In this document: piece by piece, positions 1 to 43,237 of the stretch | How the letters are laid out: the number at the start of each line of letters is the position of its first letter | Numbering within the stretch: position 1 is the stretch's first letter | Notes under the pieces: model-generated | Seen by the model: the letters and a program-made list of their open reading frames with translations, nothing else | Databases searched by the model: none | What the model was told of the DNA's origin: nothing | Program-made: the position numbers and the translations under genes | Assembly: GCA_004298325.1 (NCBI GenBank) | Contig: SCUF01000022.1 | Location: 1 to 43,237, forward strand | Source of the DNA: Betaproteobacteria bacterium | GTDB taxonomy: Bacteria; Pseudomonadota; Gammaproteobacteria; Burkholderiales; SG8-39 | Length of the DNA stretch: 43,237 nt | Direction of reading: 5' to 3'

Positions 1-2
1 TC

Positions 3-1406
3 GAGCCCGCGGCGATCGCGGTCGTCGGCGCGTCGGCGACTTCGGTGGCCGCCGGAAACCGCTACATCCGCCATCTGAAGGCCTTTGGCTACGCCGGCCG
101 GATCTTCCCTATCCACCCGAGCGCGGAGACGGTGGAGGGGCTGGAAGCGTTCCCCGACGTATCGTCCGTCCCGGTGCCGATCGACTACGCGTACGTCGCC
201 ATCGCCGCCGCGCTGGTGCCCGATCTGCTGCGCACGTTCGCCGGCCGCGTGCGCGTTGCGCAGGTGATGTCGAGCGGCTTCGGCGAGACGTCGGGCGGGC
301 AGGCACTGGAGCGCGATCTGGCGCTGGCGGCGCGCGATGCGGGCGTGCGCGTGGTCGGACCCAATTGCCTCGGCGTGTACGCTCCGCGCGGTCGGGTGAC
401 CTTCACCGAGCGCACGACCCCTGAGCCGGGAACGGTGGGCGTCGTCTGCCAGAGCGGCGGTCTCGGCATCGATATCATCCGCCGCGGCCAGAATCGCGGC
501 CTGCGCTTCAGCGGCCTGGTCACCGTCGGCAATTGCGCCGACGTCAAACCCTCCGAGCTGGTCGAGTACTTCCTGGATTCCGCCGACACCTCGGCAATCG
601 GGCTCTACCTGGAGGGTGTCGGAGACGGGAGGCGGTTGTTCGAGGTATTGCGCGCCGCGCGGAGCCGCAAACCGGTCGTGCTGCTGAAGGGCGGCCGCAC
701 CGCGCAGGGCCGGCGCGCGGCCGCGTCGCACACCGGCGCGCTCGCCGGCAGCGACGAGGGATGGAAAGCGCTCGCGGCGCAGACCGGCACGATCGCCGTC
801 GACAGCCTCGATGCGTTCCTCGACGCGCTGCTCGCGCTGCAATGTCTGCGGCCGCAGGAGCGGCCCACGCAGCGCGTGGTCCTCTTCGGCAATGGCGGCG
901 GCACGAGCGTCCTGGGCACGGACGCGCTGGTGCGCGCGGGTTTCGAGGTCGCGGCGCTCGATCCCGGATCCGTCGCCGCGCTGGAGGCGCTGCGCCTGCC
1001 GGCAGGCTCGAGCGTGAACAATCCCATCGACGTCCCGGCCGGCGCGCTGCAGCAGGACGAGGGGCGCGCGGCGCAGCGCATCATGGACGTCCTCTGTTCG
1101 GCGCGGGGCGTCGATGCGCTGGTGATGCACATCAACATGACGGTGGTGCTGAGCTTTCGCCATATCGACATGCTCGGCAACCTGATCGACGCGGCGCTCC
1201 GTGCGCGGGACGCCGGCGCGTCGCGCGCGCATGTGGTGCTGGTGCTGCGTGCCGACGGCGACGCCGACGTGGAGGCACGCAGGCGGGAATACCGCCAGCG
1301 CGCGGTGGACGCAGGAATACCCGTGTTCGACGAGCTGGTCGCGGCGGCGAGCGCCCTCGGCGGCGTGCGCCACGTCGAGGTCTACCGCGCGCGCATCCGC
1401 GCCTAG
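3..1406 (+). CDS. CoA-binding / succinyl-CoA-ligase-like protein (ADP-forming acyl-CoA synthetase alpha part), 5' partial
   Basis: The reading frame is open from base 3, so the gene starts before the window; the GTG at 45 is internal. The product begins with a Rossmann-like CoA-binding domain (AIAVVGAS near its start), followed by a succinyl-CoA-ligase-like domain with GVVCQSGGLG. The motif ASHTGALAG carries the histidine (codon 729-731) that is phosphorylated in NDP-forming acyl-CoA synthetases. The protein ends after about 467 visible residues and has no ATP-grasp domain, unlike the full-length relative at 2415. It is therefore an alpha-type protein that would need a separate beta partner, perhaps upstream of the window. 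Its stop overlaps the stop of the convergent gene in a shared CTAG. Family assignment is firm; the acid substrate is unknown. Confidence 0.85.
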   Translation, partial: EPAAIAVVGASATSVAAGNRYIRHLKAFGYAGRIFPIHPSAETVEGLEAFPDVSSVPVPIDYAYVAIAAALVPDLLRTFAGRVRVAQVMSSGFGETSGGQALERDLALAARDAGVRVVGPNCLGVYAPRGRVTFTERTTPEPGTVGVVCQSGGLGIDIIRRGQNRGLRFSGLVTVGNCADVKPSELVEYFLDSADTSAIGLYLEGVGDGRRLFEVLRAARSRKPVVLLKGGRTAQGRRAAASHTGALAGSDEGWKALAAQTGTIAVDSLDAFLDALLALQCLRPQERPTQRVVLFGNGGGTSVLGTDALVRAGFEVAALDPGSVAALEALRLPAGSSVNNPIDVPAGALQQDEGRAAQRIMDVLCSARGVDALVMHINMTVVLSFRHIDMLGNLIDAALRARDAGASRAHVVLVLRADGDADVEARRREYRQRAVDAGIPVFDELVAAASALGGVRHVEVYRARIRA

Positions 1407-2203
1407 GCCCCGGGTCTTGCGTCCAGCCGGACGACCAGTCCCTCGAGCGCCTTGGAAGGGGCTTGGTAGCGCTGCATGACCCGGGGGTCGTGCCCCGGAA
1501 CGACGCAGGCCGGATCGTCCGCAAGGGCCCGCAGGCGCCGCCAGCCTTCCATCATTGCGCCGAGGTCGTAGACGATCGGAAAGGGACGCGCATCGTCGAT
1601 GTTCGCGTACAGGTGCGCGCCGTCCGAGGCCAGCACGATCCAGCCGACCCGCGTGTACACGCGAACGCACTGCAGCCCTTTGGTGTGCCCGCCGATGCGG
1701 TGCAGCGAAAGTCCCGGCGCGAGCTGTGCGTCGCCGTCGTGGAACTCGACGCGCCCCCGGTACACGTACCTCACCATCGCGACCACTTCGTCGACCTCGT
1801 AGGCGTGGCGGAAGTATCCATGGGTCATGAAGCGGCCGGTCGCGTAGCCCATCTCGTCGTCCTGAAGGTGAAACCGCGCTGCCGGAAACTGCTCGAAGCC
1901 GCCGACATGGTCGTAATGCAGGTGCGTGATGATGACGTCCTTGACCTGCGCGGCATCGACCCCCATGCGCGCGAGACCTTCCGCCGGAGGGGTGAGAAAA
2001 CTGCGCCCGCGCCGGGCCGCGGCCTCGGCATTGAACCCGGTGTCGACGACGAACAGGCGCCTGTCCGAGCGCACCAGCCAGATGAAGTAGTCCAGATTGC
2101 TGGCCGCTTCGTGAGGATCGCCCAGGATGAAGTTTTCCCCGGGCTGGCGCGCGATGGTCGCGTAGCGGATCGCGTAGACCTCGTAGGTGTCCGGTGGGCT
2201 CAT
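1403..2203 (-). CDS. Metallo-beta-lactamase-fold hydrolase, N-acyl-homoserine-lactonase-like
   Basis: The 266-residue protein has the binuclear zinc motif HLHYDHVGG (H94, H96, D98, H99). An upstream VVDTGFN segment and a later GGHTKGLQ histidine are also typical of the AiiA/AttM-like branch of the fold. Members of this branch hydrolyse lactones or thioesters, and many annotated as quorum quenchers have other substrates, so lactonase activity is only a possibility. The ATG at 2203 is used; no strong ribosome-binding site is seen before it. The gene is divergent from the synthetase operon and convergent with the preceding gene. There is no signal peptide, so it should be cytoplasmic. Confidence 0.8.
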   Translation of the reverse strand: MSPPDTYEVYAIRYATIARQPGENFILGDPHEAASNLDYFIWLVRSDRRLFVVDTGFNAEAAARRGRSFLTPPAEGLARMGVDAAQVKDVIITHLHYDHVGGFEQFPAARFHLQDDEMGYATGRFMTHGYFRHAYEVDEVVAMVRYVYRGRVEFHDGDAQLAPGLSLHRIGGHTKGLQCVRVYTRVGWIVLASDGAHLYANIDDARPFPIVYDLGAMMEGWRRLRALADDPACVVPGHDPRVMQRYQAPSKALEGLVVRLDARPGA

Positions 2204-2306
2204 CGCGTTCGAAAGCTATCAGAAAGGGATTTTGCTGTGAAGCGCAAGCGCGCGCTGCCGCAGCGGCCTGCGTGGTGTCCATCCGGATGGCCGGGCACCG
2301 CATGGA

Positions 2307-2335
2307 TTGATAGTATGGTTTATAGGATGTATAGT
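2307..2335 (+). promoter_or_regulatory. Sigma70-like promoter of the synthetase/TRAP operon
   Basis: TTGATA (2307-2312) and TATAGT (2330-2335) are separated by exactly 17 bases, each matching five of six consensus positions. It is the best housekeeping-type promoter I noticed in this GC-rich window. Transcription would start near 2342, leaving a leader of roughly 70 bases before the ATG at 2415. The box lies in the divergent gap with the MBL-fold gene. Confidence 0.65.
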
Positions 2336-2414
2336 GGACTCCGCTCCGTTGCCGCAAGTCGCCGCGATCGCCCGCGGCGCCGGGCCGGGGGGATGCCTCG
2401 TGGAGGAGGGTTCG

Positions 2415-4565
2415 ATGTCGGCGGCGCAGCGCTCTGCCGTATCCGCAATGCAAGGCGCGCGCGGCGCCATGCAGGCGCTGCTTCAGCCGCGCTCGGTCGC
2501 CATCCTGGGTTGCTCGAGCGATCTGAACCGGATTAGTGGCCGGCCACTGAGATATTTCCTGGCAAAGGGCTACCAGGGGGCGCTCTACCCGGTCAATCCG
2601 AATCAGCGCGAGATCGCCGGGTTGCGCTGCTACCCGGAAGTAGGCGCCATTCCGGGCACGGTCGATCTTGCCATTGTCGCCGTTGCCGCGGAGCGGGTGA
2701 TCGAGAGCATGCGTCAACTGGTCGCGAAAGGCGTCCCTGCCGCGGTGATCTTCAGCTCCGGATTTGCGGAGATGGGCGAGGCGGGCGCCGCAGCGCAGCG
2801 CGAGTTGCTGGCGATCGCGCGCGCCGGCGGCGTGCGCTTCTGTGGTCCCAACGCGGTCGGCGTGGTGAACGCCTTCGAGGCGGTCACCGCGAGCTTCAGC
2901 GAGTATCTCGAAGGCGCATTGCCGGTGGGGCCGATCGGCTTCGTCAGTCAGTCGGGCGCTTTCGGCACTGCCATTGCCGTGCTCGCGCGCGAGCGTCAGC
3001 TCGGTCTGGGCTACTACGTCAATACCGGCAATGAAGCGGACATCGACGTCGCCGACGCGCTTGGTTTCATCGTGGAGGATCCGCGCATTCGTGTCGTGGC
3101 CGGCTACGTCGAGGGCATTCGCGATGGTCGCAAGCTCCTCGCGGTGGCCGAGCGTGCGATGGCTCTCGGCAAGCCGATGGTCCTGACAAAAGTCGGCCGG
3201 AGCGCCGCGGGCGCGCGGGCGGCGGCATCCCACACGGGCGCACTCGCGGGAGCGGATGCGGTGCTTGACGGCGTGCTGCGCCAAAAAGGCGTGATCCGGG
3301 CCGATGACGAGGAGCAGATGATCGACCTCGTCGAGATGTTTGCCCATTGCCGCCTGCCGAAGGGGCCGAATCTCGGCATCGTCAGTCAGTCGGGTGGCGC
3401 GGGCGTCCTCGCCTGCGACCGCGCCGAGGCGCACGGCCTGCGCGTGCCGATTCTCGGTGACGCGACACAGGACAGCCTCAGGCAGGTGCTGCCCCAATAC
3501 GCCGCGGTTGCCAATCCGGTTGACCTCACCGGGTTGTCGCTGGCCGAGCCCGAGCTCATCCGGCGCACGATGAAGCAGGTGCTCGCCGATCCGGCGGTGG
3601 ACATCGGCTTGCTGTGGGTGCGCCTGATGGACAAGTATGCCGGGCTCATGACTGACATCATCACGGATGTCGGAGCATCGACCCGCAAGACGTTCGTCGT
3701 GAGTTGGCTTGCCCCACCGCCGGTCGCGCTCAAGGCGCTCAGGGAGCGCGGCACCTGTGTTGCGCGCGGTGCTGCGCAGGCGATGGATGCTCTCGCGGGA
3801 CTGGTCCGCTATGGCGAGGCGCGCAAGCGCTGGCTCGACGATGCACCTGCGCGGGAGGCGGACGCAGGGCGCCCGCCAGTGCCGCCATTGCCCGCTGGGG
3901 CCGGCGCCGTATCGAGCGTCCCTGCCGCCGCCATCCTGCACAGCGCAGGGGTGCGGTTGGTGCCTTTCGAACTGGCGCGTGACGCCGACACGGCCGCCGC
4001 CGCCGCACGGCGACTCGGCTATCCGGTAGCCCTGAAAATCGAATCGCGCGACATTGCGCACAAGACCGAAGCGGGTGGCGTGCTGCTCGGTGTCGCTGAC
4101 GAGAAGGCGCTGCGCACCGGATTCGCGCAGATCCTGCGTTCGGTGCGCGAGCGCCATGGCGCGGCACGCATCGACGGTGTCGTGGTGCAGAAGATGCTCG
4201 ACCCGGGTGTCGAAATGGTGATCGGCGTGCAACAGGACGAGGCCTTCGGCCCCATCGTGATGGTCGGCTTTGGCGGAATTCTCGTCGAGGTGATGCAGGA
4301 CGTGGTATTCGCGGCAGCGCCGTTGACGTTCCGCGAGGCCGACACCATGCTCTCCAGCCTGAAGGCAGCTCCGGTGCTGCAGGGCGTGCGCGGCAAGCCG
4401 CCGGTCGATCGTGCGGCGCTGTGCAACTTTCTCGTCAACGTCTCGAGGCTCGCTGCGGCAGCCGGCCCACGGCTTGCGGAACTCGACCTCAATCCGGTGA
4501 TGGCGGGCGCGGATGGCAGCGTCGCTGTCGATTGGCTGCTCATTCAAGGAAGCGAGAGCGAATGA
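2415..4565 (+). CDS. Acetate--CoA ligase (ADP-forming) family acyl-CoA synthetase, alpha-beta fusion
   Basis: This 716-residue protein would activate a carboxylic acid to its CoA thioester using ATP, giving ADP and phosphate. It has an N-terminal CoA-binding domain (SVAILGCS), ligase domains with GFVSQSGAFG and ASHTGALAG (phospho-histidine H273), and a second SQSGGAG loop. A C-terminal ATP-grasp domain follows (GYPVALKIES, HKTEAGGV). The ATG at 2415 was chosen because GGAGGAGGG lies just upstream; the frame stays open to 2307, but that would begin inside the promoter. It is the first gene of the plus-strand operon, and its TGA overlaps the next ATG (ATGA), so translation is probably coupled. 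Pairing with a TRAP importer suggests it activates the imported acid. The substrate cannot be read from the sequence. Confidence 0.9.
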   Translation: MSAAQRSAVSAMQGARGAMQALLQPRSVAILGCSSDLNRISGRPLRYFLAKGYQGALYPVNPNQREIAGLRCYPEVGAIPGTVDLAIVAVAAERVIESMRQLVAKGVPAAVIFSSGFAEMGEAGAAAQRELLAIARAGGVRFCGPNAVGVVNAFEAVTASFSEYLEGALPVGPIGFVSQSGAFGTAIAVLARERQLGLGYYVNTGNEADIDVADALGFIVEDPRIRVVAGYVEGIRDGRKLLAVAERAMALGKPMVLTKVGRSAAGARAAASHTGALAGADAVLDGVLRQKGVIRADDEEQMIDLVEMFAHCRLPKGPNLGIVSQSGGAGVLACDRAEAHGLRVPILGDATQDSLRQVLPQYAAVANPVDLTGLSLAEPELIRRTMKQVLADPAVDIGLLWVRLMDKYAGLMTDIITDVGASTRKTFVVSWLAPPPVALKALRERGTCVARGAAQAMDALAGLVRYGEARKRWLDDAPAREADAGRPPVPPLPAGAGAVSSVPAAAILHSAGVRLVPFELARDADTAAAAARRLGYPVALKIESRDIAHKTEAGGVLLGVADEKALRTGFAQILRSVRERHGAARIDGVVVQKMLDPGVEMVIGVQQDEAFGPIVMVGFGGILVEVMQDVVFAAAPLTFREADTMLSSLKAAPVLQGVRGKPPVDRAALCNFLVNVSRLAAAAGPRLAELDLNPVMAGADGSVAVDWLLIQGSESE

Positions 4566-5782
4566 AAAATTCCCTGCGAGGCGCCGTGGCGATCGTCGGA
4601 TACGGCAGGACACCGTACAGCCGCGCCAAGCCGGGCGAGCGCATCCGTACGGTCGATCAGTACATCGCGTGGGCTGCGGCACTGGCGCTCGAAAAGGCCG
4701 GCATGTCGAAGCAGGACTTCGACGGCCAGGGCCTCGGCGTGTCGCACGCCGAGGCAAGCCACACCGTCAACTGGTCGGCCGCCGTGGCCGAATTGCTCGG
4801 CATCACTCCGCGGGCGCTGATCCGCGGTGACCAGGGCGGCGCTTCCGCAGCCGCAATGCTCATCCGCGCGGCCGCGATGATCCAGGCGGGCGTCGTCGAC
4901 CGGGTGCTGGTCGTCGGCGCGGATACACCCCTCACCATACCTTCGATCGCGCCCGGGTTGCCACTCTCTCCGGAGCGCACGCGCGGCGTGTTCTGGGAAT
5001 TTCAGGGCCCGGTCGGCGTGATGGGCGCCAATCACCAATTTGGACTGGTGCAGACGCGCTACATGCACCAGTACCCGCTCAGGAGCGAGCAGCTCGGCAA
5101 GATCGCCGTGACGACGCGGTATCACGCCTCGCTCCATCCCGGCGCAATCTACCGCAAGCCGATCACGCTGGATGACTATTTGAACTCCCGCGTTCTTTCC
5201 GACCCGATACGACTGCTGGACTGTGTCCCGATGGTCAATGGCGGACTTGCCTACATCGTGACATCGGCCGAGACGGCGAGGACCATCACCGACAAACCGG
5301 TGTACCTGCTCGGGTGTGGCGAAGTCAGCAACTATTACAGTGGATCGCGCATGCGCCCCGATATCACCGTCACTGGATTCGTGCAGGCCGCGCCGGAGGC
5401 TTTCAGGATGGCCGGTGTGCAGCATGAAGACATCGATGTGTTCGAACCCTACGACGACTATCCGATGATCGTGCTGATGCAGATGGAGGATTACGGCTTC
5501 TGCAAGAAGGGCGAGGGCGGCAAGTTCGTCGACGAGCACGACCTGACTTTCAAGGGCGATTTCCCCGTCTCGACCGACGGCGGACAGTTGTCCGGGGGTC
5601 AGCCGGGCGGGGCGATCGGCGGATTCATGCCGATCGCCGAGGCGGTGACGCAGTTGCGTGGCGAAGCGGGCGAGCGGCAGGTCAAAGGAGCCGTTGTCGC
5701 TGCCGCATCGGGCTTCGGCGGCATTCCCTACGCGCGGAATGCCCGCAGCTGCATCACGTTGGTACTCGGATCGGAGACCTAG
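4562..5782 (+). CDS. Thiolase-like protein lacking the catalytic triad; candidate acyl-CoA retro-aldolase subunit
   Basis: The 406-residue protein has a thiolase fold of the SCP2/lipid-transfer type, beginning AIVGYGRTPYSR and including VLVVGAD. The position of the nucleophilic cysteine in SCP2 thiolases is glycine here (G93 in GGASAAAM). The usual GHPxGATG is GQPGGAIGG, with glutamine (Q347) for histidine. The second cysteine region reads ASGFGG, without cysteine. It is unlikely to perform classical Claisen thiolysis. Thiolase-like proteins paired with a DUF35 protein include the Ltp2-type aldolases of steroid side-chain breakdown, where tyrosines act instead; tyrosines occur here in FEPYDDY and EDYGF. 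The DUF35 partner follows after three bases. The fold call is firm; the aldolase role is inference. Confidence 0.82.
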   Translation: MKNSLRGAVAIVGYGRTPYSRAKPGERIRTVDQYIAWAAALALEKAGMSKQDFDGQGLGVSHAEASHTVNWSAAVAELLGITPRALIRGDQGGASAAAMLIRAAAMIQAGVVDRVLVVGADTPLTIPSIAPGLPLSPERTRGVFWEFQGPVGVMGANHQFGLVQTRYMHQYPLRSEQLGKIAVTTRYHASLHPGAIYRKPITLDDYLNSRVLSDPIRLLDCVPMVNGGLAYIVTSAETARTITDKPVYLLGCGEVSNYYSGSRMRPDITVTGFVQAAPEAFRMAGVQHEDIDVFEPYDDYPMIVLMQMEDYGFCKKGEGGKFVDEHDLTFKGDFPVSTDGGQLSGGQPGGAIGGFMPIAEAVTQLRGEAGERQVKGAVVAAASGFGGIPYARNARSCITLVLGSET

Positions 5783-5785
5783 ACG

Positions 5786-6205
5786 ATGTCACAGACGCCG
5801 CAGGGAAAGCCGGTCCCCGAACTCACGGATCTGACCCGCCCGTTCTGGACGGCCGCGAAACAGGGCAAGCTGGTCATGCAAAAGTGCAGTCAGTGCGGCA
5901 CGCTCGATTTCCTGCCCAAGCCCTGGTGCATCGAGTGCGGTCATCTCGACCTGGAGTGGGTCGAGGTGAAGCCCCTGGGTACGGTCTACTCGCACAGTAC
6001 CGCGCGTACGGTGATGATGAACTACCCGGCATGGAAGAACGATCTGCCGTTCGTGATGTGCATCATCGAACTGGACGACGGCCCGAGGATGTACGGGCAG
6101 CTGACCGGCTGCCCGCCCGAGAAGGTGAGGATCGGCATGCGCGTCGAAGCCTGGTTCGAGGCCGTCAGCGCGGAAGCGGCCGTTGCGAAGTTCCGGCCGG
6201 TCTAG
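5786..6205 (+). CDS. Zn-ribbon/OB-fold DUF35 protein, partner of the thiolase-like protein
   Basis: The 139-residue protein carries a rubredoxin-like zinc ribbon with cysteines C34, C37, C48 and C51 (CSQC and CIEC). A C-terminal OB-fold follows, containing GTVYSHST and PFVMCIIELDDG. Proteins of this family form complexes with SCP2-type thiolases or aldolases and complete or stabilise the CoA-binding site. The position, three bases after the thiolase-like gene and three bases before the transporter gene, fits obligate co-expression. The length is usual for stand-alone family members. Confidence 0.88.
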   Translation: MSQTPQGKPVPELTDLTRPFWTAAKQGKLVMQKCSQCGTLDFLPKPWCIECGHLDLEWVEVKPLGTVYSHSTARTVMMNYPAWKNDLPFVMCIIELDDGPRMYGQLTGCPPEKVRIGMRVEAWFEAVSAEAAVAKFRPV

Positions 6206-6208
6206 CGA

Positions 6209-8125
6209 ATGGCAAAGTCGACATCGCAGAAGCTCGTCGAGATCGCGATCGTCGTCGTCGGCTTCGCCATGTTCCTGTACCACATGGTGAGCACGCAGTA
6301 TCTGTTCACGGGGAACTTCGAGCACCAGGACATCCACCTCGGCTTCGTGCTGGTGCTGGTGTTCCTCGCCACCCTCGCGAAGAGCCGCAGCGTGTGGCAG
6401 CGGACGCTGCAGGGGGGGCTGATCGTTCTCAGCCTCGTGGCCACGGCGTACGTCTTCCTCAATATCAATCACCTGGAGGAGGTCGTCGGGTTCCCGGAGC
6501 GCATGGACGTGGTGATGGGCGTCGTCATCATCGTGCTGGTGGTCGAGGCGACCCGCCAGGCGTGGGGCATGACGCTGCCCATCGTGGCGGCGATCTTCGT
6601 GCTGTACTTCCTATTCGGCGAGCGGCTCTCCGGAGCGCTGTATCACAAGGGGTTCAGCTTCGAGTACGTCGTTTCCTATCTGAGCATCGGGCTCTCGGGA
6701 ATCTACGGCGTATTCCTCTCGATCTCCGCCAACCAGGTGTTCCTGTTCGTGGTCTTCGGATCGCTGCTCGGCATCATCAAGATCAACGATTTCTTCTTCG
6801 AGCTGGGAAAGGGCGTCGGGCGCGTGTTCCAGGGCGGTCCGGGGCAGACCGCGGTGGTCTCGAGCGCGCTGGTCGGAACCGTCACCGGCGCCGCGGTCGC
6901 GAACGTGGCGATCACGGGCGCATTCACCATTCCGTTCATGAAGCGCGTCGGCTACAAGCCCGAGACCGCCGCTGCGATCGAGGCCACCGCGTCGACGGGC
7001 GGCCAGATCATGCCGCCCGTGATGGGGGCTTCGGCCTTCCTGATGGCGGCATTCATGGGCGTGCCCTACGCGGCGATCATGGCGGCCGCCGCCATTCCTG
7101 CCGTACTGTATTTCTGGTGCCTGGTGCTCGGCGTGCAGTTCATCTCCGTAGCGCAGGACATCCGGGCGCCTAAGGAGACCATCGACAAGCGCCTCATCCT
7201 GAGGCGGACGCCGCTGTTCCTGATCCCGCTGCTCATCCTGATCACCCTGCTGGTCATGCGCTACAGCCCGGCGTCCGCGGCTTTCTGGACCATCCTCATC
7301 GCGATCGGGTTGAGCTTGCTCAGCAAGGACACGCGGCCGACGCTCGCCGAGCTGGTCAGGAATATCGCCTGGGGCGCGGTCGTCGGCGCGCAGATCGGCA
7401 TCTCGCTCGCGATCGTCGGCGTGATGGCGCAGACGCTCATCACGACCGGGCTGGGCGGCAAGATCGTCGGCCTCGTGGAGGTGTTCAGCGGCGGCAATGT
7501 CCTGTATGCGCTGATCCTCACGATGATCGTCTCGATCATCCTGGGCTGCGGCATTCCCACCAGCGCCGCCTACGCGCTGGTCGCCATCATCGTCGTCCCG
7601 GGGCTCATCAAGCTGGGTGTGGAGCCGATGTCCGCGCACTTCTTCGCCTTTTACTTCGCCGTCATTTCCGCGCTCACCCCGCCGGTGGCGCTGGCGTCGC
7701 TCGCCGCAGCGGGCATCGCGGGGGCGGACTACTTCCGGACGTCGCTGAGCGCCTTCAAGCTTGCGATCTCGGGGTTCGTGATCCCGTTTCTGGTCGTGTA
7801 TAACCCCCTCCTGATCCTCAATCCGGAGAGCTGGACGTTCGCGCTGGGCACGGCGATCGCCGTGCCCCTCGGGTTGACCACCCTGACGGCGGTGCTTTAC
7901 GACTGCGGGCTGGTGCGCTTCACCTGGCCAGACCGGCTGCTGGCGATTGGCGCGACCCTCGCGATGTTCGGCTTCGCCGTGTTCCGCCATGTCGACGAAA
8001 TGCCCCTGGAGTTCCCGCTGCTCGGGCTGGGGCTCGTGCTGTTCGTGATCCTGCTGCGCAGCCAGATCGTAAAGAAGCGCGCGGCGGGGCGTATCCTGCA
8101 ACCGAGAACGAGTGCCGCAACCTAA
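6209..8125 (+). CDS. TRAP transporter fused permease (DctQ-DctM type)
   Basis: The 638-residue integral membrane protein has roughly 16 hydrophobic segments. A short four-helix DctQ-like N-terminal part leads into a large DctM-like domain with conserved glycine-rich loops (VGTVTGAAVANVAITG, TASTGGQIMPPVMG, GCGIPTSAAY, ALTPPVALASLAAAG). Fused permeases of this kind work with TAXI-type binding proteins, and one is encoded directly downstream. They drive secondary uptake of organic acids across the inner membrane using an ion gradient. Its position between CoA-activation and beta-oxidation genes suggests that it imports the pathway's substrate. Confidence 0.93.
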   Translation: MAKSTSQKLVEIAIVVVGFAMFLYHMVSTQYLFTGNFEHQDIHLGFVLVLVFLATLAKSRSVWQRTLQGGLIVLSLVATAYVFLNINHLEEVVGFPERMDVVMGVVIIVLVVEATRQAWGMTLPIVAAIFVLYFLFGERLSGALYHKGFSFEYVVSYLSIGLSGIYGVFLSISANQVFLFVVFGSLLGIIKINDFFFELGKGVGRVFQGGPGQTAVVSSALVGTVTGAAVANVAITGAFTIPFMKRVGYKPETAAAIEATASTGGQIMPPVMGASAFLMAAFMGVPYAAIMAAAAIPAVLYFWCLVLGVQFISVAQDIRAPKETIDKRLILRRTPLFLIPLLILITLLVMRYSPASAAFWTILIAIGLSLLSKDTRPTLAELVRNIAWGAVVGAQIGISLAIVGVMAQTLITTGLGGKIVGLVEVFSGGNVLYALILTMIVSIILGCGIPTSAAYALVAIIVVPGLIKLGVEPMSAHFFAFYFAVISALTPPVALASLAAAGIAGADYFRTSLSAFKLAISGFVIPFLVVYNPLLILNPESWTFALGTAIAVPLGLTTLTAVLYDCGLVRFTWPDRLLAIGATLAMFGFAVFRHVDEMPLEFPLLGLGLVLFVILLRSQIVKKRAAGRILQPRTSAAT

Positions 8126-8140
8126 CCCGAGGAGATCGTG

Positions 8141-9151
8141 ATGAAGAGGAAACTGGCCAGTACCGCGGCGGCAGCCGTGGCGATTTGCGTTTGCGGCGTC
8201 GCGCCCGCGTTTGCAGCAGACCGTGCCCCGGTTACGGTGAGCCTGATTGCCGCGCCTTTCGGGACCGGCTCCTACGTGATCTCGAATGCGCTGGAGCAGA
8301 TCTCGAACAAGCATCCGTGGCTGCGGATCGTCAGCTCCGAGAGCCCGGGATTCGTCTTCAACTACAGGAAGCTGGCGAGCGAGCCGGCGCTGCAGAAGAC
8401 GACCATCATCGGTTCGGGCCCCGTGGTCGCGGCGCTCGCCGAGCGCGGCGAGAAGCCGTTCGACAAGAAGTATCCCGGCGGCGTCAAGCTGATCGCCAAC
8501 TACAACCTGGTGGCGGTCTGGCTCGCGACGCTTGATCCGAACATCCGGACGGTGGCCGACCTCGCAGGCAAGAAGCTCGCACTCGGCCAGGCGCCGCAGA
8601 TCAACTGGGCGGTCGAACCGAGAGCGGTGATCAACATCGGCTACGGCATCCCCGCGGACAAGATCAACATCCAGTACGTCGGCCCGGCCGGCGCGGTCGC
8701 TGCGCTGCTCGACGGGACCGTCAACGCCGCGGTGGTCGGCGGCTACCTGGATCCGGAAAAGAGCAAGGTCGCCCTCAGCCCGCAGACCATGGAATTCGTG
8801 TCCTCGGGAAGGAATGTGCGCCATCTGGGATGGAACGCGGACGCGGTGAGGAAGACCGCGGCGACGGGCATCCCGATCGTGCCGTTCACCATTGCGGCGA
8901 ACTCGTTCGACGGACAAACCGAGGCGCTGCCGATCTTCGTCGACAACGCCGCCTGGGTGGCCTCGCCCAACTTTCCGGAAGACCTCGCCTACGAGATCAC
9001 CAAGCTGATCATCGACAACGTCGAGCGCTTCGGCGAGTACACGGCCATCGGCAAGCTGATGTCGCGCGGTGCACTGCCCTTCGGCTGGCAGCAGAAGGAC
9101 ATCCATCCGGGCGCGCTGCGCGCGTACAAGGAAGCGGGCATCCTCAAGTAG
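8141..9151 (+). CDS. TAXI-family TRAP transporter periplasmic binding protein
   Basis: The ATG at 8141 is preferred over the GTG at 8138 because the GGAG at 8131-8134 is then well spaced. The first 25 or so residues form a signal peptide ending APAFA, with cleavage before ADRAPV. The mature protein shows TAXI features: FGTGSYVISNALEQI, a basic and aromatic ligand region, and DLAGKKLALG. It captures the substrate in the periplasm and delivers it to the fused permease. The ligand is not known. TAXI proteins bind varied carboxylates, and the adjacent acyl-CoA genes favour a monocarboxylic acid rather than an amino acid, by inference. Confidence 0.92.
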   Translation: MKRKLASTAAAAVAICVCGVAPAFAADRAPVTVSLIAAPFGTGSYVISNALEQISNKHPWLRIVSSESPGFVFNYRKLASEPALQKTTIIGSGPVVAALAERGEKPFDKKYPGGVKLIANYNLVAVWLATLDPNIRTVADLAGKKLALGQAPQINWAVEPRAVINIGYGIPADKINIQYVGPAGAVAALLDGTVNAAVVGGYLDPEKSKVALSPQTMEFVSSGRNVRHLGWNADAVRKTAATGIPIVPFTIAANSFDGQTEALPIFVDNAAWVASPNFPEDLAYEITKLIIDNVERFGEYTAIGKLMSRGALPFGWQQKDIHPGALRAYKEAGILK

Positions 9152-9165
9152 CCGGGGGCGCACCG

Positions 9166-10308
9166 ATGCCGCTGCAGTTCACGCCGGAACAGGAGATGCT
9201 GCGCGAGCAGGTCAGCCGCTTCGTGCGCCAGGAATGCTCCGAGCAACTGTTTCGCCGAATGGACGAGGAGGCGCATTACCCTCACGAGCTGTATGCGAAG
9301 CTCGCCGATCTGGGAATGCTTGGCATCCCGATTCCGGTGGCGTACGGCGGATCGGGCATGGGATGCGTGAGCTCGGCGATCTTCCAGGAGGAGTTGAGCA
9401 AGCGCCTGCTGCCGCTGCAGATGACTTTTCAGGTTTCAATCCTGTCGGCCGGCATGGCGATCCTCGATCTCGGAAGCCCGGCGCAGAAGGCGCGCTTCCT
9501 GCCGCAGCTGGCGCAGGGAAAGATCAATTTCTCGATCGCATTCACGGAGCCCAACGCAGGATCCGATGCGGCCGCCATTGCGCTCACGGCGACCGCTTCG
9601 GGTGATGGATTCCGGCTCAATGGCCAGAAGATCTTCATTTCCGCGGCCGACATCAGCGACTTCATGCTGGTGTCGACGCGGACGGACCGCAACGTGCCGA
9701 AACGCGAGGGCATCACGGCGTTCATCGTCGATTCCAGGTCGAAGGGACTCACCATCAGGAAGATCGACAAGCTCGGCATCAAGGCCAATGCCTATTGCGA
9801 GGTGTTCTTTGACGACGTGTACGTGCCAGCCGAGAACATCGTCAACGGCATCAACAAGGGCTGGGCGGTGGTCACTCACAGCCTGGAGCGCGATCGCATC
9901 GGGGCGGCGGCCCGGTGGGTCGGTGTCGGGCAGGAAGCGCTCGACTACGCCGTTGACTTTGCGCGTAACCGCAGTCAGTTCGGACGCAAGATCAGTTCCT
10001 TCGAGTGGACGCGGGATCTCTTCGCCGAGATGCAGACCAAGCTCGATGCCGCGAAGCTCCTGACCTACCGTGCGGCCCGGCTCATGGACGAGGGCAAGCC
10101 GTGCCGCAAGGAAGCGTCCATGGCGAAGCTCTTCGCCTCCGAGTTGGTGGTGGAACTCAGCCGCAGCATGATGCAGGTGCTGGGCGGCTACTCGTATGCA
10201 CTCGAATACCGCAGCCAGCGCTATCTGAGGGACTGCCTGTTCGCCACCATCGGCGCCGGTACGTCGCAGATGCAGAAACTCATCATCGCCAACGAAATGG
10301 GAATCTAG
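9166..10308 (+). CDS. Acyl-CoA dehydrogenase
   Basis: The 380-residue flavoenzyme matches the family along its length. It has an N-terminal helical domain (FTPEQEMLREQV), the FAD-binding AFTEPNAGSDAA loop, the beta domain, and the C-terminal helices with RSQFGRKI and QVLGGYSY. It would introduce an alpha-beta double bond into an acyl-CoA and pass electrons to ETF. At the MCAD catalytic position the usual EGTS is AGTS (A364). The alternative catalytic glutamate used in isovaleryl-CoA-type enzymes is present in SLERDR (E241). The open frame extends back to 8830, but the ATG at 9166, just after the binding-protein stop, gives the normal N-terminus. Confidence 0.9.
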   Translation: MPLQFTPEQEMLREQVSRFVRQECSEQLFRRMDEEAHYPHELYAKLADLGMLGIPIPVAYGGSGMGCVSSAIFQEELSKRLLPLQMTFQVSILSAGMAILDLGSPAQKARFLPQLAQGKINFSIAFTEPNAGSDAAAIALTATASGDGFRLNGQKIFISAADISDFMLVSTRTDRNVPKREGITAFIVDSRSKGLTIRKIDKLGIKANAYCEVFFDDVYVPAENIVNGINKGWAVVTHSLERDRIGAAARWVGVGQEALDYAVDFARNRSQFGRKISSFEWTRDLFAEMQTKLDAAKLLTYRAARLMDEGKPCRKEASMAKLFASELVVELSRSMMQVLGGYSYALEYRSQRYLRDCLFATIGAGTSQMQKLIIANEMGI

Positions 10309-10321
10309 GGGAACACCGCCA

Positions 10322-11089
10322 ATGCATGAGAACGTCCTGCTGACCGAGATCGACGCCCGTGGCGTCGCCACGGTGACCCTGAACCGGCCGGCGGTGCATA
10401 ACGCATTCAATGATGAGCTCATATCCCGGCTGCAAGACGTCTTCACCGAACTCGGCGCCGATTCGCGCGTCCGGGTCATCGTGCTCGCCGGCAACGGCAA
10501 GAGCTTCTGCGCCGGGGCGGACCTCAACTGGATGAAGGCGATGGTGGGGTATTCCGAAGCGGAAAATGTTGCCGATTCAAGCCGCCTCGCCGACATGTTC
10601 TACGGCATCCACGCATGTCCCAAGCCCACCGTTGCCCGGGTTCACGGCGCGGCGCTCGCCGGCGGCATCGGCCTCGTTTCGGCGTGCGACATGGCGGTGG
10701 CGGCGGAGCAGGCGAAATTTGCCATTACCGAGGTGAAACTCGGCCTGCTTCCGGCAAACATCGCGCTCTATCTGGTGCCGAGCATCGGCGAGCGCGCCAT
10801 GCGGCGCTACGCCATGACGGGGGAGACGTTCGATGCCGCCGAGGCGCATCGGATCGGCCTCGTCCACGAAGTCGCGACAGCAGCGGAGCTGGATTCGACC
10901 GTCGCGCGTATCGTCGCGGCGCTGCTTGGCGCCGGACCTCACGCGGTCGCTCAGTGCAAGAAGCTGATCGAGCACGTCGCAGGCCCGGTGGGCGAACAGC
11001 TGCGCCGGGATACGGCGACGTGGCTTGCGCGCGTGCGGGTAGGCGAAGAGGCGCAAAGTCGCATGCAGGCCTTCCTGAGCAGACGCTAG
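10322..11089 (+). CDS. Enoyl-CoA hydratase, methylglutaconyl-CoA-hydratase-like crotonase
   Basis: The 255-residue crotonase has the oxyanion-hole segments KSFCAGADLNWM and HGAALAGGIGLV, and the catalytic-glutamate region FAITEVKLGLLPA. The ADLNWM signature and LGLLPA in place of LGLIPGAGGTQ are characteristic of LiuC/AUH-type methylglutaconyl-CoA hydratases, which act in leucine and isoprenoid-acid catabolism. This hints that the pathway handles a branched or isoprenoid-like acyl-CoA, but substrate cannot be fixed from family resemblance. It is the last gene of the plus-strand operon and shares a CTAG stop overlap with the convergent dehydrogenase. Confidence 0.9.
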   Translation: MHENVLLTEIDARGVATVTLNRPAVHNAFNDELISRLQDVFTELGADSRVRVIVLAGNGKSFCAGADLNWMKAMVGYSEAENVADSSRLADMFYGIHACPKPTVARVHGAALAGGIGLVSACDMAVAAEQAKFAITEVKLGLLPANIALYLVPSIGERAMRRYAMTGETFDAAEAHRIGLVHEVATAAELDSTVARIVAALLGAGPHAVAQCKKLIEHVAGPVGEQLRRDTATWLARVRVGEEAQSRMQAFLSRR

Positions 11090-12288
11090 CGCCGCAGGTC
11101 GCCGCGCGCCGGTTTTTTCACCGGGTGACGGTCTGCAGGCTTGATGCCGAGAGCGTCTTCGGCAAGCAGGATGCGCTGGACGTTCGGCGTGCCTTCCCCG
11201 ACGGTCAGCATGTTCACGTAGGCCGTGATCTTCTTGATCGGGTAGTCATCGGCGAGGGCATAACCCGCAAAGATTTCTGCGGCACCTTGGGCTGCCTGTC
11301 TGGCGACCTTGCCGGCAAAGTACTTGGCCTGCGCCGCAGCGCGGGTTGCAGGACGCCCGGTCTGCATGCACCACGCGGCCTTCCAGGTCAGCGCCCGCGC
11401 CGCGGGAACGTCTGCCGCCATGTCCGCGATCAACTGCTGAATCATCTGGTACTCGCCGAGCGGCCGACCCCGGATGACGCGCGATCTGCAGTAGGCTACC
11501 GCGTGCTCGAAGCAGGCTTGCGCGAGCCCCGTCAGGCGCGCTGCGACCGTGAGCCGGCCGTATTCGAGTGCGTTCATCGCGATCCTGAAGCCTTCGCCTT
11601 CGCCGCCGAGGCGGTTCTCCACCGCGACTTCAAAGTCATCCAGGAATACGGCGCAGGATCGCAGGCAGTTCGACAGACCGGACATGGCGATCGGGTGGGC
11701 GGCATAGCCGGGACGACGCTTGGGCTCGACGACGAAGGCACTGATGCCGGCGTGGCCCGCCGCAGGGTCGGTCTTCGCAAAAAGCAGTCCCGTATCGCAG
11801 GCATTGGCGAACGTAATCCACTGCTTGGAGCCATTCAGACGGTAGCTGTCGCCGTGCCTGCGTGCCGTGGTCTTCATCGCGCCTGCGGCGTCCGAACCGC
11901 CGCCTGGCTCGCTCAGGGCGAACATCCCGATGGCTCGCCCGGCGATCAGGTCGGGCACAAACCGCTCGCTCTGCGCGTTGCTGCCCCAGTTCAGGATCGT
12001 GAGCGGGCAGGTCATGGATTGCTGGTTCATCGCGTAACCGAACTCGGGTGCGAGGCGCGAGAGCTCCTCGGCGATCGCAACGACCGCAAAGAAGCCGGCA
12101 TCCGTGCCACCCAGCGCTTCCGGGAATGCGGCGCCGAAGAGCCCGGCTTCTCCCATCCTGCGGATGATCGGGTAGGGAAACTCACCGCTCGTTTCGTACG
12201 CGCCGAGCGCCGGTGCGATCTCGGTTTCGACGACCCGCCGGACCGTGGCGACGATGGCGTCGTGGTCTTCCGGGAGTTCGAAATCCAT
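11086..12288 (-). CDS. Acyl-CoA dehydrogenase
   Basis: The 400-residue protein begins MDFELPEDHDAI and has the FALSEPGGGSDAAG loop, an RGRPLGEYQMIQ segment and a C-terminal GEGTPNVQR. That last segment keeps the MCAD-type catalytic glutamate which the other dehydrogenase of the region lacks. It is encoded nine bases downstream of the GntR regulator gene on the same strand, so the two are probably co-transcribed. With the convergent operon it gives the locus two dehydrogenases of different catalytic type, perhaps for successive oxidation steps. Confidence 0.92.
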   Translation of the reverse strand: MDFELPEDHDAIVATVRRVVETEIAPALGAYETSGEFPYPIIRRMGEAGLFGAAFPEALGGTDAGFFAVVAIAEELSRLAPEFGYAMNQQSMTCPLTILNWGSNAQSERFVPDLIAGRAIGMFALSEPGGGSDAAGAMKTTARRHGDSYRLNGSKQWITFANACDTGLLFAKTDPAAGHAGISAFVVEPKRRPGYAAHPIAMSGLSNCLRSCAVFLDDFEVAVENRLGGEGEGFRIAMNALEYGRLTVAARLTGLAQACFEHAVAYCRSRVIRGRPLGEYQMIQQLIADMAADVPAARALTWKAAWCMQTGRPATRAAAQAKYFAGKVARQAAQGAAEIFAGYALADDYPIKKITAYVNMLTVGEGTPNVQRILLAEDALGIKPADRHPVKKPARGDLRR

Positions 12289-12297
12289 GGGCGCTTC

Positions 12298-13044
12298 CTA
12301 CTTCAGGTTGATATCGAGCTTGACGAAGTCACCGCGGTAGATCAGGTCGCCGAAGTAGATCACCGTACCGCCGCGGTCCTGAATGATGCGCCGTACCTGG
12401 GCGATCGGAGAATTGACGGGCACCTGAAGCAGATCGGCGACTTCGATGTCCGCCGTGCCGATGGTCAATTGTTGCCGGGCCACGCCGATCTTCAAGTGCG
12501 GAATCCTTTCGAGCACCGAGATCACGGGGCGCTGGGAGAATTCCCTGGGAGCCTTGAGGTAGATACGCCGGTCCAGATAGATATGGATCACCGCATAGGG
12601 AACCTGATTCTTGCTATGCACGCGCTGCATGTACTGGTAGGTTTTCGCCGGCCTGCCGTCCGCCGCGTTGAGCGGCGGCGCCTGCTTGTCGTCACGCACC
12701 TTGCGCAGCTCGATTGCGGAGTCGCCGAACGTGATCATCCGCACCAGCGATGGCCAGTCCGTCTGCAGCGCGAACCAGGGGCCGCTCAGGATATCCTCGC
12801 GTACAAAGGTGCCTTTACCCTGCTTGCGCCAGATCAGCCCCTCGCTCTCGAGGATGCTCATGGCCTGCCGCACCGTGACGCGAGCGACGCCAAATTCGCG
12901 CGCCAACGCCTCCAGCGTCGGCACCTTCTGGCCAAGCTGCCACTCCCCCGACTGTATGCGACGCCGCAAGAGCGTAGTGATGTGCAGGTACAGCGACCCG
13001 GGGCTGTTGCGCAGTTTCGTCGCCGTGGTAACCAGTGTGGTCAT
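12298..13044 (-). CDS. GntR-family transcriptional regulator with UTRA domain
   Basis: The 248-residue protein has an N-terminal winged helix-turn-helix (LYLHITTLLRRRI, LAREFGVARVTVRQAMSILE, GKGTFV). A C-terminal UTRA ligand-binding domain of the HutC subfamily follows. Such regulators usually repress and are released by a pathway metabolite. The start is taken as the ATG at 13044; a TTG two codons earlier is possible. It is divergent from an enoyl-CoA hydratase gene, with a perfect dyad between them, and is followed by a dehydrogenase gene. It is the obvious local regulator of this acyl-CoA pathway. Confidence 0.9.
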   Translation of the reverse strand: MTTLVTTATKLRNSPGSLYLHITTLLRRRIQSGEWQLGQKVPTLEALAREFGVARVTVRQAMSILESEGLIWRKQGKGTFVREDILSGPWFALQTDWPSLVRMITFGDSAIELRKVRDDKQAPPLNAADGRPAKTYQYMQRVHSKNQVPYAVIHIYLDRRIYLKAPREFSQRPVISVLERIPHLKIGVARQQLTIGTADIEVADLLQVPVNSPIAQVRRIIQDRGGTVIYFGDLIYRGDFVKLDINLK

Positions 13045-13076
13045 CGCCAAGCCGTTCCCTGAGAGCTACCAAGGGC

Positions 13077-13097
13077 ATATGGTACTATTTTCCATAT
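13077..13097. promoter_or_regulatory. Candidate GntR operator dyad
   Basis: ATATGG (13077-13082) and CCATAT (13092-13097) form a perfect six-base inverted repeat with a nine-base AT-rich centre. It lies in the gap between the divergent gntR and enoyl-CoA hydratase genes, about 33 bases from the former start and 26 from the latter. The surrounding AT-rich stretch could also carry the -10 regions of both promoters. Confidence 0.55.
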
Positions 13098-13122
13098 CAT
13101 AGCGTCTTTGCGAGGCCGACCC

Positions 13123-13893
13123 ATGACGCCAGTCCTGTACGAGCGTCCGGCAGAGGGCGTGGCACTGCTGCGGCTCAACCGGCCGCAGGCCCGGAATGCA
13201 TTGAACAACGCCACCCGGGTGGCGCTGGCCGAATACTTTCGCGGTTTCAGCGAGGACAGCGCGACCCGCTGCGTTGTCGTGACGGGCGATGACAAGGCCT
13301 TTGCGGCCGGGGCCGACCTCAAGGAGGTTGCTGCCCTGGGCGCCCGCGAGATGATGCAGACCGGCATCCGCCGGCTCTGGAAAGCCATCGCCGACTGCCC
13401 CAAGCCCGTCATCGCCGCCGTGAATGGCTTCGCGCTCGGAGGGGGCTGCGAGCTTGCCATGCATGCGGACATCATTGTCGCCGGCGAAGGATCCAAGTTC
13501 GGTCAGCCTGAGCTCGGCGTCGGCGTGATCCCGGGCGGTGGGGGCACTCAGCGGTTAGTGAGGGCGGTGGGCAAATTCCGCGCCATGAAGATGCTGCTGA
13601 CCGGGGAAATCGTCGACGGTCGGCAAGCGCTGGAAATGGGTTTGGCGAGCGAAGTCGTGCCGGACGCCGAGGTTCTTGGCCGGGCACTCAGCCTGGCGAA
13701 GCGCATCGCGGATTTGCCTCCGATTGCGGTCGAGCTGTGCAAGGAAGTCGTGCTGACGGGGCAGGATTGTCCTCTCGATGCGGCGTTGAACCTGGAGCGC
13801 AAGGCCTTCGACCTGCTGTTCGATACGTCGGACCAGAAAGAAGGCATGCGGGCGTTCGCGGAAAAGCGCAGGCCTCATTTCACGGGCCGATAG
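13123..13893 (+). CDS. Enoyl-CoA hydratase/isomerase (PaaF-like crotonase)
   Basis: The 256-residue crotonase has both oxyanion-hole segments (KAFAAGADLKEV, NGFALGGGCELA) and the classical FGQPELGVGVIPGGGGTQR, with two catalytic glutamates in the expected region. It should hydrate a 2-enoyl-CoA to the 3-hydroxyacyl-CoA. The ATG at 13123 gives the usual N-terminus (MTPVLYERPAEGVALLRLNRP); a TTG at 13108 is less likely. It is transcribed away from gntR across the dyad and is probably controlled with it. It is the second crotonase of the locus and is of a different subtype from that at 10322. Confidence 0.92.
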   Translation: MTPVLYERPAEGVALLRLNRPQARNALNNATRVALAEYFRGFSEDSATRCVVVTGDDKAFAAGADLKEVAALGAREMMQTGIRRLWKAIADCPKPVIAAVNGFALGGGCELAMHADIIVAGEGSKFGQPELGVGVIPGGGGTQRLVRAVGKFRAMKMLLTGEIVDGRQALEMGLASEVVPDAEVLGRALSLAKRIADLPPIAVELCKEVVLTGQDCPLDAALNLERKAFDLLFDTSDQKEGMRAFAEKRRPHFTGR

Positions 13894-13950
13894 CGGGTTG
13901 CGCAGGCGGAATCGCCGCGCACTGGCGGGGAACCGGTACTTGAACGGCGG

Positions 13951-14811
13951 CTACTTTGTCGCCGTGAAGACGAATCGGTCCAGGCAGAAAAACCACTCAC
14001 CCACTGAAGTCATCGAGCGCAGATCCGCAACCCAGGTGACGAACTCCTGTTCGGTAATTCCCTGTTTCAATGCGGCGTCGCGCAGCGGTTCAAGCAGGCC
14101 CATGCTGAACGAGTCCGGGTCGTAGCGTGTCTCGATGATCGAGAACGACTGAACAGCGGACAGACTCAGGCCTGCTGCCCGCAGATGCCGGTGCAACTCG
14201 CAGGGGAGGTGTGGGTGCGCGAATTGCGCCGCTCCTCGCGCGGCAATGATTCGACGCGTGAGTGCCCGGTCCCTCGATTGCCATATGCACATGTCCCAAT
14301 CCGATTCGAGAACCACCAGCCGGCCACCCTTTCGCAGTACCCGTGCAGCCTCCCGTATCGCGCGGGCAACGTCTTGCACATAGCCATACACCTGCGCGCC
14401 GACGACGAAGTCGAACGTTTCGTCGCCGAATTGCAGGTCAATGGCATCACCGACGTGAACCTCGACAAGCTTCTCGAGGTGCTCTCCTGCGACACGAAGC
14501 TTCGATGCCTGTACGGATGCGGGGCTCCTGTCGATGGCCGCGATGCGGCCCTCCGGGGCGACTTCGCCAGCCAATTCGCACGCAAGGAATGCAACTCCAC
14601 ATCCGACATCGAGTCCGGATTCACCGGGACGCGCCGACACGATGCCGCGAAGTCGCCGCCGCTGGTCAACAATCTGCGGAGTCGAGTAGAGCTTCTCCAG
14701 GCGGGCAACGGCCCGGGCATCGCAGTTCAGCACCCAGTGTCCTCGTTTGGGAATGTTAGTACACTCCGTTTCCGAGAGGTGAATGTGGATTGTCACGCCC
14801 GATCGGGCCAT
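13951..14811 (-). CDS. Class I SAM-dependent methyltransferase (UbiE/COQ5-like)
   Basis: SAM-binding motif I is clear (GLDVGCGVAFLACELA), followed by an acidic loop (IAAIDRSPASVQ), motif II (FDFVVGAQVYGYVQD) and LRKGGRLVVLESDWD. The protein is about 286 residues from the ATG at 14811. The frame is open further upstream to 14901, so the start is uncertain. The C-terminal half is helical with no recognisable substrate domain. It lacks the cysteines of arsenite methyltransferases. The substrate is unknown, and neighbours give no clue. It is convergent with the hydratase gene before it. Confidence 0.8.
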   Translation of the reverse strand: MARSGVTIHIHLSETECTNIPKRGHWVLNCDARAVARLEKLYSTPQIVDQRRRLRGIVSARPGESGLDVGCGVAFLACELAGEVAPEGRIAAIDRSPASVQASKLRVAGEHLEKLVEVHVGDAIDLQFGDETFDFVVGAQVYGYVQDVARAIREAARVLRKGGRLVVLESDWDMCIWQSRDRALTRRIIAARGAAQFAHPHLPCELHRHLRAAGLSLSAVQSFSIIETRYDPDSFSMGLLEPLRDAALKQGITEQEFVTWVADLRSMTSVGEWFFCLDRFVFTATK

Positions 14812-14936
14812 GCCCTTACGGTTTCGCCATGGAACACCCAGTCGTGCACTGTAGAGAGCAGCCGGGCCGGGGCAATGTCTTGCATCGCCTGATCGCGGCA
14901 AATACAGGCCGCCTCTCGAGGCAGCGGTTGTAGCCC

Positions 14937-15677
14937 TTGTCGCCGGAAATCCTCGCGCTCACGGCGCTCGTCACCGCCTGCACCTATCTCGTCTTCGGGC
15001 TGACCGGCTTCGGCTCCACGGTGCTTGCGCTGCCGCTGCTCGTGCACGTGATTCCGCTCAAGTTCGCCGTGCCGATGCTGCTGCTTCTCGATCTGGTGGC
15101 GGGCATGCTGCTGATTTCGCGCGCGCGACGCGGGGTGCGCCTGGACGAGCTGGGCCGGCTGTTTCCGTTCATGTTCGCGGGGATCGCGCTCGGCCTGACG
15201 CTCCTGATCCGGCTGCCCGAGGCGCCGCTGCTCGCGGCGCTGGGGTTCTTCCTCCTCGCCTATGCGATCCATGGGACGACGCGGCGGGCGGGTCCACCGC
15301 GACTTTCCCGCGCTTGGAGCGCGCCCATCGGCCTGGCCGCAGGGGTCCTCGGGGCGCTGTTCGGCACCGGCGGCGTGCTGACTGCGCTCTACATCGGGGC
15401 ACGGCTTGATGATAAGGAGGAGCTGCGCGCCACTGCCGCGGCCGCCGTGCTGCTGAATACGTCCATGCGGGTCATTCTTTTCGGGGCTGCGGGACTGCTC
15501 GCTCAGGACGGGCTCGTGACCGCGGCCCTGCTCCTGTTGCCCTCGGTATTCATTGGGCTTTTTCTTGGCAGCCGGTTACACGCAGCCATCTCGCCGGGCC
15601 GAGTCGTGCGCGTCATCTACGTCGTCCTCGCCATTGCCGGCATCTCCCTTCTGGTGCGCGTATTCGGGTCTTACTAG
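14937..15677 (+). CDS. TauE/SafE-family sulfite or organosulfonate exporter-like membrane protein
   Basis: The 246-residue protein has seven or eight hydrophobic segments. It carries the family's repeated motif, GLTGFGSTVLALPLL near the N-terminus and AGVLGALFGTGGVLTALYI in the second half. The only reasonable start is the TTG at 14937, which keeps the first transmembrane helix intact. Family members export sulfite, sulfoacetate or similar small anions, but many have no known substrate. No sulfur-metabolism gene is adjacent, so the function is open. Confidence 0.85.
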   Translation: MSPEILALTALVTACTYLVFGLTGFGSTVLALPLLVHVIPLKFAVPMLLLLDLVAGMLLISRARRGVRLDELGRLFPFMFAGIALGLTLLIRLPEAPLLAALGFFLLAYAIHGTTRRAGPPRLSRAWSAPIGLAAGVLGALFGTGGVLTALYIGARLDDKEELRATAAAAVLLNTSMRVILFGAAGLLAQDGLVTAALLLLPSVFIGLFLGSRLHAAISPGRVVRVIYVVLAIAGISLLVRVFGSY

Positions 15678-15977
15678 GATCATGCACTGGGGGTTGGTAG
15701 CAGCGCCCAGGCTTGTACCTGTCGGCGAACGGATTGAATTGCCGACCCGCATGGCGGGCAGACGAAGCTGCAGAAGAGGTTCCCTGATGCTGCCCTGTTC
15801 GGTGCACTAGAATTCCCTCTTCGAGAAGTCTCTGGTTCGGGCCCGGGGCGCGGAATACGGGCGTTTCCGCCGGGACATTCACCCGGCCCGGATCTTCCGG
15901 TCCGGCTGCCGCTGCGGCGGGAGTGACGCTGCGTAGAGGCGCCTGCCGGGCAGGCCGCACGTTACGGGAGCGACGCG
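15678..15977. other. Intergenic stretch with no gene recognised
   Basis: This gap separates the TauE-like gene and the small exported-protein gene. Overlapping open frames on both strands show only the arginine- and proline-rich composition of non-coding frames. A short CCGGA-TCT-TCCGG hairpin (about 15890-15902) is present. I see no convincing promoter, riboswitch or repeat. Confidence 0.5.
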
Positions 15978-16460
15978 ATGAAAAGACTGCTGTTGGCATC
16001 CATGGCGAGTGCGATGCTCTGTGGCGGCGCGATCGGCGCCGAGCAGAAGCCGAGCTTCGTCGAGGTCGAGGTGGCAACCCTGAATTCGGCGGCCGCACGC
16101 TGCGGCATCGCCGAGTCGTCCCTCAAGTCCACGGCGACCCTGACGCTGAAGAGGGAAGGCATCGCGATCGATCCATCCACTACGCGCAGCACGGCAAGCC
16201 TGTACATCCGCCCCAAGGTCCTCGTGCTGGCCGACAGGAGCTGCGTGGCCAGCATGTGGGTGAAGGTCAGCGTCGGCCTGAACCGCGCCAAGCTGGACAG
16301 CGTCCTGGAAGCCGAGCAGTTCAAGCCGCGACAGGACATCGATCTCACGCTCTGCGACGAGGACATCCTGCTGGCCGGGCACGCGACCAGCATGGGCCAG
16401 CGGGCCAATGATGCCGTCGAAAATACCATCAAGGTCTGTCTCGGCAAGCTCGCCTACTAG
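15978..16460 (+). CDS. Small exported protein of unknown function
   Basis: The 160-residue product starts with a clear signal peptide (MKRLLLASMASAMLCGGAIGA), probably cut before EQKPSF, so it should be periplasmic or secreted. The mature part has four cysteines (in ARCGIA, RSCVAS, LCDED and KVCLG), which could form two disulfides. It alternates polar and hydrophobic residues in a beta-rich style. I do not recognise a domain. It ends 18 bases before the convergent ABC permease stop. Confidence 0.7.
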   Translation: MKRLLLASMASAMLCGGAIGAEQKPSFVEVEVATLNSAAARCGIAESSLKSTATLTLKREGIAIDPSTTRSTASLYIRPKVLVLADRSCVASMWVKVSVGLNRAKLDSVLEAEQFKPRQDIDLTLCDEDILLAGHATSMGQRANDAVENTIKVCLGKLAY

Positions 16461-16478
16461 CGGCGCGGGGACTCGAAA

Positions 16479-17240
16479 TCAGGTCTTGAGCCGATACCCG
16501 GTCTTGAAGACCCACCACACGGCGGCGAGGCACGCGAGCAGGAATAGCCCCGTCATCGCCAGGCTCACGCCGACGCGCACGTCGGCGATCTCGTAGAAGC
16601 TCCAGCGAAAGCCGCTCACCAGGTACACCACGGGGTTGAACAGGGTCACCGTCTGCCAGAGCGGGGGCAGGACGCTCACAGAGTAGAAGGTGCCGCCGAG
16701 GAACGTGAGCGGCGTGATGATGAGCAGCGGCACGAACTGCAGCTGCTCGAAGCCGTCCGCCCAGAGCCCCAGCACGAAGCCGAACAGGCTGAAGGTGACC
16801 GCCGTGAGGACGAGGAACGCCAGCATCCAGGCAGGGTGCGCGATGCGCAGCGGCACGAAGAGCGCGGCGGTGGCGAGGATGATCAGTCCCAGGATGATGG
16901 ACTTGGTGGCGGCGGCGCCGACGTAGCCCACCACGATCTCGAAGGCGGAGACCGGTGCCGACAGGATCTCGTAGATCGTCCCCGTGAAGCGGGGGAAATA
17001 GATGCCGAACGAGGCATTGGTGACGCTCTGCGTCAGGAGCGTCAGCATCACCAGCCCCGGCACGATGAAGGCGCCGTAGCTCACCCCTTCGATCTCGGTG
17101 ATGCGCGTGCCGATCGCGGCGCCGAAGACCACGAAGTACAGCGACGTCGAGAGCACCGGCGCGACGATGCTTTGCACCAGGGTGCGCCGGGTGCGCGCCA
17201 GCTCGAACGCATAGATCGCGCCGATCGCCCGCAGGTTCAT
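16479..17240 (-). CDS. ABC-2 type transporter permease
   Basis: The 253-residue protein has six hydrophobic segments and the ABC-2 permease pattern ([20 protein letters not shown] near the N-terminus, [12 protein letters not shown] late). The ATG at 17240 overlaps the stop of the ATPase gene (ATGA), which fixes the start. It closely follows the YadH/NodJ-like architecture of export permeases. It should pair with the upstream ATPase to export an unidentified lipid, polysaccharide or drug-like compound. Confidence 0.92.
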
Positions 17241-18163
17241 GGCTTCTCGTGCACCAGGTCGACGAAGATGTCTTCCAGCGAGCTTTGCGTCGTGTGCAGG
17301 TCCCGGCAAGCGATCCCGGCCGCGCCGAGGTCGCGCAGCAGCCCCGCGATCCCGCCGCGCCCGGCCTGCGCGTCATAGGTATAGACGAGCTCGCGGCCGC
17401 CCGCCGCCAGCGTCAGGCGATAGGCGGCGAGTTGCGGCGGGATCGCGCCGAGCGGCTCCGCGAGTTGCAGCGTCAGCTCCTTCTTGCCGAGCTTGCGCAT
17501 GAGTTCGGCCTTCTCCTCGACCAGGATGATCTCGCCCTTGCTGATCACGCCGATCCGGTCGGCCATCAGCTCGGCCTCCTCGATGTAGTGCGTCGTCAGG
17601 ATGATCGTGACGCCCGAGTCGCGCAGCTCGCGCACCGCCTGCCACATGCCCTGGCGCAGCTCGACGTCGACGCCCGCGGTCGGCTCGTCGAGGAACAGCA
17701 CCTTCGGCTCGTGCGCCAGCGCCTTGGCGATCAGCACGCGGCGCTTCATGCCGCCCGAGAGCGTCATGATCATGCTGTCCCTGCGGTCCCAGAGCGAAAG
17801 CTCCCGCAGCACCTTCTCGATCAGCGCCGGGTCGGCCGGCCTGCCGAACAGCCCGCGGGTGAAGCTGACCGTCGCCCACACGTTTTCGAAGGCGTTGGTG
17901 GTGAGCTCCTGCGGCACGAGGCCGATCAGCGCCCGCGTCGCGCGGTAGTGCTTCACGATGTCGTGCCCGTCGACCGTGACGGTGCCCTGCGAGGGCGTCA
18001 CGATGCCGCAGATGATGTTGATCAGCGTCGTCTTGCCGGCGCCGTTCGGGCCGAGCAGCGCGAAGATCTCGCCGCGGCGGATCTCGAGGTCGATGCGCCC
18101 GAGCGCCCGCAGGCCGCCGGCATAGGTCTTGGACAGCCCGCGGATGGAAATGATCGAAGACAA
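17237..18163 (-). CDS. ABC transporter ATP-binding protein (YadG/NodI-like)
   Basis: The 308-residue ATPase has Walker [10 protein letters not shown] (38-46), a Q-loop (LVPQE), the signature LSGGM (135-139), Walker [13 protein letters not shown] and the switch histidine in TTHYIEEAE. The roughly 80-residue C-terminal extension is usual in the DrrA/NodI/YadG branch. The only start in a sensible place is TTG at 18163. It is the first gene of a two-gene exporter operon and is divergent from the small ABM-domain gene. Confidence 0.92.
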
Positions 18164-18230
18164 TGGAGGGTGGCGCCGGCTGCAATTCTATCCGCAAGCT
18201 TCCCTGTTATCATGGGCTTGGAGATCGCCG

Positions 18231-18518
18231 ATGAACTTTGTCCTCATCGTCAACATTCGCGTCACCCCGGAAAACGTCGAGGCCTTCCTGCAGAAGCTCG
18301 CCGACAACGCGCGCGAGGCGCGCAAGGAGCCGGGCTGCAGGCAGTTCGAGGTGCTGGTCGATCCGAAGGACCGCACGAAGATCGTCCTGTTCGAGGTCTA
18401 CGAGGACGAGCGCGCGTTCGAAAGCCACCAGCAGACGCCGCACTTCAGGAAGTATCTCGCCGAGGCGGTGCCGCTGCTCGCCTCGCGCGAGCGCCAGGTG
18501 ATGACCCGGGCCTTCTAG
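18231..18518 (+). CDS. ABM-domain (antibiotic biosynthesis monooxygenase) protein, YgiN-like
   Basis: This 95-residue single-domain protein has the ABM ferredoxin-like pattern: NFVLIVNIRVTPEN, EPGCRQFEV, and YEDERAFESHQQTPHF. Family members are dimeric cytoplasmic proteins; some are cofactor-free quinol monooxygenases and others degrade heme or act on polyketides. The ATG at 18231 restores the standard N-terminus. It lies between the divergent ABC exporter and the WYL regulator gene. Confidence 0.85.
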   Translation: MNFVLIVNIRVTPENVEAFLQKLADNAREARKEPGCRQFEVLVDPKDRTKIVLFEVYEDERAFESHQQTPHFRKYLAEAVPLLASRERQVMTRAF

Positions 18519-18553
18519 GCCGGGCGCCGGGCGAGAGATCCGCGAGGCCGGGG

Positions 18554-19519
18554 ATGGACCGCCTCGAGCGCTTCTACAGGATCGACCAGCTGCTGCAGGG
18601 CGGCCGCAGCGTGTCCTTCGCGCGCCTGATGGACTCACTCGGCGTTTCGCGCGCGCAGTTGAAGCGCGACCTCGCCTACATGAAGGATCGCTTCAACGCG
18701 CCGATCGAGTACCACCGCGACTCGAACGGCTACCGCTTCGGCGTGCCGCGCCTGGGGCCGCGCTACGAGCTGCCGGGGCTGTGGTTCTCGCCCGCGGAGA
18801 TCTACGCGCTCCTCACCATGCAGCAACTGCTGGAGAACCTGCAGCCGGGGCTTCTGGCACCGCACGTCAAGCCCTTGCTCGCGCGCCTCTCGGCGATCCT
18901 CGGCTCGGGGGAGCATTCGCCCGAGGACGTGGCGAAGCGCGTGCGCGTGCTGCGCCAGGCGGCGCGCGAGCTGAAGCACGAGCATTTCGCGCTCGTGGCG
19001 CAGGCGACCCTCAACCGCCGGCGGCTGAGAATCGCCCACTACAACCGCATGGAGGACCGCGCCACCGAGCGCGAGATCTCGCCGCAGCGCCTCGTGCACT
19101 ATCGCGACAACTGGTACGTGGACGCCTGGTGCCATCTGAGAAACGGCCTGCGCAGCTTCTCGATCGACGCCATCAGAAGCGCCGAGCTGCTCGCTGATAA
19201 AGCGAGGGACGTGGCGAAGGCGGAGCTCGACGAGTACATGAAGAGCGGCTACGGCATCTTCTCCGGCAAGGACGTCTCCTGGGCGAAGCTCAGGTTCTCG
19301 CCGCTCGCTGCGCGCTGGGTGGCGCTGCAGAAATGGCACTCGAAGCAAAAGGGCTCGTTCGAGGCGGACGGCCGCTACCGACTCGAGCTGCCGTACGCGG
19401 ACGACCGCGAGCTCGTCATGGACATCCTCAAGCACGGGCCGGACGTCGAGGTGCTCGCGCCGCCGGAGCTGCGCGCGCGGGTGCGCGAGCGGCTGAAAGG
19501 CGCGCTGAGGCAATACTGA
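18554..19519 (+). CDS. WYL-domain transcriptional regulator with N-terminal HTH
   Basis: The 321-residue protein begins with a DeoR/HTH_11-like helix-turn-helix (RFYRIDQLL, SFARLMDSLGVSRAQLKRDLAYM). A WYL domain follows (PQRLVHYRDNWYVDAWCH, RSFSIDAIRSAEL), then the C-terminal WCX extension. WYL proteins sense nucleic acids or ligands and often control DNA-damage or defence genes. Here the next genes downstream are a nuclease-like protein and a toxin-antitoxin pair. No direct regulatory link can be shown. Confidence 0.9.
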   Translation: MDRLERFYRIDQLLQGGRSVSFARLMDSLGVSRAQLKRDLAYMKDRFNAPIEYHRDSNGYRFGVPRLGPRYELPGLWFSPAEIYALLTMQQLLENLQPGLLAPHVKPLLARLSAILGSGEHSPEDVAKRVRVLRQAARELKHEHFALVAQATLNRRRLRIAHYNRMEDRATEREISPQRLVHYRDNWYVDAWCHLRNGLRSFSIDAIRSAELLADKARDVAKAELDEYMKSGYGIFSGKDVSWAKLRFSPLAARWVALQKWHSKQKGSFEADGRYRLELPYADDRELVMDILKHGPDVEVLAPPELRARVRERLKGALRQY

Positions 19520-19526
19520 GCGGGCG

Positions 19527-19548
19527 GGCTCACGCCAGGAGCCACCAC
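19527..19548 (+). repeat. 22-bp hairpin repeat, copy A
   Basis: GGCTCACGCC-AG-GAGCCACCAC differs from the copy at 20806-20827 at only two adjacent positions. It forms a GGCTC/GAGCC stem with a seven-base loop and lies seven bases after the WYL gene stop. No T-tract follows, so it is not a classical intrinsic terminator. Confidence 0.6.
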
Positions 19549-19555
19549 TACCGGC

Positions 19556-19642
19556 ATGCTGCGCGCCATGATCCCGCTCGACCTCGCGATCGCGCTCTCG
19601 CCTTTTCTCCTCATGGGCATCCTCTGGCTGATGAGCGAATGA
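19556..19642 (+). CDS. Tiny membrane-peptide ORF upstream of the thermonuclease-like gene
   Basis: This ORF encodes 28 residues, mostly one hydrophobic helix (IPLDLAIALSPFLLMGILW), ending MSE. Its TGA overlaps the next gene's ATG (ATGA), so it could act as a coupled leader peptide or a small membrane protein. A second ATG at 19568 is a possible start. No good ribosome-binding site is visible, which lowers confidence. It begins seven bases after hairpin repeat copy A. Confidence 0.4.
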   Translation: MLRAMIPLDLAIALSPFLLMGILWLMSE

Positions 19643-19992
19643 GGCGTGGCGCGCTTCGCGTCGTACTCTGCCTCGCGCTCGTTGCGGCGGGCACCCTCGC
19701 TCCGTTTCCCGCGGAGTCCGCCACGCGCTGCCGCGCGCTCGACGGCGATACGGTGCGCTGCGGGCGCGAGCGCATCCGCCTGCGCGACGTTCACGCACCC
19801 GAGCGCGGCGAGCCGGGGGCGGACGCCCAGCGCCGCGCGCTGCAACGCCAACTCGACGCGGGCGACGTGAAGATCCGCCGCCGCGGCAAGGACGATTACG
19901 GCCGCACGCTCGGCGATCTCTACGTCAACGGCCGCAAGGTGCGGCAGTCGGACATCGGGCCGCGCGGCGGGCGCGGGGCGCGCGCGAGGTAG
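19639..19992 (+). CDS. Thermonuclease (SNase)-like exported protein
   Basis: The 117-residue protein has a signal peptide (to about residue 27, ending FPAESA) followed by a compact staphylococcal-nuclease-like domain. Visible motifs are ALDGDTVRC, IRLRDVHAPERGE and DDYGRTLGDLYVNG. These hold the conserved aspartate, the two arginines and the glutamate expected for Ca-dependent phosphodiester cleavage. It is shorter than typical SNase domains, with an arginine/glycine-rich tail after DIGPRGG, so activity is uncertain. The export signal suggests a periplasmic or secreted nuclease. Confidence 0.75.
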   Translation: MRRGALRVVLCLALVAAGTLAPFPAESATRCRALDGDTVRCGRERIRLRDVHAPERGEPGADAQRRALQRQLDAGDVKIRRRGKDDYGRTLGDLYVNGRKVRQSDIGPRGGRGARAR

Positions 19993-20031
19993 GTCCTCCC
20001 GGTCGGATCGGCCGGGGCGCTTCTTCCCGAT

Positions 20032-20060
20032 GTGGCTACAAATGGCTATCATGTAGTCAC
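20032..20060 (+). promoter_or_regulatory. Imperfect dyad upstream of the Phd/PIN module
   Basis: GTGGCTAC (20032-20039) and GTAGTCAC (20053-20060) pair with one mismatch around a 13-base centre. The centre contains a weak -10-like TATCAT (20047-20052). Its position 28 bases before the antitoxin ATG is typical of an autoregulatory operator for a toxin-antitoxin pair. Confidence 0.45.
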
Positions 20061-20088
20061 TTGGTGCGCCACGCAGGGAATCCTTTCG

Positions 20089-20364
20089 ATGAGCCAGATC
20101 ACCGTCAGCATCCGCGAGCTGAAGAGCCGCCTCAGCCATTATCTGCGCCTCACGCGGGCGGGGGGCGCGGTGGTGATCACGGACCGCGGCGTGCCGGTCG
20201 GGCGCATCGTCCCGGTCGGGCCGCGGCTCGAGGAGCGCCTCGCGTCGCTGCGGGCCGCCGGGCAGCTGCAGTGGAGCGGGCGCAGGCTCCGGGCCGCCAG
20301 GCCAGGGGCGCGGGTGCGCGGCCGGCGCAGCGTGGCGCGGCTCCTGGTCGAGGATCGCGGTTGA
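20089..20364 (+). CDS. Phd/YefM-family antitoxin
   Basis: The 91-residue protein starts with the classical Phd/YefM DNA-binding half (ITVSIRELKSRLSHYL, GGAVVITDRGVPVGRIVPV). A basic, variable C-terminal part follows, which in this family wraps the toxin. The ATG at 20089 is supported by the domain N-terminus, although the frame is open to 20032. The stop TGA overlaps the toxin's TTG start (TTGA), so the pair is translationally coupled with the antitoxin first. Confidence 0.88.
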   Translation: MSQITVSIRELKSRLSHYLRLTRAGGAVVITDRGVPVGRIVPVGPRLEERLASLRAAGQLQWSGRRLRAARPGARVRGRRSVARLLVEDRG

Positions 20365-20792
20365 TCGTCTATCTCGACGCCAGCGCCCTGGTGAAGCGCT
20401 ACGTCGCCGAGGCAGGCTCTTCTGAAGTCGGCGCATTGACGGACGCCGCCAGCGCGCTCGGCACTTCGATCGTCAGCCGCGCCGAGGTTTCCGCCGCGCT
20501 CGCCAGGGCGGTCCGGCTCAGAGTGCTGACACGGCCGGCGGGAACCGCGGCGCAGCGCGCGTTTGCCGGAGACTGGGCCGACCTGATCCGGGTTCAACTC
20601 GGCGAGCCGCTCGTCGCGCGCGCCGCATCCCTGGCGTGGGAGCACGGGCTGCGCGGCTACGATGCAGTTCATCTCGCAAGCGCGCTATGGTGGCGCGAAG
20701 CGGTCGGCGATGCCGTCACGGTGGCGACCTACGACCGGGAGTTGTGGCGCAGCGCACGGGCTGCGGGACTGGCTGTCTGGCCCGGACGCTGA
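20361..20792 (+). CDS. VapC-like PIN-domain toxin
   Basis: The 143-residue PIN-domain protein has the acidic metal-binding residues in their usual places: IVYLDASALVKRYV (D6), the SRAEVSAAL glutamate, GYDAVHLASAL and ATYDREL. Toxins of this type are Mg-dependent endoribonucleases, often acting on tRNA or rRNA. The start is the TTG at 20361, which overlaps the antitoxin stop. All catalytic positions are kept, so the module looks functional. Confidence 0.9.
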   Translation: MIVYLDASALVKRYVAEAGSSEVGALTDAASALGTSIVSRAEVSAALARAVRLRVLTRPAGTAAQRAFAGDWADLIRVQLGEPLVARAASLAWEHGLRGYDAVHLASALWWREAVGDAVTVATYDRELWRSARAAGLAVWPGR

Positions 20793-20804
20793 CCGGTGAC
20801 CCTC

Positions 20805-20827
20805 TGGCTCACGCCCTGAGCCACCAC
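20805..20827 (+). repeat. 22-bp hairpin repeat, copy B
   Basis: TGGCTCA (20805-20811), a CGCCC loop and TGAGCCA (20817-20823) form a perfect seven-base stem, followed by CCAC. The core 20806-20827 matches copy A at 20 of 22 positions. It begins 12 bases after the toxin stop and lies before a small membrane ORF, as copy A does. Confidence 0.6.
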
Positions 20828-20877
20828 CGCGCGCACAATGCCCGCCTTGGGCGTACGGCCCGGTCGCGGAGGCGGCG

Positions 20878-21045
20878 ATGGAAGACGACGCGGAGCTGCG
20901 GGACGCCCTGGACGCGGCGGCAAAGGTGCAATGCGCGCGCGCCGTCGCGACCGGCTGCTTCTGGCCGTTCGTCAAGGGCATCCTGATCGGCTTGGGGCTG
21001 ATCATCCTGCTGCTCGTCTATGGCCCCTATCTGATCGGGCGCTAG
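20878..21045 (+). CDS. Small single-pass membrane protein of unknown function
   Basis: The 55-residue ORF has a GGAG ribosome-binding site about six bases upstream. An acidic N-terminus (MEDDAELRDALDAAAK) is followed by two cysteines and one strong transmembrane helix (GILIGLGLIILLLVYGPYLIG). The hydrophobic pattern and the ribosome-binding site make it likely to be real. I do not recognise the family. It is not obviously linked to the preceding toxin-antitoxin pair. Confidence 0.6.
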   Translation: MEDDAELRDALDAAAKVQCARAVATGCFWPFVKGILIGLGLIILLLVYGPYLIGR

Positions 21046-21136
21046 TTCGGCGGGCGGCGGTATTGCGACTTTGGTCTGATGCGGGGGAGGCGTTCGTCGG
21101 TCAGACTCGAGGGCGGGAGATTTTGCAGCGAGTCGG

Positions 21137-21180
21137 GATCGCAATTGCGATCAAGGTCAAGAATTGTGACGTTGGACGTC
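21137..21180. promoter_or_regulatory. Palindrome and hairpin upstream of the DUF2130 gene
   Basis: GATCGCAATTGCGATC (21137-21152) is a perfect 16-base palindrome. It is followed by GACGT-TGG-ACGTC (21168-21180), a five-base inverted repeat. They lie 65-108 bases upstream of the DUF2130 start in an otherwise empty gap (21046-21244). An operator is possible; I cannot name a binding protein. Confidence 0.4.
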
Positions 21181-21244
21181 GTTCTGCTTCAGCTGTAAGC
21201 CACGCAGATGGCAATAATGACTAGTCGCGACATTTGGAGCCCGA

Positions 21245-22438
21245 ATGACCCGCCCCATCATCCTCGACGCCGCCGAGCCGATCGCCTGCCCGAAGTGCGC
21301 CCATACGTTCCCGCTTACGGAGGGGATTTCGCGCCAGACCATCGAGCGCTACGCGGAGGACTTCGAACGCAGCTTCGCCGAGCGCAGGCAAGCGCTGGAA
21401 GCCGAGCTCGCCGCCGAGGCCAAGCGCCGCGCCGAGCGCGCGGCGCGCGAGCAGTACGAGACCGAGGTCAAGGCGATGAAGGAGGCGCTCGCCGCGAAGG
21501 AGGGGGTCCTCTCCAATTTGCGCAACGGCGAGCTCGAGCTGCGGCGGCTGCTGCGCGAGGCCGAGGAAAAGCGCCAGGGCCAGGAGCTCGAATACCAGCG
21601 CAAGCTCGATGCCGAGCGGAAAACCATCGAGGAGCGGGCGCGCGCTTCGGCCGGCGAGGAGTTCGGCCGGCGCGAGGCGCAGTACAAGGCGCAGCTCGAG
21701 TCCGCGCAGCGCGAGGCCGCGGATCTGAAGCGCAAGCTCGAGCAGGGCTCGCAGCAGACGCAAGGGGAGGCGCTGGAGCTGGGGCTGGAGATCATGCTGC
21801 GCAGCTCATTTCCCATGGATTCCCTCGATCCGGTGCCGAAGGGCGTGACCGGGGCGGACATGCTGCAACGCGTGTGCGCGCCGTCGGGGCAGGTGTGCGG
21901 CACGATCGTCTGGGAGGCGAAGCAGACCAAGAACTGGCAGCCCGCCTGGATCCAGAAGCTGAAGGACGACCAGCACAAGGTCGGGGCGGAGATCGCGGTG
22001 CTCGTGACCACCGCCATGCCGAAGGACTCGCGCGAGCCGTTCGTGCGCGAGGGCGACGTCTGGGTGACGCGCTTCGAGGCGGCGCGGCCGCTCGCCGAGG
22101 CGCTGCGCGGCACGCTGCTCGAGATGCACAAGCTGCGGCAGGCGAACAGCGGGCGCAGCGAGAAGATGGCGCTGCTCTACAACTACATCTGCAGCCCCCA
22201 GTTCGCGCAACGGGTCAAAGCCGTGGTGGATGGGTTCGAGGCCATGCGCCAGGATCTCGAGGCGGAGCGGAACGCGATGATCCGGATCTGGAAGAAGCGC
22301 GAGGCGCAGCTCACGCGACTGACGGGCGGGATGCTGGGGGTGGTGGGGGACCTGCAGGGGATCGGGCAGGAGGCGGTGCCGCAGCTGGGCGGGATTGCGG
22401 AGTTGCCGACCGGTGAAAAATTGGATCCGTCAACGTGA
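21245..22438 (+). CDS. DUF2130 protein, coiled coil plus PD-(D/E)XK-like domain
   Basis: The 397-residue protein has an N-terminal Cys pair (ACPKC, C15 and C18). A long highly charged coiled coil (about residues 30-185) leads to the DUF2130 core, with ELGLEIMLRSSFPMDSLDPVPKGVTGAD and TIVWEAKQTKNW. The E224-x-K226 motif, with the upstream acidic residues, resembles a restriction-like nuclease active site, as proposed for this family. A second short helical region follows. DUF2130 genes are widespread and often lie near mobile or defence DNA, but the biological role is not established. Here it borders the decay island. Confidence 0.88.
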   Translation: MTRPIILDAAEPIACPKCAHTFPLTEGISRQTIERYAEDFERSFAERRQALEAELAAEAKRRAERAAREQYETEVKAMKEALAAKEGVLSNLRNGELELRRLLREAEEKRQGQELEYQRKLDAERKTIEERARASAGEEFGRREAQYKAQLESAQREAADLKRKLEQGSQQTQGEALELGLEIMLRSSFPMDSLDPVPKGVTGADMLQRVCAPSGQVCGTIVWEAKQTKNWQPAWIQKLKDDQHKVGAEIAVLVTTAMPKDSREPFVREGDVWVTRFEAARPLAEALRGTLLEMHKLRQANSGRSEKMALLYNYICSPQFAQRVKAVVDGFEAMRQDLEAERNAMIRIWKKREAQLTRLTGGMLGVVGDLQGIGQEAVPQLGGIAELPTGEKLDPST

Positions 22439-22515
22439 GAGTCCGGCGCGTCATCGCATTCGAAGCGTGGCGAATCGCTGACCGTGACCACTTCGCATGC
22501 CGTTGACCGTCTAAT

Positions 22516-22532
22516 CACAAACAGGGTTTGTG
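22516..22532. other. Perfect short hairpin in the gap after the DUF2130 gene
   Basis: CACAAAC (22516-22522), AGG, GTTTGTG (22526-22532) form a perfect seven-base stem with a three-base loop and no T-tract. It is in a gene-free, lower-GC gap (22439-22640). It could be a weak terminator or a relic of recombination. Confidence 0.35.
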
Positions 22533-22640
22533 TGATGCGTTTGACTGGATCCGAGCGACATGCCTTGTGGCTGATTAGGACACAACGGGACCTGCAGCTG
22601 AATGGCGCTCGCTGTGCATAGCGTACTGAATCAGGGAACA

Positions 22641-22910
22641 TTAAGCGAAGAGAGACGACCCCTCGTTCCCTTCCTGCAGGACACCCGATTTCAGTTCAAT
22701 GACAGGCATCCGCTCCGAGGGCGCGACGACAATGAAGTCGATCTCGCCGAACGCCGACAGGCCGCCCTCGATCTGGGTCCAGTGAACGCCATGGTAGACC
22801 GTGCAGGAATCCGGCAACGCATCCGCAAGCAGCGTGAGCGTCTCCAGTTCGCGTTCGGCGGAGCCGGTAGCACGCAATTCGCGCCAGCCGGAAGGGATGA
22901 TGCGGGCCAT
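22641..22910 (-). pseudogene. Truncated NERD-domain protein (N-terminal part of a helicase-type protein)
   Basis: The 89-residue frame begins MARIIPSGWREL and continues through CTVYHGVHWTQIEGG and AFGEIDFIVVAP to VIELKSG. This is the start of a nuclease-related (NERD) domain, with its E-I-D and E-x-K residues. In the family this N-terminus precedes several hundred residues of superfamily I helicase. Here it stops after LQEGNEGSSLFA, and no helicase motifs appear downstream. It is best read as a deletion remnant, although a short stand-alone protein cannot be excluded. Confidence 0.7.
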
Positions 22911-23012
22911 CGGTCAGGCGTTGTCCAGAGCGATACTCAAGCGTGCAGATGGCGCTGAACGTGCCGCTCGGTGAAGATGCCGCACTCGCGCGCCTTGCGC
23001 CTCCCGCGGCGC

Positions 23013-23324
23013 TCAGCGGCGCGCGCCGCTCTTGACACGTTTGCCCGTCGACGCGGCGGCGCGCCCTCCCAGATACTCCGGCAGTTCCTGGCGCAGCACC
23101 TGACGCAGGGTCTTTTCCGTAATTGGCTGGTCGGACCCGGACAGATACCGCCGGAGCGCCTCGTTCATCATGGTCTGATACCCGGTGCCCGCCCTGTCCG
23201 CCCGCGCGCGGAATTCCTCCAGCACGGCGTTGTCGATGAAGATCGAGATGCGCGTCTTGCCCTTCTGCGGAATGACCGCGCCGCGCCGGCCCTTGGAGAA
23301 ATCGTATTCAGCTCTCATAGTCAT
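23013..23324 (-). CDS. brnA: BrnA antitoxin
   Basis: The 103-residue protein matches BrnA. A basic N-terminus (AEYDFSKGRRGAV) is followed by a ribbon-helix-helix-like C-terminal half (RISIFIDNAVLEEFRARADRAGTGYQTMMNEALRRYL). The ATG at 23324 is favoured by an AGGA five bases upstream; an in-frame ATG at 23318 is possible. It overlaps the end of brnT by 17 bases, the usual toxin-first arrangement. BrnA neutralises BrnT and represses the operon. Confidence 0.88.
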   Translation of the reverse strand: MTMRAEYDFSKGRRGAVIPQKGKTRISIFIDNAVLEEFRARADRAGTGYQTMMNEALRRYLSGSDQPITEKTLRQVLRQELPEYLGGRAAASTGKRVKSGARR

Positions 23325-23574
23325 TGCGTTCCTTTGGCGTAGGGTGGCGCGCCGAGATCACGCGGCGCGCGTCGCCGCGCTCCGTCCAGACGACAACCAG
23401 CAATTCACCGGCATTGCCCATCCCGATCGTGATGAAGCGCTGTTCGTCCTTGGCATCGGCATCTTCAACAGTAACCGCGCGCGGATCCTGAAGTGCGCCT
23501 TCCGCATCCGCGAACGAGACCCCGTGCTTCCTGAGATTGAATGCTGCCTTCGCAGGATCGGACTCGAAGTGCAC
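23308..23574 (-). CDS. brnT: BrnT toxin
   Basis: The 88-residue protein is a full-length BrnT, a RelE-like ribonuclease toxin. It starts with the family pattern FESDPAKAAFNLRKHGVSFADAE and ends RVISARHPTPKERNDYE, containing the conserved catalytic-type histidine, arginine and tyrosine residues. The start is GTG at 23574. A promoter-like pair lies immediately upstream, so the transcript may be leaderless or nearly so. It is co-transcribed with brnA. Confidence 0.9.
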   Translation of the reverse strand: MHFESDPAKAAFNLRKHGVSFADAEGALQDPRAVTVEDADAKDEQRFITIGMGNAGELLVVVWTERGDARRVISARHPTPKERNDYES

Positions 23575-23580
23575 GTGGTC

Positions 23581-23609
23581 ACTATATATATGTCATATGC
23601 ATTACGCAA
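23581..23609 (-). promoter_or_regulatory. Promoter-like element of brnTA
   Basis: On the minus strand TTGCGT (23609-23604) and TATAGT (23586-23581) are separated by 17 bases, inside an AT-rich TATATATA stretch. The -10 box matches five of six consensus positions and the -35 box is weak. Start of transcription would fall at about the GTG codon of brnT. Confidence 0.45.
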
Positions 23610-23703
23610 GAACTGCGCCGCGCGCGCTGCGCCCGTTCCCGGTGACCATGGCCGCGGCGCGGCCGGAATTGCACAAGTGCTGTATTGCAGGCAAGCTGCA
23701 GCC

Positions 23704-23946
23704 ATGAAGACCACCCTCACCGTCACGAACCGCGGCGCCATCACGCTCCCCGCACGGCTGCGTCGCGCGCTCGGCGTGAAGGCCGACGATCAGCTCATCG
23801 CGGAGACGACGCCAGAGGGCCTGCTGCTGCGGCCTGCGGCGACGCTGTCCATCGAGCTGTACGACGAACGGCGGATCCGCGAGTTCGCCGAAGCGGAAGC
23901 TGAGCTGGCGCAGGTGCTGCGCCGCCGGAAGAAGCCGGCTCGCTGA
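23704..23946 (+). CDS. AbrB/SpoVT-type (swapped-hairpin) antitoxin, orphan
   Basis: The 80-residue protein has the AbrB-like DNA-binding hairpin (TLTVTNRGAITLPARLRRALGVKADDQLIAE) followed by a helical toxin-binding tail (YDERRIREFAEAEAELAQVL). Such antitoxins normally precede a PIN-domain toxin. Immediately after the stop only a decayed toxin fragment remains (23956-24027), so the antitoxin is now an orphan. It is divergent from brnTA. Confidence 0.8.
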   Translation: MKTTLTVTNRGAITLPARLRRALGVKADDQLIAETTPEGLLLRPAATLSIELYDERRIREFAEAEAELAQVLRRRKKPAR

Positions 23947-23955
23947 GGGCTGCGC

Positions 23956-24027
23956 CTGCGGATCTTCCTCGAGGTGAAGTTCCTTTTCTCGGCGACCGAA
24001 GCGCTGCTACGCGAAGCGCTTACCTGA
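23956..24027 (+). pseudogene. Decayed PIN-domain toxin remnant
   Basis: Directly after the antitoxin, the same frame reads LRIFLEVKFLFSATEALLREAL and then stops. This resembles the N-terminus of PIN-family toxins (MRIFLDVNVLFSA type), but the metal-binding aspartate is glutamate, the following asparagine is lysine, and there is no ATG. Only about 23 codons survive. The rest of the toxin is missing, replaced by the end of the recD gene. Confidence 0.6.
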
Positions 24028-24036
24028 GCGTGCGCG

Positions 24037-24055
24037 AATTTACTCTGACCCCAAT
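24037..24055. repeat. Possible dispersed-repeat motif forming the end of recD
   Basis: AATTTACTCTGACCCCAAT overlaps the recD stop; on the minus strand TTGGGGTCAGAGTAA supplies the last residues (LGSE) and the TAA. It is AT-richer than its surroundings. It resembles REP-like sequences I recall from proteobacterial genomes, which I cannot verify here. Confidence 0.35.
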
Positions 24056-25728
24056 GCTTCCCGCATCCGCTCGATCAACCCCGCATGCCGCTCCGTCTGC
24101 TGCAGGCACGCCGCCCGGAACACTTCCGCACCCCCGACCAGCGTGACGCGCTGCCGCGCGCGCGTGACGGCGGTGTAGAGGAGTTCCCGCACCATCACCG
24201 GCCCCGCCGTCTCGGGCAGCACGCACATGAAGGTGTCGAACTCCGAGCCTTGCGCCTTGTGCACCGTGCTCGCCCAGGCGTCCTCGTGCTCGGGCAGGCG
24301 GTTGGGCGCGATGGCGCGCCACGCGTCGCTCGCGCCCGGGAACCACACCGCGAGCTTGCCATCCTCATCCGGCAGGCAGATGCCGATGTCGCCGTTGAAG
24401 AGCCGCAGCATGTAGTCGTTCCGCATCACCATCACCGGCCGGCCCGGATACCAGGGCGAGCGGCCGCCCGGATCGAGCGGATGGTCGAGCTGGGCGCGCG
24501 CGTGCCGCTCCACCATCCGGTTCATCTCGCGCACGCCGCGCGGCGTGTCGCGCACGGCGGAGAGCAGCCTGAAGCGCGCGAAGGCCTTGAACACCGCGGC
24601 CTTGTCGTCCACCCCAGCGCGCAGCGCGGCGAGGTAGGGCGCGTAACCCTCCAGGATCCGTTTGCGCGTGTCGGGCATCAGCTCGGCGCCGGCGTCGTCG
24701 ATCCAGGTCACGCTTTCGTCCGCGCCGTGCTTCATCCAATCGAGCGCGCGATCGGGCTCGCCCGCGTTGATGTCCGCGGCGAGCCGCCCGATCCCGGAAT
24801 CGGCGGCGAAGCGGTAGCTCTCGGTGAACCAGACCACGCTCGCGGCGAGGGGCGAGCCCTCCCGCGCCGACAGCTCGGCGAACACCGAGCCCACCTCCAC
24901 CGCGGCGAGCTGGTCCTTGTCGCCGAGGAACACCAGGCGCGCGCCCCCGGGCACCGCTTCCACGAGCCGCGCGGCGAGCGCGAGATCGAGCATCGAGGCC
25001 TCGTCCACGACCAGCGCATCGAGCGGCAACGGATTGTTCGCGTCGTGGCGGAAACGCCCCGCCTGCGGCGTCACGCCGAGCAGGCGGTGGATGGTGTGCG
25101 ATTCGGAGGGCAGGCGCTCGCGCACGAGCGGGGAGAGGGAAGCCGCGCGTTCGCGCAGGGTATCGAGCATGCGCGCGGCGGCCTTGCCGGTGGGCGCGGC
25201 GAGCGCGATGCGCGCCTGCGGGTTCTCCTGCAGGATGCGCTCGAGCAGCGCCGCCACGGTGGTGGTCTTGCCGGTGCCGGGACCGCCGCTGATGACGGTG
25301 AGCCGGCGGCTCATCGCGAGCGCTACCGCGTGCTTCTGCCAGTCGGGCTTCGCCCCTGGCGCGGGCGGCGCTGCGCCCAACGCGGCGCGGCGAACGAGAT
25401 TTTCCGCGAGGCGCCGCTCGTAATCGAAATAGCGTCGCAGGTAGAGGCGGTTCGCATCGTCCAGCACGAGCGGCAGCGGCTCGCCCTGCGTCATCCCGGC
25501 CATGCCCGAGGCGAGCAGCAGCTCGCGCAGCGCGTCTGCGGACTTGCCTTCGAGCTCGCTCGCGATCGCCGCGAGCGGGATACAGACATGCCCTTCCGCG
25601 GTGGCAAGGCTTGCGCGCCCAGCGGCGACCTTCAGCACCGCGAGCGCATCGATCGATGCGCCGCGGTTCGCCGCCCAGCGCTGCACGTGCTCGGCGAATC
25701 CCGCGGCGAGATCGTTCGGCGTGGTCAT
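24040..25728 (-). CDS. recD: Exodeoxyribonuclease V alpha subunit (RecD helicase)
   Basis: The 562-residue protein is the fast 5'-3' helicase subunit of RecBCD. It has Walker A GGPGTGKTT (148-156), Walker B-like VVDEASMLDLALAARL, the VWFTESYRF segment, and the late SF1 motifs (VMVMRNDYMLRLFNGDIG, ASTVHKAQGSEFD, LLYTAVTRAR). The ATG at 25728 overlaps the recB stop (ATGA). The C-terminus ends LGSE inside a repeat-like motif, so the last residues may have been replaced. It acts in the cytoplasm on double-strand DNA ends. Confidence 0.95.
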   Translation of the reverse strand: MTTPNDLAAGFAEHVQRWAANRGASIDALAVLKVAAGRASLATAEGHVCIPLAAIASELEGKSADALRELLLASGMAGMTQGEPLPLVLDDANRLYLRRYFDYERRLAENLVRRAALGAAPPAPGAKPDWQKHAVALAMSRRLTVISGGPGTGKTTTVAALLERILQENPQARIALAAPTGKAAARMLDTLRERAASLSPLVRERLPSESHTIHRLLGVTPQAGRFRHDANNPLPLDALVVDEASMLDLALAARLVEAVPGGARLVFLGDKDQLAAVEVGSVFAELSAREGSPLAASVVWFTESYRFAADSGIGRLAADINAGEPDRALDWMKHGADESVTWIDDAGAELMPDTRKRILEGYAPYLAALRAGVDDKAAVFKAFARFRLLSAVRDTPRGVREMNRMVERHARAQLDHPLDPGGRSPWYPGRPVMVMRNDYMLRLFNGDIGICLPDEDGKLAVWFPGASDAWRAIAPNRLPEHEDAWASTVHKAQGSEFDTFMCVLPETAGPVMVRELLYTAVTRARQRVTLVGGAEVFRAACLQQTERHAGLIERMREALGSE

Positions 25729-28700
25729 GCGGCGAGCGCCTCCCGGCCGCCGATCAACCGGTCGAGCGCGGCGAGCGCGTCCATGGTCGGGCGGTGGAAC
25801 CAGACGCCGAGCGCGTTGCCTTCGCCGTCGCGCCAATCCGGGCGCACGCCGCGCACGAAGAGATACGCCGCGCCGCCGAAGTGCCTGTCGCAGTCGTAGC
25901 CCGGCAGGCGCCGGCCGAGGTAGCGGTGCAGCGCCACCGAGTACAGGAGGCTCTGCAGGTGGTAGTCGTGCTCGGTCATCGCCGCGGTGACGCGCTCGCT
26001 CGCGTAGTCTTCACGCGCCCAACCGAGGTGGTTCGACTTCCAGTCGAGCACGTACCAGCGGCCGGCGTGTTCGAAGACGAAGTCGATGTAGCCCTTGAGG
26101 TAGCCCTGCAGCGTCTCGAAAGCGAGGCGCCGCACCGGGTAGCCGTGCGCGCGTAGCCACGCGTTGAGGCGCTGCGGATCGAGGCCGGCGGCGGGCAGGT
26201 GGAATCCCAGTTCGTTCAGGCGCCGGTTGCGGGGCAGTGTCCCGAGCACGATGCCGTCCGGCAGTTCGGCTCCGAGCACATCTTGCATCATTGCGCGCAG
26301 CATCTGTGCATGCAGCGCCGAACCGCCGCGCTGCGGATGCTGCGCGAGGGCGCGCCCGATCGCATCGTCCCAGGTCGCGGAATCGGTGAAATCGGCGTGC
26401 TCGAAAGCCGCGTGCACGCAATCGCCTGCCGAAGGGCCGCGCGGGAAACGCAGGATGTCGTGCGCCGGCAGTTCTTCGGCCGGTGCGGAGGCGGCAGGAA
26501 TCGCAGCGCGCGCATCGTGATCGGAGGCGGCGGATTCCTGCTCGGCGCCGTGCGCGAGCGCGGTGAAGCTGCCGATGCGCCAGCCCGGGTCGATGTGCTT
26601 CGGGGCGGGCCGCGCCGCGAGGCTCTCGGGCGAGGCGCCGGGCAGCGCGAGCGCCGCGCCGCGCTCGAGCGGCAAGTCGGCGAGGCGGATGTGCGGCTTG
26701 GCGGCATCGGCGATGCGCTGCCACGCCTGCTCGATGTCCTGCGCGGCCATTTCCTGCTTCTGCCAGTCGGCATACGAAAGACCGCCTCCGGCGGCGAGCC
26801 AGTTGAGCAGGCTTTTCGTGCTCTGCTTCGGCGTCGGATCGCCATTGCCGTGCGCGTAGAGGTAGCACCCGGCCACGAGATAGCAGCGGTGCACCGCGCG
26901 CGTGAGCGCGACGTAGGCAAGCCGCACGTCCTCGGCGGCCTGCTCCTCACGGCGGCGCTGCTTGATCTCCTTGTCATCCTTCGCATCGGGGCAAAAATCG
27001 ATCACGCCGTTGCCATCTTCGTCGTGATACTCGACCACGTCCGGCTCGCCGCGGCTCGAGCGGTAGCCGTCCCAGAGGAACGGGCAGAACACGATGCCGT
27101 ATTCGAGGCCCTTCGCCTTGTGGATGGTGACGACCTGGACGAGGTTGCGGTCCGACTCCAGCCGCACCTGGGCCTCTTCGCCCGCGGCGGCTTCCGCGCG
27201 CTGCGTGGCGAGCCAGCGCGCGAGCGCGTCCGGCGCCGGATGCGCGATGCAAGCGCGGTGCAGCAGCTCGCCGAGGTGCAGGAGGTTGGTGAGCCGGCGC
27301 TCGCCGTCGGCGTGCGCAAGCAGCCGCCGGCTCACGCCCGCCTCGTCCATCCAGCGCCGCAGCATGAAGCCGAAGCCGCGCGCAAGCCAAACCTTTCGCA
27401 GCTCGTCGAAGCGCGCGGTCCACGCGGCGAGCGCGGCGTCGTCGCGCGCGATGGCTTCGATCTCGCCGGCGGCCGCGCCCATCAGCTCGGTGGCGAGCGC
27501 CGCGAGGAGCCGTGCCTCGCGCGCGGGCTCGAGGATCGCGGCGAGCACCTGCCCGAGGTCCCCGGCTTCGTGCGAGGCGAAGACGCTCTGCTGCGAAAGC
27601 TCCACGCTGCCGATGCCCAGCAGCGCGAGCGCCTGCTTCACCCAGCTGCCCTGGCGGTGGCTGCGCACCAGCACCGCGATGTCCTTCGCGCTCAACGCCT
27701 CGCCCCCGATCCTGATGCGTCCCGCAGCGCCCTCGTTCAGCAGCCGCGAGATCTCGCCCGCAGTGGCCTGCACCGCGAGTTCCTGCGCGCGCTCGCGCGG
27801 GATGTAGTCGCCGCCCGCCTGCGGCAGGCGCCAGAGGCGGAGCGGCGCGTCGAGGTTCCTGCGTTCGCTCTCGTCCGCGAAGGCGAGCCGCGGCTTCTCG
27901 CCGAGCGTCACCGCGTGATACGCGACCCCCTGCAGGATGAAGCCGCCGGGATTGGCGCCGAAGAGCGCGTTGCAGGCGCGGATCAAGCCGTCGACCGAGC
28001 GCTGGTTGGCGGCGAGCGTGTGTTGGTCCTGCGCGCGCGCCTTCGCCTGCAGGTAGGTGTGCAGGTCGGCGTTGCGGAAGCTGTAGATCGCCTGCTTGGG
28101 ATCGCCCACGAGGAAGAGCGGGCCGCGCGCGCCGGTCTCGCCGGGAGAATCGTAGATCGCCAGGAAAATCGCGCACTGCAAAGGATCGGTGTCCTGGAAC
28201 TCGTCGATCAGCGCGGCCGGGTAGCGCTTGCGCAGTGCCCCGGCGAGCCAGGGACGCGCGCCGTTGCGGAGCGCGTCCCAGGCGTTGTAGAGGATGTCGT
28301 CGAACGCGACCACGCGCCGGTCGCGCTTCTTCCGGCGCAGCTCGCCGCCCGCCTGCTGCGCCATGTCGCGCAGGAGGCGCAGGCGCTGGCGCGCGAGCTG
28401 CTCCAGCATGCTCCGACGTAATGCAACCAGTCTCTGTGCAGCGTCAAAAAACGCGTGATGCGGCGGCGTCATTTTCGACTTCTTCTTGTCGTCGAGATTG
28501 CCGGCAGTCAGCAGTTCCGTCTTGCCTTTCCTGTCAATACCGCTCAGCAGCGGATTGCCGCCAGCGAGCCATGCATCCCATGCCGCTGCGCTTCTTGCAA
28601 CGCGGGACTCGTCGTAAGAATTGCCCTTGAGCGAGGAAAGTCCGGCGACAAGGGTCGCCATGGCCTCGGATCGATCTCGTTGCCAGATCTCGCGCGCCGT

Positions 28701-29390
28701 CGCGAATGCGGCGTCAAGCTCCGGTCTGAGCGGCTCAGGCGGAAGATCGAGATCGTCGGGCCAGATCACGCGCGAGAGCGGCTTCGCCTGCACACGTTTC
28801 AGGACCTTCGCCCAGGTCTCGGGCGAATCCTTCGCCTCGCCGAGCCAGGCGGCGAGATCGCCGTCGCCCTGCGTGCCCGCCACCTCGCGGCGCCAGAAAT
28901 CGGCCACCGCCTCGTGGCGCAGATCCGCATCGTCCTCGATCAGCTCCAGACCGTAGGGCAGGCCCGCGGCGAGTGGTGTGTCGGCGAGCGCGCGCTGGCA
29001 GAAGGCGTGGATGGTGTAGATCGCTGCCTCGTCGAAGGTGCCGAGCGCGGCTTCGAGGCGCTTTTCCATCTCGCCGCGCGTGCAGGCGCCTGTCGCTTCC
29101 AGCGCCTCGACCAGTCGCGGCACGAACGGGTCGCCCGAACCCGCGCGGCCGCGCAGGAAGTCGAGCGCTTCGGCGATGCGCGCGCGGATGCGCTCGCGCA
29201 GCTCGGCGGTCGCTGCGTTGGTGAAGGTGACCACCAGGATCTGCTGCGCTTCCAGAGCTCGCTCGAGGAGCAGCCGCAGATAGAGGCCGCAGATGTTCCA
29301 GGTCTTGCCGGTGCCCGCGGAGGCCTCGATCAGGTTGACGCCGTCGAGGTCGCAGCCGAAAACGTCGAGCGCTCGCGGGGCGCGGCTCAC
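25725..29390 (-). CDS. recB: Exodeoxyribonuclease V beta subunit (RecB helicase-nuclease)
   Basis: The 1221-residue protein has N-terminal UvrD-type helicase motifs, with Walker A ASAGTGKT (23-30), LVVTFTNAATAELRERI, ALIDEFQDTDPLQ, FLVGDPKQAIYSFR and VQVVTIHKAKGLEY. The C-terminal RecB nuclease domain contains YIDFVFEHAGRWYVLDWKSNHLG, including the D-x-K active-site residues. The GTG at 29390 overlaps the recC stop (GTGA) and gives the standard N-terminus; longer frames run into recC. It performs 3'-5' unwinding, cutting and RecA loading. Confidence 0.95.
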   Translation of the reverse strand: MSRAPRALDVFGCDLDGVNLIEASAGTGKTWNICGLYLRLLLERALEAQQILVVTFTNAATAELRERIRARIAEALDFLRGRAGSGDPFVPRLVEALEATGACTRGEMEKRLEAALGTFDEAAIYTIHAFCQRALADTPLAAGLPYGLELIEDDADLRHEAVADFWRREVAGTQGDGDLAAWLGEAKDSPETWAKVLKRVQAKPLSRVIWPDDLDLPPEPLRPELDAAFATAREIWQRDRSEAMATLVAGLSSLKGNSYDESRVARSAAAWDAWLAGGNPLLSGIDRKGKTELLTAGNLDDKKKSKMTPPHHAFFDAAQRLVALRRSMLEQLARQRLRLLRDMAQQAGGELRRKKRDRRVVAFDDILYNAWDALRNGARPWLAGALRKRYPAALIDEFQDTDPLQCAIFLAIYDSPGETGARGPLFLVGDPKQAIYSFRNADLHTYLQAKARAQDQHTLAANQRSVDGLIRACNALFGANPGGFILQGVAYHAVTLGEKPRLAFADESERRNLDAPLRLWRLPQAGGDYIPRERAQELAVQATAGEISRLLNEGAAGRIRIGGEALSAKDIAVLVRSHRQGSWVKQALALLGIGSVELSQQSVFASHEAGDLGQVLAAILEPAREARLLAALATELMGAAAGEIEAIARDDAALAAWTARFDELRKVWLARGFGFMLRRWMDEAGVSRRLLAHADGERRLTNLLHLGELLHRACIAHPAPDALARWLATQRAEAAAGEEAQVRLESDRNLVQVVTIHKAKGLEYGIVFCPFLWDGYRSSRGEPDVVEYHDEDGNGVIDFCPDAKDDKEIKQRRREEQAAEDVRLAYVALTRAVHRCYLVAGCYLYAHGNGDPTPKQSTKSLLNWLAAGGGLSYADWQKQEMAAQDIEQAWQRIADAAKPHIRLADLPLERGAALALPGASPESLAARPAPKHIDPGWRIGSFTALAHGAEQESAASDHDARAAIPAASAPAEELPAHDILRFPRGPSAGDCVHAAFEHADFTDSATWDDAIGRALAQHPQRGGSALHAQMLRAMMQDVLGAELPDGIVLGTLPRNRRLNELGFHLPAAGLDPQRLNAWLRAHGYPVRRLAFETLQGYLKGYIDFVFEHAGRWYVLDWKSNHLGWAREDYASERVTAAMTEHDYHLQSLLYSVALHRYLGRRLPGYDCDRHFGGAAYLFVRGVRPDWRDGEGNALGVWFHRPTMDALAALDRLIGGREALAA

Positions 29391-32300
29391 AGGCGCGGGT
29401 CCGTGACGTGTTGGCGCAGCGGCTTGAGGACGCGCTCGGCCAGCTCGATGAAGCGCGCATCGAGCGGATCCGTCACGCCGCGCAGTGCGAGCCGGTAGGC
29501 CGGGTCGGCGCTCTCTCCGAAGGCGGGATTTTTCCAGTGCTGCCACCGGCCTTTCGCCTTGCCGAGGTCGCCGTCGCCCGTGACGTAGGCCCAGGCGCTC
29601 TTCGGAAAAAAATGGAGCGGAGCCTGCAGCCCCTCGCGATAGAGCGCCATCAGTTCCGCCAGCCGCTCGCGCGCCTCGACGTACGGCTGAAGCTCATAGA
29701 AGCCGTTGCGCGAATGCCAGCGGGTGACGGCGGGACCTTCCAGGGTGGCGCAGAGGAAAAGGTGCGCGATCCAGCCGGCGAGGTAGTCGGTCGCTCGCAC
29801 GTCGTCGTAGCGCAGCCGCACCAGCCGCCCTGAATGCAATTCGCCTACCGCACCCTCCAGTCGCCAGGATTCGCCTTCGAACTCGAATTCGAGCGCGGCG
29901 GCGTGCGGCTGCGGTGGTGCGCCGCCGATGTCCTCCTGCAATCCCTGGACGAACGTCCGCAGCTGCCGGATTTCGGCTGCGAGCGCGGCGTCGCCGAGCG
30001 GCCCGGACGGAAACTCGTTCCCCCCGCGCGCGAGCGCGAGAAGCGCCTCCTCGCCCGCCCCTTCGAGCGCGGGCGCGAGCAGCCGCTCGGCCATCGCCTG
30101 GCGGCCGGGCCATTCGGGGAGGAACGGCTCGTCGTCGGGCAGTTCCGCGGCCTGCTCGGGCATCGCGATGCCGAGGCGCTGCCTGAGGAGATAGCGGCAG
30201 GGATTGGCGAAGAACTGGCGCAATTGCTCCAGCCGCACCACGCGCCACTCGGGCTCCGGTGACGCAAGGGGCATGGGGAAAAACGGCAAGCCCGGATCGG
30301 GCGCCTCGTCGTCATCCGCGTCGCCGGCAAGCGGTTCTGGCGAGGGCGGCGTGAAGGCCTGCGCGCGCAGCGCCTCGCAATACTCGGCGTTGAAGCTGCG
30401 CTTCTTCGGATCGGCGTCCGATGCGAAATACTCGGGCGAGAAAGGTTGCAGCGGGTGCTCGATGACGAGCCGCCTGCGGATCGCTTCCTCGCCTTCTACA
30501 TCCCTGCTGCAGGCGCGCACCGCGTAATCGAGCAGTTCCGCGATCAGCACCGAGGGCGGCTTCGGGCTGTTGTCGCGCACGCTGCGGCCCGTGTAGCTCA
30601 AGTAAAGCCGCTCGCGCGCGGAGAGCAGCGAATCGAGAAAGAGGTTGCGCTCGTCCGTGCGCCGCTGGCGGTCGCCGCGCTGCGGCGCGAGCGCCATGAG
30701 GTCGAACTCGAGCGCGCGCGCCGCGGTGGGGAAATTGCTGTCGTCCAGCCCCACGGCGCAGACGATGCGGTAGGGGAGATTGCGGAGGCTCGAGATGGAG
30801 GAGAACGTGACGCGGCCCGAGGGCACGCCGCCGCGCGCCGGATCGTCGAGCAGCTCGCCGAGCGCGGACTGGACCACCTCGAGCGGCACGGGGTCCTTCA
30901 GCCCGCCGCGTTCCATGTGGTCCTGCAGGTCGGCGAGCGCCCGGCGCACGACGCGGAAGTCCTCCGCCCATTCGATGGCATCAAGGGCGAGGCGCTCGAG
31001 CGCACCGCCAAGGACCTCCCGCCAGCCCGCCGCGTCGTGCGGCCGGCGCCAGTCGCGCCGCAGGCGTCGCAGTTCCTCCACGAAGCGCCAGAAGGCGCCG
31101 AGCGCGAGCGCCTCCTGTCCCTCGGGGTTGCCGGCGCCGATGCGCCCGTCCACGCACGCGGTCGATTCGCCCATGGCGTAGGCAAGATAGAGCCGCTGCA
31201 ATCCGTCGGCGAAACTGTGAAATTCGCTTGCGGGCAGGCCGAACGCCTTGCGCTCCTCGCCCTCGAGCGCCCAGCGGATGCCCGCCTGCTCGATCCAGAC
31301 GCGGATCGCCTCGAGATCGGACGCGTGCAACCCGAAGCGCGCCGCGACCGGCGCCTGCATCAGGAGGTCGAACACTTCGCTCGCCGGATGGCGGCCCGCG
31401 GTGAGCGCCACCACGTCGCAGAGCGCGCGCGCGATGGGGTTCGAGCGGCGCTGCGGCTGGCCGGTGATGGCGTAAGGGATGTAGCGGCCGTGCGGCGCGG
31501 TGCCGAACACCGCGTCGATGAGCGGCGCGGCGTCCTCCAGCTGCGGCGTGACGACGAGGATCTCCTGCGGCTTAGGCGGGTTCGGGCCTGCGAAGAGCGC
31601 GAGCAGCTGGTCGTGCAGCACCTCCAGCTCGCGCGTGAGCGAGTGGCAGACGTGCACCTCGAGGCTGCGGTCGTCCTTGGCCAGCGTTACGGAGCCGGCC
31701 TGCAGTTCCTTCAATTCGAGGATCGCGTCCTGGATGCGGCCGAGCAGCGTCTCGCGGCCGCTCGGCTCGAACGCACTATCCGTCACCTCGATCTCGCTTT
31801 CGCCGGAATAGAGTAGATCGATATGCGCCTGCGTCTGCTTGCCCCAGGCGGCGAGCAGGCTGTTGCCGACCTCGTGATGCTCTGCTTTGCCCTTGGCTGC
31901 GAGCCAGCTGAGGCGCTTGCGGTCGACCACCTCGAACCAGTACTCCTGGCAGGGATTGAGCACGTAGAGCTGCAGGCGCGTCACGCGCGAGAGCTGGCGC
32001 AGCATGTGCAGATACAGCGGCGGCAGCGAGGGCAGGCAGAAGACGTGCGCCGATTCGGGCAGCCCCGCCGCCGCGAGCGCTGCGTGGTCCATGGACTCGA
32101 TCTTGCGGAAGAACGTGACCGAGGGGTGCTCGGTGGCGGCGCCGATCTCGGCCGAGATACGGCGCCACAGCGCCGCCTGCCAGGCTTCGTCCTCTTTGCC
32201 GGTGGCGTCGAGCCCCTCGATCGGGGCGCGCTTTTTCGCGGACCAGGCGGCGAGGAAGTGCGGTCGGTAGGTGATGTAGTGCTCGATCAGCTGCGCGATG

Positions 32301-32680
32301 CGCCGCGCGAGGTCGAGGCGCATGACCGCGTCGGCGCCCTCGAGGTAGCTCTTCAACCGCGCGTGTTTGCCGGTGAACTTGGCGTCGCCCAGCGCCTCGT
32401 AAACACGCCACGCGAGCACGTCGGGCGCGAAGGGTGAATCCCGCTCCACGTCCACGATGAGCGCGATCTGCTTCCACAGCCATTGCCCGAGATAGGAAAA
32501 CTCGACGTTCGCGCAGATGCCGTACCGGTCGGCGATCGTCAGCTCGATCTTCCGGCCGATCGCCGTGCTGGGGATGATGATCTGCTGCGCAGAAAAGGGG
32601 TCAGGACCCTTTTCGTGGAGCTGCTGAAGCAGGTCCTCGAGCAGGAGTTCGAACCGGTTGGAGAAGGAGACGTGGAGCAT
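29387..32680 (-). CDS. recC: Exodeoxyribonuclease V gamma subunit (RecC)
   Basis: The 1097-residue protein starts MLHVSFSNRFELLLEDLL and has IIPSTAIGRKIELTIADRYGICANVEFSYLG, the typical RecC N-terminus. It lacks intact ATPase motifs, as expected for the helicase-like scaffold that recognises Chi. Later segments (FSSISSLRNLPYRIVCAVGLDDSNFP, ERLYLSYTGRSVRDNS) are well conserved. It is the first of three overlapping genes (recC-recB-recD). Residues 23-30 are encoded by a perfect inverted repeat. Length is normal. Confidence 0.95.
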   Translation of the reverse strand: MLHVSFSNRFELLLEDLLQQLHEKGPDPFSAQQIIIPSTAIGRKIELTIADRYGICANVEFSYLGQWLWKQIALIVDVERDSPFAPDVLAWRVYEALGDAKFTGKHARLKSYLEGADAVMRLDLARRIAQLIEHYITYRPHFLAAWSAKKRAPIEGLDATGKEDEAWQAALWRRISAEIGAATEHPSVTFFRKIESMDHAALAAAGLPESAHVFCLPSLPPLYLHMLRQLSRVTRLQLYVLNPCQEYWFEVVDRKRLSWLAAKGKAEHHEVGNSLLAAWGKQTQAHIDLLYSGESEIEVTDSAFEPSGRETLLGRIQDAILELKELQAGSVTLAKDDRSLEVHVCHSLTRELEVLHDQLLALFAGPNPPKPQEILVVTPQLEDAAPLIDAVFGTAPHGRYIPYAITGQPQRRSNPIARALCDVVALTAGRHPASEVFDLLMQAPVAARFGLHASDLEAIRVWIEQAGIRWALEGEERKAFGLPASEFHSFADGLQRLYLAYAMGESTACVDGRIGAGNPEGQEALALGAFWRFVEELRRLRRDWRRPHDAAGWREVLGGALERLALDAIEWAEDFRVVRRALADLQDHMERGGLKDPVPLEVVQSALGELLDDPARGGVPSGRVTFSSISSLRNLPYRIVCAVGLDDSNFPTAARALEFDLMALAPQRGDRQRRTDERNLFLDSLLSARERLYLSYTGRSVRDNSPKPPSVLIAELLDYAVRACSRDVEGEEAIRRRLVIEHPLQPFSPEYFASDADPKKRSFNAEYCEALRAQAFTPPSPEPLAGDADDDEAPDPGLPFFPMPLASPEPEWRVVRLEQLRQFFANPCRYLLRQRLGIAMPEQAAELPDDEPFLPEWPGRQAMAERLLAPALEGAGEEALLALARGGNEFPSGPLGDAALAAEIRQLRTFVQGLQEDIGGAPPQPHAAALEFEFEGESWRLEGAVGELHSGRLVRLRYDDVRATDYLAGWIAHLFLCATLEGPAVTRWHSRNGFYELQPYVEARERLAELMALYREGLQAPLHFFPKSAWAYVTGDGDLGKAKGRWQHWKNPAFGESADPAYRLALRGVTDPLDARFIELAERVLKPLRQHVTDPRL
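32592..32614. repeat. Perfect inverted repeat inside the recC 5' coding region
   Basis: GAAAAGGG (32592-32599), a seven-base loop GTCAGGA and CCCTTTTC (32607-32614) form a perfect eight-base stem. It encodes RecC residues 23-30 (EKGPDPFS). A hairpin this close to the start codon could affect translation, or it may be a captured dispersed repeat. Confidence 0.5.
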
Positions 32681-32765
32681 GGGCGCAAACGGAGATTATC
32701 GCGAACCCGCAGGCTCACCCCGCGAGCCTGCGCGCATTACGCAGGCGGCTTCGGCAAGGCCGCGA

Positions 32766-33437
32766 TCAGCGCAGCAACTCGTACTTCCCGCCGCGCTCCA
32801 GCGCCCGCCGATAAGCAGGCCGGGCGTGGATGCGCACGAGGAAGTCCATCAGTTTCGGGCGGCTGCGATCGAGGCCGCCCCGCACGGCCGCGGCTTCAAG
32901 CGGAAAGCTCATCTGGACATCGGCTGCGCTGAAGTCGTCTCCGGCGAACCACGGGCGGGCAGCCAGTTCGGACTCCATGAAATCGAGGTGCGTGCGGATG
33001 TTCGGCTCGATGAAGCCGCGCCTGGCCTTTCCCGCGATCGCCTTCGCCACCGGGCGCACGAAGAACGGCATCGGCGCCGATTCGATGCGGTCGAACACCA
33101 GCTTCAGGAGCAGCGGCGGCATCGCCGAGCCCTCGGCGTAGTGCATCCAGTACGTGTAACGCAGGCGCTCGGGCGTCCCGGGCGCGGGCACGAGCCGGCC
33201 GCCGCCGTACTGTGCGACGAGGTATTCGATGATGGCGCCGGACTCGGCGAGCGTCAGGCCGCCGTCCGTGATCACCGGCGACTTGCCCAGCGGATGCACC
33301 TTGCGCAGCCCGGACGGGGCGAGCATCGTCTTCGCGTCGCGCTGGTAGCGCTTCACGTCGTATTCCAGGCCCAGTTCCTCGAGCAGCCACAGCACGCGCT
33401 GCGAGCGGGAGTTGTTCAGATGATGCACGACGATCAT
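32766..33437 (-). CDS. Glutathione S-transferase family protein
   Basis: The 223-residue protein has the thioredoxin-like N-terminal domain (MIVVHHLNNSRSQRVLWLLEELGLEY), the cis-proline loop with LGKSPVITDGG, and the glutathione-contacting LAESGAIIEYL. A helical C-terminal domain follows, with PWFAGDDFSAADVQMSFPL. Active-site residues near SRSQR are typical of beta-class-like enzymes without a catalytic cysteine. Substrate unknown. The gene is 85 bases upstream of recC on the same strand and might share transcripts, but no functional link is implied. Confidence 0.9.
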   Translation of the reverse strand: MIVVHHLNNSRSQRVLWLLEELGLEYDVKRYQRDAKTMLAPSGLRKVHPLGKSPVITDGGLTLAESGAIIEYLVAQYGGGRLVPAPGTPERLRYTYWMHYAEGSAMPPLLLKLVFDRIESAPMPFFVRPVAKAIAGKARRGFIEPNIRTHLDFMESELAARPWFAGDDFSAADVQMSFPLEAAAVRGGLDRSRPKLMDFLVRIHARPAYRRALERGGKYELLR

Positions 33438-33535
33438 GGCAGCCGCCTGGAGCCGGACACGGGCGGTAGTTTACGGTCTGCACCGAATCCCGCAGGGTTC
33501 TTCACGCCGCGAGACCGATCAAGTAAGGTAACCGC

Positions 33536-34237
33536 ATGGACGCCACCCCGAACGGCTGGAAGGTCTTCGATGCGCGTACGCCGATACTGACGTACGAGTA
33601 CTCCTTCGGACCCGGAACCGCCAATGCGCTCGCGGTGGGCATCGAAGGCGGACTCGCCGTCGTGAGCCCGCCGTGCCGCGTCGCCGGCGGCGTGTTCGAC
33701 GACCTGTCCCGATACGGCCCGGTGCGGGCGCTGATGGCGTCGAACGCTTTTCATTACCTCGGCCTCGCCGCATGGCAGGAGCGGTTCCCCGCGGCGCTCC
33801 TGTTCGCGCCGAGGCAGTCGATCGGTCGCATCGAGCGGCATTCGAAGTTGCGCGGCATCCGGCCGCTTGCCGAGGCGGCGCAGATCGCGGGCACGCGCGT
33901 AGACTTCACCGACATGCCGCACTACAGGACGGGCGAAGTCCTGGTGCGGATTTCGAGCGAGCGCGGGCTCGTGTGGTACGTGACCGACATCGTGCTGAAT
34001 CTCCCTGCGCTGCCGCCCAATCCCATTGTCAGGGTGCTGTTTGGCCTCAGCGGCAGCGCCCCGGGATTGAAGGTCAACAACATCGCGTCGCTCTTCATGG
34101 TGCGCGACAAGGCGGCGCTGAAGCGCTGGTTTGCGGCGGAACTCGAAAAAGCGCCGCCGGCGTGGCTGATCCCGGCGCATGGTGACATCGTGGATTGCGC
34201 GTCGAATCAGGACGCAGTCGGGAAGTTGTTCCGGTAA
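33536..34237 (+). CDS. Metallo-beta-lactamase-like protein with degenerate metal site (DUF4336-like)
   Basis: The 233-residue protein follows the MBL fold (GTANALAVGIEGGLAVVSPP near the start, WLIPAHGDIV near the end). The HxHxDH motif is replaced by SNAFHYLGLAAW, so the classical binuclear zinc site is lost; only the late PAHGD histidine and aspartate remain. This pattern is seen in DUF4336-like proteins of unknown function. The ATG at 33536 has an AAGG-type ribosome-binding site. The next gene starts directly at its stop, indicating an operon with the dGTPase. Confidence 0.75.
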   Translation: MDATPNGWKVFDARTPILTYEYSFGPGTANALAVGIEGGLAVVSPPCRVAGGVFDDLSRYGPVRALMASNAFHYLGLAAWQERFPAALLFAPRQSIGRIERHSKLRGIRPLAEAAQIAGTRVDFTDMPHYRTGEVLVRISSERGLVWYVTDIVLNLPALPPNPIVRVLFGLSGSAPGLKVNNIASLFMVRDKAALKRWFAAELEKAPPAWLIPAHGDIVDCASNQDAVGKLFR

Positions 34238-35587
34238 GTGAACTGGCGCCAGCTCCTCTGCCGCCACCGCCTCGGCGCGATCGCGCATGCGCGGCCCCCG
34301 GCCAACCGCACCGACTTCGAGCGCGACTACGACCGCGTCGTGTTTTCCTCGGCCTTCCGGCGGCTGCAGGACAAGACCCAGGTGTTTCCGCTGGGACGCA
34401 ATGACTACGTGCGCACGCGCCTCACGCACAGCCTCGAGGTGGCGAGCGTGGGGCGCTCGCTCGGCCTGCTCGCCGGGCGCCACGTCCTTGCGCAGCATCC
34501 GGGGCTGCGCGAGGAAGGCTTCGCCGAAAACGACTTCGGCGCCATCGTGGCCGCGGCCTCGCTCGCGCACGACATCGGCAATCCGCCTTTCGGCCACGAG
34601 GGCGAGGGTGCGATCCAGGGGTGGTTCAAGAACTCGCCGGCCGGCCGCGCGATCCTCGGGCGGCTCGCGGGCGCCGAGCGTGCGGACTTCGAGCTGTTCG
34701 AAGGCAACGCTCAAGGGTTCCGCACGCTGGTGCGCCTGCAACTCCCCGACAATCCCGGCGGCATGCAGCTGTGCTGCGCCACGCTCGGCGCCTTTACGAA
34801 ATATCCGCGCGCATCGGTCATGACGGCTTCCGCAGCCAAAGGTCAGGGCGGCAAGAAGCACGGATTCTTCGACGCCGAGCGCAGCCTGTTCGAGGCGCTG
34901 GCCGCGGAACTGGGACTGCTGCGCCGCGCGCCGGGCGAGGCGGCCTGGTGCCGCCACCCTTTGGCCTTCCTCGTCGAGGCCGCGGACGACATCTGCTATC
35001 GCGTCGTGGACGTGGAAGACGGCTTTCGCGCCGGCCAGCTGGAGTTCGGCGAGATCGAGCCGCTGCTCCTCGCCATCGCAGCCGAGGCGCCGGTGCGCAA
35101 GCGTGTGCGCGCCATGTCCACGGACGAAAAGCGCGTCGAGTACCTGCGGGCGCGGGCGATCGGCGCGCTGATCGAAGAAGTCGCAGCGGCATTCGCGGGG
35201 CAATCGGACGCGATGCTCGCGGGCGAATTCGACCGGGATCTCGCAAGCGTCGTGCCGCACGCGGAGCAGCTCGAAGCGATGCGCGCGCTTGCGGAGCGAC
35301 GCGTCTACGGCAGCGCTCCCGCGCGCGAGGCGAGAGCGCCGGGGGTGGAGGTGCTCGGCGAGCTGCTGGCGGCGTTCGTCGGCGCGGTCGACGCGGCCGC
35401 GGCAGATCCGGGAGCGCTGTCTGCGCGCTTTCGCTCGGTGTTTGACATGATCCCCGACCAGTTCCTGGCGCCGCAACGCGCGCCCGCTGCGGATCTCTAT
35501 GCGCGCGTGCTCGGCATCACCGACTACGTCTCCGGGATGACCGACAGCTACGCCGTGGCGATGCGCGAGCGGCTCGCCGGCCTCTGA
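34238..35587 (+). CDS. dgt: Deoxyguanosinetriphosphate triphosphohydrolase-like protein (HD domain)
   Basis: The 449-residue HD-domain protein begins with the dGTPase N-terminal pattern (RTDFERDYDRVVFSSAFRRLQDKTQVFPL). Metal ligands are in RLTHSLEV (H64) and ASLAHDIGNPPFGHEGE (H111, D112). The tail has ADDICYRVVDVEDG. It hydrolyses dNTPs to nucleosides and triphosphate, and is of the longer dGTPase-like type. The GTG at 34238 immediately follows the TAA of the preceding gene. Family members affect dNTP pools and sometimes phage resistance; nothing here points to the latter. Confidence 0.93.
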   Translation: MNWRQLLCRHRLGAIAHARPPANRTDFERDYDRVVFSSAFRRLQDKTQVFPLGRNDYVRTRLTHSLEVASVGRSLGLLAGRHVLAQHPGLREEGFAENDFGAIVAAASLAHDIGNPPFGHEGEGAIQGWFKNSPAGRAILGRLAGAERADFELFEGNAQGFRTLVRLQLPDNPGGMQLCCATLGAFTKYPRASVMTASAAKGQGGKKHGFFDAERSLFEALAAELGLLRRAPGEAAWCRHPLAFLVEAADDICYRVVDVEDGFRAGQLEFGEIEPLLLAIAAEAPVRKRVRAMSTDEKRVEYLRARAIGALIEEVAAAFAGQSDAMLAGEFDRDLASVVPHAEQLEAMRALAERRVYGSAPAREARAPGVEVLGELLAAFVGAVDAAAADPGALSARFRSVFDMIPDQFLAPQRAPAADLYARVLGITDYVSGMTDSYAVAMRERLAGL

Positions 35588-35632
35588 GTCACGCGGGCGC
35601 GAGAGTCGCGCGGCGACAAGCGGCCGGGAAGG

Positions 35633-36298
35633 TCATGCCGGCGCGCGCGCGCGCATGAATCGACGGGTGGCCCACACCGAAAGGTTCCAGCAGACGGGAA
35701 CCGCGAGCGTCAATGCCAGCGCGACCCCGGTGCCGAGCGGCACGATCGCGACGCAAAGCGCAAACAAGCCCCAGCCGATGCCGAGCAGGCCCCACAGGCC
35801 GTTGGCGATCACGGCCGCGGTCGCGCGCCCGCCGATGCGGGGATGCAGGATGAGCATGGTGCAGCTGGTCGAGATCGGATAGACGGTGAGGATGCCCGTC
35901 GCGGCCGGTCCGGCGAAGGTGCTGAGCACCAGGACCGCGCCCATCAGGGCGCAGACGAGCAGCGTTCGCAGCGGCAGTTCGTACCATTGCCGCGGCATGC
36001 GCGGCACCGGCGCCTCGCGGAAGCGGTTGCCGAGCCGGATGCAGGCGCCATAGGCGAGGAGATTGAGCAGGCCGGCGCTGCCCACGGTCCAGGCGGTCGA
36101 GCGGACCAGGAACGCGAGGGCGATCCAGCAGCCGATCGCGACGGACAGGCTGAGGAGCAGGCCGCGCTTCTGCGCGAGCAGGAGATAGACCAGCATGAAC
36201 ACCGCGGTGACCGCGTTGATGGCGAGGCCGCTCAGGGCGCTTTGCTGCAGGAACGCCGCGTCGTGATCGAGCGAAAGGAAGACGTAGGCGGGCCACAC
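35633..36298 (-). CDS. Uncharacterised integral membrane protein, start codon unclear
   Basis: The shortest acceptable frame starts at GTG 36298 and encodes 221 residues with about six hydrophobic segments (GLLLSLSVAIGCWIALAFL, LLVCALMGAVLVLSTFAG, ending MRARAPA). The same frame is open upstream to 36472 and clearly codes for a first membrane helix and loop (YDLVFWLSLALKLLLTAGIV, then ERAGPLIGALVVTLPVTVW). That extension contains no ATG, GTG or TTG. The only nearby ATG (36476-36474) is in another frame. Either a rare start is used, or a frameshift or base change has damaged the gene. Function unknown. Confidence 0.6.
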   Translation of the reverse strand: MWPAYVFLSLDHDAAFLQQSALSGLAINAVTAVFMLVYLLLAQKRGLLLSLSVAIGCWIALAFLVRSTAWTVGSAGLLNLLAYGACIRLGNRFREAPVPRMPRQWYELPLRTLLVCALMGAVLVLSTFAGPAATGILTVYPISTSCTMLILHPRIGGRATAAVIANGLWGLLGIGWGLFALCVAIVPLGTGVALALTLAVPVCWNLSVWATRRFMRARAPA

Positions 36299-36515
36299 CG
36301 TGACGGGCAGCGTGACGACCAGCGCGCCGATGAGCGGTCCGGCGCGCTCTACGATGACCGAGGCGGTGACGACGATGCCGGCGGTCAGCAGCAGCTTGAG
36401 CGCCAGGGACAGCCAGAAAACGAGGTCGTAGGTGATTGGGAAGAGACCGGGCCGCCGGCGCCGCGACGAAGCTCATGACGCTACCGAAACGCCTGCGCCG
36501 GATGGAAATACCGTC

Positions 36516-36536
36516 TTCCTATGCAACGCATCGGAA
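36516..36536. promoter_or_regulatory. Candidate LysR-regulator site 1 (upstream of lysR)
   Basis: TTCCTATGC (36516-36524), AAC, GCATCGGAA (36528-36536) form a nine-base dyad with one mismatch. It lies 21 bases before the lysR ATG. Its left arm, read on the other strand, is GCATAGGAA, the same nine bases found at site 2. Confidence 0.5.
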
Positions 36537-36557
36537 AAGTGGATAATCCGCAGGCCA

Positions 36558-37484
36558 ATGATTCCAATCACGATTCGGCAGCTGCAGTATTTCGTAGGGG
36601 TCTACGAAGAGGCGAGCTTTTCGAAGGCCGCCGCGCGCGAGCATTGCTCGCAGCCCGCGCTCAGCGCCCAGATCCGCAACCTGGAGCAGATTCTCGAGCA
36701 TTCGCTGTTCGACCGTTCGGTGAGCGGGGTGACCCCTACGGCCGCCGGTCTGCGCTTCTACCGCTACTCGATTGCGATCCTGCGTTCGGTCAACGCCGCG
36801 CGGCTGGAAATGGCGGAGGTGAGCGGGCAGTTCGCGGGGAAGGTGAAGATGGGCCTCATTCCGACCGTGGTGCGCGGCCTGCTGCCGATGTTCCTGCCGC
36901 AATTCGTCGAGGCCCACCCGATGGTCGACATCATGCTCATCCAGGGCTTCAGCGATCCGCTGGCGCGCTCGGTGCTGGAGCAGGAAACCGATTTCGCGGT
37001 GGTGCTCGAACCGCCCAAGCACGAGGGCATCGAGATCACCAAGATCGCCGACGACACGATGGTCCTGGTCAGCAGCCCCGCGCTCGGGCTCGCGCCCGGC
37101 GCCCCGGTACGCATGGCCGAGCTGCCGCCGCTGAATCTGGTCGTGCCCTCGCCCAATCACATCCTCAGGCACAACATCGAGCGGCGCATCTGGACCCAGG
37201 AGATCAAGGTCGCCAGGATCCTGGAAATGGATACCGTGCACGGCATGATCGATTTCGTCGCCCATACGGCGTGGGCGACCATCCTGCCGTTCACCGCGGT
37301 GCTCTGCGACGTCGGTTCCGAGCGGCTGCGCATCAATCCGATCAGCCAGCCGCACCTGGAAGCGAATCTCTACCTCATCCACCTCACCCGGCAGCCGCTG
37401 TCGCAGGTGGCGCTCGCCGTGATCGAGGATCTGAAGCGCCAGGCCGCGGCGCACCGGATGGTGGAAAAGCCCGCACTGGCTTGA
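36558..37484 (+). CDS. LysR-family transcriptional regulator
   Basis: The 308-residue regulator has the LysR winged helix-turn-helix (ITIRQLQYFVGVYEEASFSKAAAREHCSQPALSAQIRNLEQIL) and a periplasmic-binding-protein-like effector domain (GKVKMGLIPTVVRGLLPMFLPQF). The ATG at 36558 gives the normal N-terminus; the frame is open further upstream. It is transcribed in the same direction as the following catabolic operon, with a shared dyad before both, which suggests autoregulation and operon activation. The effector is unknown, probably a pathway intermediate. Confidence 0.92.
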   Translation: MIPITIRQLQYFVGVYEEASFSKAAAREHCSQPALSAQIRNLEQILEHSLFDRSVSGVTPTAAGLRFYRYSIAILRSVNAARLEMAEVSGQFAGKVKMGLIPTVVRGLLPMFLPQFVEAHPMVDIMLIQGFSDPLARSVLEQETDFAVVLEPPKHEGIEITKIADDTMVLVSSPALGLAPGAPVRMAELPPLNLVVPSPNHILRHNIERRIWTQEIKVARILEMDTVHGMIDFVAHTAWATILPFTAVLCDVGSERLRINPISQPHLEANLYLIHLTRQPLSQVALAVIEDLKRQAAAHRMVEKPALA

Positions 37485-37489
37485 GCGCG

Positions 37490-37521
37490 GCCGCGGAACG
37501 GCTCCGCGGCGCTCGGCTTTT
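37490..37521 (+). terminator. Possible intrinsic terminator after lysR
   Basis: GCCGCGGA (37490-37497), loop ACGGC, TCCGCGGC (37503-37510) make a perfect eight-base GC-rich stem six bases after the lysR stop. A short run of four T residues (37518-37521) follows after seven bases, so termination would be imperfect. Confidence 0.5.
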
Positions 37522-37542
37522 CGAATAGCAAGCATAGGAAAA
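37518..37542. promoter_or_regulatory. Candidate LysR-regulator site 2 (upstream of the MmgE/PrpD operon)
   Basis: TTTTCGAATAGC and GCATAGGAAAA form an imperfect dyad. The segment GCAAGCATAGGAAAA (37528-37542) matches GCAACGCATCGGAAAA at site 1 with one gap and one mismatch. A -10-like TACAGT (37572-37577) downstream would place the dyad near -54, a usual position for LysR activators. Confidence 0.45.
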
Positions 37543-37677
37543 TCGTATCTCCGGGTGGTGATCCCTGCGGCTACAGTAGTGACCGCTGCGCGGCGACTGA
37601 CGGGCAGTTCTGCCATCGACGCAGCGCGCGTGCAGCGCATCCCGCGCACGACGAATGCGACGATAGGAAACGACGAC

Positions 37678-39045
37678 ATGTCTGTCACCGCTGGGCTTGC
37701 CCGCTTCATTCACGCGCTGGACTTCGCGGCCGTGCCGCCGGCAGTGGCGGAGAAGACCCGCACCTGCCTTCTGAACGGGTACGGCATCGGCCTTGGCTGT
37801 CACGACACGCCCTACGCGCCGGTCGCGCGCCGCGCCGCGCTGCGCCTGTACGGCGAGCAGCCGGCCGGCGCCACGCTGCTCGGCGATGGCCGCAGGACCG
37901 CGATCGCCGGTGCGCTACTCGCCAACTCGGCGCTGTTCCACGGCCGGGCGCAGGAAGACACCTGCGGCGCAGCGCATCTGGGCACCGTCATGATTCCGCT
38001 GCTCACGGCGCTGATCGAGACCGGAGACTATCCGCTCGCGCGGCTGCTGCCTGCGCTGCTCGCGGGCTACGAGACGGGCGGCTTGCTGGAGAATACCTAC
38101 GCCGGCCGCACCACGCCGGGCGGCTTCCGTGCATCGCCCGTGTACGGAGCGCTCGCGGCGGCTGCCGCGAGCGCCAGGCTGATGGACCTGCCCGAGGAAC
38201 AGATCGCGGCCGCGCTCGCGAATGCGGCGTCGTTCGCCGGCGGCATCCTGCAGTCTTTCACCGACGGCACCGACGAGTGGCGCTACCAGGTGGGTCTGGC
38301 CGCGCAGATCGGCCTCACGGCGACGGAACTCGCGCGCGCCGGATCGATTTCCGCGCCGCATGCGATCGAGGGCAAGTCGGGGTTCGTGCGCGCCTTTGCG
38401 CGCGAAGACTGCGACGCCGGCGCGCTGCTGGCCGGACTGGGCAAGGACTGGGCCGTGCTGCGCGTCACCTTCAAGCCGTACCCGGTGTGCGCCTTCAATC
38501 AGACCCCGGTCACCGCGGCGCTCGCCCTGAGGCAGAAACTCGGCAGCGCCCGCATCGCCGCGGTGCGCGTCCACATGAATCCCTATGAGACGGGATACGC
38601 CGGCATGGACGCGACCGGGCCGTTCGACTCGATTTCGGGCACCCTGATGAGCATTCCCTTCTGCATCGCCACCACGCTGCTGCACGGCGCGCCGGACATG
38701 GCGCGAATGACGACCTACGACGACCGCGAGGTCAATGCGCTGATTCCGCGCATCCGTCTGGCGAGCGACGCGAACGTTCCTTCGCTGTGCTGCCGGATCG
38801 AAGTCGACACCGCCGACGCACGCACCGTGATCCAGGACCAGCGCATGACGACGCGCGACTTCGCTTTCGACCGCAAGGGCGTGTCCGCGCTGGTGCGGCG
38901 CATCGGCGTCGAGCAGGCCGTCCCGGCGCAGTCCTACGATGCGATCGAGGCGTTCGTCGACGACCTGCCCGGGGGCAGCATTCACGCCGTGTTGCGCGCG
39001 TTCACGCTGCTGCCCGCGGCGCGCGCGCCAGCCAAGGCGGCATGA
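37678..39045 (+). CDS. MmgE/PrpD family protein
   Basis: The 455-residue protein matches the MmgE/PrpD fold over its length (RTCLLNGYGIGLGCHDTP, FHGRAQEDTCGAAHLGTV, GKSGFVRAFA, FKPYPVCAFNQTPVTAAL). The family includes 2-methylcitrate dehydratase, cis-aconitate decarboxylase and imidisuccinate epimerase-type enzymes, so the reaction is uncertain. The ATG at 37678 is preceded by AGGAAA. It is the first gene of the operon and overlaps the next start in ATGA. The 193-base gap before it holds a terminator-like hairpin and the candidate LysR site. Confidence 0.9.
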   Translation: MSVTAGLARFIHALDFAAVPPAVAEKTRTCLLNGYGIGLGCHDTPYAPVARRAALRLYGEQPAGATLLGDGRRTAIAGALLANSALFHGRAQEDTCGAAHLGTVMIPLLTALIETGDYPLARLLPALLAGYETGGLLENTYAGRTTPGGFRASPVYGALAAAAASARLMDLPEEQIAAALANAASFAGGILQSFTDGTDEWRYQVGLAAQIGLTATELARAGSISAPHAIEGKSGFVRAFAREDCDAGALLAGLGKDWAVLRVTFKPYPVCAFNQTPVTAALALRQKLGSARIAAVRVHMNPYETGYAGMDATGPFDSISGTLMSIPFCIATTLLHGAPDMARMTTYDDREVNALIPRIRLASDANVPSLCCRIEVDTADARTVIQDQRMTTRDFAFDRKGVSALVRRIGVEQAVPAQSYDAIEAFVDDLPGGSIHAVLRAFTLLPAARAPAKAA

Positions 39046-40010
39046 CGCAGGCGCCCCTGCTGCTGGAACTCTACCGCCGCATGGCGACGATCCGCCGCGC
39101 CGAGGAGCGGCTCTCGAAGCTGTTCGCCGACGGCGAGGTGCCCGGATTCCTGCACCTGTCGATCGGGCAGGAGGCGGTGCCGGTGGGGGTGTGCGCCGCG
39201 CTCGAGCGCGGCGACACCGTGGCCTCGACGCATCGCGGCCACGGCCACGCGCTCGCCAAGGGCATGGCGCTCGAAGGCTTCTTCGCCGAGATCATGGGGC
39301 GCGCAAGCGGCGTCTGCGCGGGCCGGGGCGGCTCGATCCACGTGGCGGACATGAGTATCGGCATGCTGGGTGCCAACGGCATCGTCGGCGGCGGCCTGCC
39401 GCTCGCTACGGGCAGCGCGCTCGCGCACCAGGTGAAGGGCCGGCCGAACGTCGCAGTGGCGTTTTTCGGCGACGGCGCGATGGCCGAAGGCGCGCTGCAT
39501 GAATGCCTGAACCTGGCGCGGCTCTGGCAGCTGCCGCTCGTGTTCGTCTGCGAAAACAACGGCTGGGGCGAATTCTCGCCGCACGAGCGCCAGTTTGCGG
39601 CCAAGCTCGCCGCGCTCGGCGCCGCCTTCGCCATTCCGTACGAAGAGGCCGATGGCACGGATGTCGAGGCGGTGGCGGCTGCGGCGCGGCGCCGCGTCGA
39701 GCCCGCGCGCCGCGGCGAGGGGCCGCAGATCCTGGAATGCCGCACGCCGCGCTGGCGCGGGCACTACGAGGGCGATCCGCAGAAGTATCGCGAGCCCTCG
39801 AACCTCGATGCCGCGCGCGGGCAGGACGCGCTGGCACTGGCGGCGGCGCGACTCGCCGCGCAGGGCGTGGACGCCGAGGCGCTCGGCGCGATCGAGCGCG
39901 CGATCACCGAGCGCATCGAAGCCGCGGTGGCGGCGGCGCGCGCGGCGGCCGAGCCGGACTTCGCCGCCGCGGTGGCCGGGGTCTACGCCGAAGCTCGTGC
40001 GCATGCCTGA
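39042..40010 (+). CDS. Thiamine-diphosphate-dependent 2-oxoacid/acetoin dehydrogenase E1 component, alpha subunit
   Basis: The 322-residue protein has the E1-alpha signature LSIGQEAVPVGVCAAL, STHRGHGHALAKG and AGRGGSIHVAD. The thiamine-diphosphate motif starts FFGDGAMAEGALHE and ends CENNGWGEFSP. It decarboxylates a 2-oxoacid, or cleaves acetoin, together with the beta subunit encoded next. It is most like AcoA-type proteins in length and motif details. It starts inside the stop of the MmgE/PrpD gene, and its end overlaps the next gene by eight bases, so the three are translationally linked. Confidence 0.92.
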   Translation: MTQAPLLLELYRRMATIRRAEERLSKLFADGEVPGFLHLSIGQEAVPVGVCAALERGDTVASTHRGHGHALAKGMALEGFFAEIMGRASGVCAGRGGSIHVADMSIGMLGANGIVGGGLPLATGSALAHQVKGRPNVAVAFFGDGAMAEGALHECLNLARLWQLPLVFVCENNGWGEFSPHERQFAAKLAALGAAFAIPYEEADGTDVEAVAAAARRRVEPARRGEGPQILECRTPRWRGHYEGDPQKYREPSNLDAARGQDALALAAARLAAQGVDAEALGAIERAITERIEAAVAAARAAAEPDFAAAVAGVYAEARAHA

Positions 40011-40983
40011 GACGCGCTACTCGGCGGCGATCAACCGCGCGCTCGCCGATGCGATGGCCGCCGACGAATCGGTGGTGCTGTTCGGCGAGGACGTGGCCGC
40101 GCCCGGCGGACCGTTCGCCGTGACGCGCGGGCTGCTCGCGAAATTCGGCCCGCTGCGGGTGCGCGATACGCCGATCTCGGAAGCGGCGATTGCCGGCGCC
40201 GCGGCGGGCGCGGCGCTCTCCGGCCTGCGGCCGGTGGTCGAGATCATGTTCATGGACTTCATGACCTTCACCATGGACGCGCTCGTCAACCAGGCGGCCA
40301 AGGCGCATTTCATGTTCGGCGGACAGTGCAGCGTGCCGATGGTGGTGCGCGCCCCGCACGGCGGCGGCCTCAACGCGGGGCCGCAGCATTCGCAATGCCT
40401 CGAGGCGTGGTTCGCGCACGTGCCCGGCCTGAAGGTGGTCGTGCCGGGCAATCCGGCCGACGCCTACGGGCTGCTGCGCGCGGCCATCGACGACCCCAAT
40501 CCCGTGGTGTTCGTCGAGCACAAGGGGCTCTACGGCAGCAAGGGTGAATTGCCCGAGTCACCCGCGCCGGTCGCGATCGGCGCGGCGCGCATCGCGCGCG
40601 CGGGGCGGGACGCGACCGTCGTCACCTACGGCGCGGCGGTGGCCTGGTCGCTGCGCGCAGCCGATGCGCTGGCGAGGGAGGGCATCGAGACCGAGGTGGT
40701 GGACCTGCGCTCGGTGCAGCCCTGGGACGAAGCCACGGTGCTCGAATCCGTAGGACGCACGCGGCGCCTCGCGATTGCGCACGAGGCGGTGAGCGCCTTC
40801 GGCGTCGGTGCCGAAATCGCGGCCTGCGTCTCGGCCAAGGCCTTCGGCCGGCTGGCGGCGCCGGTGGCGCGCGTCGGCGCGGCGTTCATGCCGGTGCCGT
40901 TTGCGCGCTCGCTCGAGCGCGCCTGCCTGCCCGGCGAGACGGAGATCGCCGCCGCCGTGCGGCGCCTGATGGCGCCGGCCTGA
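40003..40983 (+). CDS. 2-oxoacid/acetoin dehydrogenase E1 component, beta subunit
   Basis: The 326-residue protein is a standard E1-beta: MPETRYSAAINRALADAMAADE, VVLFGEDVAAPGGPFAVTRGL, TPISEAAIAGAAAGAAL, and a transketolase C-terminal domain (TEVVDLRSVQPWDEATVLESV). The ATG at 40003 overlaps the alpha-subunit stop by eight bases. With the alpha subunit it forms the E1 heterotetramer that binds thiamine diphosphate and reductively acylates the lipoyl group of E2. Confidence 0.93.
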   Translation: MPETRYSAAINRALADAMAADESVVLFGEDVAAPGGPFAVTRGLLAKFGPLRVRDTPISEAAIAGAAAGAALSGLRPVVEIMFMDFMTFTMDALVNQAAKAHFMFGGQCSVPMVVRAPHGGGLNAGPQHSQCLEAWFAHVPGLKVVVPGNPADAYGLLRAAIDDPNPVVFVEHKGLYGSKGELPESPAPVAIGAARIARAGRDATVVTYGAAVAWSLRAADALAREGIETEVVDLRSVQPWDEATVLESVGRTRRLAIAHEAVSAFGVGAEIAACVSAKAFGRLAAPVARVGAAFMPVPFARSLERACLPGETEIAAAVRRLMAPA

Positions 40984-41009
40984 AGCCCGCATCCCAAGGA
41001 GAACGCCCC

Positions 41010-41789
41010 ATGTCAGCCATCCTCACCGAGAAGCGCGACGCCGTTGCGATCCTCACCATCAACCGCCCGGCGACGCTGAATGCGCTCGACGTGCCGACGC
41101 TGCTCGAGCTGGAAAGCGCTTTCGATGCGCTCGCCGCCGATGCCGCGGTGCACGTCATCGTGGTCACCGGCGCGGGCGAGCGGGCCTTCGTCGCCGGCGG
41201 CGACATCGCCGATCTGGATTCGCGCCAGGGGCTCGCGCATTACCTCGAATTCGCCGAGGTGATCCATCGCGTGTTCCGCCGCATCGAGGGCTGCGACAAG
41301 CCCACCGTCGCGGCAGTGAACGGCTGGGCGCTCGGCGGCGGCACCGAGCTCGTGCTCGCGCTCGATCTGCGCATCGCGGCGGACAGCGCGAAGTTCGGCG
41401 TGCCCGAGATCACCCTGGGCCTGTTCCCGGGAGCCGGCGGCACGCAGCGCATGCTGCGCCAGCTGCCTGCGTGCCGCGCGAAGGAACTGATGTTCACGGG
41501 CGATCACATCAGCGCGCAGGACGCGCTCGCCATCGGCCTCGTGAACCGCGTGGTGCCGAAGGCGCAGACGCTGGCGGCGGCGCTCGAGCTGGCGGCGAAG
41601 ATCGCGGCCAGGTCGCCGCTCATCCTCAAGCTGCTCAAGCGCGCGCTGCGCGAGGGCGGCGAGATGCCGCTGCCGCAGGCGCTCGCCTACGAGCAGGCGA
41701 TGATCGGCCTGGTGCTCGACAGCGCCGATGCGCACGAGGGCTGCCGCGCCTTCATCGAGAAGCGCAAGGCCGTGTTCACGGGACGCTGA
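41010..41789 (+). CDS. Enoyl-CoA hydratase/isomerase family protein (crotonase)
   Basis: The 259-residue crotonase has the oxyanion-hole segments RAFVAGGDIADLD and NGWALGGGTELV. The catalytic region FGVPEITLGLFPGAGGTQR carries the usual glutamate. A strong AAGGAGAA ribosome-binding site lies eight bases upstream. Its location between the E1 and E2 genes of an oxoacid dehydrogenase is unusual and implies that hydration of an enoyl-CoA, or a related crotonase reaction, belongs to the same pathway. The next gene begins one base after its stop. Confidence 0.92.
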   Translation: MSAILTEKRDAVAILTINRPATLNALDVPTLLELESAFDALAADAAVHVIVVTGAGERAFVAGGDIADLDSRQGLAHYLEFAEVIHRVFRRIEGCDKPTVAAVNGWALGGGTELVLALDLRIAADSAKFGVPEITLGLFPGAGGTQRMLRQLPACRAKELMFTGDHISAQDALAIGLVNRVVPKAQTLAAALELAAKIAARSPLILKLLKRALREGGEMPLPQALAYEQAMIGLVLDSADAHEGCRAFIEKRKAVFTGR

Positions 41790-41790
41790 G

Positions 41791-42774
41791 ATGGCTGCGC
41801 CGCAGCAGATCCTGATGCCCAAGCTCGGGCTCACCATGACCGAGGGCACGGTCACGGAGTGGCCGCTCGCCGAGGGCGCGCAGTTCGCGCGCGGCGACAT
41901 CTGGCTGGTGGTGGAGAACGACAAGGTGGCCAACGAGATCGAGGCGCCCGGCGACGGCCGGCTGCTGAAGATTCTCGTGCCCCAGGGCGAGACGGTGCCC
42001 GTGGGAACCGTGCTCGCCGAGTGGCAGCCGCAGGCCGGCGCGCAGGAACCCGCACCGGCGGCGGCAGCGGCACCCCTCGCGGTGCCGGAGCGCCGCTGGC
42101 GCAAGGCAAGCCCGGTCGAGCTCGCGGCGGCGCGCAAGCTCACCGAATCCAAGCAGACGATCCCGCACTTCTATCTCGCCACCGAGATCGGGCTGGGCCG
42201 CCTGGAGGAACTTCGCGCGCAGCGCAACGCGCGCGGCACGGGCATCCGGATCACGCTCACGCACCTGATCGTCGCGGCCGTGGCCGGCGCCATGGCGCGC
42301 CATCCGGCGGTGAACCGCATCTGGCAGGACGACGGTTTCGCGGAGCTGGAGGGGGTGGACGTCGGCGTGGCCGTGCATACCGCGCAGGGACTGCTCGCCC
42401 CGGTGCTGCGCGGCGCGGATCGCCTGAGCCTGGACGATCTCGCGCGGGAGATGGGCGCGCTCATCGCGCGGGCGCGCGGGACGGCGCTCACGCCCGGCGA
42501 TGTCGGCGGCGGCGCACTGACGGTGTCGAACGCGGGCATGCACGACGTGACCTGGATGTCTTCGATCATCAACCCCGGCCAGAGCGCGATTCTCGGGGTC
42601 GGCGCCGAGCGCGCGGTGTTCCGGCCGGATGCCGGCGGCGCGCCGCGCCTGGCGCGCGAGGTCGGCGTGGTGCTGTCGTGCGACCACCGCGTGCTCGATG
42701 GCGTGAGCGCGCTCGCGTTCCTGAACGACGTGCGCTCGGCGCTCGAGGCGCCGCAAGCGCTCTTTGACCGCTAG
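41791..42774 (+). CDS. Short dihydrolipoamide acyltransferase (E2) without peripheral subunit-binding domain
   Basis: The 327-residue protein has an N-terminal lipoyl domain (about 1-80, with lipoyl-lysine K45 in VENDKVAN) and an Ala/Pro linker of only about 20 residues (82-101). The catalytic domain follows (KLTESKQTIPHFYL to DHRVLDG, with H299 and D303). The roughly 35-residue E1/E3-binding domain normally between lipoyl and catalytic domains is missing. Catalytic residues are intact. No E3 gene is seen in the window. It should transfer an acyl group from the lipoyl arm to CoA, with assembly of the complex by a non-standard contact. Confidence 0.88.
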   Translation: MAAPQQILMPKLGLTMTEGTVTEWPLAEGAQFARGDIWLVVENDKVANEIEAPGDGRLLKILVPQGETVPVGTVLAEWQPQAGAQEPAPAAAAAPLAVPERRWRKASPVELAAARKLTESKQTIPHFYLATEIGLGRLEELRAQRNARGTGIRITLTHLIVAAVAGAMARHPAVNRIWQDDGFAELEGVDVGVAVHTAQGLLAPVLRGADRLSLDDLAREMGALIARARGTALTPGDVGGGALTVSNAGMHDVTWMSSIINPGQSAILGVGAERAVFRPDAGGAPRLAREVGVVLSCDHRVLDGVSALAFLNDVRSALEAPQALFDR

Positions 42775-42790
42775 CGCGCGGAGGCCGGCC

Positions 42791-43237
42791 ATGGATTTCC
42801 GATTGAGCGAAGACCAGAGGATGATCGCCGCGACGGCGCGCCAGGTGGGCGAGCGCTTCGGCGGCGATTACTGGCGCCGGCAAGACGAGGCGAAGGCCTT
42901 TCCGCGGGAATTCTGGCAAGCCGTGTGCGAGGCCGGGCTGTGCGGCGTCGCGCTGCCCGAAGCCGCAGGGGGTTCCGGCCTGGGCATGCTGGAGATGGCG
43001 CTGATCGTGGAGAACCTGTCCGCGGCGGCGGGCGGCTCCACCATCGGGCAGCTGTTCATGATCAACCCGATCTTCGGCGGCGTTTCGATCTCGCGTTTCG
43101 GCACGCCGGCGATGAAGGCCGAGCTGCTGCCGAAGATCATCTCGGGCGAGATCAACTGCTGCATGGCGCTCACCGAGCCCGACGCGGGCTCCAACACGCT
43201 CGAGATGCGCAGCTTCGCGCGCGCCGACGGCGAGGGC
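42791..43237 (+). CDS. Acyl-CoA dehydrogenase, 3' partial
   Basis: The gene begins at ATG 42791, 16 bases after the E2 stop, and runs off the end of the window. The visible 149 residues cover the N-terminal helical domain (MDFRLSEDQRMIAATARQV, LCGVALPEAAGGSGLGMLEM) and reach the FAD-loop MALTEPDAGSNT. Catalytic residues lie beyond the window. It probably belongs to the same operon and would oxidise the acyl-CoA product of the dehydrogenase complex or of the hydratase pathway. Confidence 0.88.
   Translation, partial: MDFRLSEDQRMIAATARQVGERFGGDYWRRQDEAKAFPREFWQAVCEAGLCGVALPEAAGGSGLGMLEMALIVENLSAAAGGSTIGQLFMINPIFGGVSISRFGTPAMKAELLPKIISGEINCCMALTEPDAGSNTLEMRSFARADGEG

Follow-up and report, generated by a model that had tools for sequence, protein, structure and literature searches.

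In the 43,237-nucleotide stretch of betaproteobacterial DNA analyzed here (contig SCUF01000022.1, referred to as the window), the adjoining genes at 4562–5782 and 5786–6205 very probably encode a thiolase-fold retro-aldolase composed of a large subunit and a DUF35 partner. The computed basis for this reading consists of active-site residues, clade membership, a recurring gene neighborhood, and the fold of a structure model, from which we infer the reaction, the substrate, and the role of Asp299. The group cleaved off is most likely of the acetyl type, released from a hydroxylated acid by a reverse aldol reaction, with the thiolase chemistry lost.

Organization of the Gene Cluster

The pair and its neighbors are arranged as follows.

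2307–4565, plus strand: NDP-forming acyl-CoA synthetase for substrate activation (PF13549, PF13607, PF13380)
4562–5782, plus strand: proposed retro-aldolase large subunit, thiolase fold, 406 aa (translation; PF22691, 146.6 bits)
5786–6205, plus strand: DUF35 partner, rubredoxin-like zinc ribbon and OB fold, 139 aa (PF12172 and PF01796, above cut-off)
6209–8125, plus strand: TRAP transporter fused permease (TIGR02123, 529.6 bits, above cut-off)
8138–9151, plus strand: TAXI-family TRAP solute-binding protein (TIGR02122, 109.3 bits, above cut-off)
9163–10308, plus strand: acyl-CoA dehydrogenase (PF02771, PF02770, PF00441)
10322–11089, plus strand: enoyl-CoA hydratase-family protein (NCBIfam and PDB matches)
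11086–12288, minus strand: second acyl-CoA dehydrogenase, convergent (homologue at the same place in locus L001)
12298–13050, minus strand: GntR/UTRA regulator (PF00392, PF07702)
13108–13893, plus strand: second enoyl-CoA hydratase (PF00378)

The thiolase-like/DUF35 pair named in an earlier note on this DNA is real, as both open reading frames are present and the smaller product passes the cut-offs of both DUF35 models. The stop of the synthetase gene overlaps the start of the large-subunit gene in the ATGA at 4562–4565, and examination of the DNA of each locus revealed a synthetase homologue at 12 of the 13 loci of the tight subfamily, window counted. The start of the first acyl-CoA dehydrogenase was set at 9163, where the family matches begin, within an open frame listed from 8830. 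Family matches between 9163 and 13893 bear out the dehydrogenases and hydratases described around the pair, two of each, and the reported lack of a 3-hydroxyacyl-CoA dehydrogenase gene holds across the 43-kb window, in which three same-genome queries gave no match at E ≤ 1e-3. The 19 other loci searched yielded one weak match to this dehydrogenase, in L011 at the contig edge. With the queries tried, no aldehyde dehydrogenase or SDR-domain match that might take up an aldehyde or ketone product was obtained in the window. Both observations weigh against the retro-aldolase reading. Judged by their families, the synthetase, dehydrogenase, and hydratase could produce a 3-hydroxyacyl-CoA, which together with the missing 3-hydroxyacyl-CoA dehydrogenase speaks for a retro-aldolase; the GntR/UTRA protein is a possible regulator of the cluster.

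The models nearest to the hydratase at 10322, PRK07468 and gamma-carboxygeranoyl-CoA hydratase (NCBIfam), would hint at a beta-branched acid as substrate, both matches being below cut-off. The hydratase at 13108 shares 56% identity with a hydratase in the L043 cluster and 65% with one in the L007 cluster; the presence of this hydratase type in both clusters weakens the hint.

These neighbors also bear on the direction of the reaction. Aldolase sites are reversible as a matter of general chemistry, and the pair might instead join the enolate of acetyl-CoA or propionyl-CoA to an aldehyde or ketone in an aldol-type C–C bond formation; however, the uptake transporter, CoA ligase, acyl-CoA dehydrogenase, and hydratases indicate breakdown, and we regard this synthetic role as very improbable.

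The DUF35 partner carries the zinc-type cysteines C34, C37, C48, and C51, a pattern kept in all 12 aligned DUF35 rows. Its best PDB matches are ChsH2, the DUF35 protein in 6ok1, and 9myr chain B. In 41 of 44 loci, the thiolase-like gene has a DUF35 match no more than 1.5 kb away, and the partner and large subunit are proposed, on sequence grounds, to work as one complex.

Active-Site Residues of the Large Subunit

Alignment with the Cys/His thiolase 7yvy places Gly93 opposite the nucleophile Cys and Gln347 opposite the His of GHP, in agreement with the earlier assignments at both positions; the Cys expected of such a thiolase is thus absent. The HDxF motif of thiolases is replaced by Tyr297-Asp298-Asp299-Tyr300, with Tyr297 in place of its His, and this YDDY, missed in the earlier note, is a positive sign of an aldolase at the sequence level. 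Classical thiolases carry a catalytic Cys in a C-terminal CxG loop. The corresponding loop of the window protein (SGFGG, 383–387) indeed lacks Cys, as had been noted, but this is not diagnostic in this branch, since none of the 23 Cys/His rows of the family alignment has a Cys at 381–389. Gly93, YDDY, and Gln347 are kept in all 12 close relatives (L001–L011 and L043; 70–89% identity), which excludes a sequencing accident. The protein therefore combines a thiolase fold, Gly at the nucleophile site, the Tyr of YDx(F/Y), and an adjoining DUF35 gene, the features of a thiolase-fold retro-aldolase; its best PDB match by sequence is 9MYR (CtSal-CtShy, 8.2e-59).

The family alignment comprises 118 rows: the window protein, four references taken from the PDB, and 113 distinct ORFs contributed by 117 loci. 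Loci L046, L060, L062, L075, L076, and L077 gave no row, the L095 frame 0 row is an apparent shadow frame, and several scanned ORFs were probably shadow frames. Gly93/Tyr297 (G/Y) is found in 92 rows and Cys93/His297 (Cys/His) in 23, with three showing neither, and G/Y rows are over-represented in these counts because two locus sets (30 and 20) were picked by likeness to the window protein. As the window protein is present twice (W and L013), later counts refer to 91 G/Y rows. His347 occurs in 23/23 Cys/His rows and is retained in 59 of the 91 G/Y rows; these 59 are, to our knowledge, uncharacterized and count against the retro-aldolase reading. The window protein, with Tyr297 and Gln347, has neither thiolase His.

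In the rows with Tyr-Asp-Asp at 297–299 (YDD rows), Asp299 always occurs together with Gln342 and Gln347 (21/21), while three Sal-type rows combine Cys with the same Gln/Gln pair. One YDDY row, L116, is 98% identical to L115. Gly92, Gly93, Tyr297, Asp298, Asp299, Gln342, and Gln347 are invariant in all 21 YDD rows, which is what a working site would show and argues against a scaffold devoid of catalysis, there to bind CoA or to keep DUF35 and its partners together, even though DUF35 proteins serve as scaffolds in related complexes according to the available part of PMC12329534; a dead scaffold is accordingly considered highly unlikely.

A thiolase acting through another nucleophile, such as Cys221, Cys314, or Cys397, appears just as unlikely. 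All three cysteines are invariant in the 13 rows of the tight subfamily and Cys397 is confined to it, but Cys221 (85/91) and Cys314 (81/91) are common among G/Y rows and therefore not group-specific, and Cys93, His297, and His347 of the Cys/His rows are all replaced. This candidate was rejected on the absence of an invariant His from the aligned YDD rows, and the three cysteines may be structural residues.

Phylogeny and Structure Model

For the tree, 83 rows were kept at <80% identity, the long rows L074, L089, and L095_own2, two of which are exceptions to the two-residue (G/Y versus Cys/His) rule, were then dropped, and the remaining 80 were analyzed without seven trait columns. The 60 G/Y rows form a single clade (100/100) that holds CtSal, TcLtp2, IpfD, and the window protein. 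Within it, a YDD subclade of 12 rows including the window protein (100/99) is sister to Sal (96/96), and IpfD, Ltp2, Sal, YDD, and several uncharacterized rows are grouped at 88/91; the position of IpfD, on a long branch (67/83 with L035), is uncertain. The retro-aldolase reading proposed in the earlier note is thus supported at the sequence level by this shared clade and by the retention of Gly93 and of Tyr297 as the likely base. The G/Y versus Cys/His split corresponds to one change on the tree rather than many independent ones, which counts against the retro-aldolase reading.

A model of the aldolase fused to DUF35 reached a middling pLDDT of 71.8, with loops 340–352 and 388–394 below 50. 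By fold, its top PDB match is 9MYR (Sal, Z 42.4), level with 4u4e and 6ok1 (6OK1, Z 41.5–42.4); the Cys thiolase 7yvy scores a close Z of 41.0, so fold does not separate aldolase from thiolase.

Comparison with Known Systems

CtSal and TcLtp2 are biochemically proven retro-aldolases, with experimentally tested catalytic residues Tyr302 and Cys304 in CtSal and Tyr294 and Tyr344 in TcLtp2 (PMC12329534, available part). The nearest characterized relative of the window pair is CtSal-CtShy(DUF35), the Comamonas testosteroni aldolase that acts on the bile acid side chain (9MYR), rather than Ltp2 or BbsAB. CtSal, from the sister clade, shares the Gly at the nucleophile site, the catalytic Tyr, and the Gln/Gln pair. 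In contrast, its essential Cys304 corresponds to Asp299, its Gln161 (proposed oxyanion hole) and Tyr165 to Ala156 and Phe160, and its DUF35 lies within the MaoC hydratase Shy with a Cys3His1 zinc site, whereas that of the window is free-standing and Cys4. Membership in the Sal subtype was rejected on Asp299 and on the sister position of YDD. TcLtp2-ChsH2(DUF35) (6OK1) resembles the window pair in fold, nucleophile-site Gly, the Tyr of YDxF, and a Cys4-zinc DUF35 partner; it differs in having YDHF instead of YDDY, His296 instead of Asp299, and a second catalytic Tyr344 instead of Gln347, and the clades are separate. Ltp2 subtype membership was rejected on Gln347, YDDY, and the tree.

In ibuprofen degradation, IpfD has been assigned the step in which a dihydrodiol-CoA derived from ibuprofen is cleaved by a retro-aldolase (PMC9195938, available part). 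In our alignment, IpfD-IpfE (pIBU218, L047), identified by gene order, shares the nucleophile-site Gly, the YDxF Tyr, and an OB-fold partner with the window pair; it adjoins an AMP-binding ligase and, unlike the window protein, has YDAF and a Tyr at the Ltp2 Tyr344 position. The hydroxyl in the ibuprofen pathway comes from a dioxygenase, unlike that proposed here; no Rieske dioxygenase or AMP-forming ligase was matched in the window at E ≤ 1e-3, and on this basis we rejected a pathway of the ibuprofen or auxin type for the window pair. BbsAB works through Cys. This benzoylsuccinyl-CoA thiolase (7PXP, thiolase by record name) likewise has a thiolase fold with a DUF35 partner, and membership was rejected because the NCBIfam models gave 108.1 of the 750 bits needed for BbsB and 26.9 of 250 for BbsA.

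A Cys-independent decarboxylase, or another enolate-forming enzyme, could use the same pocket on a malonyl-type acyl-CoA to stabilize the enolate after CO2 loss. Enolate stabilization is chemistry common to both activities, and TbSLP, a thiolase-like protein with YDCF, is cited in PMC12329534 as a very weak malonyl-CoA decarboxylase; however, CtSal of the sister group did not decarboxylate malonyl-CoA (PMC12329534), and the window neighbors suit a 3-hydroxyacyl-CoA, with no malonyl-CoA-producing neighbor seen. This activity is judged improbable.

Proposed Retro-Aldolase Mechanism

In the proposed retro-aldolase pathway, the TRAP-TAXI transporter would import a carboxylic acid, which the NDP-forming synthetase would join to CoA; desaturation by an acyl-CoA dehydrogenase and subsequent hydration would then give the 3-hydroxyacyl-CoA. 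The large subunit and its DUF35 partner would cleave the C2–C3 bond, with Tyr297 removing the proton of the 3-hydroxyl while this hydroxyl leans on the Gly93 amide. An aldehyde or ketone would be released, and reprotonation of the acyl-CoA enolate would yield acetyl-CoA, or propionyl-CoA if the substrate is 2-methylated. The part played by Cys304 in Sal most likely falls to Asp299, which lies near Gln342 and Gln347, either as proton donor or as a partner tuning Tyr297. We know of no activity report for any YDD protein. Replacement of CtSal Cys304 by Ala, Ser, or His abolished activity (PMC12329534, available part), so a residue swap at the Asp299 position need not preserve the reaction. Literature searches returned no match for the gene combination of the operon and, for thiolase/DUF35 pairs with a TRAP transporter and retro-aldol, the Sal paper (PMC12329534) as sole match.

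The YDD Clade and Auxin Breakdown

In all five loci examined, the YDD branch L118–L122 adjoins the same genes as make up the auxin (iad) operon of Variovorax and is therefore probably IadG. Like the window protein, these proteins have Gly93, YDDY, Gln342, Gln347, Asn257, and a DUF35-bearing gene directly behind; identity to it is 34–35%. The DUF35 of the iad loci is fused to an SDR, whereas that of the window is free-standing, and the beta-hydroxyl in the iad loci would come from a Rieske dioxygenase route, unlike in the window.

IadG has been called a ketothiolase, and deletion of iadG, like that of iadF, iadH, or iadI, leads to accumulation of a C10H9NO4 acid (PMC12633357). Retro-aldol cleavage fits the tertiary beta-hydroxy acid of IadG better than a ketothiolase reaction does. 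The published scheme, however, lists dioxindole before isatin (PMC12633357), an order that speaks against a retro-aldol IadG, which would yield isatin first. The text of PMC12633357, the only match linking IadG to aldolase terms, contains no word starting with retro-aldol, thiolase, or DUF35, and the available part of PMC10374108 names IadG only as a cloned gene.

On balance, we lean towards YDD being a further retro-aldolase subtype that includes IadG, in which an Asp two positions after the base Tyr replaces the Cys of Sal or the second Tyr of Ltp2. Auxin would then lose its acetyl side chain by retro-aldol conversion of dioxindole-3-acetyl-CoA to isatin and acetyl-CoA rather than by a ketothiolase, the DUF35-SDR fusion would combine the aldolase DUF35 with an isatin reductase that converts isatin to C8H7NO2 (dioxindole), and the window pair would represent the beta-oxidation-type version.

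Implications for Annotation

The combination of Tyr and Asp would constitute a new active-site variant, of interest among C–C bond-cleaving enzymes, and the relatives probably include an auxin-breakdown step annotated as a thiolase. The two-residue rule, Gly/Tyr versus Cys/His, offers a quick re-annotation test for genes labeled "thiolase family protein"; those of L043, L044, and L045 carry Gly/Tyr and by this rule belong with the aldolases.

Active-Site Residues and Fold of the Thiolase-Like Protein

The gene pair under study consists of two adjoining open reading frames in the window:

4562-5782, + strand, thiolase-fold gene, 406 residues
5786-6205, + strand, DUF35 gene, 139 residues

Alignment of the larger product with the Cys/His thiolase 7yvy confirmed the losses described in the earlier note, with Gly93 in place of the nucleophilic Cys and Gln347 in place of the His of GHP, a state kept in 12 of 12 close relatives. 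The SGFGG loop also lacks a Cys, as had been described, but its diagnostic value does not hold, because Cys is likewise absent there from the Cys/His relatives (0/23). A more telling change, previously missed, is the conversion of the thiolase HDxF motif to Tyr297-Asp-Asp-Tyr.

PMC12329534 gives Tyr302 and Cys304, both in the YDCY motif, as the catalytic residues of CtSal (PDB 9MYR); Gln347 and Gln352 lie behind this Cys, and Gly89 occupies the position of the lost nucleophile. For TcLtp2 (PDB 6OK1), the catalytic residues given there are Tyr294 of YDHF and Tyr344. In the alignment, where the CtSal chain numbering is by our own count 24 above that of PMC12329534, Tyr302, Cys304, Gln347, Gln352, and Gly89 of CtSal correspond to Tyr297, Asp299, Gln342, Gln347, and Gly93 of the window protein, respectively. 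The window protein therefore has the base of the aldolases and a Gln pair as in Sal, whereas Asp replaces the essential Cys of Sal; the role of Asp299 in the window protein is one that we infer. A predicted fused-chain model (mean pLDDT 71.8, pTM 0.66), in which the active-site loops are poorly set, placed the thiolase part at tied scores against 9myr_A (Z 42.4), 4u4e (41.9), and 6ok1_A (41.5), followed in the fold list by the thiolase 7yvy (41.0); the model confirms the fold and says nothing on catalysis.

Family Rule and Phylogeny

Genome contigs, plasmids, and whole genomes supplied the relatives. Among the 118 aligned rows, positions 93 and 297 switch together, being Gly/Tyr in 92, Cys/His in 23, and other combinations in 3. 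In a tree of 80 rows, from which seven trait columns were left out, Gly/Tyr forms a single clade (support 100/100), as does the YDD subclade with Tyr297-Asp298-Asp299 (12 rows, 100/99), with Sal as the sister of YDD (96/96); a branch common to Sal, Ltp2, IpfD, YDD, and several uncharacterised rows has support of 88/91. Because the switch is a single event on the tree, the rule marks a lineage and is not repeated evidence. Within YDD, Gln342 and Gln347 accompany Asp299 in 21/21 rows, and Asn257, absent from all 70 other Gly/Tyr rows, is likewise present in 21/21.

Together, the Tyr297 base, Gly93, and membership of the Gly/Tyr clade with Sal and Ltp2 support the earlier proposal of a retro-aldolase, and the most fitting name for the pair is a thiolase-fold retro-aldolase of the YDD subtype, sister to Sal, with aldol cleavage as the predicted reaction.

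His347 is kept in 59 of 91 distinct Gly/Tyr rows, a large group in which position 299 is Ala, Cys, or Ser, and up to six window-like matches occur within one genome in this context.

Gene Neighborhood and Rarity

The thiolase-like gene starts within an ATGA overlap with the stop of an upstream NDP-forming acyl-CoA synthetase, and beyond DUF35 the row continues with genes for a TRAP fused permease, a TAXI binding protein, an acyl-CoA dehydrogenase, and an enoyl-CoA hydratase-type protein. After these come another acyl-CoA dehydrogenase, a GntR/UTRA regulator, and another hydratase. Grouping a dehydrogenase, a hydratase, and an aldolase in this way follows the logic of the steroid propionyl-removal operon (PMC12502768). 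Searches of the window for a 3-hydroxyacyl-CoA dehydrogenase (HADH) homologue, for a Rieske protein and an AMP-forming ligase, and, with the queries tried, for an SDR domain, an aldehyde dehydrogenase, and a second thiolase found none, and the match to a DUF35-SDR query (n=1) was confined to the DUF35 region.

In the tight subfamily (13 loci: the window, L001-L011, and L043; several with short flanks), an NDP-forming synthetase homologue is found within the available sequence in 12/13 loci and DUF35 lies next in 12/13, the exception in both cases being L009, whose contig ends at the aldolase; the synthetase is one gene away with a weaker match in L005 and on the opposite strand in L011. Acyl-CoA dehydrogenase is near full length in 7/13, more distant in L005, and fragmentary in L009 and L010, and a hydratase is present in 5/13. 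The HADH search of 19 other loci gave a single match, at the edge of L011. Few genomes seem to carry this subfamily: among 369 class-level genomes, the window's own was the sole match at E<=1e-100, no further genome reached this threshold among 300 order-level ones, and the genome-contig scan yielded 11 loci at >=70% identity.

Elsewhere in the window, a second NDP-forming synthetase frame lies at the contig edge (45-1406, +), its Pfam matches being CoA-binding and flavodoxin-like domains only, with ATP-grasp absent from them, beside an opposite metallo-beta-lactamase-fold gene (1403-2203). RecD-like, RecB-like, and RecC genes stand side by side at 24040-32680 (-), and at 39595-42774 (+) three successive genes encode a transketolase-type subunit, an enoyl-CoA hydratase-family protein, and a 2-oxoacid dehydrogenase acyltransferase.

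YDD Relatives in Probable Auxin (iad-Type) Loci

Wide flanks were examined for five YDD rows from five genomes (L118-L122), with genes identified either from Pfam matches or from their similarity to a copy that had been annotated or scanned with Pfam. All five loci contain Rieske alpha and beta genes, an AMP-forming-type ligase, a YDDY gene, a putative cyclase gene, and a DUF35-SDR fusion gene, in which Pfam finds PF12172, PF01796, and PF00106 in one protein:

L118:9429-10673, DUF35-SDR fusion
L119:9501-10787, DUF35-SDR fusion
L120:6552-7793, DUF35-SDR fusion
L121:8869-10137, DUF35-SDR fusion
L122:7643-8887, DUF35-SDR fusion

The L119 Rieske alpha matches 9O71, reported as IadDE of Variovorax paradoxus CL014 (PMC12633357), at 738 bits, against 178 bits for the first entry of another kind; the L118 Rieske beta matches the 7yls/8h2t/9o71 beta chain, and the remaining three loci are linked to these two by likeness. 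The gene order agrees with iadDEFGHI as described in that preprint, except in L121, where the two Rieske genes come after the cyclase gene and do not precede the ligase. Judged by gene order, the YDDY gene is probably IadG and the fusion gene IadH.

According to the same preprint (PMC12633357), the "ketothiolase" label of IadG comes from annotation, C10H9NO4 builds up on deletion of iadF, iadG, iadH, or iadI, and IadF, IadG, and IadH jointly take off the acetyl side chain "reductively" to give C8H7NO2. On chemical grounds, ordinary thiolysis would be closed to dioxindole-3-acetic acid (C10H9NO4), because its tertiary beta-carbon alcohol cannot become a 3-oxoacyl-CoA. The computed formula after retro-aldol cleavage to isatin and acetyl-CoA, followed by one reduction, is exactly the reported C8H7NO2. 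Two points speak against a retro-aldol step: dioxindole precedes isatin in the list published in PMC12633357, and further projected intermediates of the IadFGHI chain went undetected in that work.

Parallels on the pJP4 and Ibuprofen Plasmids

The ibuprofen step has been described as a retro-aldolase cleavage yielding propionyl-CoA and 4-isobutylcatechol (PMC9195938), and the pIBU218 protein assigned as IpfD by gene order carries YDAF together with Gly in place of the nucleophile and a Tyr that aligns with Tyr344 of Ltp2. A further setting for a YDD relative is the 2,4-D plasmid pJP4 (L044:6337-10560), where genes for an acyl-CoA synthetase, a YDDF thiolase-like protein, a DUF35 protein, and a Rieske alpha subunit adjoin tfdA, arranged as in an ipf/iad-type side-chain removal module. 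A second thiolase-like/OB-fold pair on pIBU218 (L047:938-2502, -) is of the Ltp2 type (YDHF), with a hydratase-type gene and a CaiB-type CoA-transferase gene nearby.
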